A stretch of DNA of 64,000 nucleotides from a virus. The stretch is taken from positions 29,183-93,182 of the IMG/VR virus record IMGVR_UViG_3300033148_007360. One strand, written 5' to 3'. Position 1 is the first letter of the stretch, and every line of letters starts with the position of its first letter. The translations under genes and the position numbers were made by a program. The notes beneath the pieces were generated by a model. That model did not search any database, was not told where the DNA came from, and worked only from the letters and a program-made list of their open reading frames with translations. Below are positions 1 to 64,000 of this stretch, piece after piece.

Positions 1-98
1 GGGCCGTACTTTGCATGACCGACCTGATCCGATACCGTCTTTAACGTCTTGTCACGACCTAGAACGGCTTCCTCCTTCTTACCCTTCTTACCACTCAT
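1..98 (-). CDS. Partial gene, N-terminus of unknown lysine-rich protein
   Basis: The 5' end of a gene whose remainder lies beyond the left edge. The ATG at 98 overlaps the stop of the ssDNA-binding gene (ATGA), so the two are translationally coupled. The 32 visible residues begin MSGKKGKKEEAVLGRDKTL and are basic and low in complexity. Position next to gp32-like and UvsY-like genes would fit another recombination or replication protein such as a RecA/UvsX homologue, but no diagnostic motif falls inside the window, so no function is claimed. Confidence 0.6.
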   Translation of the reverse strand, partial: MSGKKGKKEEAVLGRDKTLKTVSDQVGHAKYG

Positions 99-1102
99 GT
101 TTTCCGGCTTTTCTCGAACTCCATCTGGCAATCAAAATCATGCGGACAGGCAATGCACTCCCTAGAGGTGTAGTTGTACTTCACCCCGAAACATTCAGGT
201 CGCTCAGTCACCTGATTCGGATTCTGCGGTGGCGGGATCTCTGAATCCGTAGTATTCGGGGGGGTCGTAGAAGGCCCCTCTTGTGAAGAAACCTCCTGAC
301 GACTGGGTGGCCGGTAACCACCCGACCCCCCTTCTCGCTCCGCCTGTCCCCCGGCAGGCATGATCCCCCGCCTCAGATTTGCAGTCACTCCCTCTAAAAC
401 ACTCAAATCATCCTGAGTGGGTTCTGGAAATATCTTGTCCAGTTGAGGAAGATTCGACAGCCACTCCTCTACAACTCCAAGATCGTCGTGAATGGGTCTC
501 GGAGCCATCGGCAAGAGATCAGTGCTGTATTTCACCTGTATAGGACTAGGCCCCGTTCTAAGCCTGAGAACCCGGACAGGTACCGCCTCCTTCGGGTTTG
601 TTATGTTCCGCACACGGTCATCTTCCAACAGAGAGCGCAACGCGGAATATACTCCACGGGGCACTCGTAACACCTGTGGCCCTCGGTTCGGCTCCCAGTA
701 GTCAATCACGTTACAATACATCTGGTACCTTGCCGAGAACTGCTGATACTTCTTGGCCGTGTCCTCATCCAGTTCCTCTAAAAATTTGCACAAGGCGTCT
801 GCATCACTTGCCCCCCGACCCAACATCCGACCACAACGTATCTTTCCAGCCTCGCCAACTCCATAGTGAGTCCAAACCCTCCAGAATAACAACCCCTTCT
901 CAGACCAGGGGGGAAGAAGCCAGAACGAATTATCCCCAGCATGGGAGTTGGCGCGCCTCTGCTCTTCAGTCGCCTCATTCCACGAGTAGAAGGTTATTTC
1001 ACCTCCACCCGTCGGCGGAGCCAACTTGTCATCGAGTCGTAATTCCTCCTCTAGATTCTCCCTCGTGTACTCAACAAACCTCAACTCCTTGTCATTGTTC
1101 AT
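95..1102 (-). CDS. gp32-like single-stranded DNA-binding protein
   Basis: A 335-residue protein, predicted to coat ssDNA during replication and recombination. Residues about 60-205 carry the pattern of phage gp32-type OB folds: SFWLLPPW, then YCNVIDYWEP, then a VLRVPRGVYSAL segment and a basic RVLRLRTGP stretch. The middle (about 245-300) is a disordered, Pro/Ser/Thr-rich acidic linker. The C-terminus (about 305-335) has four cysteines (ECFGVKYNYTSRECIACPHD, then FDCQ) that look metal-binding. T4 gp32 keeps its zinc site inside the OB domain, so the C-terminal position here differs. The start at 1102 follows AAAGGAGG and overlaps the upstream gene by 11 nt. The assignment rests on motif pattern, not alignment. 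Confidence 0.72.
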   Translation of the reverse strand: MNNDKELRFVEYTRENLEEELRLDDKLAPPTGGGEITFYSWNEATEEQRRANSHAGDNSFWLLPPWSEKGLLFWRVWTHYGVGEAGKIRCGRMLGRGASDADALCKFLEELDEDTAKKYQQFSARYQMYCNVIDYWEPNRGPQVLRVPRGVYSALRSLLEDDRVRNITNPKEAVPVRVLRLRTGPSPIQVKYSTDLLPMAPRPIHDDLGVVEEWLSNLPQLDKIFPEPTQDDLSVLEGVTANLRRGIMPAGGQAEREGGSGGYRPPSRQEVSSQEGPSTTPPNTTDSEIPPPQNPNQVTERPECFGVKYNYTSRECIACPHDFDCQMEFEKSRKT

Positions 1103-1553
1103 GGTCTACCTCCTTTCGGTATCGAATCTCCATGTTTTCCAACTTTATGTGGCGTTGGTCTACCAACTTTAAAAGCCTCCCGAAAAACTTGTCCAGAACT
1201 TTCAACCGTGAATGATAATCCCTAAGCGTTTGGTACTCCGCATCCACCCCCACCATCGCCTTCCTGTCCGACTCTGTCAACCTCCTGTCTCCATCTTTCG
1301 CCGGGAGACTAAGCCACAACTCATCTGACTTGGAGCTAAGTTCTTCCACGGCATCCACAAGTTTGTCTTGATATTTGGTATACAAATAGAGAGACAAAAT
1401 TTCAAGTTCAGTCTGGCGCTCCCATTCTGTTATCAAGTCATCCCCCAGTGGAAGTTTCCCCAAGAACTGCATAATGCACTTCTCGTCGTCTCTTGTCAAA
1501 AGACCGGAAAGTTTGGACGGCATGGACGAAAATAAATTGCTGCTTTCTGTCAT
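1092..1553 (-). CDS. Helical protein, candidate UvsY-like recombination mediator
   Basis: A 153-residue, almost entirely helical and charged protein without cysteine motifs; start at 1553 after AGGAGGTATC. The C-terminal half (ESDRKAMVGVDAEYQ, then a long heptad-like stretch ending in KLENMEIRY) follows the order of T4 UvsY: a Ser/Lys-rich entry, a D-x-E-x3-L turn, a leucine-rich helix and a terminal I-x2-M. It sits directly upstream of, and overlaps, the gp32-like gene, where a loader of recombinase onto SSB-coated DNA would make sense. Similarity is weak and by eye; any small phage coiled-coil protein could look like this. Confidence 0.4.
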   Translation of the reverse strand: MTESSNLFSSMPSKLSGLLTRDDEKCIMQFLGKLPLGDDLITEWERQTELEILSLYLYTKYQDKLVDAVEELSSKSDELWLSLPAKDGDRRLTESDRKAMVGVDAEYQTLRDYHSRLKVLDKFFGRLLKLVDQRHIKLENMEIRYRKEVDHEQ

Positions 1554-1566
1554 GATACCTCCTGTT

Positions 1567-4461
1567 TTAACTAAAAATCGTTCTGAAAACTACTCTTCGG
1601 TTTTCCTTGCTGCCCCCTAATCCAAATTCATCCCCCTCTGGAACCACCTCGTACACGTTCTCAATCTCAATCCTAGGAGGATTCGCCCCCTCCTGTAACC
1701 GCCGCTTGTACTGATAAAAGTCCCCGATGTCACCATCCATCTCAATACTCCTCTTGTCGTAAGCCTTTACATCCATTACACCTCCCCAACTTGCACCCAC
1801 CTCATGATCAGCCCTCAGTGGGACTCCACACATAAAATCGCAGACCTGCATGGCGTAATCAGTCATACACCTGTCAACCTGCGGAAGAACCATCATCAGT
1901 TCCCCCGGAGCGACGTCAACCCCGATCTCATCATGGACATACACAATAATCTTGCTCTCCCAGCCTGCTGCCTTTCGTCTCCTGTTTAACTGGTTCAAAG
2001 CCAGCTGAGTAATATCTGATGCTGGCCCCTGTATCTTGTAATTCACCGCCTGCCGCTTAGCCGCCTCCCTGTCACCCTTATTGCTGATAGGATACACCCT
2101 TCCGGTGGCACTGTAAAGTACCTCCCCACGGTCAATAGCAGCGTGCTGGGATTCGACATATTCCCTGATACCGGGAAACCAATCAAAGAACTTCCTGATA
2201 AACCCATTCGCCCTATCTTCGGATAACTTATACTGCTTTGCTATAGACGCCGCTTGCCTCCCGTATAAAACTCCAAACACAACAGTCTTAGCAATTCTCC
2301 TCTCCGAGGAAGTGACAAGTTCCTGTGATTTATTCAAAACCTCCGCCGCCAGGAGCCTGTGAACATCCTGCCCTTCAATAATCATCCCCCTGAGCGCCTC
2401 ATCACGGCTTACCGCCGCTGCGACACACAACTCCAACTGAGCATAATCGGACTTCAAATACAGTCCGCCGGGAAACCTGCTCACAAACGCTTTCTTAGCA
2501 ACACTCTTATTGGGAAGGGTATGAACACTCGGCCCCTCAGACAACGTTCTCCCTGTCGCCGCAGCACCCACCTTGTATGTTGTGTGAATAAACCCATCAG
2601 GCTGCACCGATCTGGGAATTTTACGTATATAGCTAGTCAAGTGCTTCCTGATAAGCCTGTCGTTCAAGATAGCTTCAAGAACATCCTGTGCTACACGGGG
2701 GTCGCGGCTTCTGTTCACCCATTCATCCTTTAACATCTCTATTGTATCCCTATCAGTCGAAGGACTCCCCTTGTCTGTCTTGGATAAAATCGGAAACTCC
2801 AGTATACCGTAAAGCAAACGTATCACATCCTCCGTTGCTGAAAGGGACAACTCCCGTGACTCCCCGGCGATTTCCTTCAACCACTCACCCATCGTACGCC
2901 CATGAAATTCCATATTAACTACACTCTGGCGAATTCGCTCCAACTCCTGAGTGAGTCTCGTATCTACATCCCTTAAAGACTTTACATCAACCGCTATACC
3001 GGCGAGTTCCATATCCAACGTAGTATGAGACGCCTCGATCATCAACTCATTTAAAAACCACTCATTTACCCCACTATCCCGAAAACTGGAAGTAAGAGCA
3101 TCCCTTAAAGGCCCCCACGCCCTCATCACCGCATCAACATCCCTGGCGGAGTAATTGATGACGACATCCGCCGGTGCCTTCTCTATCGCATCCCCGTATG
3201 TCAAGTTCCGCTTTTCATCCGTAATCTCCCTGTAAGCCGCCAGAAAATCATTCTTCAACCCGAACATCTTCCCATATCTCGCAGCTACCGACGAGAGATC
3301 GTTGCTCTCTGTCCCACCACTTAACCACCTTGAAGCCAAAAGTGTATCAAATTTTATTCTAGGTACAACACCGAGATGAACCGCTGCCCATGCACAATCA
3401 AATTTGACATTATGCCCGACTACCGGAACCTCACGAAGTAACCTTACAAGCTCCCCTTTAACATTTTCCAGTTCGCCCTCAATCCGTACAGGAGACTGCG
3501 CCCAGTCTAATGGAACAACCCACGCCTGACCCTCGGATATCGAAAAGGACGCCAGCAGTATCCTCTCCCCCTCACCATATGGATTAAGGGATGTCGTCTC
3601 CAAGTCAAAAGCAACTCCCTCTATGGATCCATCATGATACTTGGCCAGTACACCATCCACCATGCGGGAAACATCCGCCAGCCTCGGAAGATATTGATAA
3701 TTCACCAACTCCCTTTCTGGATTGACTATCTGCTTAGCATGTACCAAGTCCTCCAGAATCAAACCTCTATAGGAATCGTTCCCCCGCAAAACCGCCGCCG
3801 GGTGAATGGAAGGCAGCACTTCCGGCACACCGTTCCTCAACCACTCAGATTCTTTATTAGAAAGTGCAAAATCAAAATTGTCGTGATTAAAGTAGCCTGG
3901 CCTCTGAAACCTGTATTTCCTCCCCCTACCCCTCACTATACCCGTAGTAGATGCTGTAAGTGCTCTGTAAGCCGTCGCCCCCAGAGGAAGGACGAGTCTC
4001 GGCTTGTAAAAAGCCAACTCTGCCACCAAGAGACAAAAGCACCTTCTTATCGCTTCAATTGGAGGCTTTGTATTCACAATTTTTCCCCGAAACTCCCTAT
4101 ATAACCTATCGGGTGGTTCTTTTCTCTCCAGCCGACGACGTATATCCGACAGTGTCTCCGCAGAAACGGATTTTACAGGCATGCACCTGACTAAGTTCGT
4201 CAGCCTGACTTCACCCTCGTAATCGGTGCTTAGACCAGCCTCCTGAATAAGATTCCGAAGTAAGGAGCCAGCATTCCCGACAAAAACTCCACCAAACAGT
4301 ACCTCTGCCAAGCCGGGAGCTTCGCCAACTATGACAATGCTGGGCATCTCGGAACCCATTGACTCCACACAATTAGTTGGAGACTGGGATCTGAGGGGGC
4401 AGTCCCTGCAAAGGTAAAGGCGGCGGAGTTCCTGTATCCTCTCTGCCAAACCGCTTTCCAT
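1567..4461 (-). CDS. Uracil-DNA glycosylase (family 4-like)/DNA polymerase I fusion
   Basis: A 964-residue replicative polymerase with an N-terminal UDG domain. Residues 1-245 show family-4 UDG marks: Fe-S-type cysteines C18, C21, C93 and C141, GEAPG at 46-50, FVGNAG at 60-65, LPLGATA at 158-164 and HPAAVLR at 220-226. Residues 280-450 are a DnaQ-like 3'-5' exonuclease (FDLETT, HNVKFD, YSARD). Residues 610-860 are the family-A polymerase: motif A with D672 (LKSDYAQLELCV), motif B (RRIAKTVVFGVLYG, Phe729) and motif C (YVHDEIGV). The acidic residues expected for both active sites are present. No 5'-3' exonuclease domain is seen. About 30 extra residues separate the third and fourth UDG cysteines compared with bacterial family-4 enzymes. 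The start at 4461 has a weak RBS 13 nt after the previous stop. Confidence 0.93.
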   Translation of the reverse strand: MESGLAERIQELRRLYLCRDCPLRSQSPTNCVESMGSEMPSIVIVGEAPGLAEVLFGGVFVGNAGSLLRNLIQEAGLSTDYEGEVRLTNLVRCMPVKSVSAETLSDIRRRLERKEPPDRLYREFRGKIVNTKPPIEAIRRCFCLLVAELAFYKPRLVLPLGATAYRALTASTTGIVRGRGRKYRFQRPGYFNHDNFDFALSNKESEWLRNGVPEVLPSIHPAAVLRGNDSYRGLILEDLVHAKQIVNPERELVNYQYLPRLADVSRMVDGVLAKYHDGSIEGVAFDLETTSLNPYGEGERILLASFSISEGQAWVVPLDWAQSPVRIEGELENVKGELVRLLREVPVVGHNVKFDCAWAAVHLGVVPRIKFDTLLASRWLSGGTESNDLSSVAARYGKMFGLKNDFLAAYREITDEKRNLTYGDAIEKAPADVVINYSARDVDAVMRAWGPLRDALTSSFRDSGVNEWFLNELMIEASHTTLDMELAGIAVDVKSLRDVDTRLTQELERIRQSVVNMEFHGRTMGEWLKEIAGESRELSLSATEDVIRLLYGILEFPILSKTDKGSPSTDRDTIEMLKDEWVNRSRDPRVAQDVLEAILNDRLIRKHLTSYIRKIPRSVQPDGFIHTTYKVGAAATGRTLSEGPSVHTLPNKSVAKKAFVSRFPGGLYLKSDYAQLELCVAAAVSRDEALRGMIIEGQDVHRLLAAEVLNKSQELVTSSERRIAKTVVFGVLYGRQAASIAKQYKLSEDRANGFIRKFFDWFPGIREYVESQHAAIDRGEVLYSATGRVYPISNKGDREAAKRQAVNYKIQGPASDITQLALNQLNRRRKAAGWESKIIVYVHDEIGVDVAPGELMMVLPQVDRCMTDYAMQVCDFMCGVPLRADHEVGASWGGVMDVKAYDKRSIEMDGDIGDFYQYKRRLQEGANPPRIEIENVYEVVPEGDEFGLGGSKENRRVVFRTIFS

Positions 4462-4476
4462 GGCAGACCGCCAAAC

Positions 4477-4845
4477 CTATGGCTTTACAATCTCCGGCCC
4501 CGAACTCTCTGTAGCCGAAATCTCCGCCTTCAATCTCCCCAGAATGGGAGAATCGGGTGGGAGAGGCGATGTGAGCAGGATATGATCCTGATTCATTATA
4601 GGATTTCTTACCACCTCGAAAAGAATCACAAACTCCTGCTGGTTCTCGCTCTTTGGAAGCCTATCCACCAGAATCAAATATGGGAATTCTACAAAGCTCT
4701 TCCCATCCTTTACATTTGACCGGTAGGGCATGGGCGATATGCAGAAAAACCCGTTCACAAGACGCACGTCGGAGAAAACCTCCCCTCTTTGCAGATCTTC
4801 AGCCAATTTGTCTCTCATACTTTCGTCAGGAACTATAACCGGCAT
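4477..4845 (-). CDS. Hypothetical protein
   Basis: A 122-residue protein with a strong RBS (AAAGGAGAGGAGA) before the ATG at 4845. It has a mixed beta pattern (FCISPMPYRS, FPYLILVDRLP, FVILFEVVRN, DHILLTSPLPP) and a soluble, slightly acidic tail. I recognise no family. It lies between the lytic transglycosylase and the polymerase in the same transcription unit and could be a small replication-associated accessory factor, but nothing in the sequence proves this. Confidence 0.7.
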   Translation of the reverse strand: MPVIVPDESMRDKLAEDLQRGEVFSDVRLVNGFFCISPMPYRSNVKDGKSFVEFPYLILVDRLPKSENQQEFVILFEVVRNPIMNQDHILLTSPLPPDSPILGRLKAEISATESSGPEIVKP

Positions 4846-4867
4846 TCTCCTCTCCTTTCAATGTTCA

Positions 4868-5755
4868 TTACTTGTTTCTTATCCTTCTACGATACTCCCT
4901 CTGCACTTTCTTTACGTACTCTTGAGTCTCCCTAATCCGGGGAACTCCTTGAAACTGTTCAACACGTACGGGGCCTGCGTTATAGGCGGCAAGTCCGTTA
5001 GTAAGCCCATATCTCCGTATCAGCTCCGCAAGATAAGCCGTTCCAGCTCTTATATTCTCCCTCGGATTAAAGGGATCTTCAACGTTATACCTGTCTTGTA
5101 CAACAGGCATCAGTTGCATAAGACCTTTAGCACCCTTGTAAGAAACAGCATTGGGATTCCACCTAGATTCGATAGTGATGACGGCTCGGATGAGTTCAGG
5201 ATCAACGTTGTATAAAGCAGCAACTTCGTCTATATACAAATCAACAGTATTCTCCTCGAACGCCTCCCCTTTCTTATTGACCGGATCAGGATTCTCGTTG
5301 CGGTTAAGAACACCAAAATCATACCTTGCTTCACTATGAGATATAGCTGCGTTGACAGATGAACCGGACACCTCGGAAGTCTGGAACTGGTACCCTGCTG
5401 AATAGAATCCAAAGAATATCAAGGAGATGAAAACACCTATAATACACCCCAATATGCCGCCAAGATCACGCTCCTGTATTGACCGGCCCACCACAGTTAT
5501 TATCACGGACAGGCACAGAAACACAACCCACACAAAACCAGCCTCCTCCAAGTCCTGAAGGGTGACGGATCTTTCCAACCAAAATGCTGCATATAGCGAG
5601 ACACCACAGCAATACGCCAGAGACAAAAGCCAGAACACGTAGTGAGCTGGATTGAATGCTTGCAATATGTTAGATAGCATACGCACTGGAGGAATGCCTA
5701 TAGTGCTCTCTACGTAATAATCAATTATCTCAACTGTACTCATTTTTTTAACCAT
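4868..5755 (-). CDS. Membrane-anchored lytic transglycosylase (SLT domain)
   Basis: A 295-residue protein that should cleave peptidoglycan glycan strands. Three hydrophobic helices occupy about 39-60, 72-92 and 100-122, followed by a linker. Residues 172-290 are a Slt70/MltC-type domain: catalytic Glu196 in TIESRWNP, GLMQLMP at 211-217 and AAYNAGP at 256-262. The polytopic anchor is unusual; phage SLT domains are more often soluble or inside tail proteins. The gene lies in the replication region, immediately after the XRE regulator, with its own promoter. An odd number of helices with the catalytic domain C-terminal leaves the topology open. It could act in lysis or in local wall remodelling. 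The start at 5755 follows AGGAGGATGGG. Confidence 0.85.
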   Translation of the reverse strand: MVKKMSTVEIIDYYVESTIGIPPVRMLSNILQAFNPAHYVFWLLSLAYCCGVSLYAAFWLERSVTLQDLEEAGFVWVVFLCLSVIITVVGRSIQERDLGGILGCIIGVFISLIFFGFYSAGYQFQTSEVSGSSVNAAISHSEARYDFGVLNRNENPDPVNKKGEAFEENTVDLYIDEVAALYNVDPELIRAVITIESRWNPNAVSYKGAKGLMQLMPVVQDRYNVEDPFNPRENIRAGTAYLAELIRRYGLTNGLAAYNAGPVRVEQFQGVPRIRETQEYVKKVQREYRRRIRNK

Positions 5756-5843
5756 CCCATCCTCCTGTTCTCACACAAATACCCTCTCTGTCTTAAACCT
5801 TGACAATTCTTTTCTACCCCTTCTTTCTTCCACTTTATCTCCC

Positions 5844-5872
5844 ATCATAACACATACTCTCTACCCCGTCAA
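5844..5872 (-). promoter_or_regulatory. Sigma-70-type promoter for the lytic transglycosylase gene
   Basis: On the minus strand, TTGACG (5872-5867) and TATGAT (5849-5844) are separated by exactly 17 bp, each one mismatch from consensus. The -35 box lies inside the last codons of the XRE gene. Transcription would start near 5837 and read into the transglycosylase at 5755. Confidence 0.7.
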
Positions 5873-6103
5873 GTCCAGCCACTTGTTGCACAACCGCTCC
5901 CCTGCACTTTCTTCCCCCAGTTGCTTGAATCCTTGCGAAATCTTGAGAACGGTATCATATCTGGGAAATACTCTCCCCGATTCAATTCTTGAAAAAGACG
6001 GTTGAAGTAATCCACTAAGAACGGCAAGTTTGTTCTGGGAAACTCCGATCTTCGTTCTTTCCTCGCGGAGAAATTTCGAGAACTCCTGCTTTCTGTCTGC
6101 CAT
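5861..6103 (-). CDS. XRE/Cro-CI family transcriptional regulator
   Basis: An 80-residue protein that is essentially one helix-turn-helix domain (about residues 8-65): FLREERTKIGVSQNKLAVLS, then a recognition helix around LLQPSFSRIESG. There is no separate oligomerisation or peptidase domain, as in Cro-like proteins. The ATG at 6103 follows CAGGTGAG. Upstream lie a clear promoter and two dyad sequences that could be its operators, so autoregulation is likely. It is flanked downstream by a promoter for the transglycosylase, which it may also control. Confidence 0.88.
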   Translation of the reverse strand: MADRKQEFSKFLREERTKIGVSQNKLAVLSGLLQPSFSRIESGRVFPRYDTVLKISQGFKQLGEESAGERLCNKWLDLTG

Positions 6104-6136
6104 TTCAACTCACCTGCATGATTAGTTTTGAAGGAA

Positions 6137-6176
6137 ACGCCCCCTTCGAGCAAATTCAACAACCCCAAGGGGGCGT
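6137..6176. repeat. 10-bp perfect stem in the leader of the regulator gene
   Basis: ACGCCCCCTT (6137-6146) and AAGGGGGCGT (6167-6176) form a perfect 10-bp GC-rich stem around a 20-nt loop in the 5' untranslated region of the XRE gene, 33 bp upstream of its start codon. It could be an attenuator, an mRNA stability hairpin or a protein-binding dyad. No T-run follows, so it is not a standard terminator. Confidence 0.6.
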
Positions 6177-6180
6177 CGGT

Positions 6181-6199
6181 CTGGAGATGCTATCTCCAG
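6181..6199. promoter_or_regulatory. 19-bp perfect palindrome, candidate operator
   Basis: CTGGAGAT-GCT-ATCTCCAG is a perfect 8+3+8 palindrome just downstream of the predicted start of transcription (near 6209). Its size and placement fit an operator for the HTH protein encoded next; as RNA it would be a short hairpin at the 5' end of the message. Confidence 0.55.
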
Positions 6200-6203
6200 G
6201 GGG

Positions 6204-6223
6204 GTTACTCGAATAAGAATAAC
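6204..6223. promoter_or_regulatory. Imperfect dyad overlapping the -10 box, candidate operator
   Basis: GTTACTC-GAATAA-GAATAAC is a 20-bp imperfect dyad with half-site GTTAYTC that overlaps the -10 element at 6216-6221. A repressor bound here would block the regulator's own promoter. Confidence 0.45.
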
Positions 6224-6244
6224 TCATTATTTTCGTGTTGTCAA
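6216..6244 (-). promoter_or_regulatory. Sigma-70-type promoter for the XRE regulator
   Basis: On the minus strand, a perfect TTGACA (6244-6239) lies 17 bp from TATTCT (6221-6216, four of six consensus bases). It is oriented toward the regulator gene beginning at 6103, giving a leader of about 105 nt that contains the two hairpins described. Confidence 0.75.
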
Positions 6245-6253
6245 CAGTGGACA

Positions 6254-6436
6254 TCAATCCCTGGGGATTTCGTATAGACCCACCAGTCCGAGAGCCAAAA
6301 AGCACGCCGAGAGGAAAATGAGGAAAAAGTTGTAGTCAGGCAAGATGGAGAGTTGGTAAGCAACTAAAATCAGGAAAATTCCCAGAATTCCAAAGGACGC
6401 CCAACCGAAAAAACCGTATTTTTTAAACTTTTTCAT
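6254..6436 (-). CDS. Small two-helix membrane protein
   Basis: A 60-residue protein with a basic N-terminus (MKKFKKYGFF) and two hydrophobic segments (about 8-28 and 33-55) separated by a short ILPDYN turn. The ATG at 6436 overlaps the end of the primase gene by 14 nt; a GTG further upstream is possible. The size and hairpin topology resemble small holin-like or inner-membrane phage proteins, but no family-specific motif is seen. Confidence 0.7.
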   Translation of the reverse strand: MKKFKKYGFFGWASFGILGIFLILVAYQLSILPDYNFFLIFLSACFLALGLVGLYEIPRD

Positions 6437-7475
6437 CGCCACCACCCTTTCTCCGTTTATGTTTTGCTCCTATAATATCTGCCCTCTCGTAAACTTCAAG
6501 AAGATTAAGAGGGTCGAACTTTACTCTATCCTCTGCCAATTCCCGAAAAAAGTCTTCTCCCAACGAGGCAGGGTCTTCACCTTTGGGAAGTGGAAGAATA
6601 TAGACACTTGCTCCAAGAGAATATAAAACTTGCGCCGCCCATATTGACTTCTCCAAAGCATCCCCGTCAAGAGATACAGTAATTTCTCTTGTTTTTTCCG
6701 CGAGTAGAAAAAGTTGTTTTTCAGTAGGTATTCCAAAGGTTGAAACAGCATCCAAACCTACCGCCATTGCAGAGATGGGCCCTTCAACCAGAAAACAATG
6801 TTTCGGGTTTACAGCATTATCCTGATAGAGATGATTGATTCTGTCGCCGCCTGGTGCTGAAAAATACTTAGGTTCCCTGTAATTTTTGACATACGCGCGC
6901 GCACGCGCGTAATGGTAATTAACTAATCTCCCTGTCCAGTACTTGACTTCCTTATTCTCTCCCCAACTTATGAAAATTACTCTCCCCCTTAAATCTTTTT
7001 CCACCTCTTCTCCGTTCTCCTTTTTCCACTTTACTTTACTTCCCTTGTATATTCCTCTCTCCTCTATTCTTTCCCTTCTTATCCCCCTCCCCAACAAATA
7101 CAAATACTCCTCCTCCAGAAAATTTACTCTAGTTAAATCTTCCGGTAAAACAGGAGGAGATCCCTCCCCCCCTATAGTCCCCCCCTCCCTTATTGTCGAA
7201 TTTGTGTTATATTCAAGAAACCGGGAGACATCAAAGCCAGGAGATTTTTCCAAAAGAGCCGTATCCTCGTAGGGAATGCCCAGCCTGCGGTGAAGGTTTC
7301 TTATCGTACCACCTACCTGCTCCCGCTGGCAGAACCAACCCCTCTCCGGGTGAACGTAGAGATGATACTTCGTATCCCCCTTGACACAGAAAGGACAATT
7401 GAACCGAAACTCCCCTGTTGTAGTTATCTTGGGAGTTCCAAGAACATCCACTACTCGATAGTCCAATTGTGGCAC
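6423..7475 (-). CDS. DnaG-type DNA primase
   Basis: A 350-residue primase that would make RNA primers for lagging-strand synthesis with the DnaB-type helicase at 10.6-11.9 kb. Residues 25-60 form a CHC2-like zinc site (CPFC at 27-30, H42, C49). Residues 225-312 are a TOPRIM fold: FLVEGPISAMAVG with Glu231, SLDGD with Asp270 and Asp272, and KGEDPASLG near 299. There is no recognisable C-terminal helicase-interaction domain, so it is shorter than bacterial DnaG (about 580 residues). The start is GTG at 7475 after AAGGAA. A run of alternating CG bases (about 6895-6911) lies in the coding sequence. A repeat element separates it from upstream genes. Confidence 0.88.
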   Translation of the reverse strand: MPQLDYRVVDVLGTPKITTTGEFRFNCPFCVKGDTKYHLYVHPERGWFCQREQVGGTIRNLHRRLGIPYEDTALLEKSPGFDVSRFLEYNTNSTIREGGTIGGEGSPPVLPEDLTRVNFLEEEYLYLLGRGIRRERIEERGIYKGSKVKWKKENGEEVEKDLRGRVIFISWGENKEVKYWTGRLVNYHYARARAYVKNYREPKYFSAPGGDRINHLYQDNAVNPKHCFLVEGPISAMAVGLDAVSTFGIPTEKQLFLLAEKTREITVSLDGDALEKSIWAAQVLYSLGASVYILPLPKGEDPASLGEDFFRELAEDRVKFDPLNLLEVYERADIIGAKHKRRKGGGDEKV

Positions 7476-7510
7476 TGTGGAATTCCTTACTCCGTAGGTT
7501 TAAATATGCC

Positions 7511-7621
7511 TCTGTAAGCTTCACATTTTGATTCTGTGGCGTTTTCTTTTTCTTATAAGGGAAAACCACTAGAAAAAAATAAAAACGCCTTAGAATTGAA
7601 ATATGGGCTTTCTGGGGGCAA
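7511..7621. repeat. Interspersed inverted-repeat element, copy at 7.5 kb
   Basis: Two arms in opposite orientation, roughly 7511-7552 and 7574-7621, bracket a short GGG/CCA-containing centre. Each arm follows the pattern CACATTTNGATTCTGTGG then CGTTTTTT. The right arm (7574-7621) is identical over 48 bp to 47061-47108, read on the opposite strand. The element fills most of the gap upstream of the primase. No gene is convincing inside it. Confidence 0.8.
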
Positions 7622-7668
7622 TTTACACTCGCTGTATAATTCTAAATTACGCAAATTCATACCGCACA

Positions 7669-7740
7669 TTATTTCTTCGCCTGCTCCAAGCATTCTTCAC
7701 ACCTAAGAAGCCAACCCGCCGTTTTTCCCTTACATTGCAT
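7669..7740 (-). CDS. Possible 23-residue Cys peptide
   Basis: An ATG at 7740 overlaps the end of the upstream Cys-rich gene and opens MQCKGKTAGWLLRCEECLEQ before a stop at 7669. Three cysteines in a C-x10-C-x2-C arrangement and coupled placement hint at a real micro-protein, but length and RBS quality are too low to be sure. Confidence 0.3.
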   Translation of the reverse strand: MQCKGKTAGWLLRCEECLEQAKK

Positions 7741-8110
7741 CCCACTTTTCCAATTCTGTTTTAATCCTGTCCCGAACAGCAACAATGTGTTCTAATTTCA
7801 GTCTTCCTTTATAAGCTTTATGCTCTGCAATACCCCATTCCTTGCAACACACATATCCAGAGTCAAAGAGCGGGCATACTATTTTTATTATTTTAGTGGA
7901 TATCACAAGACAGCCATCTTGAATTGATATATTACCACATTCACATCGCAAACGACAGAGTGGGCAAAAAGACGCTTGACAGTTGTCTGTAAACCACCCA
8001 TTCTGCTCCTTTTTTATGGGATGGTTGTTCTCGAAATTAAAGACATTCTTTTCCCAATGTCTAAGTGATTCCTCCAGAGCCTCCCTAACTTTTCCAGCCA
8101 TTTCTCTCAT
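7730..8110 (-). CDS. Hypothetical Cys-rich protein
   Basis: A 126-residue protein with a helical N-terminus, a central cysteine-rich part (NCQASFCPLCRLRCECGN, then IVCPLFDSGYVCC) and a helical C-terminus. The eight cysteines between about residues 44 and 88 suggest one or two bound zinc ions. The start at 8110 follows GAGAGGAG. I do not recognise the family. It belongs to a run of small Cys-containing genes between the primase and the clamp. Confidence 0.65.
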   Translation of the reverse strand: MREMAGKVREALEESLRHWEKNVFNFENNHPIKKEQNGWFTDNCQASFCPLCRLRCECGNISIQDGCLVISTKIIKIVCPLFDSGYVCCKEWGIAEHKAYKGRLKLEHIVAVRDRIKTELEKWDAM

Positions 8111-8123
8111 TTTCTAACTCCTC

Positions 8124-8279
8124 TCACTGACGAAACCCACCCCTTTTCTTTGCACAAGTTTTCCTGCCGCATGAAATCTCAAGGCACAGTTTCATCTTTT
8201 TCATCCTCCCCTTATTCCCCCACTTGACATTCCTGCAGTGGTGGGAGCTATGCAGGTATTTATTACAGTGCTTATTCAC
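8124..8279 (-). CDS. Small Cys/His-rich basic protein
   Basis: A 51-residue frame opened by GTG at 8279, overlapping the stop of the previous gene by 8 nt. It starts (M)NKHCNKYLHSSHHC and continues with KLCLEISCGRKTC, giving five cysteines and several histidines in a basic protein. Composition and coupling look genuine; it may be a tiny zinc-binding protein. Internal ATGs preceded by GGGGAGG could give a shorter product of 22-26 residues. Confidence 0.45.
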   Translation of the reverse strand: MNKHCNKYLHSSHHCRNVKWGNKGRMKKMKLCLEISCGRKTCAKKRGGFRQ

Positions 8280-8490
8280 CCTTTCGGCCCCTCGGTAAGG
8301 TTCGGCTCAAGATGATATCGCCACCCAAAAGTTCACACCAAGTGGGAAAACTACCTTCTTCAAAATCCACCGGATAGTGTAAGTTCACACCATAAAACCC
8401 GCAGTAGCGCTTCTCAAAGGTTTTGGATTCCCCGATTTTGTGATTACAAGGGCAATTCAGGCAACTTTCGATCTCATACTTTTTGCTCAT
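8272..8490 (-). CDS. Small Cys-rich protein
   Basis: A 72-residue protein overlapping the end of the clamp gene. It reads MSKKYEIESCLNCPCN and later CGFYGVNL and FPTWCELLGG, so five cysteines could hold a metal. I choose the ATG at 8490 because TGAGG lies 7 nt upstream; an in-frame ATG at 8496 is also possible. The family is unrecognised; similar short C-x2-C proteins are common in phage replication regions. Confidence 0.65.
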   Translation of the reverse strand: MSKKYEIESCLNCPCNHKIGESKTFEKRYCGFYGVNLHYPVDFEEGSFPTWCELLGGDIILSRTLPRGRKGE

Positions 8491-9613
8491 GTTCATGCCT
8501 CATGGTCATGATGATGTGTTCTCCCGATGGATGTTCAATTTTGACCAAACTCTTTTCAGCACTGTACAGTATCTTTACGCGGCTTGTCGGCACTGTCTTC
8601 AGGGCATCAAGGATATAGTTTCCGTTCAGGCAGATGTGCAAGTCTCCGCCATCCGGTTCTGCTATATTCAGAGCGCGGGATCCCCGTATGTCTTCCAAAG
8701 AAGATTTCGCCGTCAGGTAAAGAGTGGTGCCCTCTGTACGAAAGAAGGTAGTGCCGTCTTCGTTGGTTGCAGATACTTTTTTAACTGTCTGTATAAGCTC
8801 ATCTTTATTACACGCGAAAGAGTGAGAACAAGGATGCTCTATATTTTTAACCACGCCGGTCGGGAAGTTGTCCTTTTCGTATGTAACAATTCCCAGGATA
8901 AAACCCTCGATGTTAAACCAGAAATCCCGCTCGGTCGTTCCAAATTTTATACGTTTTGCGTTGTCGGGTAAAAATCCTAGCACCACCTTGAGCGCTTCGG
9001 CGTTCAGCAAGACAGGGTGGAGCGCGCCTTCACCTTCACACACTCCCCGTTCTCTAGCCAGCCGGTGTCCATCCGTAGCCGTAGCCTGTAAATGACCATT
9101 CACTGTTTCAACCAACACATAGTCGAGCATGTAACGCCTATCCCCCTTTTCGGAAACAGCGAAAAGGACATCCGACAAGACCCGCCGCAAATCCTTACTG
9201 CTGATGGTGTGAGAGATTTTCTCAACGTCGCTCTTAACGTCGGGGAGGGGAGGAAACTCGCTCGGTGGAAACCCCTTTATGCTGAAGGAAGTGCCGTCGG
9301 TGTCCGTAATCTCTAAGCTGAATTTACCTGATTCAGGCTCTCCACACTGTTCCAGTTGGAGGGGGCCGTCTGTTCTCTTAACCAACTGCTCCAACTTCCC
9401 GGCATCCACGGCGATCCCTAAAGAAGCATCCACTTCAGCCTCTAGACTTTGATGGATAAGAAATTGCAAGTTTGTTGATGTTAGTTGCAAACCCGCCCCG
9501 CCAGTTTCGATAAGAACAAAACCGAGTATGGGCATGGTGCGAGACTTTTTCTTCATGACTTTCTTGGCGTTCTTCAACGCTGCCAAGAGAGACTTTTTGC
9601 CTACTGTAACCAT
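8474..9613 (-). CDS. dnaN-like: DNA polymerase sliding clamp (DnaN-like), copy 1
   Basis: A 379-residue bacterial-type beta clamp, which encircles DNA and tethers the polymerase. Three DnaN folds can be followed: RTMPILGFVLIE near the N-terminus, ATATDGHRLARERG in the middle and the C-terminal HIIMTMRHEHEQ, corresponding to the usual V-I-M-P-M-R-L end. The ATG at 9613 is chosen because GGGAGGTGA precedes it; an upstream start would add eight residues with no RBS. It has its own promoter at 9665-9693. The window holds a second, divergent clamp at 62081-63190. Confidence 0.9.
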   Translation of the reverse strand: MVTVGKKSLLAALKNAKKVMKKKSRTMPILGFVLIETGGAGLQLTSTNLQFLIHQSLEAEVDASLGIAVDAGKLEQLVKRTDGPLQLEQCGEPESGKFSLEITDTDGTSFSIKGFPPSEFPPLPDVKSDVEKISHTISSKDLRRVLSDVLFAVSEKGDRRYMLDYVLVETVNGHLQATATDGHRLARERGVCEGEGALHPVLLNAEALKVVLGFLPDNAKRIKFGTTERDFWFNIEGFILGIVTYEKDNFPTGVVKNIEHPCSHSFACNKDELIQTVKKVSATNEDGTTFFRTEGTTLYLTAKSSLEDIRGSRALNIAEPDGGDLHICLNGNYILDALKTVPTSRVKILYSAEKSLVKIEHPSGEHIIMTMRHEHEQKV

Positions 9614-9664
9614 TAGTTCACCTCCCATATCTGACATCTATGGCCCTCGCGCCGCTCTAGTTAC

Positions 9665-9693
9665 AATATAACACATTCTTCCACGGTTGTCAA
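9665..9693 (-). promoter_or_regulatory. Sigma-70-type promoter for sliding clamp 1
   Basis: A perfect TTGACA (9693-9688) lies 17 bp from TATATT (9670-9665) on the minus strand, directed at the clamp gene starting at 9613. Confidence 0.8.
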
Positions 9694-9714
9694 GAGGCAA
9701 AACAAGCTTTTTAC

Positions 9715-10128
9715 TTAGTTGTTGATTATGACCGCTTTTCCGCTTTTATCACGCCCGCTGAAAGATATAGAGCCATTGACAAAGGAAACGGGGTAAAAGT
9801 AGTCAATATCCGTTCCAGTCGGGTTGTTTTCTTCCTTTTGAATTGTGCGATTTGTGAGATACATGGACTTGCACCCGCGGGTAGCCAAGTGGGAAATCAG
9901 GAAAGTGATAAACCTGTCCGCTTCCAGGGATACGTTGGAATAGTTCTTCAATGCACCTCTGCCGGGACAGGAAAAAGAATTGTGGTTGTTGGGGTCGAAA
10001 AATGGAGCCAGATCAACCGCATCCGCGATCGCCTTCCCCAACTTATCGGGGTGGGCTTCGTCTCCGTGATAATAGATATTCCACTGGCTGTTGTCGTCCC
10101 GAACTTCAATTAACGCCCTTAAACCCAT
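9715..10128 (-). CDS. Hypothetical protein
   Basis: A 137-residue soluble protein with an excellent RBS (GGAGGTAA) before the ATG at 10128. It starts MGLRALIEVRDDNSQWNIYY, followed by GDEAHPDKLGKAIADAV and, near the end, YFYPVSF and SISFSGRD. The alternating strands and a helix suggest a compact alpha/beta fold. I do not recognise it. It lies between two promoter-driven genes of the replication module. Confidence 0.7.
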   Translation of the reverse strand: MGLRALIEVRDDNSQWNIYYHGDEAHPDKLGKAIADAVDLAPFFDPNNHNSFSCPGRGALKNYSNVSLEADRFITFLISHLATRGCKSMYLTNRTIQKEENNPTGTDIDYFYPVSFVNGSISFSGRDKSGKAVIINN

Positions 10129-10159
10129 CTTAACTTACCTCCTACCTTGCCTGCTTTCC

Positions 10160-10188
10160 AGTAAAGCGCATGATTGTGAAAACGTCAA
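10160..10188 (-). promoter_or_regulatory. Possible promoter upstream of the 9.7-10.1 kb gene
   Basis: TTGACG (10188-10183) and TTTACT (10165-10160) are 17 bp apart on the minus strand. The -10 box matches four of six bases, so this is weaker than its neighbours. A second TTGACT overlaps just upstream. Confidence 0.4.
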
Positions 10189-10203
10189 AAAGTCAAGAAA
10201 CTT

Positions 10204-10464
10204 TTACTCACGATTTTCATCGTTATCACCCTCTTCCCCTGAAACCACTCTCACAGGCAGCGGCCCCCCGACTATGTCTTCCAGAGTCAGATGAATATCC
10301 CCACAGACGCTGCACCTGTATCCCCCTGAATCGTAGTAAGCATCCACGACAGCTTTTACCTTGGGACAGAGGTGACGCTTATGCTTTTTTCCTGGAGGAG
10401 TTTCTTTTTCATACGCTGTAAACTCCCCCCATTTTTTGTGGGATTTTACTCGCCCGTCTTTCAT
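10204..10464 (-). CDS. Small basic protein with a CxxC pair
   Basis: An 86-residue protein: basic first half (KSHKKWGEFTAYEKE, GKKHKRHLCPKVKAVVDAYY), then YRCSVCGDIHL and an acidic tail. Three cysteines with a nearby histidine could bind zinc. The ATG at 10464 is chosen because AGAGGT lies at proper distance; a TTG six codons upstream lacks one. A perfect promoter precedes it, so it may be strongly expressed early. Function unknown. Confidence 0.65.
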   Translation of the reverse strand: MKDGRVKSHKKWGEFTAYEKETPPGKKHKRHLCPKVKAVVDAYYDSGGYRCSVCGDIHLTLEDIVGGPLPVRVVSGEEGDNDENRE

Positions 10465-10496
10465 CGGTGAACCTCTTTTCAATTGTTTTCAAGACG

Positions 10497-10525
10497 ATTA
10501 TAACACTTTCCTACAAGCCTGTCAA
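10497..10525 (-). promoter_or_regulatory. Consensus sigma-70 promoter
   Basis: TTGACA (10525-10520) and TATAAT (10502-10497) with a 17-bp spacer on the minus strand: a perfect match to the bacterial housekeeping consensus. It should be recognised by the host polymerase right after infection and drives the 10.2-kb gene, possibly continuing into the clamp and primase genes. Confidence 0.9.
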
Positions 10526-10570
10526 TAGACCGATAAAAAAATGTGGTCTGGCCCGCCCTTTTGTGGATTG

Positions 10571-11917
10571 TCAAGAGGGTGAAAAACTTTTTTTGAATTT
10601 CAGCGCGTGCCTTTCAACTATGCTCATCTTACTGTAATCGGCATCACAATGAACCAACGTGAATTTCCTCCCCCTCCTCGCCTTATCCACCCAAAGCCGC
10701 ATTTTATCCTCAAGATATTCTCTCGGAGACTGATTTACGGAAATGACAAAGTCGGATTCCTGCACTTGCTTCCACGACTCGCCTATCTGCTCTTTGGTTA
10801 AAACTTCATCGTCCGCAATCTTGACCCGCTGAGCCTGCGCCGCCGTCCACGTGACATATCCTAAGTCGTTTCCCATCCTGCGAAGTTGCTGGTACACAAC
10901 TCCAAGCGCTCTGTAGGAATCTGTTTCATGTTCCTTCGGAAATCTCAAACTCATAGGATAATCTATCACAACTATGTCTGGCGAGAACCCATCCTGTAAC
11001 TTCAATCGTGACAGGTACGCCCTGATTGTATCCGTAGTAGCCTCACGCGGAGGAAAAAATTTAATTCTGAGGTGAGGATCCCTGTTTTCCAAAAGAGCCG
11101 CCCGTTGCTGGAACCTTTCACTCCCCCACAGAACCTCTGTCTGATCCACTTTCAAGAGGTTGGCGGCGCAACGAATCGCGACATCAATTTCATACAAATC
11201 CCCTATCGTGATATACACCCCTTTATAGCCGAGACGAACAGCATTACAGATGACGTTTGTTAAATATGAACTCTTTCCCCCGCCCGATACTCCGATTACA
11301 CAGCAAATATCTCCTCTGGCCGGGCCTCCCAGCAGCGCCGCATCAATGGATTCATACCCGGACGGAATCTTCCGCTCCTGCGATATAGTCTCTTGAGCGG
11401 CCAGGGACGGTATCGAGGTTATCTCCCGCCCGAAGTTCAACCCGAAAGATCCGACCTGTTCTCCCGTGCACAGGGCACGTTGCAACTCGAACGGAGCATC
11501 CGACAAGTCCTTCCCATCCCTCCACTTGCTGGAAATCTTATATATTGCTTCTTTAACCGCTTGCCTTTTTGCAAAATCAACCACTCGGTCAATAACCGGA
11601 TCTCTGTCCTCCAACGGAAGTTCAAAGCAGCGATTCAAGGTTTTCAGCGCCGCATCCAGTTGCCGGTTCCCTACGGATTTCCTTTCAGCGTACTCCAACA
11701 GTTCCGCTTCTAGAGTCGCACGATTCACGGGATGACCGTACTTCTCCCTGGCCTTGAAGGCTACCTTCGCCAAGAGGGATAAATCCGTAAAGTCGAATCT
11801 TTCGGGTGGAATTATAGGACTGTAGTTTTCAAGAAAGGCGGGGTCTCTTATGAGAAAAGAAAGAATGGATTGTTGGAATTCGTATGGAAACGGGTAGCGT
11901 CCACTGCCTGAAGCCAT
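10571..11917 (-). CDS. DnaB-type replicative DNA helicase
   Basis: A 448-residue hexameric helicase with RecA fold. An N-terminal helical domain (about 1-150) is followed by the ATPase: Walker A GVSGGGKSS at 209-217, Walker B DIVVIDYP at 314-321 and the conserved glutamine in TAAQAQR at 358-364. It would unwind the fork and recruit the primase at 6.4-7.5 kb. The ATG at 11917 is chosen because GGAGGT lies 7 nt upstream; a longer frame back to 12010 would run through a repeat element and has no RBS. Confidence 0.88.
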   Translation of the reverse strand: MASGSGRYPFPYEFQQSILSFLIRDPAFLENYSPIIPPERFDFTDLSLLAKVAFKAREKYGHPVNRATLEAELLEYAERKSVGNRQLDAALKTLNRCFELPLEDRDPVIDRVVDFAKRQAVKEAIYKISSKWRDGKDLSDAPFELQRALCTGEQVGSFGLNFGREITSIPSLAAQETISQERKIPSGYESIDAALLGGPARGDICCVIGVSGGGKSSYLTNVICNAVRLGYKGVYITIGDLYEIDVAIRCAANLLKVDQTEVLWGSERFQQRAALLENRDPHLRIKFFPPREATTDTIRAYLSRLKLQDGFSPDIVVIDYPMSLRFPKEHETDSYRALGVVYQQLRRMGNDLGYVTWTAAQAQRVKIADDEVLTKEQIGESWKQVQESDFVISVNQSPREYLEDKMRLWVDKARRGRKFTLVHCDADYSKMSIVERHALKFKKSFSPS

Positions 11918-11930
11918 CAATATACCTCCA

Positions 11931-12040
11931 GAAAGCCCACATTTCGTTTGTGTGGCGTTTTTTCTCCCTGAAGGGGGGTTACCCCTTGATTGAAAATAAA
12001 AGCGGCTCACAAGGCGATTGTGAAGCCCGTGAGCCGTTAA
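11931..12040. repeat. Interspersed inverted-repeat element, copy at 11.9 kb
   Basis: The left arm (11931-11968) reads GAAAGCCCACATTTCGTTTG followed by a TGG-CGTTTTTT segment. The centre has a small AAGGGG/CCCCTT dyad (11974-11988), and the right arm (about 11990-12028) is a more diverged inverted copy. The element lies between the 12.0-kb gene and the helicase, and its left arm supplies sequence right up to the helicase RBS. Confidence 0.7.
11990..12036 (-). terminator. Terminator-like hairpin before the helicase gene
   Basis: On the minus strand CGGCTCAC (12036-12029) pairs with GTGAGCCG (12010-12003) and is followed by a T-rich stretch (CTTTTATTTT). The loop is long (18 nt). It overlaps the right arm of the repeat element and could terminate or attenuate transcription from the SF2 helicase gene toward the replicative helicase. 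Confidence 0.5.
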
Positions 12041-12047
12041 TTTGAAG

Positions 12048-12332
12048 TTACTGGGATAAAGACCGGTCTGTTGCGGAAAGTTTGTCCGTATCGTTCCACA
12101 ACTCCCTGCGCTTTTTTACTTGTTCTAGCAGTTTTCTGCAACTTTGCTCATAGTATTTAATCGCAAGTTTTTCAAGAGCAGCATAGACTTCGTCGGGGTC
12201 GTCTCCCTTGCGGACTTCAGCCTCCACGATACCGCTCTCCGGTTTCAGATTTTCATAATTTCCGATGTTGATGGAACCTGTCATAACCACCCTGATTTTC
12301 TTGATTCTTTCCTTGACTTCCTCTTCCGTCAT
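12048..12332 (-). CDS. Hypothetical phage protein of the GNYEN type
   Basis: A 94-residue protein with a beta-rich centre (IRVVMTGSINIGNYENLKPE, then IVEAEVRKGDDPDEVY) and a charged C-terminal helix. The G-x-x-N-x-G-N-Y-E-N signature resembles a small family I have seen repeatedly near phage replication genes, with no assigned function. The ATG at 12332 follows GGGAGGGAGA and overlaps the stop of the upstream helicase by four bases, so they are co-translated. Confidence 0.7.
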   Translation of the reverse strand: MTEEEVKERIKKIRVVMTGSINIGNYENLKPESGIVEAEVRKGDDPDEVYAALEKLAIKYYEQSCRKLLEQVKKRRELWNDTDKLSATDRSLSQ

Positions 12333-13810
12333 AAGTTCTCCCTCCCTTCATCGGCTTTTTCCAATAGGTTCTCATACTCCACCTCGAAATATCCCTCGCT
12401 TTCACACACCTCCTTTCTCGCCTGTGATTGAGCCTTGAGCCAGAAATGATGATGGTCTACAAAATCCACTAAGAACAACCTGTTATCCTTTTTCGGCCTC
12501 AGCCCACGGCCATATCGCTGTATATGCCGCCTCCACTTCCTGCCCGCACCGGCCAGTATAAGCGCATCAATAAACGGGAAATCAACTCCCTCGTCCATGA
12601 CCGAGCTTCCGATTATAATGAATCTTTCCTCCCCGCGCAACTCTGAAAGAATTGTATTGTAATCCCATTGTGAACGTGTCATCCCCCTGTGGTCACACGT
12701 ATGAGCAGTATTACCGCCGCTGAGAAACCAGACGTTGCTCAAATCATTCTTGCAATCGGCAAGTAACCGCAACAAGTTCCGCCCGTGCTCGATTCTGTTC
12801 ACGAATATCAGTACCCTGCGCCCCCTTTTCCACAAATCCACGGCGGTTTCCACTACCAATCGGTTCCTTTCGAGTTGATAGACTATTCCGGTATCGTAGA
12901 CGGTATGCCAACTCCAACTGGTCAACATCGGGGCGCGGTAGTCCCGCAGGGAATAATAAACTTCAGCCAAATACCCATTTTTCCTAAGATATTCACTTGA
13001 TAAGACAACCAGCGGAGGGCCTGTGTGACCTATAACCATCATATCCGCATAGGATACCCGCTTCCGGTCGTCTCTCAAGAAGGGAGTCAAGCCGAATCTC
13101 CAAGCCGCGGGGGTGGCATTGGAAACCGCCGTCCACATGCCCGATGACAGATGATGCGCTTCATCCACGATGATTACATCCCGGCTTTCCAGCACCTTCA
13201 ACACGTTTCGATCGTTCAGTTTAGAAAAGATACCCTTTACATTAGCAACGATTATATCTTTATGAAGTTGAAACTTGCCGCCACCAACCTCTCCCACCGA
13301 TTCTAAACCACGAGTTTTAAACCTGGATGCCGTTTGAGTCCGCTGGGCCGTGGTATCACAAAGAAACAGAGACTTGGTAAATTTTCCGGTTTCATATCCG
13401 TATTTCAGAAAAGCTGCGGCAATTTCCGTCTTCCCGCTACCTGTTGGTATCGTAATCAACCCCCGCCCAACCGCCAGCATCTTCTCCACAGCACGGATTT
13501 GATAATCCCTTAACTTGCTGCCGTCTTCAAAATACAATATATCCTTTTCGATGGGTTGGGGGAGAGAGCCGAAATCAGTTTCATCATCATCATCATCACC
13601 CTCGCTCGCCACATCCACCCCCAAATCCTGTGCGGTAGATTTTATAAGATAGAGAAGACCTGTATGAAAGCTCCCATCTTCTCCAATAACGGAATGGTAC
13701 TCCCCATCGGAGTCGGGGAAAACCAAGTGGTCTCTTAATGCGAGGACGGCGTGCGGGTCTCCAGTTAAAGTCGAAACTACCGGCCCCGTTTTTAAACCAA
13801 CAGACCCCAT
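12329..13810 (-). CDS. SF2 DNA helicase, UvsW-like
   Basis: About 493 residues. After an N-terminal domain and a poly-Asp stretch (about 71-77), it shows SF2 motifs: LRDYQIRAVEKM, Walker A TGSGKT (about 123-128), DEAH followed by H (about 216-220), then C-terminal motifs including LIFVNRIEHG, MDEGVDFPFIDALILAGAG and a QRYGRGLRP motif VI. The order and length match UvsW/RAD25-type helicases that process recombination and replication-fork intermediates; nearby gp32- and UvsY-like genes fit. The start is uncertain: ATG at 13810 overlaps the previous gene by 19 nt but has a weak RBS, while ATGs at 13825 and 13909 imply larger overlaps. Confidence 0.8.
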   Translation of the reverse strand: MGSVGLKTGPVVSTLTGDPHAVLALRDHLVFPDSDGEYHSVIGEDGSFHTGLLYLIKSTAQDLGVDVASEGDDDDDETDFGSLPQPIEKDILYFEDGSKLRDYQIRAVEKMLAVGRGLITIPTGSGKTEIAAAFLKYGYETGKFTKSLFLCDTTAQRTQTASRFKTRGLESVGEVGGGKFQLHKDIIVANVKGIFSKLNDRNVLKVLESRDVIIVDEAHHLSSGMWTAVSNATPAAWRFGLTPFLRDDRKRVSYADMMVIGHTGPPLVVLSSEYLRKNGYLAEVYYSLRDYRAPMLTSWSWHTVYDTGIVYQLERNRLVVETAVDLWKRGRRVLIFVNRIEHGRNLLRLLADCKNDLSNVWFLSGGNTAHTCDHRGMTRSQWDYNTILSELRGEERFIIIGSSVMDEGVDFPFIDALILAGAGRKWRRHIQRYGRGLRPKKDNRLFLVDFVDHHHFWLKAQSQARKEVCESEGYFEVEYENLLEKADEGRENL

Positions 13811-14580
13811 GACTTTACAGCACATCCACCTCTGTGTAACTCCACCGGAAGGAGGGGATAACAATAACTGCCTGAACACTGTGCTTTCAGATAAACCCTC
13901 CCCTCCCATAATGAACGATAGATGTCATTATAACAGGAAATCGGGTGATGTGCAAGAGCCGCTTCCGATGAATCGAATATCGCACTCGGTCCTATCTGCC
14001 CGTCTCTTAAATCAAGAAGCGCCTCTGCTCTCTTGTACGCCGACTTTGGCTGTGTTATGCCGTCGAGATCACTGGCAACTTTCATTCCCAGAAGAATTGC
14101 AAACGTTGTACCGGTAATGGTTTCATATTGCAGCCCACGACTCGTTTTTTGAGGAGGGCAGAGCCATGAAATAAACTCCGCCGTAACATAATCCACAATC
14201 ATCAGGGGAAACTTCGCTACAAATACGTTTACCACGTACTTCAATGATGTCTGAACTTCAGGCGTCTCCACCTCCGTGGGGGCATTCATCAAGCGATAAG
14301 CCGCCCAGTGCTCTTTGACACTCCACGGGAAACCGTTTGTCTGGGGATGTTGTCGCGCTCCTACGGAATCGAGCCACTTCAAATCACTCTCGACCATGAA
14401 AAAAGGATCCAAGTCGGGAGGTAATTTACCGAAGTATTGTCGGAAGTACCCTTCCGTATCGGTAAGATACTGCCACGCAGCCGCCAACTGCTGTTGATAG
14501 TCGAACTTCTCGTATCCGGGCGGCGGAAAGTACTTACGTCTTCCGCCAAACGGATCTTCAAGCACCCCCTGTATCATCAT
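13792..14580 (-). CDS. Hypothetical protein downstream of portal
   Basis: A 262-residue protein starting at the ATG (14580) that follows GGAGGAGGGGG. The sequence is mostly helical with aromatic-rich stretches (KYFPPPGYEKFDYQQQLAAA, FPWSVKEHWAAYRLM) and a membrane-like but mixed region around KFPLMIVDYVTAEFISWL. The last 50 residues are Cys-rich. I do not recognise it. It overlaps genes on both sides, between portal and helicase, so could be a head-assembly or DNA-metabolism protein. Confidence 0.65.
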   Translation of the reverse strand: MMIQGVLEDPFGGRRKYFPPPGYEKFDYQQQLAAAWQYLTDTEGYFRQYFGKLPPDLDPFFMVESDLKWLDSVGARQHPQTNGFPWSVKEHWAAYRLMNAPTEVETPEVQTSLKYVVNVFVAKFPLMIVDYVTAEFISWLCPPQKTSRGLQYETITGTTFAILLGMKVASDLDGITQPKSAYKRAEALLDLRDGQIGPSAIFDSSEAALAHHPISCYNDIYRSLWEGRVYLKAQCSGSYCYPLLPVELHRGGCAVKSWGLLV

Positions 14581-14881
14581 TACCCCCTCCTCCACCTTTT
14601 GATTCAAGATGATTCTCCACACCCCCACCATTCGGATTCAAATATCTGGACGCATCAGTGAGTAGTCCAATAAGATGATCAATGTCATTCGGTTTGTAGT
14701 TCGGGCCGCGCTTCCAGAAAAACTTCCCGGTGTTCTTGTCACGCACACGCCTGTAAAGAACCACGTCGAAATACACGGACGGGTCTCCGTCCCCGTGCTG
14801 CACTACATTCTCGAAGATAGACAACTTGAGATGGGGATGTTCATAAGATCGCACTTGTCGGCTACTTACTACCTCTCCCAT
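14558..14881 (-). CDS. Hypothetical small protein
   Basis: A 107-residue protein with an all-beta core (LKLSIFENVVQH, VYFDVVLYRRVRDK, KFFWKRGPNYKPNDI), an amphipathic helix (HLIGLLTDASRYL) and a Gly/Asp-rich disordered tail. The F-ENV-x-VYFDVVLYRR pattern followed by NDI resembles small single-stranded-nucleic-acid-binding-like phage proteins, but I cannot name the family. The ATG at 14881 overlaps the portal stop by 13 nt, with AAGGAG very close upstream. Confidence 0.65.
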   Translation of the reverse strand: MGEVVSSRQVRSYEHPHLKLSIFENVVQHGDGDPSVYFDVVLYRRVRDKNTGKFFWKRGPNYKPNDIDHLIGLLTDASRYLNPNGGGVENHLESKGGGGGNDDTGGA

Positions 14882-16443
14882 CGCTCCTTGCCCTTCAGTT
14901 CCGGCGATTCCTTCCGAAACGATTCCGATTTCGGAAGTTCGTCCACCTCTTCGTACAGTGTCTTGTTGATTATCTCACGCTTTTCTCCATCGGACTCCAT
15001 TGGAGATTCCTTTGAAGTGAGTTTTCTTATTTCTGAGTCGGAGAGGTGGAGCACATTACGCAGGACATATTCCGTCCACGCTGTTTCGTCCAGTCCCAAA
15101 TCCCTGCCAACTCGGTTTATCTTGTCTGCAACATCAATCCTTGCTGCAAAAGCGTCCATGCGCTCCATTTCTTCAAGGGAACTCGGAGGCTCGAATTCCA
15201 AAGTAAAAGCATTCCCCGCTGTTATCCGGTCATGCGGGAACCCCCTGACCGCCAAGTGTATCTGGCAGAGTCTTCTTAGACCTTCATGCAATCCCCTCTG
15301 AAGCAAAGCCGCCCTCCGCGAAAACTTAATATCCTGGGAAGACAAAGTCTTGTTTGTTTCCACGCTGCTGCGATCACCCCCATAACCGAAAAACGCAGGA
15401 GATGCACCCACCGAGCTGAACATTTCCTTTATCACGTGGTCGTAGTCAACCGCTTCCTTGATATTCACATTCGGCCCTGGGAGCCTTTGAGGTTTCTCGC
15501 CCCTGCCCTCTGCGTTATAAGGCCATATGACAGCTTCAGAAAATGTAAAGGGATCTATCTCGGTCAGATACCTCCCGTCTCTCCTGTTTCTGTATACATT
15601 ATGTAACAACCAGTTTGACCACTTTTGCATAATGCTGACTTGCTCAACCGGATCAGCCATCCCCACATCCACGGGATAAAGAATCCGGTCTATGGTTGAT
15701 AAAATACGAAACACGAGAAAGAGTCGGGAAAAAATGTCCTTCCGACTTGCCGGGAGGTAGGCTCTTGCAATAAGGGAAGTGCCATAGGACGCATTTGACT
15801 CCCCCGCATATGACTTTTCAAAACGCACCCGGAAATGAACCAGCTCCCAGGGCTTGATCTTAGGCCCGTTGTTTTTGATACTATCATCAACAGTACCTGT
15901 ATAACCTCCCCCGGTGGAAACCTCGAACCCCAAGAGCCTGCCGCTATCATCCTCTACCCTTTTGACATCTCCGGGGTGAATCCACCGGACTCCGACTATA
16001 CCCGGATTTTCCTTACCGATCTTGTTTCCTCCAAAGACCGGACAAAGTATATCATCTCCATACTTGGCAAGATCATAAGCCTGACCCGTGATCCAAGAGT
16101 CAAGTTCTATCCGAGCAAATAGTTGATTCAACTCTTTCTTTATGTTGGAATCCGAACTCTTTACGACGACCTCCCCTCGTGTAGCATCCAGTGCCAGTTG
16201 CTCCAGTACAGCTCCGAGAGAGGGTGCTTTCTGGATCATGCGGTCGAGTTCTTCGTACCTGTACCTGCGGATTTTAGGTAAAGCATATGCCGCATCTACA
16301 TCCCTTGAAAATGAAGGGGAACTCCTGGTTCTGTAGAGATCCGAAATGGCATCAAGAAGCTCCTGTGATACCAGAGCTTGGCTTTTACCTGAAAACGCCG
16401 TTGTTAAAGCATTCTTAAATCTTTTTGCCAGAGAATCCGCCAT
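14869..16443 (-). CDS. Portal protein (T4 gp20-like)
   Basis: A 524-residue protein predicted to form the dodecameric ring at the head vertex through which DNA enters and leaves. The N-terminal part has the gp20-type order: YRYEELDRMIQKAPSLGAVL, a DATRGEVVV strand, an LNQLFARIELD segment, then DLAKYGDDILCPVFG and GVRWIHPGDVKRVEDDSG. The long central helices and EMFSSVGASPAFFGYGG fit the crown/stem region. The ATG at 16443 follows GGAGGTAACTC. It is separated from the capsid genes by the entire tail module, unlike T4. Confidence 0.85.
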   Translation of the reverse strand: MADSLAKRFKNALTTAFSGKSQALVSQELLDAISDLYRTRSSPSFSRDVDAAYALPKIRRYRYEELDRMIQKAPSLGAVLEQLALDATRGEVVVKSSDSNIKKELNQLFARIELDSWITGQAYDLAKYGDDILCPVFGGNKIGKENPGIVGVRWIHPGDVKRVEDDSGRLLGFEVSTGGGYTGTVDDSIKNNGPKIKPWELVHFRVRFEKSYAGESNASYGTSLIARAYLPASRKDIFSRLFLVFRILSTIDRILYPVDVGMADPVEQVSIMQKWSNWLLHNVYRNRRDGRYLTEIDPFTFSEAVIWPYNAEGRGEKPQRLPGPNVNIKEAVDYDHVIKEMFSSVGASPAFFGYGGDRSSVETNKTLSSQDIKFSRRAALLQRGLHEGLRRLCQIHLAVRGFPHDRITAGNAFTLEFEPPSSLEEMERMDAFAARIDVADKINRVGRDLGLDETAWTEYVLRNVLHLSDSEIRKLTSKESPMESDGEKREIINKTLYEEVDELPKSESFRKESPELKGKERWER

Positions 16444-16455
16444 GAGTTACCTCCA

Positions 16456-19400
16456 TTATCCGCTTGACCCGGTTTCAAATTCACCATCCCGAATCCACAA
16501 GTTCCATTTTGCAAAAGTAAGAAAATCTAACCTATAGTCCAGTACAGGGTAGTTGTCAGCGTTGTTGCCCGTGATGCCGGTTCCATAGTATATGCTGTCC
16601 GTGGCAGAAGCATACCTACCCGGATCTTCATAAACTCCCCACGGATGCAGCGGGTAGTTCTGATTCCACTTCACATTTATATTCCCGTTAGCATCTGTGA
16701 CCAGAGTATCTACTATGTTGCCAAAGTGAACACTACGAAAGTTTGTGCGTGGTTTGCTGCCACTATACCAGCCGGGAGCATAGAAAAAATATGCTTGGGT
16801 GGCCAATGATTTTACCGTATTGCCGAAAATTACATGCGGTAATGCGTACCCACGTCCAAATGGCGTACCCTCGGAATGACCAAGTGTTATAACATTATTC
16901 CCCACGATGCTGTTTTCAGAATCGAGGTTTATTACCCCCAAATCCTTGTAAAACTCCCCACTGTAAGACGTTGTCCAGAAACCCTTACACCTGTCGAATA
17001 TATGATTATCAACAACTATCGCCATAGACCGATCATTGGAGAAAGAGTCCTCTGTCCCGAATTGGATCAGAGGTGCTAGTTTATCCGTTTCCAGATGACT
17101 CCCACGATTTATCTTGTTGTCATGCAGAACTAACGTTGAGACGGGATTCTTGTAAGAGGATGACCAGCCGTCCAATGGAGTAATCCCAGGAATGCTGAAA
17201 AAACTTACAAAAGTTCCAGGTGTATTGTTGTATGATATATTAAACAACCCCAACCCGTAAGCATTTGGATTTCCCGTCTTGGCCACACTAACAATACCCG
17301 GAGGGTCTGGCGAAAATGACGCCCCTTCTGAACCAAAGTTGCGCTCTACCTCTGTTATGTACGTCGGGGTGGATACGCCGGGAAACATCGCCGCTACATC
17401 ATCTCCAGATCCAAACGGGCCAACAGGCAAACGTTCCCATGAGACGCCGTCAAAATGTGCAATGTACCCTTCGTCACCGCTTATGAAAAGTTCAATACCA
17501 GCTTCTGATTCATTACCCTGAATAGCATGCAGCACGGGGATGTATCCATTCGGCCCGTCTGGAAGGTCAGCGGTTATATCCGACCACTCGACCCCATCGT
17601 AGTACTTGCATTCCCCCCTCTCTGTACTCCGGTTACGTCCGACAATATAGATGTTATTCACCGAAGAAGCCCACGTGTCATGGAATGCTACATCGTAACC
17701 AAAGGAGTGGTCAGTCCAACTACTGCCATCATACACAAATACAGCTCCCTGATAAGCACTAGTGGCAGTTACCAGCCTACCAGCAGTTACAACACAAGTC
17801 TTCGAAGCGACCCAGATAGAATACAGTATGCAATACCGATAACTTCCCGGAAGATGATGATGAACGATGCTATCACCATCAAATTGCATTACTGTTGAGG
17901 GCGAAGCACCCGAGTCGTTTGAACAAAATCCTGTCAGCCATACGTTATTCTCCCCGCTCCCATGAATGTCAATTACTGGCCGGTCTTCGGCATACCAGCG
18001 AGTAATTACACCATCAGATACGGTTCCGAACGTCAGCCGATGGCCAGATCCCCGTTTAAGGGCACAGAATACAAAAATTTTATCTGAGGATGTATTCTCT
18101 GCATAACATCCCAGAGCCAGCATATCCCCTGCCTGCACATCTACAAGATCGTCTGTGTAAGTCCACTCTTTCCCATCAGGCATAGACTGTATATGTACGT
18201 CAATACGGTTAGCCACCTCTAAAGATTCGCTGATTCCGGTAACAACTAGAACCCTACCCTCGGATGGGATTGAACAAAAGCCGTGGTAGGGATGTCTATG
18301 TGTCCAGTAATCTGCCCGTATTGAATTCACTTTCTTCCAAGAGGTTCCATCAAAGAGAAAAATTTGCAAAAAATCCGTGTCCGACCTTACATCGGCAACA
18401 TAGAGTCCTCCTGGCTCCGCGGGAGGCCCCATGACCTTTTCTTCTCCACATTCATTTTTAGACAACCACAAACCATGACAGGCTTGAACACCTATAGTCC
18501 TCCCCCCTATCGCGGTAGATCCCGCAAGGATAGAGCTGCTGATACTCGCACCCATCCGGTATACCATCAAGTCTGAATTGTTGCTGGTTCCCACGGTCTT
18601 TGCGAAGTGCTCCAAGTCACCGTAAAGATTTTCGTTATCAATCACCGACACTACCCTGCCACGCCCATCGCCTGCACGGAGATAGTCGCCCGGCTTTATG
18701 TTAGAATTCACAAAAGATCCACCGGGCAGGGAGACTAAACTTGAACCTGCCGTAGTCTGTGCTCCCCCGCTCACCCAAATACCGGCGTCAAACACAATCC
18801 ATGAATGCCCCGAAAACGTGATCTTGGGGTTACCTATACCACGAATTACGGTTCCTGAAGCGGGTTGAATTGTAGTTCCAACTGTATATTCTGTATAAGG
18901 GTCGCCGAGGACAAGAATTTCTGCTCCAGGATTCTCGGAGATCGCATCCTCCAAATCGCTGTACCTCGCCCTATCCCACGTCTTACTCACTATAATCGGC
19001 CCATTATGTAAAAAAGATGCTACCTCGGTCAAGCCCGCAACGTAGGCAAGGGCGGATTCAATGGATGTCACACCAGCTACTCCAACAGTAGCACCTACCA
19101 AAGCAGCACCATTGGATGATGACAGTTCAGAAATAGTATAGTATCTGCTGTCGTGCCCCGTCATTCCCACAGTAGTTGTTAGTGAAAAGTGTGACTGGAG
19201 TATCCCACCGTGTGCAACAGCGTGAACAGTTATCCATTCTGTTACTCCTGGAACTTGCCCAAACACCAAAAGTGTAGATTCGGGGTTATTGACAAGAGAG
19301 TGTTTCAAAGCGCTGGCAGACTCGAAATCCCATGCAGTTGTCGTACTCCCTCCTACCATCATGTATCGGTAATCTGCGCGGATTATCTCGTTAACCGAAT

Positions 19401-19881
19401 CGGAATCAACCCCCCGTGACAAGTAAAAATCCTGCCCCCGGAACCAGGCAGTACTCCGTAGAGGAACATAAGCCGGTAACGGCTCCCACTCCGCCGCAAG
19501 GGAAGAGAGTGGCATGGAAACATATGGAGTTTGCGCTACCGTATCAGCAAAAAGAAGCTTAACGCCGTCGTATTCCGTAACTTCACTAACTGAATCGCTA
19601 TACACAAAATTATAAGTAGCTCTATCCGCAGGAAGTTTTCCCCGATAAACGTGCTTCCCGTACAACACACCATATTTATTATCGGGAATAGAATAAATCT
19701 GCCGCTCTGTTTCCCTTACGTAAACCCCATCCTGCGTAATCCAACTTAAATCATCCACGTGTACTGTTCCACCAGATATAGAGTAGGATGCACCACAAAG
19801 ACCAGCCCCATATAAGGCAAGTTGCCTTCGGTTCAGACCAGCAGAACTATCTCTTATCATAAAATGGTGTAGTAGGCGCAA
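16456..19881 (-). CDS. Large tail fibre/spike protein with propeller-like repeats
   Basis: A 1141-residue virion protein. Around 300-370 is a pectin-lyase-like entry (RARYSDLEDAISENPGAEIL, SGTVIRGIGNPKITFSGHSW). Between about 520 and 890 a motif close to (F/Y)-D-G-x-(S/E)-W recurs (FDGTSWKKV, YDGSSWTDH, YDGVEWSDI, FDGVSWERL), suggesting a beta-propeller inserted in or beside the beta-helix. The C-terminal part returns to beta-helix-like Asn/Gly turns (ENSIVGNNVI, HVIFGNTVKSL). It probably contributes to receptor recognition or depolymerisation. The start at 19881 is TTG after GGGGG; an ATG eight codons later is an alternative. Confidence 0.75.
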   Translation of the reverse strand: MRLLHHFMIRDSSAGLNRRQLALYGAGLCGASYSISGGTVHVDDLSWITQDGVYVRETERQIYSIPDNKYGVLYGKHVYRGKLPADRATYNFVYSDSVSEVTEYDGVKLLFADTVAQTPYVSMPLSSLAAEWEPLPAYVPLRSTAWFRGQDFYLSRGVDSDSVNEIIRADYRYMMVGGSTTTAWDFESASALKHSLVNNPESTLLVFGQVPGVTEWITVHAVAHGGILQSHFSLTTTVGMTGHDSRYYTISELSSSNGAALVGATVGVAGVTSIESALAYVAGLTEVASFLHNGPIIVSKTWDRARYSDLEDAISENPGAEILVLGDPYTEYTVGTTIQPASGTVIRGIGNPKITFSGHSWIVFDAGIWVSGGAQTTAGSSLVSLPGGSFVNSNIKPGDYLRAGDGRGRVVSVIDNENLYGDLEHFAKTVGTSNNSDLMVYRMGASISSSILAGSTAIGGRTIGVQACHGLWLSKNECGEEKVMGPPAEPGGLYVADVRSDTDFLQIFLFDGTSWKKVNSIRADYWTHRHPYHGFCSIPSEGRVLVVTGISESLEVANRIDVHIQSMPDGKEWTYTDDLVDVQAGDMLALGCYAENTSSDKIFVFCALKRGSGHRLTFGTVSDGVITRWYAEDRPVIDIHGSGENNVWLTGFCSNDSGASPSTVMQFDGDSIVHHHLPGSYRYCILYSIWVASKTCVVTAGRLVTATSAYQGAVFVYDGSSWTDHSFGYDVAFHDTWASSVNNIYIVGRNRSTERGECKYYDGVEWSDITADLPDGPNGYIPVLHAIQGNESEAGIELFISGDEGYIAHFDGVSWERLPVGPFGSGDDVAAMFPGVSTPTYITEVERNFGSEGASFSPDPPGIVSVAKTGNPNAYGLGLFNISYNNTPGTFVSFFSIPGITPLDGWSSSYKNPVSTLVLHDNKINRGSHLETDKLAPLIQFGTEDSFSNDRSMAIVVDNHIFDRCKGFWTTSYSGEFYKDLGVINLDSENSIVGNNVITLGHSEGTPFGRGYALPHVIFGNTVKSLATQAYFFYAPGWYSGSKPRTNFRSVHFGNIVDTLVTDANGNINVKWNQNYPLHPWGVYEDPGRYASATDSIYYGTGITGNNADNYPVLDYRLDFLTFAKWNLWIRDGEFETGSSG

Positions 19882-19893
19882 CTTAGACCCCCG

Positions 19894-22188
19894 TTACTCA
19901 TAGTCATTTCCAACTTCAACAATCCCGATATTTGTCCCGCCCTTCCTCAGCGATCCCGAAGAATGACCGTTACCAATATAGACAAATCCGCTCACGCTTC
20001 TTGCCAGAACCGGATCCGAGTAAGTAATGTCTGGATCCCCCTTAAACAAATTTCCCTCCACTCTCATATTAGTCACTTCCACGAATTCCGCTACGTAGTG
20101 AAGTGTCGGTGGAGTCGGAACTGAATCCCCGTGTGCTACATTCCTGACAGTGTTGAAACTAAATACACTCCCCGTATCAGACCTTATAATACAGACAGCC
20201 GGCAGAGTATAAAGCGGCTTGCTGGCCGGTGCGGATATATTGCCTTTTATAACACCGGTTCTGCACATGTAAGTATAATAACTGTAAGGATGAGTCTCAG
20301 CGCTGTCGAAGTTTGTCATCAGGTTAAAAAACATGGGGCCGAAGGTGTTGAACGCAACCTTGTAATCTTCCACATAACTTAGAAGAGCATATCTGGCACC
20401 TTCATTGAAAATATTTTCAGTGATGATCACGTTCTTGCTGTACACCGGATTGTCCCCGTTGGTATTATTCACGTGCTCAAACAGGGAATCTAATAACCCA
20501 CTCGGTTGAACAGCACCCGTTGTTGAACTCAGATTTTTCGTACTTACGACTGCAATCATCACGCCAGATAACCAATTATCATACTCGCTGGCGCTGAGGT
20601 CAAACCCTCCAAAGTTCCAACGAGGATAGGTTTGATGTAGGTATAGTCCATCTACATTTGCCGCAAGAATTACGGGATAGGGTGATGCCGCCCTCCCCTC
20701 GATGCTAACGCCTTGCAATACTATATTTGACCGTCTTATGCTGGCTGTACCAACAAGCGTTTTATCATTGATTGCTTCATATAAGTCCCCCCTGCATTTT
20801 AGAGTATTCTGATCAAGCACATCCATAACCGTGCATGTAAACCCAGACAACTCCACCGTATCCCCGGAACCCACATTTCCCTCAAGGAAATTAGAGTTCA
20901 CCGAAGACACCTGACACTCCCCCTTCGATAACCCAACCACTGTTCCATCTTTTATTGTTGTGTCAGTAACTTCCCCATACCCGATAATTTTGAGAGATGG
21001 CTCAGTATCAGAAGATGCGCGAAGAATAGCCCCGTAAGATCCTGTAAGTACCGTATTTGAGTGCAATTCACAGTCGGAGACGTCATGTTCACCAGGTTTA
21101 AAGTAGAAATAGGCTCCAGTTGAACCCAACGCATTTAGAGCTGCTTTCAAGGTCGGATAGCCACCGGAACCAATCAGAACCATTGGTCGTATGTTTATCA
21201 ACTCCCGAAGTGCCCCCTCGACAGTGCTGCTGTCATAATGTTCTCCAAAGTCCCTTATACCAATATTTGAAGCACCTGAACTGGATGATAAGACTGTCTT
21301 AGGAAAATACCTGCCGTCGTGATCTGTGTTACTCCCGTCCACATCCGGCATATCCAGGAGGTCGGAATGGTTCCCGATCTGGAAAGCTTGAACTCCATCC
21401 TTCGTAACTTCAAAGACAGGACCTGTCCAAAATGAAGAAAAAGTTCCCGCCGACTGTCCCACTGAAGCATAATAACAGGATATGATGGCAGCATCCGTAT
21501 CTGATTTCGCCGATAGAATGAATATAACCGACCTTTTCGTGGAATCCTCTTGATGCCACTTCCCGGTGTCTCTCCTGTAATAAGCATTAAGCACTTGAAC
21601 CACACTATCGGAATCTTCGGGGTGTCGCATAAGATAAAAGTGGTCATCGTTCGACCCGCCTTTTAGCCAGTACCCCGCCTCATTAGTAGGTCGGAAGTCC
21701 GGTTCGTGGTCGGCGGTTATAAACTCGTTTGCTTTTGGTACCGGGAAAATATGACTGGAACCAATGCCCGTATTACCCGCTGGAACAAAGATATAAGCGA
21801 TCGGAACTTGTGTATCGGTAACTTCCGGTGGCGTCGGGGGATCGCCGGGAGTTCCAGGGGAAACATAATAACCCGCCTCGTTTGGAGGGTATCCCGTATT
21901 GTAAGTGTAATCCAATACGAAAATATCAATCCTGTCCAGTGTATCGTGGCTGCGCTCTTTCACCTCGGCTGCAAAGGGTACGTCTGTCTCCTCGATAACA
22001 ACAACACCATCCTTTGTTAAAATGGCGCTGTATGGAGCATCCCCCCTCTCTAAGTTCAGATACCAATTGTCGGATACAGTAACCTTGCACCCCTGTAAGG
22101 GGCCGGGCCCGGAAGTCAGGGAGTTTATATCATTCAGGTAAGCCGTTAAATCTGGACTCATGTAATCGAATATGCGCCTTTGAGTCAT
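19894..22188 (-). CDS. Tail fibre protein with beta-helix domain
   Basis: A 764-residue protein. The first 200 residues resemble the baseplate-proximal part of phage fibres (RIFDYMSPDLTAYLNDINS, VTVSDNWYLNLERGDAPYSA, VKERSHDTLDRIDIFVLDYT). From about 340 the sequence becomes a right-handed parallel beta-helix of pectate-lyase type (GSGGYPTLKAALNALG, FKPGEHDVSDCELHSNTVL, VLQGVSIEGRA, YSKNVIITENIFNEGARYAL). It likely attaches to the neighbouring baseplate/sialidase-like protein and faces the host surface. The ATG at 22188 follows GAGGTTTGAGAA and lies directly after the previous stop. Confidence 0.8.
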   Translation of the reverse strand: MTQRRIFDYMSPDLTAYLNDINSLTSGPGPLQGCKVTVSDNWYLNLERGDAPYSAILTKDGVVVIEETDVPFAAEVKERSHDTLDRIDIFVLDYTYNTGYPPNEAGYYVSPGTPGDPPTPPEVTDTQVPIAYIFVPAGNTGIGSSHIFPVPKANEFITADHEPDFRPTNEAGYWLKGGSNDDHFYLMRHPEDSDSVVQVLNAYYRRDTGKWHQEDSTKRSVIFILSAKSDTDAAIISCYYASVGQSAGTFSSFWTGPVFEVTKDGVQAFQIGNHSDLLDMPDVDGSNTDHDGRYFPKTVLSSSSGASNIGIRDFGEHYDSSTVEGALRELINIRPMVLIGSGGYPTLKAALNALGSTGAYFYFKPGEHDVSDCELHSNTVLTGSYGAILRASSDTEPSLKIIGYGEVTDTTIKDGTVVGLSKGECQVSSVNSNFLEGNVGSGDTVELSGFTCTVMDVLDQNTLKCRGDLYEAINDKTLVGTASIRRSNIVLQGVSIEGRAASPYPVILAANVDGLYLHQTYPRWNFGGFDLSASEYDNWLSGVMIAVVSTKNLSSTTGAVQPSGLLDSLFEHVNNTNGDNPVYSKNVIITENIFNEGARYALLSYVEDYKVAFNTFGPMFFNLMTNFDSAETHPYSYYTYMCRTGVIKGNISAPASKPLYTLPAVCIIRSDTGSVFSFNTVRNVAHGDSVPTPPTLHYVAEFVEVTNMRVEGNLFKGDPDITYSDPVLARSVSGFVYIGNGHSSGSLRKGGTNIGIVEVGNDYE

Positions 22189-22191
22189 TTC

Positions 22192-24906
22192 TCAAACCTC
22201 GTCTTTGTAGTAGGGTACAACATTGTACGGAAGCACTCTTTTGATCTTGTTGAACAGGAACTGAGCCTTCGGGTTGCTGTATGGCAGATAATTGAAACTG
22301 TTTGGGTAACCAAAAACCTGCAAGTTTTTGTAAACCGACACGTAAACCGGTAAAATAAAATAATCGCTGTAGGAATCCCACAGACCTTCCCCGAAGGCCG
22401 CTCCTGAATATATGGTATAATCAGGATTAGATCCACCATATCTCCATGATGTAGAGATTGTAAGCGCCGTAGCTCCCGGCACAGACTCCACGAGATAATT
22501 ACCTTCATCTGGAGTATTGGAAAGTACAAGTTTGTCTCCAGACTTCACTCCGAGATCTGTTAGATCCACACCCGTTACATAAAGAACATTATCTCCACTG
22601 GTGACTCCTGTTCCACTCACCACACTCTTGCAGGAATCCAAAGTTCCGCGAGCATAGGGCTTTTCCAACCGAGCATCCAAATTGTACAGACGGGCCAGCA
22701 ACTTCACAGCCGACTCCGTCCCAACCCTGCGTGAAATATCACGAAATGCTCTCGATGCTATCCTCCAAGTAGCAACAGGATAGTTCTTTGTGAGTTCATC
22801 TTCAAGAATGTAGCCAAAATCCTTAATTTTTTCTTTTACAAACTCTGGAAAAGCCTCACCTACAGCCTGCGTAAAAACAGGGAACCTTGAAATAGAATCC
22901 CGCAACCGCTGGAAATAAGCACCCATCATATAAAGAAATCTATGTCTTTGGTCACCCGCCAAATCAAAATCCGGGAGAAGAATTTCTCCTGTATGAGTTG
23001 TCGTGCCGGAGGGAAGAACCCGAGTAACCCGCTCTTCATCCCGCATGTACGATGGAATCATCTGATAAAAGTAGTCCCTGAAAGATACTCCCTGGCGCAG
23101 AGTCATAGGATTGCTGACGTCTTTCATACCGGTATAGATAGAACAGTCTTGAACAAACATCTTCCGGCTGAAGAAGTAAGGATACATGTTGAAGAAGGAA
23201 AACAAAGTATAATATCTGGATTCTCCAGCCTTTCTAATAGCGGTGTCAATATAATACATGGTTCCATAATAAATTTCTTCAGGATTTTTGGAAAATAACT
23301 TGGTGCCTCCCTTCCGCGCAAGATTGACATTTGTGATCTCCGCAGCATATAACTCCATGTCGGTCGGGAGTCCACGCACGACTTTGTATTCAAAACTGTT
23401 ACCCAACTGGCCGGGCGAGAACTCCTCTGTAACTACAAGAGTAGTGGTTCCCGCTACAGACTGAATTATCTTGTAACCGTGCTTGTCTGCATCCTGACTG
23501 GCGTGATTCCCGAAAAGGAGGGTATCGCCTGAAGTTATATTACTGAAATCGGCTGAGTTGTCGTAGAAGTAATGAGCCTCGGCGGTGCTGGGAATTCCGG
23601 TTCCGGTCTTTATTGTCTCCCATGATCCCGTCCACTCCAGAACAGTTTGTGGCGCTTCCAGACCTTGTGTTGCGGAAAACGTCAGGGTCGGGTAATCCCT
23701 TGACTTCGGCTGGAACTCCTGATATTTTAAACCGCTGCGTATAGCATCCACTTCCGAAAATACCAAATGGACTTTTTCATCACCGTCTACGACAGCGCTC
23801 ACTCCTCCGGTATGGGATGCGTAATCGGAAATAGGATACTCAAAAGCAGCCATTGGATACGCATCCAGAATAAAGGCATCAACCCAAAGGCTGCTCAAAC
23901 AATCCCGACCGGACTCGCCGATGTTAGTTGTCAATAGAACGGAGGACTGGTCAGGCAGCATTAACGGCCACATGCGAACAGCCTGTACATCAGATATTGC
24001 AGAAACCGACAGCAGGGAAAAAGCCGTACCGAAATCAATCCATGACTCCCCCCTGTCACTGCTACCCTTAAGATACGCTTTCTTCCCATCACCTTTATCG
24101 GATAGAGATGCTACAAGAAGAGATCCGGATAATGCATCCTGATAAATTCTTACAGGATGAAACCCGTAATCTATATCGGATTCGACTTCAATGGGTTCCG
24201 ACCAACTCTCTCCACCATCCTTGGAATACGACGTATATGCTGATTGACCGGCGGTAAAGATAATATTCAGCCTGCCTGTATCCATCGTGGTTACATCCAC
24301 GAATCTCACTGGAGTTAATCCAGCCAGATTTATATTGACCTTTTCCGGCCTTCGCCACGTCTGACCATAGTCAATAGATTGTGTCTTGTATATGGAATCT
24401 ATTGACGCTCCCACACAAAACATGGTCTGGTTCAGCGTCATGGACATGCTGTACCCACAGTTGCTCGGCACTCTTATCGGTATCGTGGATACCTTGCTCC
24501 ACGCGGTACTGCCGGAGAGTGCAGTCCATAACTCTGGAGTACCAAACCCGTGCTCATAAGTACACGTGTAACCGGCGGCTTCATGGCTATAGTATACAGT
24601 TCCGCTTCCAGTATCGTAATCTATAACTCCACTGGCGTCCCCACCTACACTCCCGTAAAAATCATCCCGAAATCCATATATCTTGCCGTCCGATACGGAT
24701 TGGTATCTCCCCCGGACAGTCCCAGGCACCAGCGACGTATCGAGGGATAGCGTTTCCATAGTCCCACCGCTCATTGATACCCACTCGGCTTTGCGCTTCA
24801 GGGTCGCCAGATAGATGCGATCTACCTCAGACCTGTAAACGGTTACCGGGTCGGAATAACTGTAACCGTCATCCGAGATTATATATGTTGGGTCGAACTC
24901 AGGCAT
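22192..24906 (-). CDS. Sialidase-type (BNR) propeller fused to a baseplate protein I-like domain
   Basis: A 904-residue protein. Residues about 165-300 contain three Asp boxes of the S-x-D-x-G-x-x-W type (SIDYGQTW at 177, SKDGGESW at 228, SSDRGESW at 282) that mark sialidase/BNR propellers. From about 600, MIPSYMRDEERV, FLYMMGAYFQRLRDSISRF, FGYILEDEL and RAFRDISRRVGTESAVKLL follow the pattern of P2 gpI/T4-type baseplate wedge proteins that link wedge to fibres. The fusion would place an enzyme-like or lectin-like propeller on the baseplate rim. The ATG at 24906 overlaps the stop of the gp6/J gene. Asp boxes define the fold, not activity; no catalytic residues were assigned. Confidence 0.8.
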   Translation of the reverse strand: MPEFDPTYIISDDGYSYSDPVTVYRSEVDRIYLATLKRKAEWVSMSGGTMETLSLDTSLVPGTVRGRYQSVSDGKIYGFRDDFYGSVGGDASGVIDYDTGSGTVYYSHEAAGYTCTYEHGFGTPELWTALSGSTAWSKVSTIPIRVPSNCGYSMSMTLNQTMFCVGASIDSIYKTQSIDYGQTWRRPEKVNINLAGLTPVRFVDVTTMDTGRLNIIFTAGQSAYTSYSKDGGESWSEPIEVESDIDYGFHPVRIYQDALSGSLLVASLSDKGDGKKAYLKGSSDRGESWIDFGTAFSLLSVSAISDVQAVRMWPLMLPDQSSVLLTTNIGESGRDCLSSLWVDAFILDAYPMAAFEYPISDYASHTGGVSAVVDGDEKVHLVFSEVDAIRSGLKYQEFQPKSRDYPTLTFSATQGLEAPQTVLEWTGSWETIKTGTGIPSTAEAHYFYDNSADFSNITSGDTLLFGNHASQDADKHGYKIIQSVAGTTTLVVTEEFSPGQLGNSFEYKVVRGLPTDMELYAAEITNVNLARKGGTKLFSKNPEEIYYGTMYYIDTAIRKAGESRYYTLFSFFNMYPYFFSRKMFVQDCSIYTGMKDVSNPMTLRQGVSFRDYFYQMIPSYMRDEERVTRVLPSGTTTHTGEILLPDFDLAGDQRHRFLYMMGAYFQRLRDSISRFPVFTQAVGEAFPEFVKEKIKDFGYILEDELTKNYPVATWRIASRAFRDISRRVGTESAVKLLARLYNLDARLEKPYARGTLDSCKSVVSGTGVTSGDNVLYVTGVDLTDLGVKSGDKLVLSNTPDEGNYLVESVPGATALTISTSWRYGGSNPDYTIYSGAAFGEGLWDSYSDYFILPVYVSVYKNLQVFGYPNSFNYLPYSNPKAQFLFNKIKRVLPYNVVPYYKDEV

Positions 24907-26632
24907 TCAAAACCTTCCCGTACTCCCACTCATCCGGGAAATACAGTTCCAGAGTTACATAGTTCCTGTCCAGCACAAGCAACTCCGTCTCCTCAACCTC
25001 TATAGGCCCGTTATAGAGAGATGTTTTTACATACCACACAGTCCCCTTCGGAAGTTCACCGGTGTCGCCGGAATCAACTGTTATTTCAATCTCCCCACCG
25101 CTGCTTTTAAACGTCTCTCCATCGCTAAATGCCCCCAAATAAGATTGCCCGATATTAGTAGTTTTACTCACGGAATACTGGGATAAGGAAACTGCGGTTA
25201 CTATCCAAGTCGCGTAATCGGCTCCTGCTTTAAGCGTGTACGATAGCATATTTTTCTTCTTTTCATCGTTTTCATCCGAACATGTAATTCTTGGAATACG
25301 CGTAAACATTTTAGGGTGAACAAAATCAACCAATTCCCCATCATTGATGTTTTCCAGAGATTTAAGCACATCCGAGGGGGCAACACCAGTACCCACTTTC
25401 AGGGAAGCCGCTTGGAAAATGGATTCCAGTTCAGACAATATCGCCTCCCTGGCAGCCCTCTTCTCTGTCCCCCTCCCTTGTAACTTAACTACAAAATGAA
25501 GTTTCGGTGTTGCTACATCAAACCCGGTTACAGTAAGAACGGTTCCATACATAACTCGCGGGTAAACATAGGCATAGACTTCGTCAAGCAACGACTGTTC
25601 AGGTACACCTCCTCCGGTCGGCACGATAGACAGAACCAAGTTATAATTCTGTACCATCTTGGCGGTAGCCGAATGAACACCGCTGACCGCCGCGGCTAGA
25701 TTTTCAATTGACTCCAACGTAACTCCAGACCATGCCGTTCTCAAAAGTTCCGGCACTTTCCTTTTCAAGTCGGATGCCGACTCACCATCGCTTCCCCCAG
25801 ACGGTGCTGTAGTGTTAACAACCGAAGTATTAGATGCGAGGGATCCGGTTAAAGTATTCACTTCGCCCTTCGCAACGTCATTTCCTTCAGCACCTTTAGT
25901 TATCAAATAGGATGCAACTATGCTGGCCCCCTCGTCGGGCACCCTGCCAAACGTCCCATCTCCAAAAACTATAAGAGTACGTAGCTGCTCAGTGGATGAA
26001 TCCCAGATATAAAAAACTTCACACACTTCATCTTCCGGCCCATAATCTGTTAGCCTGTCCACCACTGCCCAAGATGTGGAATCCACCTCCACTTCAATTG
26101 AACTCTTGATTGCTCCAGAACTGCGGAGGGGAAAGGTCTGAACAAAATTACCACTGGATGTACCGAGGGCTTCGTTCTCGATATATTCAGCCTGCACCGC
26201 GGAAACACCGTCCACCTCTGTAGAACCGGCGGGGATTGTCGCCTTCGACAGGGTTACAAACGGAAGTACTTTATCGCCCGAAGAATAACACAAAGTATAT
26301 TTTGGAATCGTTCTCCCAGATGCGTCACTAGCTGTAAATTTCAACGACGTTCCGGCACCGGATGGTCCGGCCAATATGTATCCCATATCCTGCGCAATCC
26401 TGACGATATTATCCATGTCCGTCGCCAAGCTGAGAATGCACTCGCGTTGCTGCACATCGAGGTACCTGTGAGCAACGTCGTGAATAGCAGCCCAGAGTTC
26501 CAGGAGGAGTATTCCCTCGTTGTTAGACGAGGTATCCGTAATCTCCGGGATATAGTTTTTTATATAATTTTTCATCCCGGCCACAATTTCGGAATAAGAA
26601 CGTGATAGTGGATTCAACCGCTTCATAGTCAT
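24899..26632 (-). CDS. Baseplate wedge protein (gp6/J-like)
   Basis: A 577-residue protein of the baseplate J/T4 gp6 type, which forms the ring holding the baseplate wedges. The N-terminus (LSRSYSEIVAGMKNYI, EGILLLELWAAIHDVAHRYL, QQRECILSLATDMDNIVRIA) is typical. The middle has FGDGTFGRVPDEGASIVASY and the conserved GGSDGESASDLKRKVPELL, and the C-terminal part TPKLHFVVKLQGRGTEK with an AILSELESIF helix. The start codon overlaps the upstream stop (TAATG at 26632), and the next gene overlaps its end. Confidence 0.9.
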   Translation of the reverse strand: MTMKRLNPLSRSYSEIVAGMKNYIKNYIPEITDTSSNNEGILLLELWAAIHDVAHRYLDVQQRECILSLATDMDNIVRIAQDMGYILAGPSGAGTSLKFTASDASGRTIPKYTLCYSSGDKVLPFVTLSKATIPAGSTEVDGVSAVQAEYIENEALGTSSGNFVQTFPLRSSGAIKSSIEVEVDSTSWAVVDRLTDYGPEDEVCEVFYIWDSSTEQLRTLIVFGDGTFGRVPDEGASIVASYLITKGAEGNDVAKGEVNTLTGSLASNTSVVNTTAPSGGSDGESASDLKRKVPELLRTAWSGVTLESIENLAAAVSGVHSATAKMVQNYNLVLSIVPTGGGVPEQSLLDEVYAYVYPRVMYGTVLTVTGFDVATPKLHFVVKLQGRGTEKRAAREAILSELESIFQAASLKVGTGVAPSDVLKSLENINDGELVDFVHPKMFTRIPRITCSDENDEKKKNMLSYTLKAGADYATWIVTAVSLSQYSVSKTTNIGQSYLGAFSDGETFKSSGGEIEITVDSGDTGELPKGTVWYVKTSLYNGPIEVEETELLVLDRNYVTLELYFPDEWEYGKVLNA

Positions 26633-27036
26633 TACGAAATCTCCTCGTCAAGTTGAAACAGCGTTTTCCCCGCCTCCCCGACAAGATCCGAAAACCTGAA
26701 ATAGATAGTAACAGGTAACTTGTGTTCTTCAATATCCTCGTTGCTCGGGTTGGGCCGGACGCTGTCAATCTGTATTCTGGGTTCAAACCGGTCTACAGCA
26801 GCCTGTATAGCCGCCGCGATTGATTCTTGCGTTACAGGATCGTTCGGCGAGAATAAAAATTTTCTCACATCCGAACCACGTGACGGATCCATGAATTTTT
26901 CCCCGCGCTTAAGGCGAAACAGTGTCTTCAGGGCAGATCTCAGCAGTGTAACATCACTAGCTTTAATGATGTTACCATTGGCATCGAAAGTTAACGGAGA
27001 TGCAATCCCTTTATATAGATTCCAGTCAGCCATCAT
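26632..27036 (-). CDS. Baseplate wedge protein (gp25/W-like)
   Basis: A 134-residue member of the GPW/gp25 family, whose fold resembles lysozyme without activity and links sheath to baseplate. Visible marks: IASPLTFDANGNIIKASDVT, ALKTLFRLKRGEKFMDPSRG, an FLFSPNDPVTQESI stretch and IYFRFSD. The start is either of two adjacent ATGs at 27036 or 27033 after GAGTTGAG. Neighbours on both sides are baseplate genes, as in T4, P2 and Mu. Confidence 0.9.
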   Translation of the reverse strand: MMADWNLYKGIASPLTFDANGNIIKASDVTLLRSALKTLFRLKRGEKFMDPSRGSDVRKFLFSPNDPVTQESIAAAIQAAVDRFEPRIQIDSVRPNPSNEDIEEHKLPVTIYFRFSDLVGEAGKTLFQLDEEIS

Positions 27037-27037
27037 C

Positions 27038-28048
27038 TCAACTCTTGACTACAATAATACCTGACGACCACGTGCTTGTATCAGGAACAGGTGGAACAGG
27101 AAGAACCGGTCGAGATGTGGGAGCGCCCTCATTTCCGATATGTGTATGGTCTTGAATATAAGTTGTCAGGTCCTGTAAAATTGTTATCAACTTATCAGAT
27201 ATCGGCACCTTCAGGCTTCCTCCACCTCCTATATCAAAGGTCGGAGTCTTGAACTCGAACTTTGCAGCTTCCATACTTACATCTCCAAACTTGGACTCCG
27301 CTTTGCCCCCTGTAATGCTTACGTCACCAACCTTAACATCAATCGGGCCAAGTTCCACCTCTGCACCGGTAGGGGCTTTCGCTATTATCTTTTGTGTCAA
27401 CACCCTTAGCGTCGGCACATCTCCCCCGGACTCCAGCCTGAATAACGTTTGCCCATCCTTTGTAACCATCTCCACAATAGACCCCGAACCTTGTACCGGA
27501 GAAGGACCAGGCTCAGGCGCGGACTGGAAGCCATCCTCCACTTTGCGCTGTGGAGCAGCAGGAGGCATAGGCGACCATAACCTGAGCGCCGCACCTGCTC
27601 TATCAGTTATCATGATGTATTCACTCCCACCCATATCGTCCGCGATTATAGTATGCCCGGTGGGTGATTTGTAAATAATCCTGGCCGTGTTGCTCCCCTT
27701 GACACACTCAGGAGTTTCAGCGCCCGTAGGGGAGAGATAAGAAGTATTGCCGACCTTCACCGTGGTGGGCTGTTTTGCGATGCTCCGCACACCGCCGATT
27801 ACTATGGGCTTCTCCAACCTCCCCTTTTCAAACATCACATATACCAGCGCTCCTACCGCAAACGGCTCATAGGAACCGGCCTCGGCATGTCCTCCCCCCA
27901 TTGTTGCAACCTCCGCCCAGGGAAGAGTGTTAACCGGAGAATTCGCAATAGTTCCATGCAATTCGGGAACCCGTACCTTCAGTCTCCCGCCCATCTCTAT
28001 ATCAACATTAAGTTCTACAATCCCCTTGTATACACCATAATATCTCAT
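27038..28048 (-). CDS. Baseplate central spike protein with gp5-type OB domain
   Basis: A 336-residue protein. Residues 1-95 are an OB fold of gp5/VgrG/gpV type (YYGVYKGIVELNVDIEMGGR, LKVRVPELHG, LPWAEVATMGGG, FAVGALVYVMFEKGR, IVIGGVR). Later strands (GHTIIADDMGGSEYIMITDR) match the start of a spike beta-helix, and the C-terminal part is Gly/Val-rich with a PPVPDTSTW end. No lysozyme domain is inserted, unlike T4 gp5, so wall digestion must come from elsewhere. The ATG at 28048 follows GGGGGGATGA. Confidence 0.85.
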   Translation of the reverse strand: MRYYGVYKGIVELNVDIEMGGRLKVRVPELHGTIANSPVNTLPWAEVATMGGGHAEAGSYEPFAVGALVYVMFEKGRLEKPIVIGGVRSIAKQPTTVKVGNTSYLSPTGAETPECVKGSNTARIIYKSPTGHTIIADDMGGSEYIMITDRAGAALRLWSPMPPAAPQRKVEDGFQSAPEPGPSPVQGSGSIVEMVTKDGQTLFRLESGGDVPTLRVLTQKIIAKAPTGAEVELGPIDVKVGDVSITGGKAESKFGDVSMEAAKFEFKTPTFDIGGGGSLKVPISDKLITILQDLTTYIQDHTHIGNEGAPTSRPVLPVPPVPDTSTWSSGIIVVKS

Positions 28049-29266
28049 TCATCCCCCCATCTGTGCTAAAGAAACCGTAGCAGTATAAGTCTCTTCAAAC
28101 TTGTGTTCTATTTGTGTTACAGACCACACTACACCGGAATACGACGACGCCAACGGATGCATTCTACCGTCAGCACGGAAAATATCCACCACAACTTTAT
28201 CGTTCAATTCAGCGTAACGGAAGAAATGGTATGTCCCCCTGATATCCATTTCCGCATTTGGGGCGGACCCTTGCACCCATTCACCCCACTGTGCCAGGGC
28301 CTCCGGCGTCTCGTTAAACCCTACCGCCTGTTCAAACGGTTGCGCCAATGTCTTGACTCGACTCAACCACCCTATACCGGGTCTGGATGCCTCCGCTTTC
28401 AACACCTGCATCTTCTCCGCAAACATTGATGCGGATTCCTTCGGCTTCGGTGTCCCGATTAACGTCTGGGCAGCACCCATTGGAAATACAGTAAAACTAG
28501 GACGAAAGTCCATCACATCCAGAATTGTCGGCGCAACATAATTCGGGTTGGGGGGAAACATACAATACCACCAGATGGGACTTTGAATCTCTCGTACCGG
28601 AGCAAGTTTGAACAAATCCCTGTCCGGGCCGAACCACCCGAAGATAAGCCGACTTCCCAAATCAGGCGCTTCCTGAAAGGTGTCGGCAAACCATCGCATG
28701 AGTTCATAGAACGACCATCCATGCACGGTAACCGATTCTTTACTCGGTGAAGTCGGTAGTCTAACTACGCCTGATACCCCGGCTTCACCAAGAAGTTGGG
28801 ATGCAATGGACTGTAAAGTTCCCGCCCGGGTGCCCTTATAAATATAATCATGTAACCTGCGTTCTCTCACACGTACCGAGTGGGAATCCGATGTAAAACC
28901 GATAACAAATTCATCCGAACCGTAAGCATACTTGTAATTCAGGGAACTGATCGAATACGTCATGATAGGAGATAACATCCCCTCCCCGAAATCAAGTTGA
29001 ATCGCAAGGTCAACATCAAGACCAATCGAATTGGTTATAGTGGTTATAATACCCTCCGCCAAGTCACCGGAAGGATCCAGTAACGTCAACTCGCCGTTAA
29101 GTTGCGCTCCGGGTATTCTTTGCCCATCGGAGTTCACTTCAGTCATAGTAAGCGATTTGTAAAATCTCGGAGCTACCCCAGGTAGAAATTCCCCGAAAGT
29201 GGGCATACCCTCAACTGCAAGCGACCACATCACGTTAGGATTCGACTCGTTCGGATTCCCCGGCAT
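28049..29266 (-). CDS. Baseplate hub protein (gp27/late control D-like)
   Basis: A 405-residue protein predicted to form the trimeric hub that carries the spike. It has the order of gp27/gpD-type proteins: an N-terminal beta domain (LTMTEVNSDGQRIPGAQLNG, LAIQLDFGEG), ERRLHDYIYKGTRAGTLQSI, WSFYELMRWFADTF and a C-terminal strand-rich region (VVWSVTQIEHKFEETYTATV). The overlap with the upstream gene is TAATG. Its position between spike and gp53-like wedge supports the role. Confidence 0.75.
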   Translation of the reverse strand: MPGNPNESNPNVMWSLAVEGMPTFGEFLPGVAPRFYKSLTMTEVNSDGQRIPGAQLNGELTLLDPSGDLAEGIITTITNSIGLDVDLAIQLDFGEGMLSPIMTYSISSLNYKYAYGSDEFVIGFTSDSHSVRVRERRLHDYIYKGTRAGTLQSIASQLLGEAGVSGVVRLPTSPSKESVTVHGWSFYELMRWFADTFQEAPDLGSRLIFGWFGPDRDLFKLAPVREIQSPIWWYCMFPPNPNYVAPTILDVMDFRPSFTVFPMGAAQTLIGTPKPKESASMFAEKMQVLKAEASRPGIGWLSRVKTLAQPFEQAVGFNETPEALAQWGEWVQGSAPNAEMDIRGTYHFFRYAELNDKVVVDIFRADGRMHPLASSYSGVVWSVTQIEHKFEETYTATVSLAQMGG

Positions 29267-29562
29267 TACTCCCCTTCCATGATCTTCCCAAGAACTTTAT
29301 CAATCGGAGGCATACGCAGTATCATACCCGGAACCGCCCCGTAAAACGGGTCTTTTATATCATTTACATCCGCTATCACCCACCACAGCGACTCATCTCC
29401 GTAAACTTCGAGCGCTACCATGTCCAGCCTTCCTCTGGAATCCGCTGGCATCACATACCACTTATCCCTATCGGACTCTTCGACGTTTACCATTTTGTAG
29501 TGCCCCCAGTAAGCAGTTCCGTCTATCATGATTTTTGACGATCTCTTTTTGTACCTGTCCAT
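29266..29562 (-). CDS. Baseplate wedge protein (gp53-like)
   Basis: A 98-residue protein with a LysM-like core typical of gp53/tail protein X: GRLDMVALEVYGDESLWWVI, then ADVNDIKDPF and PGMILRMPP. In T4, gp53 joins wedges around the hub. It follows AGGGGTGA, starts with ATG at 29562, and its stop overlaps the hub gene. Confidence 0.85.
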   Translation of the reverse strand: MDRYKKRSSKIMIDGTAYWGHYKMVNVEESDRDKWYVMPADSRGRLDMVALEVYGDESLWWVIADVNDIKDPFYGAVPGMILRMPPIDKVLGKIMEGE

Positions 29563-29574
29563 CGGAAGTCACCC

Positions 29575-30252
29575 CTAAGCGACAAACGGTAATTTCTTCA
29601 AGATTGATCCTAAGCTGCCAGCAGCTACACCTCCAAGCGTTGACAACGACACAGCACCCCCCTGCGCAACAGCCTTTATCTGCATAATCGTTGCATCAGG
29701 CGCTCGCAGCCAGAATGACTCGCATTGAAATGACAGATTCACCTGTACTATCCCCGGAAGATGCTCCAACACGGAAAAGGGCGGCCTGTACTCGACATCG
29801 TAACCCATTATCCTGCCTTGCTTCATCAGGAATAACGAACCCATACTAAGAAGAACCTTCATCGGGGGAATCACGCCCGGCCCTCTCAGATACGTGGGAT
29901 ATACAAACGACTTAAGCATCTCAAGACGCCCCTGAATCACCCCCTCATCGTAAGGCTCCTCGGAAATAAGAAATATCGGGAACTCCACACGGGCAGCGCT
30001 GGTATTCTGATAGTACAGAAAGGGTTCGCTCCGACCTTTCACATCCTGTGCTTCATAATTTACTTCGATCCTGTGGGAAATATTCTCGTAATACCAGAAC
30101 TCGAAACCCAAACCCGGAACCGGAATGTTGGTGGTCTGCTCCAACCCGATAATAACTCCGTGAGCACGCATCTGGCTCAGGAGAGCCTCGGCAGCGGAGG
30201 TTATCTCGGATCCACCGTAACTAGCAGGATTTGTTGCTTTCAACAAAGACAT
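29575..30252 (-). CDS. Baseplate/tail-tube junction protein (gp48/54 position)
   Basis: A 225-residue protein between the tape measure and the gp53-like gene. The beta-rich core (FEFWYYENISHRIEVNYEAQ, ARVEFPIFLISEEPYD, QVNLSFQCESFWLRAPDA) and hydrophobic Gly-rich C-terminus fit a tube-like fold, such as the baseplate proteins that nucleate the tail tube in T4 (gp48, gp54). This is inferred mainly from position and strand pattern. The ATG at 30252 has GAGGAG about 12 nt upstream. Confidence 0.6.
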   Translation of the reverse strand: MSLLKATNPASYGGSEITSAAEALLSQMRAHGVIIGLEQTTNIPVPGLGFEFWYYENISHRIEVNYEAQDVKGRSEPFLYYQNTSAARVEFPIFLISEEPYDEGVIQGRLEMLKSFVYPTYLRGPGVIPPMKVLLSMGSLFLMKQGRIMGYDVEYRPPFSVLEHLPGIVQVNLSFQCESFWLRAPDATIMQIKAVAQGGAVSLSTLGGVAAGSLGSILKKLPFVA

Positions 30253-30267
30253 TAAACTGTTTGCTCC

Positions 30268-32268
30268 TCATCCACCGGTTTCTTTACTTCCGGGGCCTGT
30301 TCTAGCATTCTCCTTTTTACTGTTTTTTTGCGTTTCCCTGGCCACCTTCGTAAGGTTCCTCAATTCCTTGATTATAGCGTCACGTTGCCTTTCCGAAATC
30401 CTTTGCTCAAGGGAGATAGAAAGAGGCTCCGCCTCCCACTCCCGCTTCTTTGTTGTCAACGCCGTGTAAACATCCTGTGGTGTCACTCCTCGAGCAGTCA
30501 TCGCCTGAAGTGCCGCGGTGTAGACCTTTCCCTTCTCCCCCCGCAATTCCTCCAATGTCACATGCTCACCAAAAATAGCCTTCCTTATACCCCTGCTTTG
30601 CTCCTCTACCTCCTTCCGTGTCCAAGGCTCTCTACCTCCAGCTCTTCTCCTCCCAGCCCACGTCGCGTATTCCGCTGCTAATACCTTTTCAGCAGTTTCC
30701 TCCCGAAACGGAAGATCCACTGTAAGCCACCACCTCATAAATCGGTTCTTAAAGTAGTCAATAAATCTGCCCAAAGCGCCTATAGTGTTATCGTAAATCC
30801 ACCAACCGAGTTTTTTCAACTGTTTCTTGCCCCAGTCATAAAGACGTTCCCACCATGCTTTCTTCCCCCTCTCCGGTTCCAGATTCAGCATATCCTTTAT
30901 AACTTCCCACGCTTCTTTAGCTCCTGCTATAAATCCCTGCCAGACGCCACCCTTCTTCTTTTCCTTGGCAAACGCACTCATAATCTTATCAACCCCCCTC
31001 TGCATCTTATTCACACTCTTTGTTATTTCCTTTAACGCGTCACCAAACCATTCAAGAAGGGTTTTTCCCCCGACCGTCCTCGTAATAGCAAACGACTTCC
31101 ACGTCTGCACGAACTTGTCCCAGAGATTTGAAAGGGTCCTCATCTTATTCGTCCACGTAGACTTGATATCCGCACCTTGACTGGCCCTGATTGTATGCTC
31201 CACCTGTTTCCACACTTTTGTCTTGCGTTCGGCCAGCATCTCTACGAATGCCGGTGGAAGTCCCAGTTGCTGCGCCAGATTAAACCGCATACCTTTACTG
31301 CTTATCCCCTCGATCCGCTCCTCTAACTTTTTCAGAACGGCAACCGGGCCTATCCTCTCAGCTTCCTTCATGTTCAGTCGTAGAAATGCCGCCAAGTAAT
31401 TACCTTCCGCTCCGCGGAACGCTGAAGGCGTAAGCAACGTCTGCATAATATCCTGTAGCGGCCCTATATCAAACCCGGCTTTCTTCAATGCACCGGCAGC
31501 TCCGGCCATTTCCTTTACGAACTTCTCTCGGAATTCGGGAGCGATGAGATAAGACATTTGCTTCATGCTGTCCACAAGACCCGCAAGTTCCTCGCCGGTC
31601 ATGACTCCCTGCCTTTGCAAACCAAACAGGTAATCGGTGAATTTGTCTATTCCACGCTTACTAAACCCAGCCGCTGAATATATGTTCATGAAATTTGCAG
31701 TGAGCTGAGCAGCGGTTTCAAGAGAGAGGCCCATCGTGTCGCGCATCATTACTACTTGCCTAGCCATCGAACCCATTGACTTGCGCATGGGATCCGATAC
31801 GTCGCTGACATTATACAAAGCCCTGAAAGCTCCAATAGCGGACTCGGTGGTAATAGCCATGTCCTTAGCCAAGTTCGCTATTGTACCCTGTAACTGCACC
31901 AAGTTCTCCATAGTCAGGGGAGTAACATCCGCGAGTCCGTACAGGCGCTCCTGAAAGGCGGATAGCGCCCCAACGCCCTTTCTCGCAAGACCACCAATCC
32001 ACTTTCCTACCACAACCGTTCCGAAAGTAACAAGTATGTTTTTTATCGTCTTGAACACTCCCCCCAGCTTCTTGATTCTAGAAGTGGTCTCCTCCAACGA
32101 CGTCTCAATCCGACTTAAGTGATCGCGCATATCATCAGCAACTCTATCAACAGATCCCTCAATATTGGTCAAAGACTTTTGGATAGTCCTCGACTCCCTC
32201 TGGAGATTGTGCTCAATCCCCAATTCCCAGAAGAGTCGGCCCATCGTTATTTGAGTTGACGGATTCAA
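30268..32268 (-). CDS. Tail tape measure protein
   Basis: A 666-residue, mostly helical protein that sets tail length and occupies the tube lumen. It has an N-terminal coiled-coil part (SLTNIEGSVDRVADDMRDHL), a hydrophobic stretch (FKTIKNILVTFGTVVVGKWI), the typical tape-measure core with QLTANFMNIYSAAGFSKRGI and GVMTGEELAGLVDSMKQM, and a Trp/Lys-rich C-terminus. At about 1.5 angstrom per residue this length would suit a tail near 100 nm. The start is TTG at 32268, seven nt after GGAGG; ATG eight codons later is an alternative. No peptidase motif was seen. Confidence 0.88.
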   Translation of the reverse strand: MNPSTQITMGRLFWELGIEHNLQRESRTIQKSLTNIEGSVDRVADDMRDHLSRIETSLEETTSRIKKLGGVFKTIKNILVTFGTVVVGKWIGGLARKGVGALSAFQERLYGLADVTPLTMENLVQLQGTIANLAKDMAITTESAIGAFRALYNVSDVSDPMRKSMGSMARQVVMMRDTMGLSLETAAQLTANFMNIYSAAGFSKRGIDKFTDYLFGLQRQGVMTGEELAGLVDSMKQMSYLIAPEFREKFVKEMAGAAGALKKAGFDIGPLQDIMQTLLTPSAFRGAEGNYLAAFLRLNMKEAERIGPVAVLKKLEERIEGISSKGMRFNLAQQLGLPPAFVEMLAERKTKVWKQVEHTIRASQGADIKSTWTNKMRTLSNLWDKFVQTWKSFAITRTVGGKTLLEWFGDALKEITKSVNKMQRGVDKIMSAFAKEKKKGGVWQGFIAGAKEAWEVIKDMLNLEPERGKKAWWERLYDWGKKQLKKLGWWIYDNTIGALGRFIDYFKNRFMRWWLTVDLPFREETAEKVLAAEYATWAGRRRAGGREPWTRKEVEEQSRGIRKAIFGEHVTLEELRGEKGKVYTAALQAMTARGVTPQDVYTALTTKKREWEAEPLSISLEQRISERQRDAIIKELRNLTKVARETQKNSKKENARTGPGSKETGG

Positions 32269-32271
32269 ACA

Positions 32272-32436
32272 TCAGCCTCCAAGGTTGAATACATCCTGCG
32301 GAATCATTTTTTTCATCACCTGCATCAACTCTACAACAAGAAACTCCCTCTCGAACGGAGTGAGTTCGTCATATTCTTCAAATGAAATCCTCCCGAACTT
32401 GGCCATGTAGAGTTTCTCCCGCAATCTATTCCTCAT
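32272..32436 (-). CDS. Small tail assembly chaperone-like protein
   Basis: A 54-residue charged helical protein directly before the tape measure: MRNRLREKLYMAKFGRISFE, ending in DELTPFEREFLVVELM and NLGG. Position and the E-L-T-P-x-E motif fit the small tail chaperones that hold the tape measure during tail assembly. The ATG at 32436 overlaps the upstream gene by 11 nt; a TTG at 32463 would add nine residues. No slippery sequence for a frameshift with the upstream frame was found. Confidence 0.6.
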   Translation of the reverse strand: MRNRLREKLYMAKFGRISFEEYDELTPFEREFLVVELMQVMKKMIPQDVFNLGG

Positions 32437-33229
32437 TATCTCTTGGCGGTACCTCTCTGGCAAGTCTACGAGGACGAAAAAACTCCTGATTTATCGGCAA
32501 CCCGTACCCCTCCAAGACACTTCCGCACACATCGCATGTCAAGTTCAGGTTTAACTCCACGCCGTACTCGGCTTCCACGGCTTCCAGAAAGTAAGCGGAG
32601 TCCTCTCCTATCAAGTTCCCGATAAACTCCCTTGCCTCCCCTATATTGAGTTCCTTTCCGTCAACCCCCACGACAAACTTCGCCATACGAAAGATGAACT
32701 CCGGGTCACCTTCGTCCGGCAATCTGTTCTGTCTTGCATTTTGTACAAAGTTTCGAATGGCGTGCAGGTCGGAGCCACGAAGGTCTCTCCATTGAACAAC
32801 GTGGCCGGAACGAGGGAGGATCATCTCGAAGGGTTCGTCTTTTTCAAGGTAGTTGACACGCAACTTCGTTAAGTCAATAACTTTTTCTATGGAATTCCCG
32901 CACATACTGCATGGTATGGAAGAACCCGAACCTATAGTATAGTCGGAACCGTAACTAAGCGCCCTTATTCGGATAAGCAAGTGCAGCCTGTCTTGTAAAG
33001 TGATATCTTCAGGGCGAAGGTTCGGCTCCGCAATGCAGTTCCGAAATATCATATCCATTGAACTTTCGTAGGATTTTCCCCGGGACCCGAACAGTTTCGC
33101 CTCATGCTTGGTACGTATGGGAGTTATTCTCACCGTTCCCGGAACTCCCTCCGGCCAATCTTCTATCCCTGAATACAATCTCCCATTAGACGCAAGAACA
33201 AAAGTGTCTTCATAACCATCACCAGCCAT
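32426..33229 (-). CDS. gp26-like baseplate/tail assembly protein with zinc motifs
   Basis: A 267-residue protein. The centre follows the T4 gp26-type pattern: LTLQ-like helix LQDRLHLLIRIRALSYG, then a CSMCGNSIEKVIDLTKL zinc-ribbon-like hairpin, VNYLEKDEPFEMILPRSG and a WRDLRGSDLHAI helix. A second pair, CDVCGSVLEGYGLP, lies near the C-terminus. Members of this family sit beside the tape measure and are needed for baseplate hub assembly. The start ATG (33229) follows GGAGG; a repeat element fills the gap upstream. Confidence 0.7.
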   Translation of the reverse strand: MAGDGYEDTFVLASNGRLYSGIEDWPEGVPGTVRITPIRTKHEAKLFGSRGKSYESSMDMIFRNCIAEPNLRPEDITLQDRLHLLIRIRALSYGSDYTIGSGSSIPCSMCGNSIEKVIDLTKLRVNYLEKDEPFEMILPRSGHVVQWRDLRGSDLHAIRNFVQNARQNRLPDEGDPEFIFRMAKFVVGVDGKELNIGEAREFIGNLIGEDSAYFLEAVEAEYGVELNLNLTCDVCGSVLEGYGLPINQEFFRPRRLAREVPPRDNEE

Positions 33230-33269
33230 AATTGACCTCCTTCTGACTTTTATTTAGCCCCAATTTGGG

Positions 33270-33365
33270 CCATATTCGCTTTGTGTGACGTTTTTTCTTT
33301 TCGCAAGGGGGATCCCCCCCGAAAAGATTCAAAGCCCGCAGAATCGAAATATGAGGCTTACAGAG
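33270..33365. repeat. Interspersed inverted-repeat element, copy at 33.3 kb
   Basis: The left arm (33270-33301) includes CATATTCGCTTTGTGTGACG followed by TTTTTTCTTTTC; the right arm (33322-33365) ends in GAATCGAAATATGAGGCTTA and CAGAG. Between them GGGGGATCCCCCC forms an inner hairpin flanked by CTTTTCG/CGAAAAG. It fills the gap between the second tube gene, whose stop it touches, and the gp26-like gene. Confidence 0.75.
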
Positions 33366-33884
33366 CTATATTACCATGTTACCCCCCGGTACGTACTGAT
33401 CCACACGAATCGTGGCTTCAATCTGAACAATACCGGTAGCAGACATATCCACCGATCCGTAGTTTACAGATTGCGGCCAGCATCCCAGCAGTCTCCAAAC
33501 CCTCTCGCTGCTCCCATCAGGAGCAAATAACACGACACGCCCATCCCGCTTATACACAGAGGGAGGATTTATCTTTTCCACCAGTGGAACTCCGACCAGA
33601 TTCGACCACGAAACCAGAGCACCCGCCGTGTTGGGGTCAAGATAATCGTTGTAGGTAATAGTCATTGCTTCGGGAGAAAACCTCTGAGCTATGTAACGTC
33701 TGCTGTTTTGATACGGTATTTCAAATTCCTCAAATACCAAGGTGGGGAGATCCGACGCACGGATAGACAAACGGAGAATTTCCGCCCCGGGAACCCCAAA
33801 GAACTCCACGAGAGCATTGTTCTGCCTCTGCGGTTCATAACCACCCTCTCCGGGAGACAGGAAGTCTGCATCTAGCCACTTCAA
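33366..33884 (-). CDS. Tail tube protein (gp19-like), paralogue 2
   Basis: A 172-residue tube protein. It shares the order and many residues with its neighbour: GEGGYEPQRQNNALVEFFGV, EILRLSIRASDLPT, YNDYLDPNTAGALVSWSNLV, GCWPQSVNYGSVDMSATGIV and QIEATIRVDQYVPG. These are marks of T4 gp19-type tubes, which stack as hexamers inside the sheath. The start is TTG at 33884, placed by alignment with the paralogue and by GAGGT upstream. The gene ends within two bases of a repeat element. Confidence 0.85.
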   Translation of the reverse strand: MKWLDADFLSPGEGGYEPQRQNNALVEFFGVPGAEILRLSIRASDLPTLVFEEFEIPYQNSRRYIAQRFSPEAMTITYNDYLDPNTAGALVSWSNLVGVPLVEKINPPSVYKRDGRVVLFAPDGSSERVWRLLGCWPQSVNYGSVDMSATGIVQIEATIRVDQYVPGGNMVI

Positions 33885-33902
33885 GAAACGCTACCTCGTA
33901 TG

Positions 33903-34427
33903 TCAAGTGCTCAAATTGGGAATGTACTTGTCAACACGGAATGTCACTTCAATTTGAACAATATCAGTTGCAGACATGTCAACACTGCCCATGCTTGTCT
34001 GCTGGGGCCAGCATCCCTGTAACTTCCAGCTTCTCTGCGTAGAACCGTCCGGGCCGAGAAGATACAAAGTCCCGTCCACTTTGTACCTGTTCGCTTTTAA
34101 TGGAAAAATCTTACCCGTCTCTGGGTCTCCCACGAGTTTGTTCCATTCCATAATCACGTTGGCCGTATTGGGATCGAGATAGTCATTAAACGTGATAGTG
34201 ATAGGCTCGGTGCGAAATCTCCCCGGCACGAATCTACGCTCGTTCAGCCAGGGGATCTCTATTTCCTCGAACCCGACCGGGGGAAGATCCGAAGTCCTGA
34301 GGGACAACCTGAGAACTTCAGCGTTTGGAACCCCGTGGAATTCCACTAGAAAGTGATTTTGCCTTTGGGCCTCATATCCACCCTCGGATGAGGCGATGTG
34401 GTCGGCATCTGTCCAGTTAGTCGCCAT
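33903..34427 (-). CDS. Tail tube protein (gp19-like), paralogue 1
   Basis: A 174-residue tube protein with GGYEAQRQNHFLVEFHGVPN, LRLSLRTSDLPPVGFEEIEI, TFNDYLDPNTANVIMEWNKL, GCWPQQTSMGSVDMSATDIV and FRVDKYIPN. It is roughly half identical to the next gene, so they are tandem duplicates. One may form the main tube and the other a special ring near the baseplate or neck, or both may mix; the sequence does not say which. The ATG at 34427 follows AGGAGGAAA. Confidence 0.88.
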   Translation of the reverse strand: MATNWTDADHIASSEGGYEAQRQNHFLVEFHGVPNAEVLRLSLRTSDLPPVGFEEIEIPWLNERRFVPGRFRTEPITITFNDYLDPNTANVIMEWNKLVGDPETGKIFPLKANRYKVDGTLYLLGPDGSTQRSWKLQGCWPQQTSMGSVDMSATDIVQIEVTFRVDKYIPNLST

Positions 34428-34449
34428 CTCGGTTTCCTCCTATTCCTGA

Positions 34450-35955
34450 TTAAAGAGTCCCGGTTATTTCGCTGAACTCAACTCCCTGCGCTGTAATTAT
34501 TGCTTTTATTTGTATCTTTTCCGCCGGTAGAGTCGGAATCAGGTAAAAGTATGCGATGAGTTGCGATTGATCCAAAGTAGCAGGCAAATTCACGCTGGTA
34601 TCGCATACGATGTTGTACGCATTCAACCCCCTCCGACTTTTTACATACCGGAAAATGGGTTCGGTCAGCCGTTCAAGTTTATCCATCGCTATTTCATCCA
34701 GGGGATCGTAGTGAACCTCCCTTGCCACCCTGGCTACACGACTCTCGATGTAGTCCAGCATCCTCCGCACACTTATTCTCGTCATCGGACTCGTGCCGTT
34801 TCGTAAAAGGGTTTTCTGGTGCAGGATATACAGGTCCCCTCCCTTCATCATTATAGGATTTACAGCATTATCGGTAGCATCGGAGCACATGTATCCAAGT
34901 TCGCCTGGAGTCGGAACGCAACGCACATCGGTAATCAAGGGGTACAGATTCCCGTTTGTTTTACCGGCGGCTGCGTACCACAACTCATTCTGCTCATCAT
35001 TCTTGGCGTGAACCGCAGCCACAGGCCCTGATGGTGGAATCCAAACACTAGTATTATTATAGGGGTCGTAGGTTTTAACCCACGGATAGAAAGCCGCTGC
35101 CCGGTCGGTGTTAATCTTTGAAGTCGGATTCTTGGATCCGCTCAGGGTGCCATTACTCCAATCCACCACCTGAGTCGGTGTTAAGTTGTCCGGGGGATCA
35201 AGTAACGCAATAACATCCCCGCGGCTCTCCGCAATAGAAACCATCTGGTTCCACACGTCCTTGTGTAACGCAGTGTTGTCCGGGCACAAGAGAAACCCGA
35301 TATCCGCGCTGCCCTGCGGCTCCAGAATTCTAAGACCTGTCTTGGTCGCTCCCGTGGAACCGATATAGTCACTAGGGGTAAGGCTGGAAGTTCCATCCGC
35401 TCCCCCGGACGGAGTAAGGGTCTGTGGCGCTGATACATCTCCACCTGAAGTTCCGTTGGTAGCGGTGATATAACTGGAATTCGAGACCTTTGTAGCCCAG
35501 TCTGCATCGGAATCTTTGTCCACCTCGTCATACTCTTCCACCATATAACCGTCCAACCAGACTTCCAGCCGTCTTTTGGACGACCCGGAGGATGCGTTCT
35601 TCATCTCCAGCCTTAGTTGCATGTTAGCCCAAGTTCCAGGGCTGCTTGCCGTGAAGGTAGGGCCGGTTCCCCCCGTAACGGAAGCTGTAACACTGGCCGA
35701 CGCTTCCGTTCCATCGGACACCCTGACAAACCTGACAATTGAACCCTGCGTCAAAAACGCTCTGGCAGCATGCCATGCATTACCGAGGGGAGGGCCCAAC
35801 TTTTCAATAAGGTCATTCACGTTACTCACCGAAATTATTGACCCCACCTCACCCTTGCGAGCGGCCCCGACTATACCTATACTCAAGCCACCAGGGCCGG
35901 TAAAATACTGGGATCTGTCCACCTCGAAAAATTCCGCTTGCGGGTAGTACGCCAT
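34450..35955 (-). CDS. Tail sheath protein, paralogue 1
   Basis: A 501-residue contractile sheath protein. Typical marks: GPGGLSIGIVGAARKGEVGS, LGPPLGNAWHAARAFLTQGS, FVRVSDGTEA at the N-terminus, LLDPPDNLTPTQVVDWSN and AAFYPWVKTYDPYNNTSVWI in the centre, and RISVRRMLDYIESRVARVA with the C-terminal RRGLNAYNIVCD and AYFYLIPTLPAEKIQIKAII. It contracts around the tube to drive DNA delivery. The ATG at 35955 follows AAGGAG. A second sheath gene is immediately upstream. Confidence 0.92.
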   Translation of the reverse strand: MAYYPQAEFFEVDRSQYFTGPGGLSIGIVGAARKGEVGSIISVSNVNDLIEKLGPPLGNAWHAARAFLTQGSIVRFVRVSDGTEASASVTASVTGGTGPTFTASSPGTWANMQLRLEMKNASSGSSKRRLEVWLDGYMVEEYDEVDKDSDADWATKVSNSSYITATNGTSGGDVSAPQTLTPSGGADGTSSLTPSDYIGSTGATKTGLRILEPQGSADIGFLLCPDNTALHKDVWNQMVSIAESRGDVIALLDPPDNLTPTQVVDWSNGTLSGSKNPTSKINTDRAAAFYPWVKTYDPYNNTSVWIPPSGPVAAVHAKNDEQNELWYAAAGKTNGNLYPLITDVRCVPTPGELGYMCSDATDNAVNPIMMKGGDLYILHQKTLLRNGTSPMTRISVRRMLDYIESRVARVAREVHYDPLDEIAMDKLERLTEPIFRYVKSRRGLNAYNIVCDTSVNLPATLDQSQLIAYFYLIPTLPAEKIQIKAIITAQGVEFSEITGTL

Positions 35956-35966
35956 CGCCTTACTCC

Positions 35967-37448
35967 TTACGCCGACTCAGTCAAAGTAGCTCCCTGCTCT
36001 TTGAGCACAAAGTTGAGCACAATGAACTCAGCCGACTTCGTTGGCTTGATATACAGATTTGCATGCATTTCATAGTTTGCTCTCACAGCAGGCGTGTTCA
36101 GCGTGCTGTCGCAGATGATGTTGTATTCCCGCACACCCCTGCGATTTGCGATATACCTCATCAGGGGATCCATACGCCCGACAAACTCGCCCCACGTCCC
36201 CTCGTCATTCGGGGCATGAACAAGCCGCTCTCCCACACTAAGAGCACCCTCTCGAATGTAAAGGAGAAGTCTCCTCACGTTAATCCGGTTGAGGGCCGAG
36301 TCGTGCTGGTACAGAGTAAACTGACCGTTTGCATGTACAGATGTCGGAGTCTTTATAATCGGATTGATTTTTACACTGATTAAATCGGACAGCTCGGCAG
36401 ACGTGAAATCCTGTCGTAAATCAGCCGCATAACCAGACATATCGCCCCTGACTTCACCGGCAGGAGCAAACCAGGGATATTCCACCGAGTCTACATAAGC
36501 ATAGTTTCCAGCCATGACCCCCACCGGCGGAACCCACGCATAAGACCCGAGAAAGTCATTGTAGGTTTTTACATAGGGGTAATACGTCGCAGCCCGTGAC
36601 GTGTCAATTCCACTGTATGCACTGTAATCACCCTGGCCTTTCACGTAATCCACCACTCCGCTTGCAGACAGGTTGTCCGGTGGAGTCAGGATGGCAACAC
36701 AATCTTCGCGAGCCTCGGCGATGTTCACAAGCGCATCCTGCACTGGCCTCGTCGGCCTCTCTGGGCAAGCTATTATATCAACATCAATGGAATTTGGATT
36801 AGCAAACGTCTGTAACCCCGTTGACGTCTGCCCCACAGTAGAACCTATGTAAACCCCGTCTGTTATTCCTGCTACACCGTCGGCACCTCCGGTAAGGGAA
36901 TACGATGCTACAACCGGATCCACTGTCCCGGCGACCACCTGGATGTAATTCGATTTACCGTTTATCGCTACAGTCGTTCCCGTCGTAGACGCTGCGCCCG
37001 TGTTGGAAAGATTGGAAAACGACTCGACCAAGTTGCCCAGATAGTAGACATCCACCCCGAACCCATAAGTACTCTCTACGACAGCGGCCTTGATATCGTT
37101 TCCCCAAGTTCCCTTGCTCACCGCTTCAACCGTAAGCCCGGAGAGACCACCCGAATCGGGAAAATTATAATTAGCATATTCCTGGGAGCCGTCCCCCACA
37201 CGTACAAACCACATGAGTTGACCTTTGCGTAAAAAACCACGAGCGCTGAGAAACGATGTTTCCACCCCGCTCTTGGGAGGCCCGAAGGTGTCATACCACT
37301 GTGATTCCGTGGTGATCAACTGCGGTGAATCGAACGGGCCTTTGGATGCGGTACCCACCATGCCGAAAACGGTCAACCTTGACCGGGTAAACGACACCGC
37401 CTGATCAATAACTCTCGTGTATATATCCGGGATCGTATAGGTTGTCAT
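35967..37448 (-). CDS. Tail sheath protein, paralogue 2
   Basis: A 493-residue sheath protein with the same domain order as its neighbour: AVSFTRSRLTVFGMVGTASK, TFGPPKSGVETSFLSARGFL, MWFVRVGDGSQEYANY, ILTPPDNLSASGVVDY, TSRAATYYPYVKTYNDFLG, RINVRRLLLYIREGALSVGE and a C-terminal RRGVREYNIICD and LYIKPTKSAEFIVLNFVLKE. Surface loops differ most. Two full-length sheath genes suggest a mixed or alternating sheath, or specialised rings. The ATG at 37448 follows AGGAGGAGATGA. Confidence 0.92.
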   Translation of the reverse strand: MTTYTIPDIYTRVIDQAVSFTRSRLTVFGMVGTASKGPFDSPQLITTESQWYDTFGPPKSGVETSFLSARGFLRKGQLMWFVRVGDGSQEYANYNFPDSGGLSGLTVEAVSKGTWGNDIKAAVVESTYGFGVDVYYLGNLVESFSNLSNTGAASTTGTTVAINGKSNYIQVVAGTVDPVVASYSLTGGADGVAGITDGVYIGSTVGQTSTGLQTFANPNSIDVDIIACPERPTRPVQDALVNIAEAREDCVAILTPPDNLSASGVVDYVKGQGDYSAYSGIDTSRAATYYPYVKTYNDFLGSYAWVPPVGVMAGNYAYVDSVEYPWFAPAGEVRGDMSGYAADLRQDFTSAELSDLISVKINPIIKTPTSVHANGQFTLYQHDSALNRINVRRLLLYIREGALSVGERLVHAPNDEGTWGEFVGRMDPLMRYIANRRGVREYNIICDSTLNTPAVRANYEMHANLYIKPTKSAEFIVLNFVLKEQGATLTESA

Positions 37449-37464
37449 TCCTTCATCTCCTCCT

Positions 37465-38610
37465 CTACGTGGTTGTTAACTCCGATAAAGTTCCACCCGA
37501 CTCCATGCCTATAATGCGCGATTTAAGCGTCTTTACTCTCGGCACTGTATCCGTCGGGAAGTGCCAGAAAAACCCTTCCACACGCAGGGTCGCCGTCATT
37601 GATAATGTCCTGTCCTTGTCTTCGCCCGGAGTCATATCGGACGTATCCTCCAAACCTTCCAGGAAATATGGAATCCACTTGTTGCCGACTTTGCTTACAC
37701 CGGTATCAATGAGGCGAAACATGACACCTGCAGCCAACCGCTGCTGCAACTTCGCCAACCAGATATTCATCTCATCCTTTTGCCGCAAAGTCCAGAAGTT
37801 AACCCTGTATGTCAAGTCATAAGCCGGCGGGAAGGGATACTTGTAAACCCCATCCGAGTCCTTAGACAGGTATATATAACCACTCATATTATACCTGTCT
37901 GGAGCAAGGTCAACTCCAATCCGCTGAACAGATATTCTGGGAGGCCTCAACGGATCTACATCCGAGTGCCCAGGTCTTGAATAAACCCACCCTACCCCCC
38001 GCCTGGGAGATACCCACGTAAGCGACGTATCCGACAAGAGCGGCACAAAATCAGAATTCAACCACGCCAGAACGTCGCTGTCATAGGTATCTACAGTAAC
38101 AATATCCGTACCTGAAACCGATTGCTCACGAGCATACAGGGACAACGAAAACGCAGTTTTTATAGTAGTGTCTTTAACCCTGGCCTCTACCCACACAGCC
38201 GCTCCGGGAATCGAATCATTAAAAGCGAGATATATTCCGGTATTCTCCGCCGGGAGAAATTCGGCGTCCAGTTCCAACGGAACTTCCGATCCCACTTGAT
38301 TGCCGCTGTTGTCGAGAAACCGATAAATAACCTCTCTACCTGCATATGAAGAACCAAAAGTAAAAGAAAAGGCCTTTTCTCTAACACTTTTTACGATAAA
38401 CCACTCGTCCGCATCACCGGTACGCCAGGCAATCCAGTAAGCTGTAGACGGCATGTCTTCATAAACAGCATAGATACCGGAACCTATTTCAAGAACGGAA
38501 CCTCCCCACGAGCCTATAAGGTTCTCTGTTTTGTCCAGGAAGACCCGCTTCACGGATGCAAGTCCAGCCTTAGCCTCTCCGAATGTCGCTGTAAAACCCT
38601 GATAACTCAT
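37465..38610 (-). CDS. Tail completion/sheath stabiliser (gp15-like) with extra N-terminal domain
   Basis: A 381-residue protein upstream of the sheath genes. The C-terminal 170 residues (PPRISVQRIGVDLAPDRYN, PPAYDLTYRVNFWTL, EMNIWLAKLQQRLAAGVMFR) resemble T4 gp15-type tail terminators, which cap tube and sheath at the neck. The first 200 residues are a beta-rich addition (AFSFTFGSSYAGREVIYRFL, NTGIYLAFND) of unknown role, perhaps a decoration domain. Start ATG at 38610, one base after the upstream stop, with no independent RBS. Confidence 0.6.
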   Translation of the reverse strand: MSYQGFTATFGEAKAGLASVKRVFLDKTENLIGSWGGSVLEIGSGIYAVYEDMPSTAYWIAWRTGDADEWFIVKSVREKAFSFTFGSSYAGREVIYRFLDNSGNQVGSEVPLELDAEFLPAENTGIYLAFNDSIPGAAVWVEARVKDTTIKTAFSLSLYAREQSVSGTDIVTVDTYDSDVLAWLNSDFVPLLSDTSLTWVSPRRGVGWVYSRPGHSDVDPLRPPRISVQRIGVDLAPDRYNMSGYIYLSKDSDGVYKYPFPPAYDLTYRVNFWTLRQKDEMNIWLAKLQQRLAAGVMFRLIDTGVSKVGNKWIPYFLEGLEDTSDMTPGEDKDRTLSMTATLRVEGFFWHFPTDTVPRVKTLKSRIIGMESGGTLSELTTT

Positions 38611-38611
38611 C

Positions 38612-39712
38612 CTAGTAAATCACCAACTTTGGAATAAAGAACTTTTCTTCACCGGCAAACGTTAATAGATTATCACTCCCAGCATCATATTCCAATCCAA
38701 TCCAATTCGAGTTTCTTGCACTAGCGGATATTCTTGCTTCGTCTATTATTCCTTTTAAAAAATAAGAACCTCCTGCCGCCCTGCCTCCAATCCAAACATC
38801 TATTCCTGTTCCTCCCAGACTCCCAGAATATCCGTTATCGCTTCCCACCTCGTTCCCGTTTCTATATACTTTAAGTAAAGAACCATCGTAGGTTATTCCT
38901 ATTAATTGCCAACTATCCGCAACAATTCCTGCACCAGAAGTTGTGAATCCCCCGTTATGAGAACCATTGTCTCCAAGCCAAGCGTTAACTTCCCCGTCCG
39001 TTTTAACTCTCACGACATATCCATAATCACTTGATTCCCAATTATCTATTATCGTCTGTGTTGGATTACCTGTTAACTTAGGTTTAATCCATGCAAAAAC
39101 CGAAACTTCAGAAAGTTCATCCAAACTTGCATTGTCGCTCACGCTAATATGGTCATCAATCCCATCAAGGTCTAAAGCATTCCCTATTCGCCCGTCAACG
39201 GAATCGTCGGAAGTCATTGACCCGGCGCTTGTGCCGTCATTGCTATTGCTGGTGCTGTCCGACATCTGCGGAGCTGTGCCTGACGGGTCTTCCCCTAAGT
39301 GCCATACGCCCTTGAAATCGGAATCCCATACTTCAGGTCGGCTGCCCGAATCCTCGACATAAGCGGTGTTGTCCGGTTGAGTGTTGTCATAATACAGATA
39401 AATTACAGTATCAGTAGCTGAATCTATCACAAAGTCGCTTTTCGACACCCACAATACAGCCTCTTCGTTAACGGAATCCCACTTCTCCACTTCAACGTAT
39501 AATTGGGTTTGCCCGTCATTTTTTGTTATTGCTATCTTCTTGTAGTTGCCGCCTATTTCGTCAAAAACGGAAGTTACATCCTGATTGTTCTTGCCGACAG
39601 ACGACCCTAAAAATATCGGCAAAGGGAAATGGGTTAGGGGTGAAGATACATCAGTAGAATCAACTGTAATTTTTATGCGCCTTCCCCAATTACCGAGCCA
39701 AGACGAAGCCAT
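38612..39712 (-). CDS. DUF2341 plus LamG-like jelly-roll protein
   Basis: A 366-residue protein. Residues about 4-125 follow DUF2341-type proteins (GNWGRRIKITVDSTDV, FPLPIFLGSSVGKNNQDV, DTVIYLYYDNTQPDNTAY), and 135-345 a concanavalin/LamG jelly roll (FKGVWHLGEDPSGTAPQMSD, GNALDLDGIDDHISVSDN, SVFAWIKPKLTGN, SWQLIGITYDGSLLKVYRNG, GIIDEARISASARN). Such pairs occur on cell-surface and phage adhesion proteins and bind glycans. Base composition looks more AT-rich than the flanking tail genes, suggesting separate acquisition. The ATG at 39712 overlaps the upstream stop (TGATG). Confidence 0.8.
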   Translation of the reverse strand: MASSWLGNWGRRIKITVDSTDVSSPLTHFPLPIFLGSSVGKNNQDVTSVFDEIGGNYKKIAITKNDGQTQLYVEVEKWDSVNEEAVLWVSKSDFVIDSATDTVIYLYYDNTQPDNTAYVEDSGSRPEVWDSDFKGVWHLGEDPSGTAPQMSDSTSNSNDGTSAGSMTSDDSVDGRIGNALDLDGIDDHISVSDNASLDELSEVSVFAWIKPKLTGNPTQTIIDNWESSDYGYVVRVKTDGEVNAWLGDNGSHNGGFTTSGAGIVADSWQLIGITYDGSLLKVYRNGNEVGSDNGYSGSLGGTGIDVWIGGRAAGGSYFLKGIIDEARISASARNSNWIGLEYDAGSDNLLTFAGEEKFFIPKLVIY

Positions 39713-42405
39713 CACAAGAACCCCAACGTTACTATTAACCCTTCAGGCGGTGTAGTCTGTACTGCATCAATATCTATCCTGAGCACATCGTTTTCAGCTA
39801 CGTCATCATTGTTGGTGTCAATTACATAGGATGTAGCCGCGGTATCGCTACCCGTCTCCCCGGAATCTATCTGTAATGTGGTAGACAACATATCAACAGC
39901 TTTTGTTACGTTATGTATTTGTATCTCCAACGTGCCAGTAGTGCCCGCAGTTATCACTTCCGCATGGCAATAGTTCAGGTTTTTCCCGTCAAGTACTTCG
40001 CCGATATGAAAGTAAAACTTGCCGTCACCGGTGCTGACGGGTGACGTCCACTCGAAGGGCACCAACTGGACTTCCCGCTTGAGCACATTATCATGCTGAG
40101 CGCTTGTTAAATGGTAATATTCCCCGGAAGTGCCGCCCTGTAAATTGGCCAGGTCGTCATGGTCGGTTACAACCACGCCTGTATATTCAATTTCAAATGC
40201 ACTTTCCGTTACATCAAACGAACTTGCACCCTCTTCAATTATAACCCGCCCGACCAGCATGCCGAAATGTGATAGAAAATCCGGCGGCGTGGGCACCGTT
40301 GCGGCCTTGGCATTGGCTATTTTATTATAGTCGCCTTGCCCGAACTGTACATGTAAATTACCGGCATAATCCACATAAACCCAATGAACTCCATAATTAT
40401 TATTGCCCAAATCGGCCAGCGTCCCGCTATCATCGTCATACTTCGTGTTGTCTATCTGCGTTTGAGCCGGTAGGGAGGTATGCCCGCCGTTCCCATCGCG
40501 GTACCAATAGTAGAAAGAATCGCCGGAACTGGTGTCAATCGCACCAAGGACCCTGCGGATAAGCCCGAACCATACAACACCCTCGGTAACAGAAATATTC
40601 CGGGTTCCGGTTTCGCCTAAGATTAAACCGTTTGCTCTCTCGAATCCTTTAACTTCTGCGAATCTCTGCATTTGATGAGAAAGAGCATCAATCAGACCCT
40701 CCTGCGCTTCCAGAATCTGTAAAATGGTTCCTATGCGATAAACCTTTCCGAGAAGAATCTGTGAATAATTGTTGATATCCGTAAGCGTATTTGTCGTTTG
40801 TATTACAGGCGACCCGCCGTTGTAATCCACATAGATGTAATTCATTGCGTTGTCTGTAAGGATAACGTTTGTATCTTCCGAGAATGAAAAAAAGACGGTT
40901 TTCCCAGTGTGGATGTCGGTTTCCTTTATTATACCCTCGCCAGCACCTACCGTAACCGTCCCATCGCCGTTATCTGATATTAAATTCTTGGTTATAATCG
41001 CGGAATGCTGCGCTACGTCAATATAATCCCTTAATGTTTTATACGAGAGCGGTTCGGGGGGGTCGTCCATCTGCGCCAATTCCGGCAAGTAGCTTATGTT
41101 GCTTGCAGAACCGTAGTTTACATCCCCGGTTTCACCGCCGTCCGTTGTGTCGTTATTCCCGAATACAACACCGTCAACGTATTGATTTAATTCAATCCCG
41201 TATACTGGCTTGTTTGCCTCTGTACCCTTACGTACAATATTCCCCGTCAATCTGACATTGGTAACAAGTTTCCCGGAAGAACCATAAATACCTATATTTG
41301 AATGTGACCGTCCAACCTGATTATTGCTGTGAGCGGTATTATCCTCCAACCATATGTTGTCGTTGGAACCTCCAACATATATACCTGCTTGTTCATTATA
41401 CGTACACTCATTGTTTTTTATCTTTATGTTCTTCGCTTTAAGCTCAACCTTTATCCCTATAAGGTTCCCTTTACAGATATTATTCTCACAAATAACATCA
41501 GTTATCTCGCCTACTCCACCCAGTGCACTTATCCCAATTCCCTCATCTCCGCACCCGACAACGGTATTACCGAAAATATTTATATGACTGACAACCGATC
41601 CTTGCGCCCATGCAAAAATTCCTTCGTCTCCACAGTTATAACCGAAATTGTTCTCTACATGTACATGCTTGGTTTCCGCCTCATATGAATGAACAAGAAC
41701 AACTCTACTAATAGCAGAGGAAAGATTAATGCCGTAATTCTTGATTACATTAACAAAAGACGAATCTGATATCAAAATTCCGCCATCACGTGAATCAACA
41801 AACCAATTGTTGGAGAAATCACCGTATTGAGACGAAATAAATTGTATGCACGGCCCTTGTAATACCCCTGCTAGGGTTTCAGCGTTGGTGACATATATGT
41901 TGTTTACTTTAACATAGGAGCAATTGTCGAGTTTAATATAATCGTAACCTGTACCGGCGTTAAGGTCGTATGAACCGTCAATCTTCAAATCCCTTACGGC
42001 TATACTGGAATTCCCGCCGGTGGGGTCATCGTTGCTTATCAAAGTGAAAGAACTAGCGCCTTCTGCAATTTTAAGAACGGTATTCCACCCCATGCCAAGA
42101 AGCATAAAAGATGACGGTATCGTAATACCGGAAGAAAAACTGAACAAACCTTCAGCCAGCAAAATCCGTCCTGGCCCGCTAAATGAATCTATAGCAGCCT
42201 GTATTTCAACCTGATCGTCAACGCCATCGCAAACATAATCGGCAATTTTCTTTACATGTTCAGATGAATTGGATGCGGCTACCACTATATCAGGAGCCAC
42301 AATATCCGAGGGCTTGGCATATTGAGGATGGTCATCATCCAGTAATCCTCCGAGATCACCATGATCCGTTATAATATACCTTGCATCATAACCGCCACGT
42401 GTCAT
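39712..42405 (-). CDS. Tail or head fibre with parallel beta-helix domain
   Basis: An 897-residue adhesin. The N-terminus has the phage-fibre signature DHGDLGGLLDDDHPQY, and a related HDDLANLQGGTSGEYYHLT segment appears near 780. Residues about 50-440 form a pectate-lyase-3-type beta-helix: YVCDGVDDQVEIQAAIDSF, then turns with repeated N-N-x-(V/I/C) strings such as VENNFGYNCGDEGIF, IFGNTVVGCGDEGIG and ENNICKGNLIGIKV. The C-terminal half is a shaft plus a jelly-roll-like tip (EITLD-type strands near the end). ATGA overlap with the neck gene upstream. Being next to the LamG gene, it may form a neck- or collar-attached fibre. Confidence 0.8.
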   Translation of the reverse strand: MTRGGYDARYIITDHGDLGGLLDDDHPQYAKPSDIVAPDIVVAASNSSEHVKKIADYVCDGVDDQVEIQAAIDSFSGPGRILLAEGLFSFSSGITIPSSFMLLGMGWNTVLKIAEGASSFTLISNDDPTGGNSSIAVRDLKIDGSYDLNAGTGYDYIKLDNCSYVKVNNIYVTNAETLAGVLQGPCIQFISSQYGDFSNNWFVDSRDGGILISDSSFVNVIKNYGINLSSAISRVVLVHSYEAETKHVHVENNFGYNCGDEGIFAWAQGSVVSHINIFGNTVVGCGDEGIGISALGGVGEITDVICENNICKGNLIGIKVELKAKNIKIKNNECTYNEQAGIYVGGSNDNIWLEDNTAHSNNQVGRSHSNIGIYGSSGKLVTNVRLTGNIVRKGTEANKPVYGIELNQYVDGVVFGNNDTTDGGETGDVNYGSASNISYLPELAQMDDPPEPLSYKTLRDYIDVAQHSAIITKNLISDNGDGTVTVGAGEGIIKETDIHTGKTVFFSFSEDTNVILTDNAMNYIYVDYNGGSPVIQTTNTLTDINNYSQILLGKVYRIGTILQILEAQEGLIDALSHQMQRFAEVKGFERANGLILGETGTRNISVTEGVVWFGLIRRVLGAIDTSSGDSFYYWYRDGNGGHTSLPAQTQIDNTKYDDDSGTLADLGNNNYGVHWVYVDYAGNLHVQFGQGDYNKIANAKAATVPTPPDFLSHFGMLVGRVIIEEGASSFDVTESAFEIEYTGVVVTDHDDLANLQGGTSGEYYHLTSAQHDNVLKREVQLVPFEWTSPVSTGDGKFYFHIGEVLDGKNLNYCHAEVITAGTTGTLEIQIHNVTKAVDMLSTTLQIDSGETGSDTAATSYVIDTNNDDVAENDVLRIDIDAVQTTPPEGLIVTLGFL

Positions 42406-42878
42406 CTCATTCTACCCTTAACTTTTCCAGCATGTTTCTTGATAAACTCTCCGGTGTTATCCATCATCCCGCGAAGGACAAAATACCATAATGGAACCGC
42501 TCCCTTTACCGGATGTGAAATTATATGCTGAAGTTCACTCCTGCTGATATCATACTCAAACGCACGTGCTATTTTCCACATTTCGTCACCGGTTCTGCGC
42601 TCAATCGCCTTTTGATCTACTCCAAAATACAACCTGCCTCTCCTCTCCATAATCCCGACCGACCGGAGATACAGCATAATCACCATTGGTTCGATAAGAG
42701 GAGTGCCGGTCTCTGGCAGTTCGTAAGCTCCAAGTTGACGTATCCTGCGTAGGGCGTCTTCCCGTCCGAGAAAAGCCGATGGATAAACTATATCCTCCTT
42801 AGCCCAATCAGCTTCGTTCAAGAAGAACTTTTTCGCCCTTTCACCGAAAAACTCCCCTCTCAACTTCAACTTAGCCAC
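42402..42878 (-). CDS. Neck/tail connector protein
   Basis: A 158-residue basic protein in the neck cluster. The start is GTG at 42878, overlapping the previous gene's stop by eight bases with GGAGA upstream; a longer frame to 42938 lacks an RBS. It has a charged N-terminus (KLKLRGEFFGERAKKFF), central helices (REDALRRIRQLGAYELPETG, PMVIMLYLRSVGIMERRGRL) and a C-terminal helix with GMMDNTGEFIKKHAGK. The final segment resembles HK97 gp10-type tail completion proteins. Role inferred from position between neck and tail genes. Confidence 0.6.
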   Translation of the reverse strand: MAKLKLRGEFFGERAKKFFLNEADWAKEDIVYPSAFLGREDALRRIRQLGAYELPETGTPLIEPMVIMLYLRSVGIMERRGRLYFGVDQKAIERRTGDEMWKIARAFEYDISRSELQHIISHPVKGAVPLWYFVLRGMMDNTGEFIKKHAGKVKGRMR

Positions 42879-43338
42879 GCTCGCTCTCCGTACTCGCCAG
42901 AAAATCCCGAGTCCATGTCGCCCTGCACTCCCAAACAAGAAAGTTATTGTCCCCGATTAAATACGCACCGCCGGCCACAGTTAATATCTCCCACTCCAAC
43001 CCTTCAAATAAAATCCTATCGCCAATCATCGGCACAAATGGATTCGGAAGAGCTTCTAAAACCGCTTTTTCCATCGTTGCCTTACCAACTCTCATCGAAT
43101 CCAGACCATACGCTTCCATAAAGTCCCTGTCGTCATCCACCTTGAACAAAAACGGGAGAAGAATAGCCGGGTCATACCGTCTGCTGGATGTTGCCTCCCC
43201 ATATATATTGACCGATTGATCATCCACTACCCTGTAATACCTGTATTTAGGGTAATTATATTCAGCGAATAACTTCCTTCGAGCCTTCATATAATCGAAG
43301 ATCTTGGGATTCCTTACTATGGTTTCGCCTATTGCCAT
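42871..43338 (-). CDS. Neck protein (gp14-like position)
   Basis: A 155-residue protein with MAIGETIVRNPKIFDYMKAR, a strand pair (YRYYRVVDDQSVNIYGEA), then PMIGDRILFEGLEWEILTVA and DNNFLVWECRATWTRDFL. The P-x-I-G-D-R-I-x-F-x-G-x-E-(W/Y)-x-I pattern is common in head-completion or stopper proteins that seal the connector after packaging. The start ATG at 43338 begins one base after the previous stop. Confidence 0.6.
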   Translation of the reverse strand: MAIGETIVRNPKIFDYMKARRKLFAEYNYPKYRYYRVVDDQSVNIYGEATSSRRYDPAILLPFLFKVDDDRDFMEAYGLDSMRVGKATMEKAVLEALPNPFVPMIGDRILFEGLEWEILTVAGGAYLIGDNNFLVWECRATWTRDFLASTESERG

Positions 43339-43339
43339 A

Positions 43340-44062
43340 CTACACCCGAACCGGTGGAACACGAGAGGGATACCTCTTCAGAAGTTCCTCCCTGAGATTT
43401 TCCAATTCACTCTTGGCTTCACTCTTGAGATCGTCGCCGTTGAGGCTGAAATCGCCGTCATTTCCGGGTACTGTGCTGAATGTACCCCGAATCTGGCCCA
43501 GTATATTCTTGGCAAAAGCCAACGAAAGCCTCTTTATCAAATCATGTGCACGAACAGGTACGTCCTCCAGCCCGACTTCCGGTATATATTCATAGACAAG
43601 CGTACCCCCATCAGTTGACGGAGGATTGACATATAACGCTCCCGTCATTTCGTTAAATTCCCACTTGTAATCCTCGCCGAAAACTCTCCTGGACTCCTCT
43701 ATATACATTCTGTTAAGAAGAAAATCTCCTATATTGGCCGAATAGGGATACTGGTACATCATCCCCGTATCGGAATACAGAAATACACCGCTGTTGTCCC
43801 TTATCTCATCAGACCTCATTACATTCACAACCCCAAGCCCTATCTTATCCCGCTCAAGCTGATACACCTGCTTGCCCGGCACCAATGTTACCTCCTCTTG
43901 TTTCACCGGAGCCACAAACGTGACCCATAACCTCAGGGCTTCGTATATAGCATCGTCAAGTTGCTCGTCCGACAACTCGACAGAAAGGGGAGGCTCCCCC
44001 AACTGTCTTTTAATCCAGGCACGCAGGTAGGGATAACTAAGTTCCTGATAGTCAATAGCCAC
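43340..44062 (-). CDS. Neck/head-to-tail adaptor protein (gp13-like)
   Basis: A 240-residue protein with the order of T4 gp13-type neck proteins: an N-terminal helical adaptor (YLRAWIKRQLGEPPLSVELS, DDAIYEALRLWVTF), QVYQLERDKIGLGVVNVMRS, then DFLLNRMYIEESRRVFGEDY, KWEFNEMTGALYVNPPS and YEYIPE. The N-terminal adaptor probably docks on the portal. The start is GTG at 44062, nine nt after GGAGG; a longer frame to 44146 would run through the terminator hairpin and is rejected. Confidence 0.75.
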   Translation of the reverse strand: MAIDYQELSYPYLRAWIKRQLGEPPLSVELSDEQLDDAIYEALRLWVTFVAPVKQEEVTLVPGKQVYQLERDKIGLGVVNVMRSDEIRDNSGVFLYSDTGMMYQYPYSANIGDFLLNRMYIEESRRVFGEDYKWEFNEMTGALYVNPPSTDGGTLVYEYIPEVGLEDVPVRAHDLIKRLSLAFAKNILGQIRGTFSTVPGNDGDFSLNGDDLKSEAKSELENLREELLKRYPSRVPPVRV

Positions 44063-44080
44063 GAACAGTAACCTCCAGTA

Positions 44081-44132
44081 AAAATCAGTGTGGGGGGTGA
44101 GAGGAGAGGGGTAAGGGCAACACCCCCCACAC
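44081..44132 (-). terminator. Terminator-like hairpin after the major capsid gene
   Basis: On the minus strand, GTGTGGGGGGTG (44132-44121) pairs perfectly with CACCCCCCACAC (44099-44088), a 12-bp GC-rich stem with a 21-nt loop, followed by TGATTTTTAC (44087-44078). It lies 36 bp after the capsid stop and 26 bp before the neck gene's GTG. A partial terminator here would let capsid protein be made in excess of neck and tail proteins. Confidence 0.75.
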
Positions 44133-44167
44133 TTCCGGGAATTCACCGTCCTTAGACGTTATTCAAC

Positions 44168-45595
44168 TTATGACCAGATTCCACCAGTTATGGAACCGGT
44201 GCAGTAGAAATCGCCATTGATGAGCTTCTTGGCACCGCTGGTAGCAATCGCCTTGTTGGCGGACAGGTCTTTATGGATGTAAGTCGGAATAGTGAACGCC
44301 GGAATGTAAGGCGCCCAGACATATCCCATATCGTACAAGGAATCGCCCTTATGCCCCATCACGTACTGAGTGGAAGTCATAAAGGTGTTCTTGTACACAG
44401 TCCACTGTCCGTCCAGATTCCCGAGCTTGTGAATGCCGCGACCAGGAGCTCTCCCAACCACGTTCGGATCCCGCTGGAACCGTCCGTTGGATGCCAGACT
44501 TTCAATCACAGCACACACATCGAGACCGGCGACTATCCAATTGCCGACACCCCTCTTGGTGGAGTTCAGAATAAGGTTGCTGGCTTCGATCAACTTGTCC
44601 ACGAAGGTGTTCTTGTACTGCTCCCAAACATCCGTAGATGTCTTCGTCCAAGCAGTCACGGAGTTACCGGCATTTGCGATTATCTCATTGATAATCATCT
44701 GATCAATAGCGAACTTGATCTCGTTGGTTGCAGCGGCCACCAGTTCAGTCTCGGCGGACACGCCGTGAGTGCGCTTCAAGTCCTGTTGCGCCCGAAGACC
44801 CCAGATGACATTCAGGATGAAATCCTCCGCCACGACCGGTATGGAACTCAGATTCATGTAAAGTTCGGGCAAGGTGTTATTCATTTCCTGGTTGAAATCG
44901 TAGCTCACGGTAACGGCTGCAGACGTGTTACCACTGAAGGTTACATCGTATTCGCCGGTGGTGTAATTTATCGTGTTGTTTCCGGCACCGACATCCCCTA
45001 TCAAGCTCCCGTTCCCGTCATCCGTGACGACAAGGGTTCCATCGGTGAACAGCATGCTGCCCGGAATAACAGGAGTCCAGGACAAGGTCCCGGTGTAGTT
45101 CGTAGTTCCAGATACTCCCACCGACTCGCTATCAATGTGCTTTGAGGGATAGTAGGGAGCATTCGTGGTAGCAGCTACCTGACCCTCGGTGGCCTGTCCT
45201 TTGGAGCTGCCAAAGAGAAACTCCAGAAAGAATATCAGCGAAGTGGGGCCGTCCATCGGTTGCACCGAGACAAGATCCTGAGCAATCAGCCCCGGAAAGA
45301 AAGCCCTGGCAATCCCAAAACTCCACTTCTCGAAATCGCCGATGTTCACCAGCTTGGTGCTCTCGTCCATAGTCTGGAAGTACTCGTACAGGTTCCTCAG
45401 CAGGACTACAGTCGAGTGCTTCACCCACTCATCCAGCTTATCCCATCCATCACTGTCAATGGTAAGTTCCTGGAGAGTTACGGCATCTTCTTTAGAGCGA
45501 CCCTCATAAAGACTCCGAGGGGGCCTCCTCATAAAGTCTTCAGCAAGAGTCACCAACTTGCTTTGATACTGTTGGTATTGTCTTTCCACATCCAT
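44168..45595 (-). CDS. Major capsid protein (gp23-like, HK97 fold)
   Basis: A 475-residue capsid protein. The marks of the T4 gp23 family are in the N-terminal third (FEKWSFGIARAFFPGLIAQD, LVSVQPMDGPTSLIFFLEFL), with LKRTHGVSAETELVAAATNE and the C-terminal NWIVAGLDVCAVIESL and AYIPAFTIPT-like YIPAFTIPTYIHK. Residues about 160-245 form an inserted beta domain (YTGTLSWTPVIPGSMLF, NTINYTTGEYDVTFSG). The N-terminal segment up to about 35 holds TLAED and LYEG, both compatible with (L/I)-x-E prohead protease cleavage. Downstream is a terminator hairpin; upstream the protease/scaffold gene. Confidence 0.93.
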   Translation of the reverse strand: MDVERQYQQYQSKLVTLAEDFMRRPPRSLYEGRSKEDAVTLQELTIDSDGWDKLDEWVKHSTVVLLRNLYEYFQTMDESTKLVNIGDFEKWSFGIARAFFPGLIAQDLVSVQPMDGPTSLIFFLEFLFGSSKGQATEGQVAATTNAPYYPSKHIDSESVGVSGTTNYTGTLSWTPVIPGSMLFTDGTLVVTDDGNGSLIGDVGAGNNTINYTTGEYDVTFSGNTSAAVTVSYDFNQEMNNTLPELYMNLSSIPVVAEDFILNVIWGLRAQQDLKRTHGVSAETELVAAATNEIKFAIDQMIINEIIANAGNSVTAWTKTSTDVWEQYKNTFVDKLIEASNLILNSTKRGVGNWIVAGLDVCAVIESLASNGRFQRDPNVVGRAPGRGIHKLGNLDGQWTVYKNTFMTSTQYVMGHKGDSLYDMGYVWAPYIPAFTIPTYIHKDLSANKAIATSGAKKLINGDFYCTGSITGGIWS

Positions 45596-45608
45596 TGTTT
45601 CTTCTCCT

Positions 45609-46292
45609 TTAACCGTTCACACGCCTGATCAGCGCATTGGTACGAGTTGTTTTCACCTCTTCACGGATTCTCCTGCTCTTACCTTCCCCGCCTCCGAGAT
45701 CGCTGTCTTCATCCGGGAGGGGATCAATCCGGGGAATTCCATCGCTGATAACAGAGCGGAGAGATTCCACTTTCATTTTCGCCTCTTCCACCGTCTGTAC
45801 ACCCTTGAACAGGGGCAAGACGGCTTTCAACTTTTCCTCACCGAGGCCGCCGAGTTCCCTCTCTAGATAATCAACCACGCTCGCCTTCCGAGCCTCTTCA
45901 CTTTCAGCCTTCAGGCTATCACGCTCTTTCTTGATAGACTCAAGTTCCGCCTTTTGCTCTTTCAGCATGGCAAGGGACTCTTCAAGAAGGTCTTCAGCCG
46001 CATCGTACCGCACCTTGAGATTCTCGTATTTCTTTTGAAGGTCGGACTTTTCCCTTTCTCCCTCGGTGCGGAGTTTGCTGAGTTCACTTTTAACAAGCGC
46101 CTTCTCCTGCTGCTCCTCTTTGATTCTGTCCACAGACGCCTGGAGAAGTGAACGGCTGGCCTCCAACTCGGCTTTCAGCCTCTCCACCTCTTCCTCCAAG
46201 TTCTCACGTTTGGATCTTTCGCGGGTTAGTTCCTCTTGAACACGAGTGTGGTCTTCAAGAGACACCACGCTTCTTTGATCTTCAACACCCAT
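45609..46292 (-). CDS. Nested scaffolding protein, internal start within the protease gene
   Basis: Within the protease-scaffold frame, ATG at 46292 is preceded by AAGGAGAAGCATAAA, a good RBS, and begins MGVEDQRSVVSLEDHTRV. It would give a 227-residue scaffold without the protease domain. Lambda C/Nu3 uses the same arrangement, which makes many scaffold copies per protease. Seen directly: RBS and start codon. Inferred: that it is used. Confidence 0.65.
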   Translation of the reverse strand: MGVEDQRSVVSLEDHTRVQEELTRERSKRENLEEEVERLKAELEASRSLLQASVDRIKEEQQEKALVKSELSKLRTEGEREKSDLQKKYENLKVRYDAAEDLLEESLAMLKEQKAELESIKKERDSLKAESEEARKASVVDYLERELGGLGEEKLKAVLPLFKGVQTVEEAKMKVESLRSVISDGIPRIDPLPDEDSDLGGGEGKSRRIREEVKTTRTNALIRRVNG

Positions 46293-47024
46293 TTTATGCT
46301 TCTCCTTTTTCTCCTGCTCCGGCTTCCCACCCTGATTGACATGTTCAATAACTTGACTCGCGGGTGTTCCGCCATGTACTCGTTTTATACCACATCCACC
46401 CTCGCCCAAAGACTCCAGTAAATCTTGACATCTATTACACGTCTTGACATCTTGCGAAGCCTCGGCCAAGTGGCGGACGACCTCTATAGCACGGCTCTTA
46501 TTCTCAACAGCAACAACTTCGGGAAGAGCATCCTCTACACTGGGCACAAGAACAAAATCCCATCCCTCTGGATAATAATCCTCCTGCACATATTCGTAAC
46601 CGTCTTTAGTATCAACCGATCCCGACCCACGGGAACTGACCCCCATCTTCACGTCGGCCTCAAGAAGCGTTTTTAGAATCCGGCCCGACGGAGTTTCAAG
46701 AACATCAATAACACCCCTGACCGCCTTCCCATCAAGCCAAACGTCACGCACGATATGGGAAGCGTTCTTCGGATCCACCTCCAACCTGTCGCCAGGATGC
46801 CCGAGTTCCCCTAAAATAACCCCCCGCTTCAAATTCTGAGCAAACTCCGAATCCTCTTTGAGCAAATTCTCCCAAACCGATATAGGATATATCCTCTTGT
46901 TCCGGTTCGGAGTATCCGCCATCTGGATAGTCCCCTCCATTCGGAGAAGGATACCCTTCGGGAGTTCACCCTTTACAACATGAGCATCCTCCAAGAGAAA
47001 TTCCGATGTTATTGGTCGAGTCAT
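45609..47024 (-). CDS. Prohead protease fused to scaffolding protein
   Basis: A 471-residue protein. Residues 1-185 are a T4 gp21-type (peptidase family S77) protease: GVILGELGHPGD with His76, and VKMGVSSRGSGSV with the catalytic Ser130 or Ser131. The rest (about 245-420) is a long charged coiled coil like gp22-type scaffolds, followed by a short LGGLGEEKLKAVLPLF helix and a basic C-terminus (RIREEVKTTRTNALIRRVNG), the part that in other phages contacts the capsid shell. The N-terminus EFLLEDAH contains a likely self-cleavage site. In T4 protease and scaffold are separate genes; here they are one frame with an internal start at 46292. Confidence 0.88.
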   Translation of the reverse strand: MTRPITSEFLLEDAHVVKGELPKGILLRMEGTIQMADTPNRNKRIYPISVWENLLKEDSEFAQNLKRGVILGELGHPGDRLEVDPKNASHIVRDVWLDGKAVRGVIDVLETPSGRILKTLLEADVKMGVSSRGSGSVDTKDGYEYVQEDYYPEGWDFVLVPSVEDALPEVVAVENKSRAIEVVRHLAEASQDVKTCNRCQDLLESLGEGGCGIKRVHGGTPASQVIEHVNQGGKPEQEKKEKHKMGVEDQRSVVSLEDHTRVQEELTRERSKRENLEEEVERLKAELEASRSLLQASVDRIKEEQQEKALVKSELSKLRTEGEREKSDLQKKYENLKVRYDAAEDLLEESLAMLKEQKAELESIKKERDSLKAESEEARKASVVDYLERELGGLGEEKLKAVLPLFKGVQTVEEAKMKVESLRSVISDGIPRIDPLPDEDSDLGGGEGKSRRIREEVKTTRTNALIRRVNG

Positions 47025-47060
47025 GGCTCACTCCTTCATGATTACGAACAAAATGCGAAC

Positions 47061-47171
47061 TTGCCCCCAGAAAGCCCATATTTCAATTCTAAGGCGTTTT
47101 TATTTTTTCCTAAGGGGTAACCTCTCGCGGAAAGAAAAAACGTCACACAATCGAAATGTGTAGCTTACAGG
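47061..47171. repeat. Interspersed inverted-repeat element, copy at 47.1 kb
   Basis: The left arm (47061-47108) is identical over 48 bp, in opposite orientation, to 7574-7621. The right arm (about 47129-47171) is the inverted, slightly diverged copy ending in GAAATGTGTAGCTTACAG, and it overlaps the stop codon of the upstream gene. The centre holds AAGGGGTAACCTCT. It fills the gap between that gene and the protease-scaffold gene. Confidence 0.85.
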
Positions 47172-47530
47172 AGCATCCACTTCTTATCCTTGATACTTCC
47201 CTGTTGCTCCGCCCCTGCAGGTATGTAGACTGCCCCAGTTTTCTTATTCAAGTAAACTTTGCCGAAATTGTAAACGGTTCTGGCAACCCGTCTTCCATCA
47301 TCCCCCAACCACCTGACTAAAAGAGATTCAAGTTGAGATAGACCGCATTCTATTTTCGGACGATTGGCAACTTTCGAGAACTCAATCGTATACAACCCTT
47401 CATACTTTTCGGAATGCATCGCCAGCGGTCCGTAACGTATAACCTCCGCCCGGAGAACCTCGGTGATTCTTACCACGTCTTCGGGAGTTCCCCCCAGAAC
47501 TACTTGCTGCTTATCAGCACCATCGGACAT
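47165..47530 (-). CDS. Hypothetical protein
   Basis: A 121-residue protein upstream of the prohead protease, separated from it by a repeat element. It has a helix (VRITEVLRAEVIRYGPLAM), strands (YEGLYTIEFSKVANRPKIEC), a helix with LESLLVRWLGDDGRR and a hairpin VYLNKKTGAVYIPAGA. It is an alpha/beta fold that I do not recognise. The start overlaps the previous small gene by 31 nt, which suggests coupling. Location suggests a head-assembly accessory. Confidence 0.6.
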   Translation of the reverse strand: MSDGADKQQVVLGGTPEDVVRITEVLRAEVIRYGPLAMHSEKYEGLYTIEFSKVANRPKIECGLSQLESLLVRWLGDDGRRVARTVYNFGKVYLNKKTGAVYIPAGAEQQGSIKDKKWMLL

Positions 47531-47655
47531 CTTTTCTGTCGCTTCAGTTGACGAATATATTTGAGAGCGTCAAACATACGAAGGTCGGACAGTCTTTTCC
47601 CGCCCACATGAATGGAATCTCGAAACACCATGCAGTGAACAAGGAGAGGATTCAT
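47500..47655 (-). CDS. Small basic hypothetical protein
   Basis: A 51-residue basic protein, MNPLLVHCMVFRDSIHVGGK with a helical KYIRQLKRQKRC stretch. The ATG at 47655 overlaps the glycosyltransferase stop (ATGA), the usual coupling in this genome, so I reject the longer frame reaching 47799. Function unknown. Confidence 0.55.
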   Translation of the reverse strand: MNPLLVHCMVFRDSIHVGGKRLSDLRMFDALKYIRQLKRQKRCPMVLISSK

Positions 47656-50018
47656 CCGCGCTTGCTCCGGGTATCGTTTCTCCGCCACTTCGGAATCCCT
47701 ACGTACAAGAACGGCCTTTCGAGCGGTTTCAACGTGGACAGCGCAGACAGGGCCTCTTGTACAGTCGCATCGTGTTGTGTCTTCGTACCGATTTCCCACG
47801 TTTTTATCAATCTCCTGTGATACGCATGAGCCAGAGATGTGACCGCCTGATAAAAAGCAGGTTGTAACTCCACGGCCTTCTCCAAATCCATAATACCTTC
47901 GAGTTCTTCCCCGTCGTTAATCCGTTGTAAACCCCTGTTGAACCAAAGTTGTGCATCGTTCGGGTTTTTTCTTAAAGACTTGTCGTTGATTTCCATGTAT
48001 CGGTCGAGCTTCGCCTGTATCACTTCGGGCGGCTTCAAATACCCCGCATGCTGGATTGCAATAGCGTAAGGCGGATTAGTAAGAACAAGATTGTGCTCCT
48101 GTATCGAATCGGCAACCGTCTCGTGAACCGGTCGGTTGTAACGAATTTTACCCTTGTTCTTTTGAAGATTGAACAACCGGACGTTCTCCTGAAGGGTAGG
48201 TTCGTGATCTACGTGGTGATTGGCTATCTGCACTAGGTAAGCATCCGAGTCACCCGTATTTATAGTCCTGTAAACACCTACCCAATGAACAGGTTCAATC
48301 CACTCGTCAACATCCAGTTGCAAAACCCAATCCGTCTTCATCCTATCGAGCGCCACGTTTCTTGCTTCGGAGAGATCCCCGCTCCAGCCGCGAATCTGGT
48401 AGACATCATCCGTGAATCTCTTCGCAATCTCAACCGACCTGTCCGTGGAACCAGTATCCACTACAACAATCTGATTGGCTCGATTCTGAATGCGGAGGAA
48501 GAACTCCTCCAGTTCCGCCTCTTCGTTCTTCATCACCACAAGAATGCCGAGCGTCGCGGAGGACGGGAACTTGGCAAGACTTACATTCTTGGCCACAAGA
48601 TGACTGTAATTACCGGCTCCGATAAGAAGAAATTGCTTGTCCGTATCTATATTCTCGTAGAATTCGTACTTCCGTTCCCTAAGTTCCCTGCGGTAATAGC
48701 CGTAGTGCAATACACGAAAGGGAACTTCAACGATATTCGCAGGGGGAAAAGCCGGAATATTACCACAATGCAACCCCTGTTTATTCCCAAGAACAATCTC
48801 TTGGTTGGGTTCGACTTTGAACATCCTCGGGCCGTGCATTCTCCCGAAAACACCGTCCGTCCTGTGATACTCGCAGTCATCATCCCAGAATGTATAGAAC
48901 GAAAAGTCGTAAGCCTTGACATGCGGGTCTTCTGGAGACATCAGCGCTTCGGCGTCCCCCCTGGTCATCTCGAACACTTCATCGCCGTCAATAGAAATCG
49001 CCCAGTCCGGGTTACGCCCGAAAGCCATCTCCATCGCACGATTCCTGTCTCTCCTCTCGTTGAACGGCTCGCTACCGTCCAATCTCCTGTAAGCTACAAC
49101 AGCGGGATGATTCTCACATATCTCGCCGGTACGGTCGGTACTGGCATCATCAAGAACTACTATCTCATCCGCGAATCCCGCAGTTGCGTCCAAACTCTTT
49201 TTTATAGTATCCTCGCAGTCTTTAACTCGATAAAAAGCCACGAGTTTCTTGGGCCTGTCGAGTCCCCGCCTGTCCCGCCACTTTTCAAGAAACTTCGACC
49301 TGTTGGCGACACCGTGTCGGAGTTCCGGGAATCTCGCTATCGTCCTCCCCGAATGGTGATACACAAACGTATCACGAGCGATAACAGCTTTGTACCCGGC
49401 ATCCTGAAGCCTTAGAACTATGTCGTTATCGTCAAACCCGCCGGGGGAGAATAATTCGTCCAGATGACCCACAGTATCGAGCGCCGACATCCGCAGCATC
49501 ATGCAAAATCCCGAAAGGAAAAAGGTAAGATCCCGTACTCCATTAAACTGTTCTTGAATAGCCTCGGCATGCTTGAGATAATTTGCGGGAGTAATCTCCC
49601 CCGTATCCGCTACAATCCTCTGAGGTCCACCGACAGCATTCGAACACGGCCCGACAGCTCCAACCGGATAAAGAATCGGGTGATCTTCTTCAAAAACATC
49701 CCTCATCCGGGCCAGAGCACCCTCCGGCACAAGGGTGTCATCGTTCAAAAATACAACGTAGTCGCCGTCCGCGTGCTCAAGCCCCCTGTTTATCCCCTTG
49801 ACCCATCCTAAATTTTCGCCGGAGTGGATCGGCTCCAAACTGCTGTACCGCTCAGCCAGATTCTCCAGAAACCCCTCGGTGCCGTCAGTGGAGCCGTTGT
49901 TAACTACTATAACTTCGTATTCGCTCGACTTCTCCCAGTCCGACCTGAAAGATTCAAGACATTCAACGAGATACCTTAAATTATTCCACGTAGGTATAAT
50001 TACAGAAATCTTTGACAT
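47652..50018 (-). CDS. Triple GT-A glycosyltransferase (family 2) with TPR-like C-terminus
   Basis: A 788-residue protein with three consecutive nucleotide-sugar transferase modules. Module 1 (1-250): SVIIPTWNN, NNGSTDGTEGF, FLNDDTLVPEG (DxD-like) and GGFDDNDIVLRLQDAGY. Module 2 (257-460): FYRVKDCEDTIKKSLDATAG, LDDASTDRTGE, SIDGDEVFEM. Module 3 (489-680): ILVVMKNEEAELEEFFLRIQ, VDTGSTDRSVE, LQLDVDEWIEP. A TPR-like helical tail (682-740; DAQLWFNRGLQRINDGEELE) follows. The modules keep acidic sugar-nucleotide/metal-binding residues. Modules 2 and 3 resemble the single-domain enzymes with a TPR tail often seen in bacterial glycan clusters. The gene sits among capsid genes, so the acceptor may be a virion protein, modified DNA bases or a host glycan; the sequence does not decide. 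ATG at 50018 after GGAGAGGGG. Confidence 0.88.
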   Translation of the reverse strand: MSKISVIIPTWNNLRYLVECLESFRSDWEKSSEYEVIVVNNGSTDGTEGFLENLAERYSSLEPIHSGENLGWVKGINRGLEHADGDYVVFLNDDTLVPEGALARMRDVFEEDHPILYPVGAVGPCSNAVGGPQRIVADTGEITPANYLKHAEAIQEQFNGVRDLTFFLSGFCMMLRMSALDTVGHLDELFSPGGFDDNDIVLRLQDAGYKAVIARDTFVYHHSGRTIARFPELRHGVANRSKFLEKWRDRRGLDRPKKLVAFYRVKDCEDTIKKSLDATAGFADEIVVLDDASTDRTGEICENHPAVVAYRRLDGSEPFNERRDRNRAMEMAFGRNPDWAISIDGDEVFEMTRGDAEALMSPEDPHVKAYDFSFYTFWDDDCEYHRTDGVFGRMHGPRMFKVEPNQEIVLGNKQGLHCGNIPAFPPANIVEVPFRVLHYGYYRRELRERKYEFYENIDTDKQFLLIGAGNYSHLVAKNVSLAKFPSSATLGILVVMKNEEAELEEFFLRIQNRANQIVVVDTGSTDRSVEIAKRFTDDVYQIRGWSGDLSEARNVALDRMKTDWVLQLDVDEWIEPVHWVGVYRTINTGDSDAYLVQIANHHVDHEPTLQENVRLFNLQKNKGKIRYNRPVHETVADSIQEHNLVLTNPPYAIAIQHAGYLKPPEVIQAKLDRYMEINDKSLRKNPNDAQLWFNRGLQRINDGEELEGIMDLEKAVELQPAFYQAVTSLAHAYHRRLIKTWEIGTKTQHDATVQEALSALSTLKPLERPFLYVGIPKWRRNDTRSKRG

Positions 50019-50053
50019 TTTTCCCCTCTCCTCCTCTCGACTCGATACGTTTA

Positions 50054-50431
50054 TTAAACTGATGAAGGCGTATGGCTAACTGCAACCGCCTTCACCAAAA
50101 AACCGCCATTCCCACAAGCTTCAACTGTACCGGGATTCTCTATTTCAAACCTAATATACATCCCTGTCGGATCCACCCTGTAAGTTCGCCGGACTTCGTT
50201 CCCTGCGGAAAGTGTCAAAGTGAATGTGTCAAACGGTATCGTATCGAATTGAACTCCATCCAAAGATGCATACATGTTTATCTTGACACCGGCATTCGCA
50301 GTACCGGCATAGTCAATATAACCCTGTACATCAAGGGTGTAAAGACCTTCGATATAAGCGTCTTTGGTGGAATCGGTTTGCTTCTTTTCCCCCGCTGTAA
50401 GGGATGAACCTGAAAGTAATGTTGTCACCAT
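50054..50431 (-). CDS. Probable small virion protein (decoration-like)
   Basis: A 125-residue all-beta protein: MVTTLLSGSSLTAGEKKQTD, YIEGLYTLDVQGYIDYAGTA, GVKINMYASLDGVQFDTIPF, RRTYRVDPTGMYIRFEIEN. This jelly-roll-like pattern is common in small phage structural proteins near capsid genes that bind the outside of heads or tails. The ATG at 50431 is chosen for its AGGAG; a TTG two codons earlier has none. Confidence 0.6.
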   Translation of the reverse strand: MVTTLLSGSSLTAGEKKQTDSTKDAYIEGLYTLDVQGYIDYAGTANAGVKINMYASLDGVQFDTIPFDTFTLTLSAGNEVRRTYRVDPTGMYIRFEIENPGTVEACGNGGFLVKAVAVSHTPSSV

Positions 50432-50468
50432 CTTCAAAATCTCCTGATTGAAATTCTACTGAACACGG

Positions 50469-51200
50469 TTACATGTTCCTTGCATTCCCCAGCGCATCAC
50501 CGTAAGCACGAGCAAGAGGGAGAAGTTCATTCATTGGAAGATCAATTTTGATGCCCCTCATAGTCATGGAGGGGTCAATCAGATTCGCAGACAGCCACCT
50601 GTGATGACCGTCTATAATAAACCCGTCCTCAGACGCAACCATGTATGACCCCTGAAGGAACTTCTTTGTAGCCTCTACACCGTTCTTCGCAGTCGAAGTA
50701 ATGGACTTATCAAAATAAATCTGGCGCTGGATAGGTTTCAAATTCGACGCCCTCTCCGAAAGGTTCGAAACCGATACGACATCATCCGGTTTTGAGCCGT
50801 CTCTCAAACCGTTCTCCAGAAAGAATTCCGCCTCCTCACCGGACAGACCCTCGGGAAACGGATCGGCTGGACTTGTTCCCGGAGCAAACGGTTCCCTGAC
50901 ATCCACATACCCTTCTTTCAATCGCCGCTGCAAGTCCTTAACCTGCCCTGGAGTAATCACCGGCATATCCCTTCGCCTGGTCTTCCCAAGAGAAGCCAAT
51001 ACCTGAACACGGAGGTAGTTCTTGTCGAAATTCGGGATAGCCTCATCCAGCGACTTGCCCTGATACTTGCGGAATAGTTCGTCCGCAAACTCTCTCGCTT
51101 CCGCCAATGGCGTTGAGTCAATCTCCATAGTACCGGCGGCTTGCCCACCGCCAGCCCCCTCTTCAAACAAGAACCGCCTTATGAGTTCTTTAGCATTCAT
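50469..51200 (-). CDS. ParB/sulfiredoxin-like domain protein with leader motif
   Basis: A 243-residue protein. The N-terminus MNAKELIRRFLFEEGAGGG fits the leader shared by many proteins encoded between here and 62 kb, with FLFEE as a possible protease site. The C-terminal third carries DGFIIDGHHRWLSANL, the ParB/sulfiredoxin-type D-G-x-H-R-x pattern, preceded by an LKPIQRQIYFDKS segment. In phages such domains bind or cut nucleic acid or bind nucleotides. The start at 51200 follows AGGGG. The leader suggests entry into the prohead, but this is inference. Confidence 0.65.
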   Translation of the reverse strand: MNAKELIRRFLFEEGAGGGQAAGTMEIDSTPLAEAREFADELFRKYQGKSLDEAIPNFDKNYLRVQVLASLGKTRRRDMPVITPGQVKDLQRRLKEGYVDVREPFAPGTSPADPFPEGLSGEEAEFFLENGLRDGSKPDDVVSVSNLSERASNLKPIQRQIYFDKSITSTAKNGVEATKKFLQGSYMVASEDGFIIDGHHRWLSANLIDPSMTMRGIKIDLPMNELLPLARAYGDALGNARNM

Positions 51201-51215
51201 CAGACAAACCCCTAA

Positions 51216-51434
51216 TCAGATTACCGACAGGTCTTCTCCGTCCAGATAGCGAGTTATCATTTCTCTTGCATCCACTTTATCCTTCCTCCTTTTGATTTTC
51301 CCTGGGCCGTAGGTTCTCTGGCGAGATTTCCTTGAACGCTCCCGTCCACCCTTGCGGGTTCCGATAGTGGTTGCTGGCTTTCGGCCCAGCCGCCCGAAAC
51401 TTTCATCATGAGAATGTTTCACCATCTTATCCAC
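51216..51434 (-). CDS. Small highly basic protein ending in a leader-like peptide
   Basis: A 72-residue frame with a GTG start at 51434 (ATG at 51425 possible). The middle is strongly basic (RKGGRERSRKSRQRTYGPGK, IKRRKDK), as in DNA- or RNA-binding peptides. The last 19 residues, MDAREMITRYLDGEDLSVI if started at the GTG at 51275, match the shared leader, and that GTG has its own AAGGAGG nine nt upstream. So either a basic protein carries the motif at its end, or a separate 19-residue peptide (51216-51275) is made from an internal start. Confidence 0.5.
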   Translation of the reverse strand: MDKMVKHSHDESFGRLGRKPATTIGTRKGGRERSRKSRQRTYGPGKIKRRKDKVDAREMITRYLDGEDLSVI

Positions 51435-51446
51435 CGCACGCCCGGC

Positions 51447-51803
51447 TTACGCATCTTGCTTATTGTCTTCATGCCTTTTCCCAACTTCCTCTTCACCCTC
51501 GTACAAAACAGGAATACCCAGCCTCTTGGCCTCCTCTATTTCAGCTTTCGTTCCCTTGCTCCCCTCCCAACCCCGAAGAACATAAACATGGTCTGACCGC
51601 CTGAGCCATTCCATGCTGATACTTTGATACCGCTCCACCGGCATCTCACCAAACAAGCCATAAAGAAAATCAAGAAAGGGACAAAAAGGAGCATACCCAG
51701 CTCGCATCCACCTCACGGAAGCAGCTATCCCGCGCCGCACGTTTTTCAAGAAATCCACTACATTGTCTGCCGAATACGGCCCGGCGATATAAACAGTCTT
51801 CAT
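51447..51803 (-). CDS. Nucleoside 2-deoxyribosyltransferase-like (DUF4406-type) protein
   Basis: A 118-residue protein of the nucleoside deoxyribosyltransferase/DUF4406 fold: MKTVYIAGPYSADN at the start, a helix RRGIAASVRWMRAGYAPFCP, then WLRRSDHVYVLRGWEGSKG and TKAEIEEAKRLGIPVLY. The conserved Y-I-A-G-P and S-K-G-T-x-x-E motifs are present. Family members cleave or exchange N-glycosidic bonds of nucleotides, and phage copies are often thought to act in nucleotide salvage. The ATG at 51803 overlaps the upstream stop (ATGA) with GGAGGGGGAGG before it. Confidence 0.78.
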   Translation of the reverse strand: MKTVYIAGPYSADNVVDFLKNVRRGIAASVRWMRAGYAPFCPFLDFLYGLFGEMPVERYQSISMEWLRRSDHVYVLRGWEGSKGTKAEIEEAKRLGIPVLYEGEEEVGKRHEDNKQDA

Positions 51804-52042
51804 CGCCTCCCCCTCCGCCTTCTCCTCGCGGATTCCCTGCGGATTCTCCTCTTGCGCTCCATCTTCTCCGGGTCCGCCTTTATTTCCATCCATTTACGCT
51901 TATATTCACCACGCGTTGCACGAGCCGAGGAAACAGACGGGCTGCCTATCAACTTCTTTGCTTCATATGCGCACTTGTAACACAAACCCCAAGCATAGAT
52001 AACCGCTTCCTTCCCACAATTCTCGCATACGCCGTGCATCAC
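51800..52042 (-). CDS. Small zinc-finger protein with Arg-rich tail
   Basis: An 80-residue protein (GTG at 52042 or ATG at 52039). The N-terminus CENCGKEAVIYAWGLCYKC is a four-cysteine zinc finger like those beside HNH-type and small DNA-binding phage proteins. The C-terminal third is almost all Arg/Lys (RKRRIRRESARRRRRGRR). No leader motif. It probably binds nucleic acid. Its stop is coupled to the next gene. Confidence 0.65.
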   Translation of the reverse strand: MMHGVCENCGKEAVIYAWGLCYKCAYEAKKLIGSPSVSSARATRGEYKRKWMEIKADPEKMERKRRIRRESARRRRRGRR

Positions 52043-52045
52043 CAG

Positions 52046-52216
52046 CTACAAAATATCGTTATCCTTAAGAACGCTTCGCAACATAGCCACCACAGCCATA
52101 TAAGTGTCATGCGAAAAACGGAACTCACGCCCGTACTCTGAATCAAAACTGACGCCAAGTTCCACAAGAATAATCTCCAATCCCTGGGCACCAGCCAGAA
52201 CCCCTTGCACAAGCAT
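52046..52216 (-). CDS. Small hypothetical protein
   Basis: A 56-residue frame, MLVQGVLAGAQGLEIILVEL, then FDSEYGREFRFSHDTYMAV and AMLRSVLKDND at the end. It begins six nt after the phosphoesterase stop and ends just before the zinc-finger gene, so it fits this packed operon better than the Trp/Leu/Cys-rich frame that overlaps it. Amphipathic alpha/beta character; no known family; weak RBS. Confidence 0.55.
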   Translation of the reverse strand: MLVQGVLAGAQGLEIILVELGVSFDSEYGREFRFSHDTYMAVVAMLRSVLKDNDIL

Positions 52217-52222
52217 CCATTC

Positions 52223-52747
52223 TCATACCACACTAAGTTCCCGGGGCCCTCCTCTCCCGATAAGCACGTCTCTCACTATGCACTTATATCCCGGCAAAAT
52301 ATGAACCGGAGTAACCTGATAGGATTCCCTCCCTTTAAACGTTGTTATGATTGAAAACCCCTGATGCCAGTCCGGGAAGTGAACATAGTGCGGATTCAAC
52401 TCCTCTTCCGGTTTTACCTCCGTCCACTCTCTAGGGCCGTACCTGACAAACTTATCAACACCAGCTTGGTGCACTTTCAAAATATTCGGAACATCGAACT
52501 CCTTGACGAAAGCCAGTTCAGGATGATCATACTTGTATTTCTCCATCCTGAACTCGTGGTTCCCTTCAAGGTAAATTAACTTGTTCTTTGCTATCTTCCG
52601 CCACTTCCGCAGATACTCGTGTGCAGCAACTATGTCATCTTGTAAGGACACAATCCTCTCTAAAGGATTCTTCTTGAACTTAGAAAACTGCCACCAGTCT
52701 ATCAAATCTCCGCCTATTACCACGTTATCAGGCTTTCGACTCAACAA
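52223..52747 (-). pseudogene. Truncated metallophosphoesterase-like protein
   Basis: A 174-residue calcineurin-like phosphoesterase fragment. It has the second and third metal-binding motifs (NVVIGGDLIDWW and YLEGNHEFRMEKY) but begins where the family normally has the first D-x-H motif already behind it, and the C-terminal part lacks a clear G-H-x-H. No in-frame extension upstream restores these. It may be a decaying gene, or a divergent binding-only version still translated. The ATG at 52747 overlaps the region after the next gene's end, with little RBS. Confidence 0.55.
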
Positions 52748-52777
52748 TCCCTCTCCTTGTTAGAGTTTAAGCCACTC

Positions 52778-53014
52778 TTATCCACCCATTTTAGCAGCCA
52801 AAGTACGACAAAACGTCTCCGGGTCATCAATAGCCTCCGAAGAATGTTCACCACTGGAGATTTTGTTAATACATTTTTGAACTTTCTCCTCGGTATCCCC
52901 CACAAGGGTGTCCCAGTACTTCTCAAGACTATCATCCGTCCACCCCCTTGGGAGCGTATCCCAGGGAGCTTCAAACAGATAATCCTCGATTATCCTGCGT
53001 GTGCGCCTGCTCAT
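52778..53014 (-). CDS. Leader-bearing small protein, paralogue A (W-x-TLP-x-GWT type)
   Basis: A 78-residue protein starting MSRRTRRIIEDYLFEAPWDT. The leader (IIE-D, LFE-A) is followed by LPRGWTDDSLEKYWDTLVGD, a short helix with KVQKCINKI, and FCRTLAAKMGG. The part after the leader is paralogous to the gene upstream. The start ATG overlaps that gene's stop (ATGA). Unknown function; I infer an internal head protein released by the prohead protease. Confidence 0.7.
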   Translation of the reverse strand: MSRRTRRIIEDYLFEAPWDTLPRGWTDDSLEKYWDTLVGDTEEKVQKCINKISSGEHSSEAIDDPETFCRTLAAKMGG

Positions 53015-53262
53015 CGTTCCGGTTCATAACCCACTTGTCTGGCCAATGACGCGCAGAAAGCTCCGGTGTCGCTTACCTTTCCCTCCATCCTCTCCATGCA
53101 CTGGGTAATCTTGTGCTCCACGTCACCGGTGAGCGAATCCCAGAAACTGCGAAGGCTTGCTTGCGTCCACCCGCGAGGAAGCGTCTCCCATGCTTCCAAG
53201 GTTGAAGTATTACCGGTTTCAGCCAAATAAGCATCAATCAACTTCTTCGCTTCCCGTCCCAT
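53011..53262 (-). CDS. Leader-bearing small protein, paralogue B (W-x-TLP-x-GWT type)
   Basis: An 83-residue protein starting MGREAKKLIDAYLAETGNTS, then AWETLPRGWTQASLRSFWDS, VEHKITQCMERMEGKV and FCASLARQVGYEPER. It shares W-(D/E)-TLPRGWT, FWDSL/YWDTL and FC-(A/R)-(S/T)-L with the following gene. I place the start at 53262 because the leader then sits at the N-terminus and CAGGAGGATGAGATT precedes it; an ATG at 53334 also has GGAGGAG upstream, so a longer 107-residue form is possible. Confidence 0.65.
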   Translation of the reverse strand: MGREAKKLIDAYLAETGNTSTLEAWETLPRGWTQASLRSFWDSLTGDVEHKITQCMERMEGKVSDTGAFCASLARQVGYEPER

Positions 53263-53367
53263 AATCTCATCCTCCTGTTCCCAGATCGGCTGGCGTCTGC
53301 GGGTTTTGCACGGGTGATACTTTACGCCAGCCATATACGCTCCTCCACAGCATGGTGGATGCGCTGC

Positions 53368-53475
53368 TCATGACTTTCCGCGTTTCTTCTCATAAGCTGC
53401 ACGCTTGGCGGCTTTCAACGCCCGCTTCTTTTCGAGCTTCTTGTTGCGTCTGGACTTTCTACCCTTTTTACTCAC
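53368..53475 (-). CDS. 35-residue very basic protein
   Basis: GTG at 53475, right after the upstream stop, opens (M)SKKGRKSRRNKKLEKKRA and LKAAKRAAYEKKRGKS. Eighteen of 35 residues are Lys or Arg. Small Lys/Arg-rich proteins like this occur in many phages and may bind nucleic acid or be packaged with DNA. Too short for family assignment; the RBS (GGAG) is rather far. Confidence 0.55.
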   Translation of the reverse strand: MSKKGRKSRRNKKLEKKRALKAAKRAAYEKKRGKS

Positions 53476-53476
53476 T

Positions 53477-54322
53477 TCAAGCAACTCTCCGACCGCTCAT
53501 TCCACGGAAATCCCTGATCAGTCCCCCTACGTAAGAAGAACAATACCTCGCCAAATCCCTAAGCGACCCTCTTGCTCTTATGTCAAGATTCTTCCTCGAA
53601 ATCCACTTCATATCATAGCCAAGGTTTCTTCCGACATTCTCCAGATAGTCCCTCAATTCCCCGTGATTATGACTTAAATCAAGAAATCTGTCGAATGCTT
53701 CAAAACTTTTCCTGTCCCTCATTCTCAAGTAAGTATCAATGATCTTGATCCAAGTATTCGCAGGAGAACCGCCCCCGAGAATATCGAAAAGTTTTTCCCC
53801 ATGCTTATATACGCGCTTCATGTCCGAAATGGACCTCGTTTCAAGACACTCAAGCGCCGCTATACGGGTAAGTTTGCGAATTAAACTCCTACACCTCTCT
53901 TCATCACCAGCAGAGGCAATAACATTACCGGAGAGCATATCATCCAACTCATCAAGGTGATGCAAAGCCTTACCAAAGTCATCGTCGCTCCTTGATATGC
54001 CATATGCTTCCTGCACCGTCATAAGAAAATCCCTGATCTCTTCCGCGTCTCCAGACCTAAATACTTCACTATCCATAAAGTTCGTTATAACAGCAGTGTG
54101 GTTTCTTATTACAGCAGCACCAACTCTTACCAAGATTTCACGAAACTCCTCGAACAACACCCGGAAAAGACCCCTCGCTTCCTCCAGCGTGTCCTTCATC
54201 GCTTCACAGGCATACAAGTCAAAGAAGTCTGTCGTGCGAGACGATTCAAAAAGAACCCTCTCAATCAAATACGATGTCAATTTCATTTTCAACAACAACT
54301 TTTGCTCATCTGGGCCGCTCAC
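53477..54322 (-). CDS. Leader-bearing helical protein, tandem paralogue 2
   Basis: A 281-residue helical protein. The frame opens with GTG at 54322 (GTGA overlap with the upstream stop), but ATG at 54286 gives MKLTSYLIERVLFESSRTTD, identical to the start of the neighbour and containing the leader (YLIE-R, LFE-S). About 37 N-terminal residues and the C-terminal 90 (RMRDRKSFEAFDRFLDLSHN, SRKNLDIRARGSLRDLARYC) match the neighbour, while the middle is diverged. No known domain. Probably an internal or head-associated protein. Confidence 0.7.
   Translation of the reverse strand: MSGPDEQKLLLKMKLTSYLIERVLFESSRTTDFFDLYACEAMKDTLEEARGLFRVLFEEFREILVRVGAAVIRNHTAVITNFMDSEVFRSGDAEEIRDFLMTVQEAYGISRSDDDFGKALHHLDELDDMLSGNVIASAGDEERCRSLIRKLTRIAALECLETRSISDMKRVYKHGEKLFDILGGGSPANTWIKIIDTYLRMRDRKSFEAFDRFLDLSHNHGELRDYLENVGRNLGYDMKWISRKNLDIRARGSLRDLARYCSSYVGGLIRDFRGMSGRRVA
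54177..54290. repeat. 114-bp exact direct repeat, copy 2 (leader of 53.5-54.3 kb gene)
   Basis: This segment is identical, base for base, to 55004-55117 in the same orientation. It covers the start codon MKLTS and about 36 following codons of each paralogue, plus a few bases upstream. Identity at synonymous positions implies a recent duplication, gene conversion or strong constraint at the nucleotide level. Confidence 0.95.
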
Positions 54323-55113
54323 CTGCCCCCCATCTCCTCAAACTGGCGGATAAGGCCCCTCACGAAGGATGAACAGTACCTCGCCAGCTCTCGAAGTGAT
54401 CCTCTAGCTCTTATGTCAAGATTCTTCCTCGAAACCCACCTCATATCATAACCAGCGTCTCTCCCAACAACCTCTAGATATTCCCTCAATTCCCCATGAC
54501 TATGCTGTAAATCAAGAAATCCGTCGAATGCTTCAAAACTTTTCCTGTCCCTCATCCTCAAGTAAGCATCAATAATTTTAACCCAAGTCCGAGGAGAGCC
54601 TGCTCGTAATACAGCTGGACTGAAAAGCTCCTCGCCAGCTTCGTACACGTCCCTCATCTCAGAAATGGACATCGTTAGCACACGCTTTTCAGCCGCCTGT
54701 TTCAGAGAAGCCCAAATTCCATCCCTAAGAAATACATCCTCAAACCCCCCTATCGATTCGCCTGCATCGACAAGCCTATGAAGAAATGATTCAGCAGCCA
54801 CCAAGTCCGGATCATTCCCGCGTATACCATACACATTCTTTACCAGCGCCATATAATCAGCAACCTCCTCAAGAGACCCATCAAAAATAAGATCATCTCT
54901 CCCCTTTTCCGCCATGAAAGCAGTATGCTCCCTGATAACTTCCTTCCCAACAATCACCATAAGCTCGTAAAAGTCGTCAAACAAAACTCGAAAGAGGTTC
55001 TTGGCTTCCTCCAGCGTGTCCTTCATCGCTTCACAGGCATACAAGTCAAAGAAGTCTGTCGTGCGAGACGATTCAAAAAGAACCCTCTCAATCAAATACG
55101 ATGTCAATTTCAT
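54319..55113 (-). CDS. Leader-bearing helical protein, tandem paralogue 1
   Basis: A 264-residue helical protein starting MKLTSYLIERVLFESSRT at 55113. It is paralogous to the gene that follows: identical leader, conserved C-terminal third (RMRDRKSFEAFDGFLDLQHS, SRKNLDIRARGSLRELARYC) and a different centre (residues about 60-160). The preceding gene overlaps by four bases. Function unknown; the leader suggests processing by the prohead protease. Confidence 0.72.
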   Translation of the reverse strand: MKLTSYLIERVLFESSRTTDFFDLYACEAMKDTLEEAKNLFRVLFDDFYELMVIVGKEVIREHTAFMAEKGRDDLIFDGSLEEVADYMALVKNVYGIRGNDPDLVAAESFLHRLVDAGESIGGFEDVFLRDGIWASLKQAAEKRVLTMSISEMRDVYEAGEELFSPAVLRAGSPRTWVKIIDAYLRMRDRKSFEAFDGFLDLQHSHGELREYLEVVGRDAGYDMRWVSRKNLDIRARGSLRELARYCSSFVRGLIRQFEEMGGR

Positions 55114-55117
55114 TTTC
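55004..55117. repeat. 114-bp exact direct repeat, copy 1 (leader of 54.3-55.1 kb gene)
   Basis: Partner of 54177-54290, 827 bp away in direct orientation. Recombination between the two copies would delete one gene and leave a hybrid with an intact leader. Confidence 0.95.
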
Positions 55118-55424
55118 TCTGACCCGGCACGGAAACCGTCAATCCCGTGTGTGCTCCTGATAAAGCCGCAAAGTCGTCGCAGGGAAATTTATGCCCACCT
55201 ATATCAAACTCAACAGGTTGGGTGGTTTCAATATACACAGCTTTAGTGGAATAGGCTGCATTAGGCCAGGAAAACGTCAATTTCGTTGTCGCCGTAGTCG
55301 CTCCGGGAAGATTCAAGTTATACTGGCGGATGTCCTCACCCGTATAAGAGAACTCGCTCCTATACTGAAAGAGTTTTCGCCAGTCTGAAAAGCGGTATAT
55401 GTTAAAGCTGAAAGTAACGGACAT
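55110..55424 (-). CDS. Hypothetical beta-rich small protein
   Basis: A 104-residue protein with strands SVTFSFNIYRFSDW, QYNLNLPGATTATTKLTFSW, AVYIETTQPVEFDIGGHKFP and HTGLTVSVPG. No leader motif and no membrane segment. The stop overlaps the next gene start by four bases. It looks like a small structural beta-sandwich, perhaps a virion decoration protein; unproven. Confidence 0.6.
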   Translation of the reverse strand: MSVTFSFNIYRFSDWRKLFQYRSEFSYTGEDIRQYNLNLPGATTATTKLTFSWPNAAYSTKAVYIETTQPVEFDIGGHKFPCDDFAALSGAHTGLTVSVPGQRK

Positions 55425-55425
55425 A

Positions 55426-55710
55426 TCAAGTCTTCCCGTTCATCCTGTCCCAAATCCGGTTCTGACCGACACGAAGTTCCGAAATATCATCCCTTATAGC
55501 CCGGAACATCTCCTCCAAACGGTCTTGCTGTGCAACGCAAACATCCTTCCCCACCTTCTCCTGTCCAAGCATGGATAACGACTTCTCTACCGCCCCTATT
55601 CTCCTATCGTCGGCTTTCCTTAAAACAGTAGCTACAACGCTTACCATACCCCCGCCCCCGAAAATGAACCCCAGCGCTGAAATGATAATCAACCAGATGC
55701 TGTGTTCCAT
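55426..55710 (-). CDS. Membrane-anchored coiled-coil protein
   Basis: A 94-residue protein with one N-terminal hydrophobic helix (IWLIIISALGFIFGGGGMVS) and a charged coiled coil behind it (GAVEKSLSMLGQEKVGKDVC, DRLEEMFRAIRDDISELRVG, QNRIWDRMNG). This resembles small phage lysis-region proteins of XhlA or inner-membrane spanin type, and also tail-associated coiled coils. No partner lysis gene was recognised nearby. Confidence 0.6.
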   Translation of the reverse strand: MEHSIWLIIISALGFIFGGGGMVSVVATVLRKADDRRIGAVEKSLSMLGQEKVGKDVCVAQQDRLEEMFRAIRDDISELRVGQNRIWDRMNGKT

Positions 55711-55725
55711 AACAATGCAACCTCC

Positions 55726-56361
55726 TCAATCTTCAGACGTGAGCTTGTCTACCGCCTCCTTCAAATCATCCACGCTTTTCCACAGACTGCTTATCTTTTG
55801 CCAGGCCCAAGAAGCCGCTTTTTTAACCTTCATCCGCAGGTCGGCAAACAGACCCTCATTCAAATACTTCCGGTCGAAAGACTCTCTGGCTTTCAACCTG
55901 ACGTCTTTCGCAACACCTGTCACCTCACGCCACACCTCCAACTCCTCATCGAGAAGCCTCTGGGTCTGAGCATTCAGTTTACTGTATGCCTTCCAGAACA
56001 ACTCCTCCCACTTCGGGCTGATTTTCTTCCTCTTGAGCGGCCCGAAGAGCGACCTCTCCTCCAGAACAGCCATCACTTCATCCACCTCAATAACCACGCT
56101 ACCAATCTCCTCCATGATAGGAATCAGCTCCCCTTTAATGGCGTCCTCCACCTTCTTAAGATGCCTTACGCTTTTCTCCAAATCCTTAGTTAAACTCTCG
56201 ATTTCCTTCTGTTTCCGCCGAATCTCATCACGGGTTCTTTTCCACTCCCGGATTCGTTCCTTCGCAAACTCCTCAAGAGTTTGTTCGCCTTTTCCTCGTG
56301 GCACAACCCCTCTCGCCCCTTCCCGCAAAAGGGCATCCACGTAGCTACCGCCGTGACTCAT
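55726..56361 (-). CDS. Helical coiled-coil protein, possible leader
   Basis: A 211-residue, highly charged helical protein. The N-terminus MSHGGSYVDALLREGARG is a looser version of the shared leader; a long coiled coil (about 35-85, EIRRKQKEIESLTKDLEKSV) and further helices follow, with a C-terminal WAWQKISSLWKSVDDLKEAV. No family recognised. It may be an internal head protein or a tail/scaffold accessory. Confidence 0.6.
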   Translation of the reverse strand: MSHGGSYVDALLREGARGVVPRGKGEQTLEEFAKERIREWKRTRDEIRRKQKEIESLTKDLEKSVRHLKKVEDAIKGELIPIMEEIGSVVIEVDEVMAVLEERSLFGPLKRKKISPKWEELFWKAYSKLNAQTQRLLDEELEVWREVTGVAKDVRLKARESFDRKYLNEGLFADLRMKVKKAASWAWQKISSLWKSVDDLKEAVDKLTSED

Positions 56362-56380
56362 AACCCACCTCCCCTAAAAA

Positions 56381-56833
56381 CTAGAAGCTGCTGCTTCTGA
56401 TATGATAGGTATCAGCCGCCTGACGAACAGCCTGACACGTCTGATGCCAAATGTGATTCACTTCCTTGTACGTGTAATGCCCACCGGCATGCCCATACTC
56501 TTTCGAGAGCAGAAAGCACCCCAGTCCGTGAATCACACTCAGTACAGATGCGGAACTCCCCGCAAACCACGATGGGAGAGAAAGGTTTTTCTGATACGCC
56601 GAAAGAAGCCGGTAGAAATACCCCGCCTCCCCTCCGTGCAAGGTAAGCCCGGACACTACCTTGTACGTGCTGCTGAGTTGCCGGTAGAGAAGATCTCGGA
56701 GGGTAGGAAGATCAAGAGTCCTCTGCCCGGTAGACACCTCCGTATTCAGGAATTGCCTCGCCTCAGCCACCATGGAATGAAGAGTGCTCACGCTGATACC
56801 AGTCAGTTCCGAACCGTAGTTTAAAATCGCCAT
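56381..56833 (-). CDS. Hypothetical helical protein
   Basis: A 150-residue protein, mainly helical (LHSMVAEARQFLNTEV, LDLPTLRDLLYRQLSSTYKV, AVRQAADTYHIR), with several aromatic residues and a Gly/His loop (EYGHAGGHYTYKEVNHIWHQ). No leader. The ATG at 56833 uses AGGAGG supplied by the last codons of the upstream zinc-ribbon gene. Function unknown. Confidence 0.65.
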   Translation of the reverse strand: MAILNYGSELTGISVSTLHSMVAEARQFLNTEVSTGQRTLDLPTLRDLLYRQLSSTYKVVSGLTLHGGEAGYFYRLLSAYQKNLSLPSWFAGSSASVLSVIHGLGCFLLSKEYGHAGGHYTYKEVNHIWHQTCQAVRQAADTYHIRSSSF

Positions 56834-56837
56834 CTCT

Positions 56838-56930
56838 TTAGCCTCCTATTTTCAGTTTCCACCCGCAAAACGGGCACCTGTAGACACCATTCAGGCGGGG
56901 GGCGTAAGCCCCGCACCTCGGGCACTTCAT
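56838..56930 (-). CDS. 30-residue zinc-ribbon protein
   Basis: ATG at 56930 opens MKCPRCGAYAPRLNGVYRCP followed by FCGWKLKIGG. Two C-x2-C knuckles in the order CPRCG...CPFCG are a complete rubredoxin-type zinc ribbon, so this very short gene is convincing despite its weak RBS. Its final Gly codons double as the RBS of the next gene. Confidence 0.7.
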   Translation of the reverse strand: MKCPRCGAYAPRLNGVYRCPFCGWKLKIGG

Positions 56931-56943
56931 TATCCAGATGTAC

Positions 56944-57294
56944 TTACGAAGACTTGTCGGGCAAGTTTCCGTCTCCAAGAAGAATCTTGTCCAGAACATC
57001 AGCAGGATCCCCCTTGCCCCTGGAAACTGCCTCTATAGCCTCCGACAGTCTCTCGGAATCCACCTCTCCAACCTCAGGCGAAAATCCATCCCCCAAGGAA
57101 GACTGAACAAATTCTTTCAACGCATCCTTTGTTCTCTCCCCAGGGCACTTGCTGCAATTAAGCCCCTTCCACTTGTCTAGATCCAGCGATATTTTTTCTG
57201 AATCGTAGTACCTTATAACGGAAAACAACGGATGGTCGGCAGGTAGAGCCTCCAACACCGCCATATCAACTTTTCCTGTAAGAACCATATCCAT
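56944..57294 (-). CDS. Hypothetical protein
   Basis: A 116-residue acidic protein with MDMVLTGKVDMAVLEALPAD at the N-terminus, NCSKCPGERTKDALKEF in the middle and helices (SERLSEAIEAVSRG, ADVLDKILLGDGNLPDKSS). One C-x2-C pair only. The start at 57294 follows GAGGAG. The short VDMAVLEALP segment contains an L-x-A but no convincing leader. Unknown function. Confidence 0.6.
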   Translation of the reverse strand: MDMVLTGKVDMAVLEALPADHPLFSVIRYYDSEKISLDLDKWKGLNCSKCPGERTKDALKEFVQSSLGDGFSPEVGEVDSERLSEAIEAVSRGKGDPADVLDKILLGDGNLPDKSS

Positions 57295-57315
57295 CGCTTC
57301 ACTCCTCTCGTGATC

Positions 57316-57522
57316 TCAACCTCTACCACCGGCTCGAATACCAGATATGAGAGCATCAGCTTCCTCCGGGGACAGCCCCCTTACCCCGGCGGAAATAAAC
57401 CAGTTTACAAAAATATCCGAATCCAGCGTATGGTTCTCCATCACAACCAAGTGGTCATAGTTGCCGCCAAACCACTTCAGCGTAGCACCCGCCAAGACCG
57501 GATATTTCTTGCACAGGTGCAA
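57316..57522 (-). CDS. Hypothetical protein with unusual start
   Basis: At least 68 residues: HLCKKYPVLAGATLKWFGGN, HLVVMENHTLDSDIFVNWFI, then GLSPEEADALISGIRAGG. The reading frame stays open upstream to a TAG near 57554 and looks protein-like there (KEKDPFEAG), but the only usual start codon is a TTG at 57522 with no RBS. Either the real start is non-canonical near a GAGGAG at about 57556, or the gene was truncated. Unknown family. Confidence 0.45.
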   Translation of the reverse strand: MHLCKKYPVLAGATLKWFGGNYDHLVVMENHTLDSDIFVNWFISAGVRGLSPEEADALISGIRAGGRG

Positions 57523-57552
57523 TCCGGCTTCAAACGGATCTTTTTCTTTGCA

Positions 57553-57984
57553 CTAGCTCCTCGCCAAATCCTGTAACTCGCTGCGAGAAATATACACTTT
57601 CACTCTCTTCCCATAATCATTTCTTACCACAACGAGTTCATTACTAACATCTGCACCAAGTCTCATTAAAACCTGCCTTGTTCTAGGAGCGTTCTTAACG
57701 AGATCCTCAACAGTAACAGATCCAAAAACCGCCTCCTCACCCTGCCTAAGCACACTTATTGCTTCTCTCGTACTTATAGGGGTAATATCACCCTCAGCAC
57801 GGTACTCAAAGGATCCAAGAGAGGCTTCACGTGGAATGGCCCCTTTAATATCCTTCTCCATGTCCCTAAGTTCACTTGGATCGGTAAGAGTCCAAGCAAC
57901 CTCAAACTGCACAACAGAATCAGGCCCAATGTCCCCTCCTACAACGGCAGCTTCAATTAGTTTCCTTGCAACTTCGTTTTTCAT
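57553..57984 (-). CDS. Leader-bearing protein
   Basis: A 143-residue protein starting MKNEVARKLIEAAVVGGD with GGAGG ahead of the ATG. LIE-A is a good prohead-protease-type site. The rest has strands and helices (VVQFEVAWTLTDPSELRDME, TPISTREAISVLRQGEEAVF, TRQVLMRLGADVSNELVVVR, RVKVYISRSELQDLAR). Residues 8-14 (ARKLIEA) are identical to the internal-start product at 59026. Unknown function; inferred internal head protein. Confidence 0.7.
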   Translation of the reverse strand: MKNEVARKLIEAAVVGGDIGPDSVVQFEVAWTLTDPSELRDMEKDIKGAIPREASLGSFEYRAEGDITPISTREAISVLRQGEEAVFGSVTVEDLVKNAPRTRQVLMRLGADVSNELVVVRNDYGKRVKVYISRSELQDLARS

Positions 57985-58586
57985 AATTCACCTCCAAATT
58001 CTACCGCCACGCTGGCGGGTGTAGTCCCAGCTATTGCATATAGAACAGGTTCCCTGCCTCCTGTCACGGGATACGAATACGTCACAGGAGCATTACCGGC
58101 CCGAGCAGGTTCGCACTCACATCCGGCCACGGTAACAGGAAGAGTCGCCCCGGTAACCGGACTGAAAGACAAACTCACCTTTCCCTGAAAGTAATCAACA
58201 CTTCCCGTAATAATGTTTTGAGTCTGACCGGCAGGCGCAGCGATATTTCCACTACCGTCATCCGCCGATACGGAATAACCGGAAACCGTTACATAAACAC
58301 TCTTGGGAACAACACCCTGAACATTGCTACCGTCCGCCCGGGATAGCTGGATGGCGGAAACAGTGCTGCTCCCCTGTGCAACATTCGTCTGAACAAGGTC
58401 GAAATATTTTCCGTCGAATGATATGGGATTCCAGCCTTTCTTTTGCTCACCGCTCCCACGATCAAGCATAAGAACAACATCCCCGCCGGACAGATTCCTA
58501 AGAGACAAAAACCCCTTTCCACGAAAAACCCTCACGACCCGTGTCAAGGCTGTTGTTACATATTTGTTTACTCGTCCTGTTATCAT
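57981..58586 (-). CDS. Beta-rich virion-like protein
   Basis: A 201-residue protein without cysteine motifs apart from one C-E-C near the end. Strands dominate (NKYVTTALTRVVRVFRGKGF, SLRNLSGGDVVLMLDRGS, YVTVSGYSVSAD, SVDYFQGKVSLSFSPVTGAT). The pattern 'VTG...V...DY..G...ltFs' is typical of phage structural beta domains and similar to the inserted domain of the capsid protein. The ATG at 58586 follows GGAGG. Confidence 0.6.
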   Translation of the reverse strand: MITGRVNKYVTTALTRVVRVFRGKGFLSLRNLSGGDVVLMLDRGSGEQKKGWNPISFDGKYFDLVQTNVAQGSSTVSAIQLSRADGSNVQGVVPKSVYVTVSGYSVSADDGSGNIAAPAGQTQNIITGSVDYFQGKVSLSFSPVTGATLPVTVAGCECEPARAGNAPVTYSYPVTGGREPVLYAIAGTTPASVAVEFGGEL

Positions 58587-58630
58587 AGTTTCCTCCTGCA
58601 CCGGCATGTAGGTGAAAATACCACTAGAAC

Positions 58631-58661
58631 GTCCACATTTGGATTCTGTAGCGTTTTTTAT
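58631..58661. repeat. Single arm of the inverted-repeat family at 58.6 kb
   Basis: GTCCACATTTGGATTCTGTA followed by GCGTTTTTTATCT matches the arm consensus of the elements at 7.5, 11.9, 33.3 and 47.1 kb, but no partner arm follows. It lies in the 70-bp gap between two genes and may be a degraded element. Confidence 0.65.
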
Positions 58662-59026
58662 CTGTTAGTAGGATAGCGTGGGCCTCCAGCGATAGTACCG
58701 GGAATGTCATAGCCCTGACTGCGCAAGTCATCTATAAACTCTTCGCAGTCGTCGTACCAATCAGTTTCTGCCCCCCAGCACGCACCGACAATATCGCCTT
58801 TACAATAAGCTATCAGGATAGCCTCGCCACCACGGGGGGGCCGTAGCGCGATGACCTCATCAATATTCCCCGCCTTCGCCGCCCTCTTCATATCTGTTGG
58901 AAGATAATTGATATCATCGCCCTTCTCCCACGCAACTGTCTCACAAAGATTTCTCAAAAACTTGCTTTCCTTTGACACACGTTGATTTACAGCAGCTTCA
59001 ATAAGTTTCCGAGCTGTCGAGTTCAT
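58658..59026 (-). CDS. Leader-bearing protein from an internal start
   Basis: A 122-residue protein starting MNSTARKLIEAAVNQRVSKE. GAAGGAGGCGAACA is placed ideally before the ATG at 59026. After the leader: FLRNLCETVAWEKGDDINYL, PTDMKRAAKAGNIDEVIALR and a C-terminal GEAILIAYCKGDIVGACWG, an alpha/beta fold unknown to me. Initiation here would yield the product expected for the leader family, independent of the longer frame. Confidence 0.7.
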   Translation of the reverse strand: MNSTARKLIEAAVNQRVSKESKFLRNLCETVAWEKGDDINYLPTDMKRAAKAGNIDEVIALRPPRGGEAILIAYCKGDIVGACWGAETDWYDDCEEFIDDLRSQGYDIPGTIAGGPRYPTNR

Positions 59027-59218
59027 TGTTCGCCTCCTTCGATCAAACATTTGCATAATCCGTAATTGCTTTTCAGCATCTTCCTTCGTTTTGAAAGTCT
59101 TGGGCCATCCCTTCGGCTGGTTGGCCTTGTCATACCCGTGCTTATAAATGCACCACGGTCTCCCCTCTTTAGCATCCTTCCTCCGACACTTTTCAACGTA
59201 TTCTAAAAGAGTACCCAT
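58658..59218 (-). CDS. In-frame two-part protein: small KWC-type domain plus leader-bearing protein
   Basis: A 186-residue open frame starting MGTLLEYVEKCRRKDAKEGR at 59218. The first 63 residues contain RPWCIYKHGYDK, KGWPKTFKTKEDAEKQLRIM, a pattern found in small phage proteins of about that size. The next residue starts MNSTARKLIEAAV, the shared leader, with a perfect RBS in front. The frame could make a fusion, or a 5' domain whose stop was lost so that two genes now read as one. Confidence 0.55.
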   Translation of the reverse strand: MGTLLEYVEKCRRKDAKEGRPWCIYKHGYDKANQPKGWPKTFKTKEDAEKQLRIMQMFDRRRRTMNSTARKLIEAAVNQRVSKESKFLRNLCETVAWEKGDDINYLPTDMKRAAKAGNIDEVIALRPPRGGEAILIAYCKGDIVGACWGAETDWYDDCEEFIDDLRSQGYDIPGTIAGGPRYPTNR

Positions 59219-59219
59219 C

Positions 59220-59495
59220 CTATATTTCGTTTCTTCGCAGCCTCTTGTCAAGTTCCCTTACCGCATCAAAAGTGTCATAAAACTGCCGTCTCAATTCGGC
59301 AATTGCATCCCATTCCCAAGTATCGGGGTCAAGAGTTTGCAGGATTTTATCCAGCCCCTCAATCGCAGCGCTAAGGTGAGGTGCCACATCATACCCTAAA
59401 GCCTTAAGTAAGCTCGGATAACTGATAACATCCGGGCCACCCATTTTCCTTTCGGAAAGTCCTCCTTCAATAATTCGTCTCACACTTCCGGGCAT
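59220..59495 (-). CDS. Leader-bearing small protein
   Basis: A 91-residue helical protein starting MPGSVRRIIEGGLSERKMGG after GGGGGG. IIE-G gives the protease-type site. The remainder holds YPSLLKALGYDVAPHLSAAI, LDKILQTLDPDTWEWDAIAE and LRRQFYDTFDAVRELDKRLR. Unknown function; belongs to the set of inferred internal head proteins. The next gene (59218) begins one base after its stop. Confidence 0.7.
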   Translation of the reverse strand: MPGSVRRIIEGGLSERKMGGPDVISYPSLLKALGYDVAPHLSAAIEGLDKILQTLDPDTWEWDAIAELRRQFYDTFDAVRELDKRLRRNEI

Positions 59496-60170
59496 TCATC
59501 TTCCCCCCTTAAACTCCTCACACAATCTCCTGAACAACAACGGCAGCGATCCGTGCACTACAACTTCCCTGTCGGCACTCTCATCCCGCAGCATCATCCT
59601 GTGCTCCGTCCCTGATACTTTTGAAAATCTTACCGTATAGGGATAATCCTCAACAAGAAATTCGCAAGTTACATGGTCACCCTCCGCCCGAAAGAGGGTA
59701 GCCTCTCCAATGGCATTCACCGTCCGAAGCAAAGGATCGGATATAGAATTGCAGGAGGACTTTACATCCTCGATAGACTGCTCCAGAACAACCCTCTTTA
59801 CCCACTCTTCCGGCGAGTACCCATCCCCCTCGTAGTTGCACACGTCGCACTTCTTTTCATAAAGAAGACTGCCGCAGTCGGGACAGAACCGATGCACCCT
59901 TGCGTCCCTCCGACTTGAAGTTTCCGGTGGAATAGTACCGTCTCGGAGGAAAGAATCTATCGCCTCGATAAGGTTTGATGCAGCAGATTCAGTTTTCGCT
60001 CTTCCATCAGGCACAAGCGAAGCACCACATGCCGGACACTTGGATGGATACCGCCCCGGATAGCGCGGGACACGCACCCCGCATGAGGGGCAAACAAACT
60101 TTCCCGACATGGCGCGTGCCATCCCTGGAGTTACATTCACTTTTTTCGTAGCAGTCTCTTGCACTTTCAC
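59496..60170 (-). CDS. Protein with two zinc ribbons around an internal leader motif
   Basis: A 224-residue protein. Residues 20-53 are a zinc ribbon (FVCPSCGVRVPRYPGR, SKCPACGASL), followed by ESAASNLIEAIDSFLRDG, a copy of the leader motif but internal (about 62-76). A second ribbon (FCPDCGSLLYEKKCDVCNYE) comes next, then an alpha/beta C-terminus. The start is GTG at 60170 after GGGGGG. The motif's internal place might mean a different use, or cleavage that frees the second half. Confidence 0.65.
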   Translation of the reverse strand: MKVQETATKKVNVTPGMARAMSGKFVCPSCGVRVPRYPGRYPSKCPACGASLVPDGRAKTESAASNLIEAIDSFLRDGTIPPETSSRRDARVHRFCPDCGSLLYEKKCDVCNYEGDGYSPEEWVKRVVLEQSIEDVKSSCNSISDPLLRTVNAIGEATLFRAEGDHVTCEFLVEDYPYTVRFSKVSGTEHRMMLRDESADREVVVHGSLPLLFRRLCEEFKGGR

Positions 60171-60186
60171 GATCCCCCCACCGAAC

Positions 60187-60429
60187 TTATCCAGAATAAC
60201 GCTGAACCTGACTGAACGGAACCCTGACCAGCTCCCCAGTCTCTACATCCCGCGCTACGTAGTACTCCTCCATGTTGTTTATCCTCACGATATATACAGT
60301 CTTACCGTCATGAGTTGTCACCCACGCACCGACATCGGGGTTGGCCGTAACTCCGCGGTCGTCATTCCACCCTTCCATTTCCGCAATGTACCGCTCAATC
60401 ATGCTCTTTGCATTTTCATTTTTGCTCAT
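60187..60429 (-). CDS. Leader-bearing small protein
   Basis: An 80-residue protein starting MSKNENAKSMIERYIAEMEG after AAGGAG. MIE-R and IAE-M are possible cleavage sites. The rest is a small beta barrel-like stretch (VGAWVTTHDGKTVYIVRINN, EEYYVARDVETGELVRVPFS) that resembles SH3/KOW-type folds. Unknown function. Confidence 0.68.
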   Translation of the reverse strand: MSKNENAKSMIERYIAEMEGWNDDRGVTANPDVGAWVTTHDGKTVYIVRINNMEEYYVARDVETGELVRVPFSQVQRYSG

Positions 60430-60454
60430 TTTTGATTCTCCTTTTCATCTCTTT

Positions 60455-60619
60455 TCATCTCCGGGGATTGTTTTTTCTTGCATCTTCCAAACCCTGAACA
60501 ATACCCGCAAGAACAAACCCACCGATGACTACAAGGATAAATATCGGCCAGAAAATAATCTTCAGGGCGAGCTTCAACTTGCCGCCCCATCCTCTTTTTC
60601 TCCTTACCCTTTTACCCAT
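60455..60619 (-). CDS. Small single-helix membrane protein
   Basis: A 54-residue frame with an excellent RBS (AAAAAGGAGGCAGGT) before the ATG at 60619. It has a basic N-terminus (MGKRVRRKRGWGGKLK), one long hydrophobic helix (IIFWPIFILVVIGGFVLAGI) and a short charged tail. It is likely an inner-membrane protein with its N-terminus inside; a holin-like or superinfection role is possible but unproven. Confidence 0.75.
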   Translation of the reverse strand: MGKRVRRKRGWGGKLKLALKIIFWPIFILVVIGGFVLAGIVQGLEDARKNNPRR

Positions 60620-60643
60620 ACCTGCCTCCTTTTTCCAGAATCA

Positions 60644-61477
60644 CTACTTGCGACCGCGCTTCCCGATATACCCGGAAATGTCAACACCGGCTACACGCTC
60701 TATTTGTTTCGCCAGTTCAAGAGAATCGTTCATAATTTCATCTCTTACCCCCTTAAAAAAATCATCCACCGCGGCATCTACGCGGACTCCCATTATCCTT
60801 ATCAACTCAAAAATACGGCTTCTGTATTTCATCAACAACGTTCTCTGCTTTTCCCCCACAGACAACCAGATGTAATCTCCCTCGATTTCATACCGATTCC
60901 TGTCCCACGGTTTTCTCTTGGCCCAATCCGAAAATCCTTTCCTTATATCAGACGCCGACCATGAACCGGTCGCCACTTTTCTCGCGCTGTCTTCCGCTGC
61001 ATCCACATAATTTTCATACTTTCTTGCCACCCTCGAAACAAAGTCCCGAACAATCTCCCGAATCTTCTCATCCTGCTCACGAAACTCCCTCACCTTTTCT
61101 TCATACTCATCCTGCGATATTTTTCCATCGAGTTTTTGACCTAGAATGTCCGGGCGCTCCTTGCCGACAACAAAAAGAATATTCCTTGTGTACATATCGG
61201 GATTTTTAAGAACATCTATCTCTTTGCCAACATTCCTTACCCCGTAAGCAGCGATGTCGTCTACATGCTTGTGCCTCAAGAGGAATATATCGAGATAGTC
61301 CTCAAGCCTCATCCCCACTTCAAGATCTCCATCCATCCGTCGCCACTTTAAAGAATCTATCCTCTTCAAGCGGGGGAACTTCTTCAGAACTTCATCTCTT
61401 TCGGAAGAATCTACCTCTGACGAAAATTCATTCCCCTCAACAAACCTGCACAGAACCAGACGCCCAACTCTGGACAT
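60644..61477 (-). CDS. Hypothetical helical protein
   Basis: A 277-residue charged, largely helical protein: LEVGMRLEDYLDIFLLRHKH, VDDIAAYGVRNVGKEIDVLK, GKISQDEYEEKVREFREQDE and a C-terminal GVRDEIMNDSLELAKQIERV. There is no leader at its start (MSRVGRLVLCRFVEG) and no known motif. It is the largest gene in the cluster between 56 and 62 kb and could be a structural or ejection protein. Confidence 0.65.
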   Translation of the reverse strand: MSRVGRLVLCRFVEGNEFSSEVDSSERDEVLKKFPRLKRIDSLKWRRMDGDLEVGMRLEDYLDIFLLRHKHVDDIAAYGVRNVGKEIDVLKNPDMYTRNILFVVGKERPDILGQKLDGKISQDEYEEKVREFREQDEKIREIVRDFVSRVARKYENYVDAAEDSARKVATGSWSASDIRKGFSDWAKRKPWDRNRYEIEGDYIWLSVGEKQRTLLMKYRSRIFELIRIMGVRVDAAVDDFFKGVRDEIMNDSLELAKQIERVAGVDISGYIGKRGRK

Positions 61478-61482
61478 GACAC

Positions 61483-61746
61483 CTACTTTTTCTCTTTGTA
61501 AGAATTGAACACCGCCCCCCGAACAATCTGGAGTACTTTCGCAGCTTGATCCTTGTCCTTAGCGTAATCAACTATTTCCTTCGCCAGCCTGACCCCGATT
61601 TTTTCGTCGCTCGTATCCGCAACAAACTCTTTGTCCTCCGCATCAGCAGTGGACTTCTTGTCCTTGTCATCCGGCTTCTTGTCCCCGTTATCAGCCTCGC
61701 TGAACTGAATGTAATCCTCAATAAACTTCCGCACGTTTGCTGGCAT
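61483..61746 (-). CDS. Leader-bearing acidic protein
   Basis: An 87-residue protein starting MPANVRKFIEDYIQFSEAD. AAGGAGTGGCCAAG precedes the ATG, so an upstream extension to 61833 is rejected. Behind the leader is a low-complexity Asp/Lys stretch (NGDKKPDDKDKKSTADAEDK) and a helical C-terminus (IGVRLAKEIVDYAKDKDQAA). FIE-D is the likely processing site. The acidic linker resembles internal or scaffold-type head peptides. Confidence 0.68.
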   Translation of the reverse strand: MPANVRKFIEDYIQFSEADNGDKKPDDKDKKSTADAEDKEFVADTSDEKIGVRLAKEIVDYAKDKDQAAKVLQIVRGAVFNSYKEKK

Positions 61747-61972
61747 CTTGGCCACTCCTTTCCTTATAACACAACTTGGATGACGAGACAAAAACCCACA
61801 TTTTTGCCCCGATTCTGAACACACAAATCCCACTGCGGAACCTCTTTCCGTGTGAGATCTAATTGTGTCCTCTATAGGGGAACTCCCCCAGAACCCCGAA
61901 AGGGGTTTCTACAAGTAATATACTCATTTTACATGACTTTACCCAGAACTATCGGTCTAACCGACAACGTGC
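61747..61972. other. Gene-poor stretch with a small hairpin
   Basis: Together with the tiny frame to its right, this is the longest gap without a firm gene in the window (61747-62080). It contains a short hairpin AACCCCGAAAGGGGTT (61893-61908) with a GAAA loop and a partial, weak match to the repeat-arm consensus (CACATTTTTGCCCCGATTCT near 61798). No long frame, tRNA or convincing promoter was seen. Confidence 0.5.
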
Positions 61973-62077
61973 TTATTCCCCAACCTTGTCTAAGTAATCG
62001 GTAGCCTTGCGTATCTGACAGGACCAATGCAGATCTTGGTTGTGGTCCGGCTCGCTGATTCGCCTCCACATGAGCAT
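61973..62077 (-). CDS. Possible 34-residue protein
   Basis: ATG at 62077, three bases after the clamp stop, opens MLMWRRISEPDHNQDLHWSC followed by QIRKATDYLDKVGE. Composition is protein-like and the placement is that of a coupled gene, but there is no RBS and no known family. Confidence 0.35.
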   Translation of the reverse strand: MLMWRRISEPDHNQDLHWSCQIRKATDYLDKVGE

Positions 62078-62080
62078 CGT

Positions 62081-63190
62081 TTATGTTATGCGGATGGGCA
62101 TCACCACAAAGATTGAATCTTCAGAATCAATTCTGATAGACGACAATGCATCCGCATGCTGGATGGTTACTTCTTCATCGTTGATATTATTAAGTATATC
62201 CAGCATATAACTTCCGTTGACACCGACTCGAAACTTGTCCTTACACTCACAGTGAATATTTTTTTCCACCATACCGTTATCTTCAACATCCGAACCGGAA
62301 GTCAATTTCATGTTGCCGGGTTTTGTGTCAAAGATGATTGCTTTTGTTCCTTTGTTTACAAAAGGCATTACCTTTTTAATCGCGTCCACCATCTCTTTTT
62401 TGTTCACAGTGATTTTTCTGTCACAATTCGGCACGACCTTCCAGTAATCAAGATAGTCTTCTCTCTCAAGTCGTATTAAAATACGTTTTGTGCCGATTTC
62501 AAAAAGAATGTCCTGATTGCGACGAACGAAAATTATGTCAACCGGACTTTTAGGAAGAATCTTATAAAGAAGACGCAAGTATCGCGAGGGGATTAACATG
62601 TCTTCAACCTCTCCCTGACATTCCGTGTTACTGATATGCAATCGGAGCCCATCCGTTGCCACCATTCGGAGTTTATCTTCGTTCTGTTGAAAGAAAATAC
62701 ACTTCATAATGTTATACATTCTTCTGTAGCTGTTTTTCTCTTTACATGCCGCGGGTAATACTTTTTCAAGACATTCCTTCAAGTTTTTGGAGTTTATCTG
62801 ATTATACCTTCCCCCAATTTCCGCTTCCATCGTGTCACGTACCGACGGGAACTCATCCCCGGCAATTCCCGCGAGTGCGTAGACCGTGCCGTCGGTTTCG
62901 GTTATCTTGAGTTGATTGTCTGTAGATTGAAAAATCAGGTTCCCATTAGCGTTTTTTAGTAGATTGAGTAACATCTTACAGTTGACGGCAATTTCACCCC
63001 CTGCTTCAGGGGTAGCCTCGATTGTGTCTTGGTAGACAGCTTGTGAATCCGTGGTTGTGATTTTGACATGATTACCTACGCTAAAAAGCATGCTGCTAAG
63101 TATTGGAGCAGCTTCGTTGTTAGAATCCGCCCATTTTCCGGCGTCTTTTAAAGCCTTCTCAATTGCCTTCTTGTCCGCTGTAAACCTCAT
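62081..63190 (-). CDS. DNA polymerase sliding clamp (DnaN-like), copy 2
   Basis: A 369-residue beta clamp: PILSSMLFSVGNHVKITTTD, FIFQSTDN-like NLIFQSTDNQLKITETDG, RMVATDGLRLHISNTE (the central clamp signature) and the C-terminal IFVVMPIRIT matching V-I-M-P-M-R-L. It is clearly divergent from the clamp at 8.5-9.6 kb, with more Lys/Asn/Ile. It lies 50 kb away, beside small zinc-ribbon genes. The ATG at 63190 follows GGGGGAGG. Roles could differ between replication and late transcription or repair. Confidence 0.88.
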   Translation of the reverse strand: MRFTADKKAIEKALKDAGKWADSNNEAAPILSSMLFSVGNHVKITTTDSQAVYQDTIEATPEAGGEIAVNCKMLLNLLKNANGNLIFQSTDNQLKITETDGTVYALAGIAGDEFPSVRDTMEAEIGGRYNQINSKNLKECLEKVLPAACKEKNSYRRMYNIMKCIFFQQNEDKLRMVATDGLRLHISNTECQGEVEDMLIPSRYLRLLYKILPKSPVDIIFVRRNQDILFEIGTKRILIRLEREDYLDYWKVVPNCDRKITVNKKEMVDAIKKVMPFVNKGTKAIIFDTKPGNMKLTSGSDVEDNGMVEKNIHCECKDKFRVGVNGSYMLDILNNINDEEVTIQHADALSSIRIDSEDSIFVVMPIRIT

Positions 63191-63228
63191 TTTCCTCCCC
63201 CTTCTTTCTTATTAGCAGCAGCCATGAT

Positions 63229-63432
63229 TCAACCCTGCTCTTTTCGCTCTTCACTTTTAGGCAAAAGCCCCACATAAGTTGGAATGTAATCATCAACTTC
63301 GACATTTCCCCCTTTGCACTTAGGACAAAGGGTTTCTATTGCAGGCGTAAGACTTCTAAATATGTACCCACAGTCCAAGCACTGCACCTTCACACCCTTA
63401 TATTTTTTACCTTTTTCACCCCTTTCCTTCAT
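63229..63432 (-). CDS. Zinc-ribbon protein
   Basis: A 67-residue protein with a basic N-terminus (MKERGEKGKKYKGVK) and a complete zinc ribbon: VQCLDCGYIFRS and TLCPKCKGGNVEVDDY. I start at the ATG at 63432, which follows AAGGAAAAG; a GTG at 63474 would add 14 residues. The VQC-x2-CGYxF form resembles small RNA-polymerase or translation-related ribbons; its job is unknown. Confidence 0.68.
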   Translation of the reverse strand: MKERGEKGKKYKGVKVQCLDCGYIFRSLTPAIETLCPKCKGGNVEVDDYIPTYVGLLPKSEERKEQG

Positions 63433-63468
63433 TTTCTTTTCCTTTTTATCCTCCAGCAACTCGGGGAA

Positions 63469-63511
63469 GCCCACCGGGGAGGAATCGAACTCCAGAGCAC
63501 CGGCGGCGGGC
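63469..63511 (-). other. tRNA T-arm-like hairpin
   Basis: On the minus strand GCCCGCCGCCGG and CCGGTGGGC (63511-63500 and 63477-63469) form a stem with a three-base bulge around TGCTCTGGAGTTCGATTCCT, which contains the GTTCGATTC typical of tRNA T-loops. The T-stem pairs imperfectly, and no D-arm, anticodon arm or 5' acceptor strand was found. It might be a tRNA remnant, a minihelix or just a hairpin between genes. Confidence 0.3.
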
Positions 63512-63520
63512 GATTAAGCC

Positions 63521-63889
63521 TTATCTAAGCTGGTCAATAACTTTCCCCGCGTGCAATGGTGTGTAGAGCATGTCGTACATCCTGAGGATATCTCCGCCAA
63601 CAGCTTTTGCTGTCTCCCTGTTGGCGAGTAGGTGCAACACTTGGCGCGCCTGCCCGTGGCTGTCTGCTCGTTTGTAGACCTTAGCCAATAGCTTGCGACG
63701 GAGCGCAATAGCATAATTGATTTGCTTAGGTGTGCCATCCAGCGGCGTATCTTCGATTTTCCAAAGTCGGAGTTGGTAAACGAGATTTGTGGCAGCACAC
63801 TCTGGACATACCCATGCCTGGGCGTCTTCTGGAACGTCTTTTCCCAGGTATTCATAGCCGTGTTTAGTGCAGCTTATAAGTAACTTCAT
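63521..63889 (-). CDS. Hypothetical protein with N-terminal zinc-ribbon-like part
   Basis: A 122-residue protein. The first 40 residues (MKLLISCTKHGYEYLGKDVP, AWVCPECAATNLVYQL) contain C7, then C-x2-C, with His nearby, forming a possible zinc site. The rest is helical and basic (KQINYAIALRRKLLAKVYKR, ARQVLHLLANRETAKAVGGD). GGAGGAAAA precedes the ATG, which overlaps the upstream stop (ATGA). A competing frame at 63514-63855 is its shadow. Confidence 0.65.
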   Translation of the reverse strand: MKLLISCTKHGYEYLGKDVPEDAQAWVCPECAATNLVYQLRLWKIEDTPLDGTPKQINYAIALRRKLLAKVYKRADSHGQARQVLHLLANRETAKAVGGDILRMYDMLYTPLHAGKVIDQLR

Positions 63890-64000
63890 TTTTCCTCCTT
63901 CCACGATTCCAGAATCCGCTTTTCACATTCCGTCCAATTCCCCTCGCTTAAAATCTTATCCAGCAATGGACATAACTCCCTTGCGATTTCTTCATAGCAG
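63886..64000 (-). CDS. Partial gene, C-terminus of unknown protein
   Basis: An open frame enters from the right edge and ends at 63886: YEEIARELCPLLDKILSEG, then NWTECEKRILESWKEEK. It is helical and acidic. Its stop overlaps the start of the next gene (ATGA), so it is a real upstream member of the operon. No family can be named from 37 residues. Confidence 0.6.
   Translation of the reverse strand, partial: CYEEIARELCPLLDKILSEGNWTECEKRILESWKEEK

Follow-up and report, generated by a model that had tools for sequence, protein, structure and literature searches.

The stretch of DNA analyzed here (the window, 64,000 nucleotides of a 99,067-base virus record) carries a three-module glycosyltransferase gene at 47652-50018 on the minus strand. 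It starts with ATG behind a strong SD/ribosome-binding site (gagaggaggagagggg, then aaaaATG) and encodes a protein of 788 aa (P0001). An earlier sequence-only reading of this DNA had proposed an ORF with three family 2 glycosyltransferase (GT2) modules at exactly these coordinates, and Pfam likewise finds three separate PF00535 domains (whole-protein E-value = 1.3e-55). Module 1 (residues 1-255; 49254-50018) is a GT-A/GT2 unit with a rhamnosyl/fucosyltransferase- and GalNAcT-like fold; it harbors PF00535 at residues 5-183 and the motifs NNGSTD, NDD and DDND, and its VIA matches include PcManGT, WrtF and GalNAc-Ts (Z 19-21). Module 2 (residues 256-482; 48573-49253), defined by Pfam and alignments, is a PF13704-like GT-A unit with DDASTD and DGDE, and PF13704 itself is also matched there by Pfam. 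Module 3 (residues 483-663; 48030-48572), assigned from phmmer and a fold match to ThuS, is a SunS/ThuS/GmaR-like GT2 unit containing VDTGSTD, DVDE and VHE. The last part comprises TPR helices (residues 664-770; 47709-48029), presumably serving for acceptor docking. All these segments lie on the minus strand.

The motifs quoted in the sequence-only reading (NNGSTDGT, DDASTDRT and DTGSTDRS) are all present, and so is a separate DxD-like metal motif in every module: N92-D93-D94 in module 1 (49737-49745; NxD, not DxD), D344-G-D346-E347 in module 2 (48978-48989) and D569-V-D571-E572 in module 3 (48303-48314). An AlphaFold2 model built with 14 homologs (pLDDT 86, pTM 0.83) predicts three GT-A folds at about residues 1-250, 258-480 and 488-660, in agreement with the proposed modules, so that each of the three domains combines the GT2 profile with a predicted GT-A fold. 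The TPR-like tail that had been noted is backed by PF13431 (27.4 bits against a cut-off of 24.4) and by modelled helices at residues 664-766, but it is short, with about two repeats, and the protein ends about 20 residues past the last of these helices. Modules 2 and 3 resemble each other only weakly (phmmer E-value = 2e-5) and module 1 belongs to another GT2 type, so that the protein is no simple triplication.

Downstream of the glycosyltransferase gene follow a 121-aa orphan with no PHROG match (47165-47530, minus strand), an S77 (T4 gp21-type) prohead protease (45609-47024, minus strand; PF03420, 1e-21; phrog_207), a Gp23-type major capsid protein (44168-45595, minus strand; PF07068, 1.1e-43; phrog_138) and a head-tail adaptor. 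Directly upstream, a 127-aa orphan without Pfam or PHROG match (50054-50437, minus strand) is a candidate acceptor by its position only. Neither this gene nor the next one (50469-51200) matches a head family, and a nucleoside deoxyribosyltransferase and a phosphoesterase are encoded farther upstream. Since the upstream genes are orphan or metabolic, the glycosyltransferase gene sits at the upstream edge of the head block, with which it is co-oriented. The gene had been described as lying between the capsid protease and accessory head genes, inside a head operon; the protease side and the shared orientation stand, but no accessory head gene was recognized upstream, and membership in an operon with the head genes may only be surmised. 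A scan for promoters and terminators yielded no more sites than shuffled sequences, and terminator-like sites did not exceed chance. In a Gp23-based synteny study, the capsid gene had no adjoining glycosyltransferase gene in any of roughly 80 other Gp23-type loci, and the arrangement is hence not an ancestral one among T4-type phages. A capsid profile of six sequences proved too diverse and was dropped as a search query. Among isolates, the capsid is closest to that of Thornevirus SP15, a phage known for its hypermodified DNA.

The record bears further features of interest. Two adjacent, diverged tail sheath genes (34450-35955 and 35967-37448; 33% identical, both phrog_23) are followed by tube-like genes at 33366-33884 and 33903-34427. 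Between the sheath and neck genes, the region 38612-42405 encodes a LamG/DUF2341-like protein (identified by eye) and a beta-helix protein (PF13229), which are probably fibres or tail decorations and which, among the fetched loci, are matched only in a near-identical contig (L005). Two adjoining paralogous orphans at 53477-54322 and 54319-55113 (281 and 264 aa) have N- and C-terminal parts that are almost identical. The phage apparently has two sliding clamps, a DNA polymerase III beta clamp (62081-63190, Pfam) and a clamp-like ORF recognized by eye (8474-9637). Outside the window, a second glycan cluster of the same record (L002 7497-12488, minus strand) contains a sulfatase/phosphodiesterase-like gene, three GT2-like genes, a Capsule_synth (PF05159) gene and two methyltransferases. 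At both record ends (L002 534-1106 and L004 175-2338) there are genes rich in short CSFGERCSFG-type repeats, one of them with a masked N run.

Single-sequence searches with the window protein returned no close relatives in viral or genome contigs, making profile alignments necessary; homologs were found with a module 3 profile and then with a profile of full-length members. Full-length colinear homologs were detected at 23 viral loci, corresponding to 22 distinct proteins with 30-38% identity and at least 89% of the length of the window protein. The predicted GT2-GT2-GT2-TPR fusion is present in at least 22 other uncultured phages. Of the 50,697 records of isolate phages, none covered at least 80% of the query when three family members were used. 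A Gp23 search of the 22 homolog contigs, many of them fragments, found none, so that the phages carrying the family are of at least two structural types, the window being its only T4-type (Gp23/S77 protease) member seen. About 1,490 genomes from five phyla, searched for the whole module arrangement, yielded only two flagellin-linked homologs and no phage-type copy, a lack that shows little.

Alignment of the family revealed that the metal and catalytic residues of the three modules are retained despite about 30% identity. Invariant positions in the 23 full-length phage members are N41, D45, N92, D94, D197, D199 and H221 in module 1, R325, W339, D346 and E347 in module 2 (D344 in 22 of 23), and D526, D569, D571, E572, R614, H632 and E633 in module 3. 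Loss of the metal-binding residues in two modules, which the sequence-only reading had named as evidence against its proposal, was thus not seen. The DDASTD of module 2 is found in the window protein and is replaced in most relatives (e.g., FARSQDRT, HLCRSTDKT), so that module 2 may bind the nucleotide there in another way; judging from the alignment, its activity in most relatives, which do not have these first GT2 aspartates, is less certain.

In all 22 relatives the gene lies between head-tail adaptor/closure genes and the genes for Neck1, tail terminator, tube and tape measure. On the upstream side, each of the 22 distinct loci has an adaptor/closure-like gene (cluster c0) no more than a few genes away, and in most of them it is the immediate neighbour; one c0 member matches the head-tail adaptor phrog_615 and, weakly, the head closure protein Hc1. 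The next downstream gene is Neck1/tail-completion or its positional equivalent in 20 of the 21 loci where downstream sequence is present (phrog_5, Neck1, was matched in 13 of 22 records), followed by tail terminator (phrog_78/176), tube-like (phrog_2175) and tape-measure genes. Several relatives also have capsid and protease genes farther upstream. The gene is hence within or beside structural genes, as a virion glycosyltransferase would be, in 22 of 22 relatives, and the window gene is near protease and capsid. At least one head-tail gene occurs within 1.5 kb in 22/22 family loci, compared with 22/109 other GT2 ORFs of the same locus sets (two of these 22 positives are truncated family copies, leaving about 20/107 without them; Fisher p ~1e-13), an exact figure that is generous since training of the neighbour models used these family loci themselves. 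The positional contrast between the family and other GT2 ORFs is not subtle. Virion-gene synteny is no proof of substrate, and conserved neighbours need not be acceptors. In some relatives the genes directly upstream encode a GT4 transferase, O-methyltransferases, a radical SAM/SPASM enzyme and an MptE-like protein, as would be expected for richer glycans. Separately, seven loci (L120, L143, L147, L152, L159, L165 and L176) have single GT2 genes of about 400-445 aa at most 1.5 kb from a homolog of the siphophage major head protein (c11), which suggests a second, simpler type of virion glycosylation in uncultured contigs.

The closest chromosomal homologs found belong to bacteria. Two of 398 Firmicutes genomes encode a colinear homolog from module 1 through the TPR (1163 and 1166 aa), and both genes directly adjoin a flagellin gene, with csrA, fliW and flgK/flgL-like genes at one locus and fliD/fliS-like genes (by eye) at the other. 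In both homologs D94 and D197 of module 1 are retained, as are the metal motifs in modules 2 and 3. The phage members, including that of the window, are separate from these two homologs in the tree. Concerning module 3 with the TPR, the closest proteins by sequence are GmaR of Listeria (phmmer, 1.4e-21) and SunS (1.3e-11), while the fold of module 3 matches ThuS (Z 21.1 over 253 residues, 3.0 A) and also SunS, in fold-library rows that do not cover the TPR separately. GmaR acts on flagellin as an O-GlcNAc transferase (PMC3150276 and its references), the combination of GT2 and TPR has been used to recognize flagellin glycosyltransferases, and the acceptor specificity of Maf-1 depends on its C-terminal TPR (PMC13317340). 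Listeria "phage" records matching module 3 (OR848533 etc.; L013 is OR848533.1) have motility-type genes around gmaR and the look of host chromosome, and were consequently not counted as phage evidence.

The head-tail gene setting in at least 22 phages, taken together with the flagellin-adjacent bacterial kin, makes a short sugar chain on virion proteins the most likely product. We consider it probable that the 788-aa protein is a multi-step protein glycosyltransferase of flagellin-glycosyltransferase kinship, building a short glycan on a virion structural protein. The virion decoration suggested in the sequence-only reading gains from this setting, from the flagellin-linked homologs and from the likeness of module 3 and the TPR to protein glycosyltransferases. 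In the mechanism that we propose, the enzyme would be cytoplasmic and its TPR tail would dock the acceptor. Module 3 (SunS/GmaR-like) would most likely start the glycan by linking a sugar to a protein side chain, and modules 1 and 2 would each extend the glycan by one sugar, giving a glycan of about three sugars from one polypeptide. The donors would be host nucleotide-sugars, used during late expression; they are assumed to come from the host because no sugar-activating nucleotidyltransferase (PF00483) is present in the record. The ancestry would be common to flagellin glycosyltransferases, with the phages keeping the architecture among their head-tail assembly genes. The identity of the acceptor, the sugars, the order of steps and the benefit (shielding, adsorption or stability) are matters that we infer.

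Phage glycosyltransferases can also act on the host surface, and a change of teichoic acid, O-antigen, capsule or flagellin leading to superinfection exclusion or receptor change, as with GtrB/TarP-type phage transferases, would agree with the matches of module 1 to GtrB-like PHROGs and to the structures of S. aureus TarP/TarS and Listeria RmlT, as well as with the flagellin linkage of the nearest bacterial kin. We regard this as unlikely, because no lipid-carrier partner was seen, the 788-aa protein has no long hydrophobic stretch (inspected by eye), the TPR-borne signature is that of protein glycosyltransferases and the gene holds a fixed place among virion assembly genes in 22 contigs, not a lysogeny or moron position. 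A passenger (moron) gene, catalytically relaxed and without a virion role, is the least credible of the readings considered here: its absence beside the capsid in the roughly 80 Gp23-type loci looks like a lineage-specific acquisition in a T4-type background, but the metal motifs of all three modules are retained in 23 divergent members and the position is conserved in siphophage-type contigs.

DNA as the substrate had been offered in the sequence-only reading as well, the modules then building an oligosaccharide on modified bases against restriction. Phage glycosyltransferases can hypermodify DNA, according to the part of PMC12619734 that cites Pyle 2024, and the kinship of the capsid with that of SP15 points the same way. 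On the other hand, no thymidylate-synthase-like pyrimidine-modifying enzyme was found in the 99-kb record, which may be incomplete, while control genomes gave matches; no DNA-binding domain was found; and the genes of the relatives lie among virion assembly genes, with homologs that are protein transferases. With neither position nor homology pointing to DNA, we regard this suggestion as very improbable. Just as improbable is a free glycan synthase polymerizing a polysaccharide in the manner of chondroitin or heparosan synthases, e.g., for a capsule-like coat. The best Foldseek E-values do belong to the two-domain chondroitin polymerase K4CP, but any tandem GT-A protein would be expected to give such matches, module 3 with the TPR resembles peptide transferases, and the rmsd over both domains is 10-22 A, so that the domain arrangement of chondroitin-type synthases is not matched.

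Retaining virion protein glycosylation as the preferred reading, we see roughly even chances for a broader proposal: that the window protein and its relatives form an unnamed GT2-GT2-GT2-TPR family of flagellin-glycosyltransferase ancestry, in siphophage- and T4-type viruses, which is a self-contained machine that, during virion assembly, builds a short glycan in full on a protein of the neck, tail or capsid. To our knowledge, glycosylated phage virions are documented in few cultured phages only. Three GT2 modules and a TPR between head-closure and Neck1 genes would offer a sequence marker for virion glycosylation in many uncultured phages of different head types, and it becomes testable which virion protein is coated and whether the coat affects adsorption or recognition.

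Virion glycosylation by phages is in itself already known. As cited in PMC12363180, mycobacteriophages encode transferases (Che8 gp110, Corndog gp38, Myrna; Freeman et al., 2023) that add glycans to the capsid and the tail tube. The likeness to our protein lies in a phage-encoded glycosyltransferase, theirs modifying capsid and tail tube proteins, whereas the three-module fusion with a TPR was found only in the window and in uncultured phages. None of the 70 isolate records that match the window protein at 1e-5 (tblastn) is a Mycobacterium phage, hence Che8/Corndog-type enzymes are not recognizable kin by tblastn. In the literature searched, which was covered in part, three full GT2 modules and a TPR in one chain, fixed among head-tail genes and tied to flagellin enzymes, were not found; the part that appears new is this architecture, with its conserved head-tail position across phage types and its ties to flagellin enzymes. 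The K4 chondroitin polymerase and PmHS2 also have more than one GT-A domain per chain, but these are two, in another relative arrangement (rmsd over 10 A) and without a TPR. SunS/ThuS (SP-beta YolJ/SunS; TIGR04195) share the fold of module 3 and a helical C-terminal extension and act on a protein or peptide; the phage enzyme differs in its two extra modules, no bacteriocin precursor was identified nearby, and the TIGR04195 SunS family cut-off is not reached (71.4 vs. 350 bits). GmaR and the transferases of the Clostridium flagellar glycosylation island share the order of GT2 followed by TPR, the flagellin enzymes acting on a self-assembling structural protein. GmaR continues after its TPRs into an anti-repressor domain (residues 351-637; PMC3150276), which is absent from the phage enzyme. 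The latter has three glycosyltransferase modules and is encoded among phage assembly genes, away from any flagellin gene (in the window, near the S77 protease and Gp23), in contrast to the two bacterial homologs, which are encoded beside flagellin. The comparison suggests that phages and bacteria share the solution of flagellin glycosylation for coating a self-assembling protein polymer.

Follow-up and report, generated by a model that had tools for sequence, protein, structure and literature searches.

A shared N-terminal leader beside the head genes

The 64,000-nucleotide stretch analyzed here (the window) comes from an uncultured phage of the T4 type, whose record spans 99 kb and encodes T4-type capsid and portal proteins. 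At 50.5–61.8 kb, ten genes belonging to eight families share a near-identical, amphipathic N-terminal peptide, the leader. All ten start positions given in the original prediction were confirmed; the one at 59026, which lies in frame within a longer ORF from 59251 and is preceded by a strong internal SD, remains uncertain. The features are listed below; genes are referred to by their start positions, and a slash marks the proposed cut.

61483..61746, minus strand: leader gene, 87 aa; MPANVRKFIEDYIQFSEADNG; SD AAGGAG
60187..60429, minus strand: leader gene, 80 aa; MSKNENAKSMIERYIAE/MEG
59496..60170, minus strand: zinc-ribbon protein; internal leader-like stretch SAASNLIEAIDSFL; uncertain member
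59220..59495, minus strand: leader gene, 91 aa; MPGSVRRIIEGGLSE/RKM
58658..59026, minus strand: leader gene, 122 aa; MNSTARKLIEAAVNQRV
57553..57984, minus strand: leader gene, 143 aa; MKNEVARKLIEAAVVGGDIGPDSVVQ; N-termini of relatives G003 and G007 similar
54319..55113, minus strand: leader gene, paralogue 1, 264 aa; MKLTSYLIERVLFE/SSR
53477..54286, minus strand: leader gene, paralogue 2, 269 aa; MKLTSYLIERVLFE/SSR
53011..53262, minus strand: leader gene, 83 aa; MGREAKKLIDAYLAE/TGN
52778..53014, minus strand: leader gene, 78 aa, paralogue of 53262; MSRRTRRIIEDYLFE/APW
51216..51275, minus strand: leader-only ORF, 19 codons; GTG start, SD AAAGGAGGAAGG; peptide MDAREMITRYLDGEDLSVI
50469..51200, minus strand: leader gene, 243 aa, ParB-like (IIDGHHRW), phrog_2859; MNAKELIRRFLFE/EGAGGG
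45609..47024, minus strand: S77 prohead protease fused to a C-terminal coiled-coil, scaffold-like region
44168..45595, minus strand: major capsid protein (phrog_138); candidate site KLVTLAE/DF near the N-terminus

Among the 22-aa N-termini from the 128 gene calls of the record, 75 pairs reached a BLOSUM score of at least 26; in 12 control sets of internal segments, the number of such pairs averaged 38.8 and never exceeded 54. With a leave-one-out leader profile, trained on nine leaders with paralogue pairs omitted jointly, seven of the nine scored above every one of the 1736 internal windows; three windows outscored the 55113/54286 pair. The leader at 51200, which the original prediction had counted as a looser tenth, was kept outside the training and scored 16.1, as compared to 7.5 for the best non-leader N-terminus. 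A six-frame scan placed the ten leaders at 22.7–30.2, the leader-only ORF at 51275 at 14.6, and chance matches at 11.9 and below. This ORF (VDAREMITRYLDGEDLSVI), absent from the ORF list and possessing a good ribosome site, constitutes an eleventh copy of the leader; the leader-like stretch of the zinc-ribbon protein was found by eye only and lies under the scan cut-off.

The leader is confined to the region adjoining the head genes. It is present in 10 of the 21 genes at 50.4–61.8 kb, about half of the genes in this island being devoid of it, and in none of the 107 genes elsewhere (Fisher p=1.6e-9). Conservation resides in the peptide: across the eleven copies, the leader DNA is just 48% conserved per column and the upstream regions differ. 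The paralogues 55113 and 54286 are identical over 114 nt (4 nt upstream and 110 nt from the ATG), as might be expected if the shared sequence were a coding nucleic-acid signal for translation or regulation; set against the divergence of the DNA among all copies, we regard such a signal as barely credible.

The proteins that follow the leader were originally described as about ten unrelated proteins. The bodies of the eight families are indeed dissimilar, while the ten genes include two paralogous pairs, 55113/54286 (61% identity) and 53262/53014 (42% identity). Clustering of the genes, together with paralogy over the whole length in both pairs, would also fit a single old, fast-diverging family, the leader being no portable tag but simply the segment that has changed least. 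This we consider improbable: the best blastp match among the other leader-gene bodies reached only E=0.06, product sizes span 78 to 269 aa, and the ParB-like domain is also found elsewhere behind other N-termini.

The leaders are strongly amphipathic, with a median hydrophobic moment of 0.65 as compared to 0.45 for other N-termini (p=5e-5), and basic residues lie in the polar face of the helix. These properties would suit a helix that engages the host membrane or some other part of the cell and has nothing to do with the head, a reading rendered very improbable by the conserved acidic residues within the helix, the location exclusively beside head genes, the match to T4 head sites, and the leader-type N-termini adjoining the head genes of relatives (both described below).

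The prohead protease and the match to T4 head sites

The gp21-type protease anticipated at 45.6–47.0 kb was identified as a Peptidase_S77 (Pfam E=1e-21; phrog_207, E=3.8e-37). Searched as a single query in IMG/VR, the protease found no match; the sole match to the major capsid protein, likewise a single query, was a contig of 13 kb with 100% identity across that protein, and a nucleotide search with 44–64 kb against 50,697 phage records returned no match.

A profile built solely from five T4 sites (from ipII, gp22, gp24, gp21, and Alt) placed six of the ten leaders and the protease N-terminus (MTRPITSEFLLE/DAH) within the top 10 of the 128 N-termini (Mann-Whitney p=4e-5, with comparison profiles that were picked after the sequences had been inspected). 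An earlier T4 profile, from ipII and ipIII only, was weaker (p=0.005). The register of the match comprises a hydrophobic residue at P7, Tyr, Phe, or Val at P4, Leu or Ile at P3, and Glu at P1. In the T4 leader, residues 4 and 7 (P7 and P4) steer targeting and residues 8 and 10 (P3 and P1) steer processing; with Asp at position 10, targeting is kept and processing is lost (PMC9026906).

The original prediction placed cleavage at the LIE, IIE, or FIE site, which the analysis did not support. In place of the Glu of this site, 53262 has Asp, 51200 has Arg, 51275 has Thr, and similar N-termini of the relative G003 have Gln; because of this variability, LIE/IIE/FIE is probably a part of the targeting helix rather than the cut site. 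The T4 register points instead to a second Glu, present in six leaders downstream of the LIE site in the context [YFV][LI]xE: DYLFE/A, AYLAE/T, RYIAE/M, RVLFE/S twice, and RFLFE/E. This downstream Glu is missing in 59026 and 57984, and the fit is imperfect in 61746 and 59495. Judged by this register, the downstream Glu is the likelier predicted cut, and LIE/IIE the less likely one. Taken alone, a bare site of this kind carries no weight: [LIFM]-x-E occurs in 45 of the 128 N-termini with 39.9 expected and is not enriched. The longer pattern [LIFMV]I[ED]xx[ILV] occurs in 11 N-termini with 1.1 expected.

The same data bear on whether the leader is cut at all. It could be a tag for docking to the prohead core that is left uncut, or is cut in some proteins only, as suggested by the two leaders without a downstream Glu, the variable first Glu (D, R, T), the bare sites at about their expected frequency, and the T4 leader with Asp at position 10 that targets without processing (PMC9026906). 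We deem this unlikely, as six leaders and the protease N-terminus retain the complete spacing of the T4 sites, including Glu at P1. AlphaFold models of a paralogue (pLDDT 61) and the ParB-like protein (pLDDT 34) rendered the leader as a separate helix, residues 2–15 and 3–14, respectively, in both cases ending near the proposed cut; these helices were given no weight, as the local confidence is below 50.

Known systems, cargo and relatives

The internal proteins IPI–III and Alt of T4 (MKTYQEFIAE/A) offer the closest parallels: non-homologous proteins begin with a short amphipathic leader, an L/I-x-E site falls at residues 10–19, the protease is of the S77 type (gp21 in T4), and the P7/P4/P3/P1 pattern is shared, although two window leaders depart from it in lacking the P1 Glu in register. 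The window leader differs from that of T4 in sequence and is longer (predicted cut at 13–17), and there are ten or eleven copies in place of three IPs and Alt. Unlike in T4, the leader genes adjoin head genes, and the protease and the scaffold-like region constitute one protein.

The cargo also differs. All ten leader proteins are acidic, with a median net charge of −4.5 per 100 aa; T4 IPI–III are basic (+2.6 to +5.6), with Alt at −0.1. Small and basic mature proteins are usual, not defining, for internal proteins of the T4 type, T4 Alt being large and slightly acidic. In the searches made, the cargo families did not match those of T4: tblastn with three cargoes against the 50,697 phage records found nothing, and profile searches with the remaining cargoes matched no T4 IP family. 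Pfam and PHROGs searches with the cargo matched no known anti-restriction family.

In phages of the SPN3US/phiKZ type, many inner-head proteins bear N-terminal propeptides that are cut by a related prohead protease (PMC5694885, PMC10052503); these propeptides are mostly longer than 100 residues, as compared to about 15 in the window phage. An N-terminal segment of the phage P1 protein DarB, of which 30 residues suffice, packages this defence-blocking protein (PMC9024508). Unlike the window leaders, the Dar proteins possess no consensus targeting sequence.

Relatives with an S77 protease have leader families of their own. The 112-kb relative G010 likewise bears one leader on several genes, of a different sequence and with an L-R-E site (NIVKRLRE/SR): seven genes carry it, of which five lie immediately upstream of those for the protease and capsid, and blastp found no similarity among the seven bodies. 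The ParB-like cargo recurs in further S77 phages with leader-type N-termini (MINVIKYSLFES in LR756501, MKSFLQMWNILE in G019, MKNFYEMLKLIE in G013, and SYKDAKVLFES in G048, where the gene directly follows that of the protease), and neighboring genes begin similarly (MVKRYKQFINEG in LR756501; MNFKEWLIRE in G019; MKKFNEWLKE and MKTFHQWLE in G013). A profile from the G013 and G019 leaders did not cross-match the leaders of the window (p=0.18). The basis varies by genome: statistics for the window phage and G010, a weak count for the cultured Streptococcus phage GXN1 (MRLxRLxE leaders), and reading by eye for LR756501, G013/G019, and G003/G007. For G006, G008, G013, and G019, which are short or small-sample records, an automatic search for N-terminal motifs returned signal peptides or matches of low complexity; leaders there thus rest on reading the N-termini by eye, without statistics.

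A proposed model for loading proteins into the head

Taken together, the protease, the location beside head genes, the match to the T4 profile, and the relatives favor the T4-like targeting reading originally put forward, with the cleavage site as then written set aside. We assign a probability of roughly 0.75 to the leader being a propeptide that targets proteins to the capsid, as in the internal proteins of T4. After synthesis, each protein would dock through its N-terminal amphipathic helix on the core of the prohead, here represented by the coiled-coil portion of the protease fusion, and the shell would close around the docked proteins. The S77 protease would then cut after Glu, in most leaders at [LI]-x-E at residues 13–17, and the mature proteins would remain in the head with the DNA and probably enter the host at infection. 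Read from sequence, the system is most likely an enlarged version of the one that T4 uses for its internal proteins, with a tag particular to the lineage and with cargo that is acidic.

The few internal proteins that carry the tag in T4 disarm the defences of the host. We offer tentatively, as somewhat short of an even bet, that S77 phages in general use a lineage-specific leader as a ‘zip code’, with each leader evolving together with the scaffold of its phage. Beyond T-even phages and giant-phage propeptides, we found no literature on lineage-specific leader families, with subscription journals scarcely covered. If the zip-code reading is true, leader families would list, genome by genome, the proteins that each phage loads and injects. 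A tag that is general but lineage-specific would allow the likely injected proteins of uncultured phages, nearly all hypothetical today, to be listed by sequence alone; it would also furnish a natural tag set for loading proteins into phage heads and make tag–scaffold co-evolution testable.

A shared leader beside the head genes

The IMG/VR virus record that holds the leader genes is 99,067 bases long, and a nucleotide search found no similar DNA in the phage collection. A T4-type head is encoded by a major capsid protein (phrog_138), a portal (phrog_213) and a Peptidase_S77 (Pfam E=1e-21; phrog_207 E=3.8e-37), the last bearing out the gp21-type protease of the original prediction; a coiled-coil region fused to the C-terminus of the protease ORF is read from its sequence as a scaffold. 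Leaving aside a single contig whose capsid gene is identical, the closest other capsid proteins are ~40% identical. The relevant features of the window are as follows.

45609-47024, minus strand: Peptidase_S77, with other head genes on the same strand
47652-50018: 788-aa protein between protease and leader genes; it contains TPR and more than one family-2 glycosyltransferase domain
50.4-61.8 kb: 21 genes, including the ten leader genes (minus strand)
51275-51216: leader-only 19-codon ORF directly before the ParB-like gene
59496-60170: protein in which a zinc ribbon is followed by a leader-like stretch
1567-4461: 964-aa ORF fusing a uracil-DNA glycosylase-superfamily domain, a 3'-5' exonuclease and a family A DNA polymerase
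8474-9613 and 62081-63190: a DnaN-type sliding clamp (DNA polymerase III beta) at each site, the two being different, in a phage whose head is T4-type
33366-33884 + 33903-34427 and 34450-35955 + 35967-37448: tandem similar-gene pairs resembling tail tube and tail sheath paralogues

Outside these, three copies of a CSFGERCSFGE-type repeat protein with almost identical N-termini lie near both record ends (L002:534-1106, L004:175-999, L004:1658-2338), and further glycosyltransferase-like genes were seen by eye at L002 7.5-12.5 kb.

Ten genes, named by start coordinate, begin with a common amphipathic peptide, core [FILM]I[ED]xxh. Because this set had been chosen by eye, it was put to three separate tests, which upheld one peptide on about ten genes. 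Similar N-terminus pairs across the record numbered 75, against 38.8 in internal segments (maximum 54), a ~2-fold excess. In a leave-one-out profile, with the tested leader and its paralogue excluded from training, seven leaders outscored all 1736 internal windows and three internal windows scored at least as high as the 55113/54286 pair; the tenth leader, 51200, outside the training set, scored 16.1, the next N-terminus 7.5. Finally, on the counter-test that came with the original prediction, the phage's other genes lack the motif: it occurs in ten of the 21 clustered genes and 0/107 elsewhere (p=1.6e-9). The shared leader is thus near certain to exist. The one extra copy found by six-frame scan, the 19-codon ORF, may be a truncated relic; T4 likewise has alt.-1/alt.-2, which its annotation describes as a duplicated, broken copy of the beginning of alt.

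Cargo and probable cut site

The proteins behind the leader were predicted to be unrelated, which holds at the level of eight families, between which comparisons reach only noise level, but not for two paralogue pairs (61% and 42% identical). The 55113/54286 pair shares an identical DNA block from 4 nt before the ATG to 110 nt inside the gene, beyond which identity drops to about half and upstream DNA is unrelated; a recent copying or conversion event is the probable origin of this 5' end. Other leaders keep the peptide although their DNA differs, and selection therefore acts on the peptide.

The motif [LIFM]xE occurs in about a third of 24-residue stretches of this proteome, so the site alone means little. 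In the T4 leader, residues 4 and 7 direct targeting and residues 8 and 10 processing (PMC9026906); in MKTYQEFIAE-A (T4 record; hyphens mark cuts) these are P7, P4, P3 and P1, counted back from the cut. A profile was trained on five T4 sites only (ipII, gp24, gp22, gp21, Alt), with cuts from published papers where given and otherwise from the L/I-x-E pattern. Of 128 N-termini, the ten that it ranked highest include 53262, 54286, 55113, 60429, 53014 and 51200 (p=4e-5), together with the phage's own protease (MTRPITSEFLLE-D). Its register falls on the second Glu (AYLAE-T, RVLFE-S, RYIAE-M, DYLFE-A, RFLFE-E). The Glu of LIE is replaced by Asp, Arg or Thr in three leader copies, and by Gln in similar N-termini of relative G003 (MNANDLIQEVL, QMIQCVM). 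Register and variability together speak against the cut originally placed at LIE-A, IIE-D and the like; we therefore read LIE as belonging to the targeting helix and the downstream site as the likely cut. We lean slightly towards cleavage at the second Glu in most leaders; LIE-A is a possible cut for 59026 and 57984, which have no second Glu.

Leaders in relatives

Alignment of four capsid proteins yielded 80 IMG/VR loci. The window-leader profile ranked N-termini at the top in G003, G006, G008 (for example MKAKNYGRSLIERVAFEQED) and G010, mostly one or two per record. G010 (112 kb) carries its own leader, NIVKRLRE-SR, on seven genes whose bodies lack blastp similarity; all seven were recovered by leave-one-out, with 0-3 of 1714 internal windows scoring as high, and five are found a short way upstream of the G010 protease and capsid genes. 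In Streptococcus phage GXN1, five or more genes start with MRLxRLxE; by eye, LR756501 shows MxxYxxFIxE-type and G003 and G007 xMIxxVLxGxxPxxVVE-type N-termini. A zinc ribbon similar to that of 59496-60170 occurs in G003/G002 (L106:15195), there with a leader-like stretch before the ribbon (MQIADQMIQCVMNGLDPDHVME).

A portable tag predicts the same cargo with differing, locally matching N-termini, as seen, in few cases, for 51200. This ParB-like protein has an IIDGHHRW domain (phrog_2859, function not annotated, E=1.5e-10; Pfam ParB matched below cut-off, in the Aeromonas phage 65 homologue). Its homologues begin with MINVIKYSLFES (LR756501), MKSFLQMWNILE (G019), MKNFYEMLKLIE (G013) and MSWSSYKDAKVLFES (G048); in the first three, adjoining genes begin with similar peptides, and in G048 the gene comes directly after an S77 protease (Pfam E=3.6e-33), with scaffold-like and capsid genes behind it. 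No leader is present on the homologue of Aeromonas phage 65. A MAG contig labelled Acidiferrobacteraceae (L139:5998-9870) carries a phage head cluster made up, in order, of an S77 protease, a ParB-like gene, two small genes, a scaffold-like gene and capsid.

Comparison with T4

Each of T4 IPI-III blocks different GmrSD restriction enzymes, and the leader is their sole shared part (PMC12373910). Here the cargo set is larger, leader genes lie beside head genes, unlike in T4, and no T4 homologues of cargo were found where searched. Mature cargo is acidic (median net charge per 100 aa -4.5, versus -1.1 for the proteome and +2.6 to +5.6 for IPI-III). We judge, at roughly three chances in four, that the leader is a capsid-targeting propeptide; by analogy, ejection of the tagged proteins is plausible. 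The value of the finding would lie in the T4 principle reaching far relatives, with changed tags.
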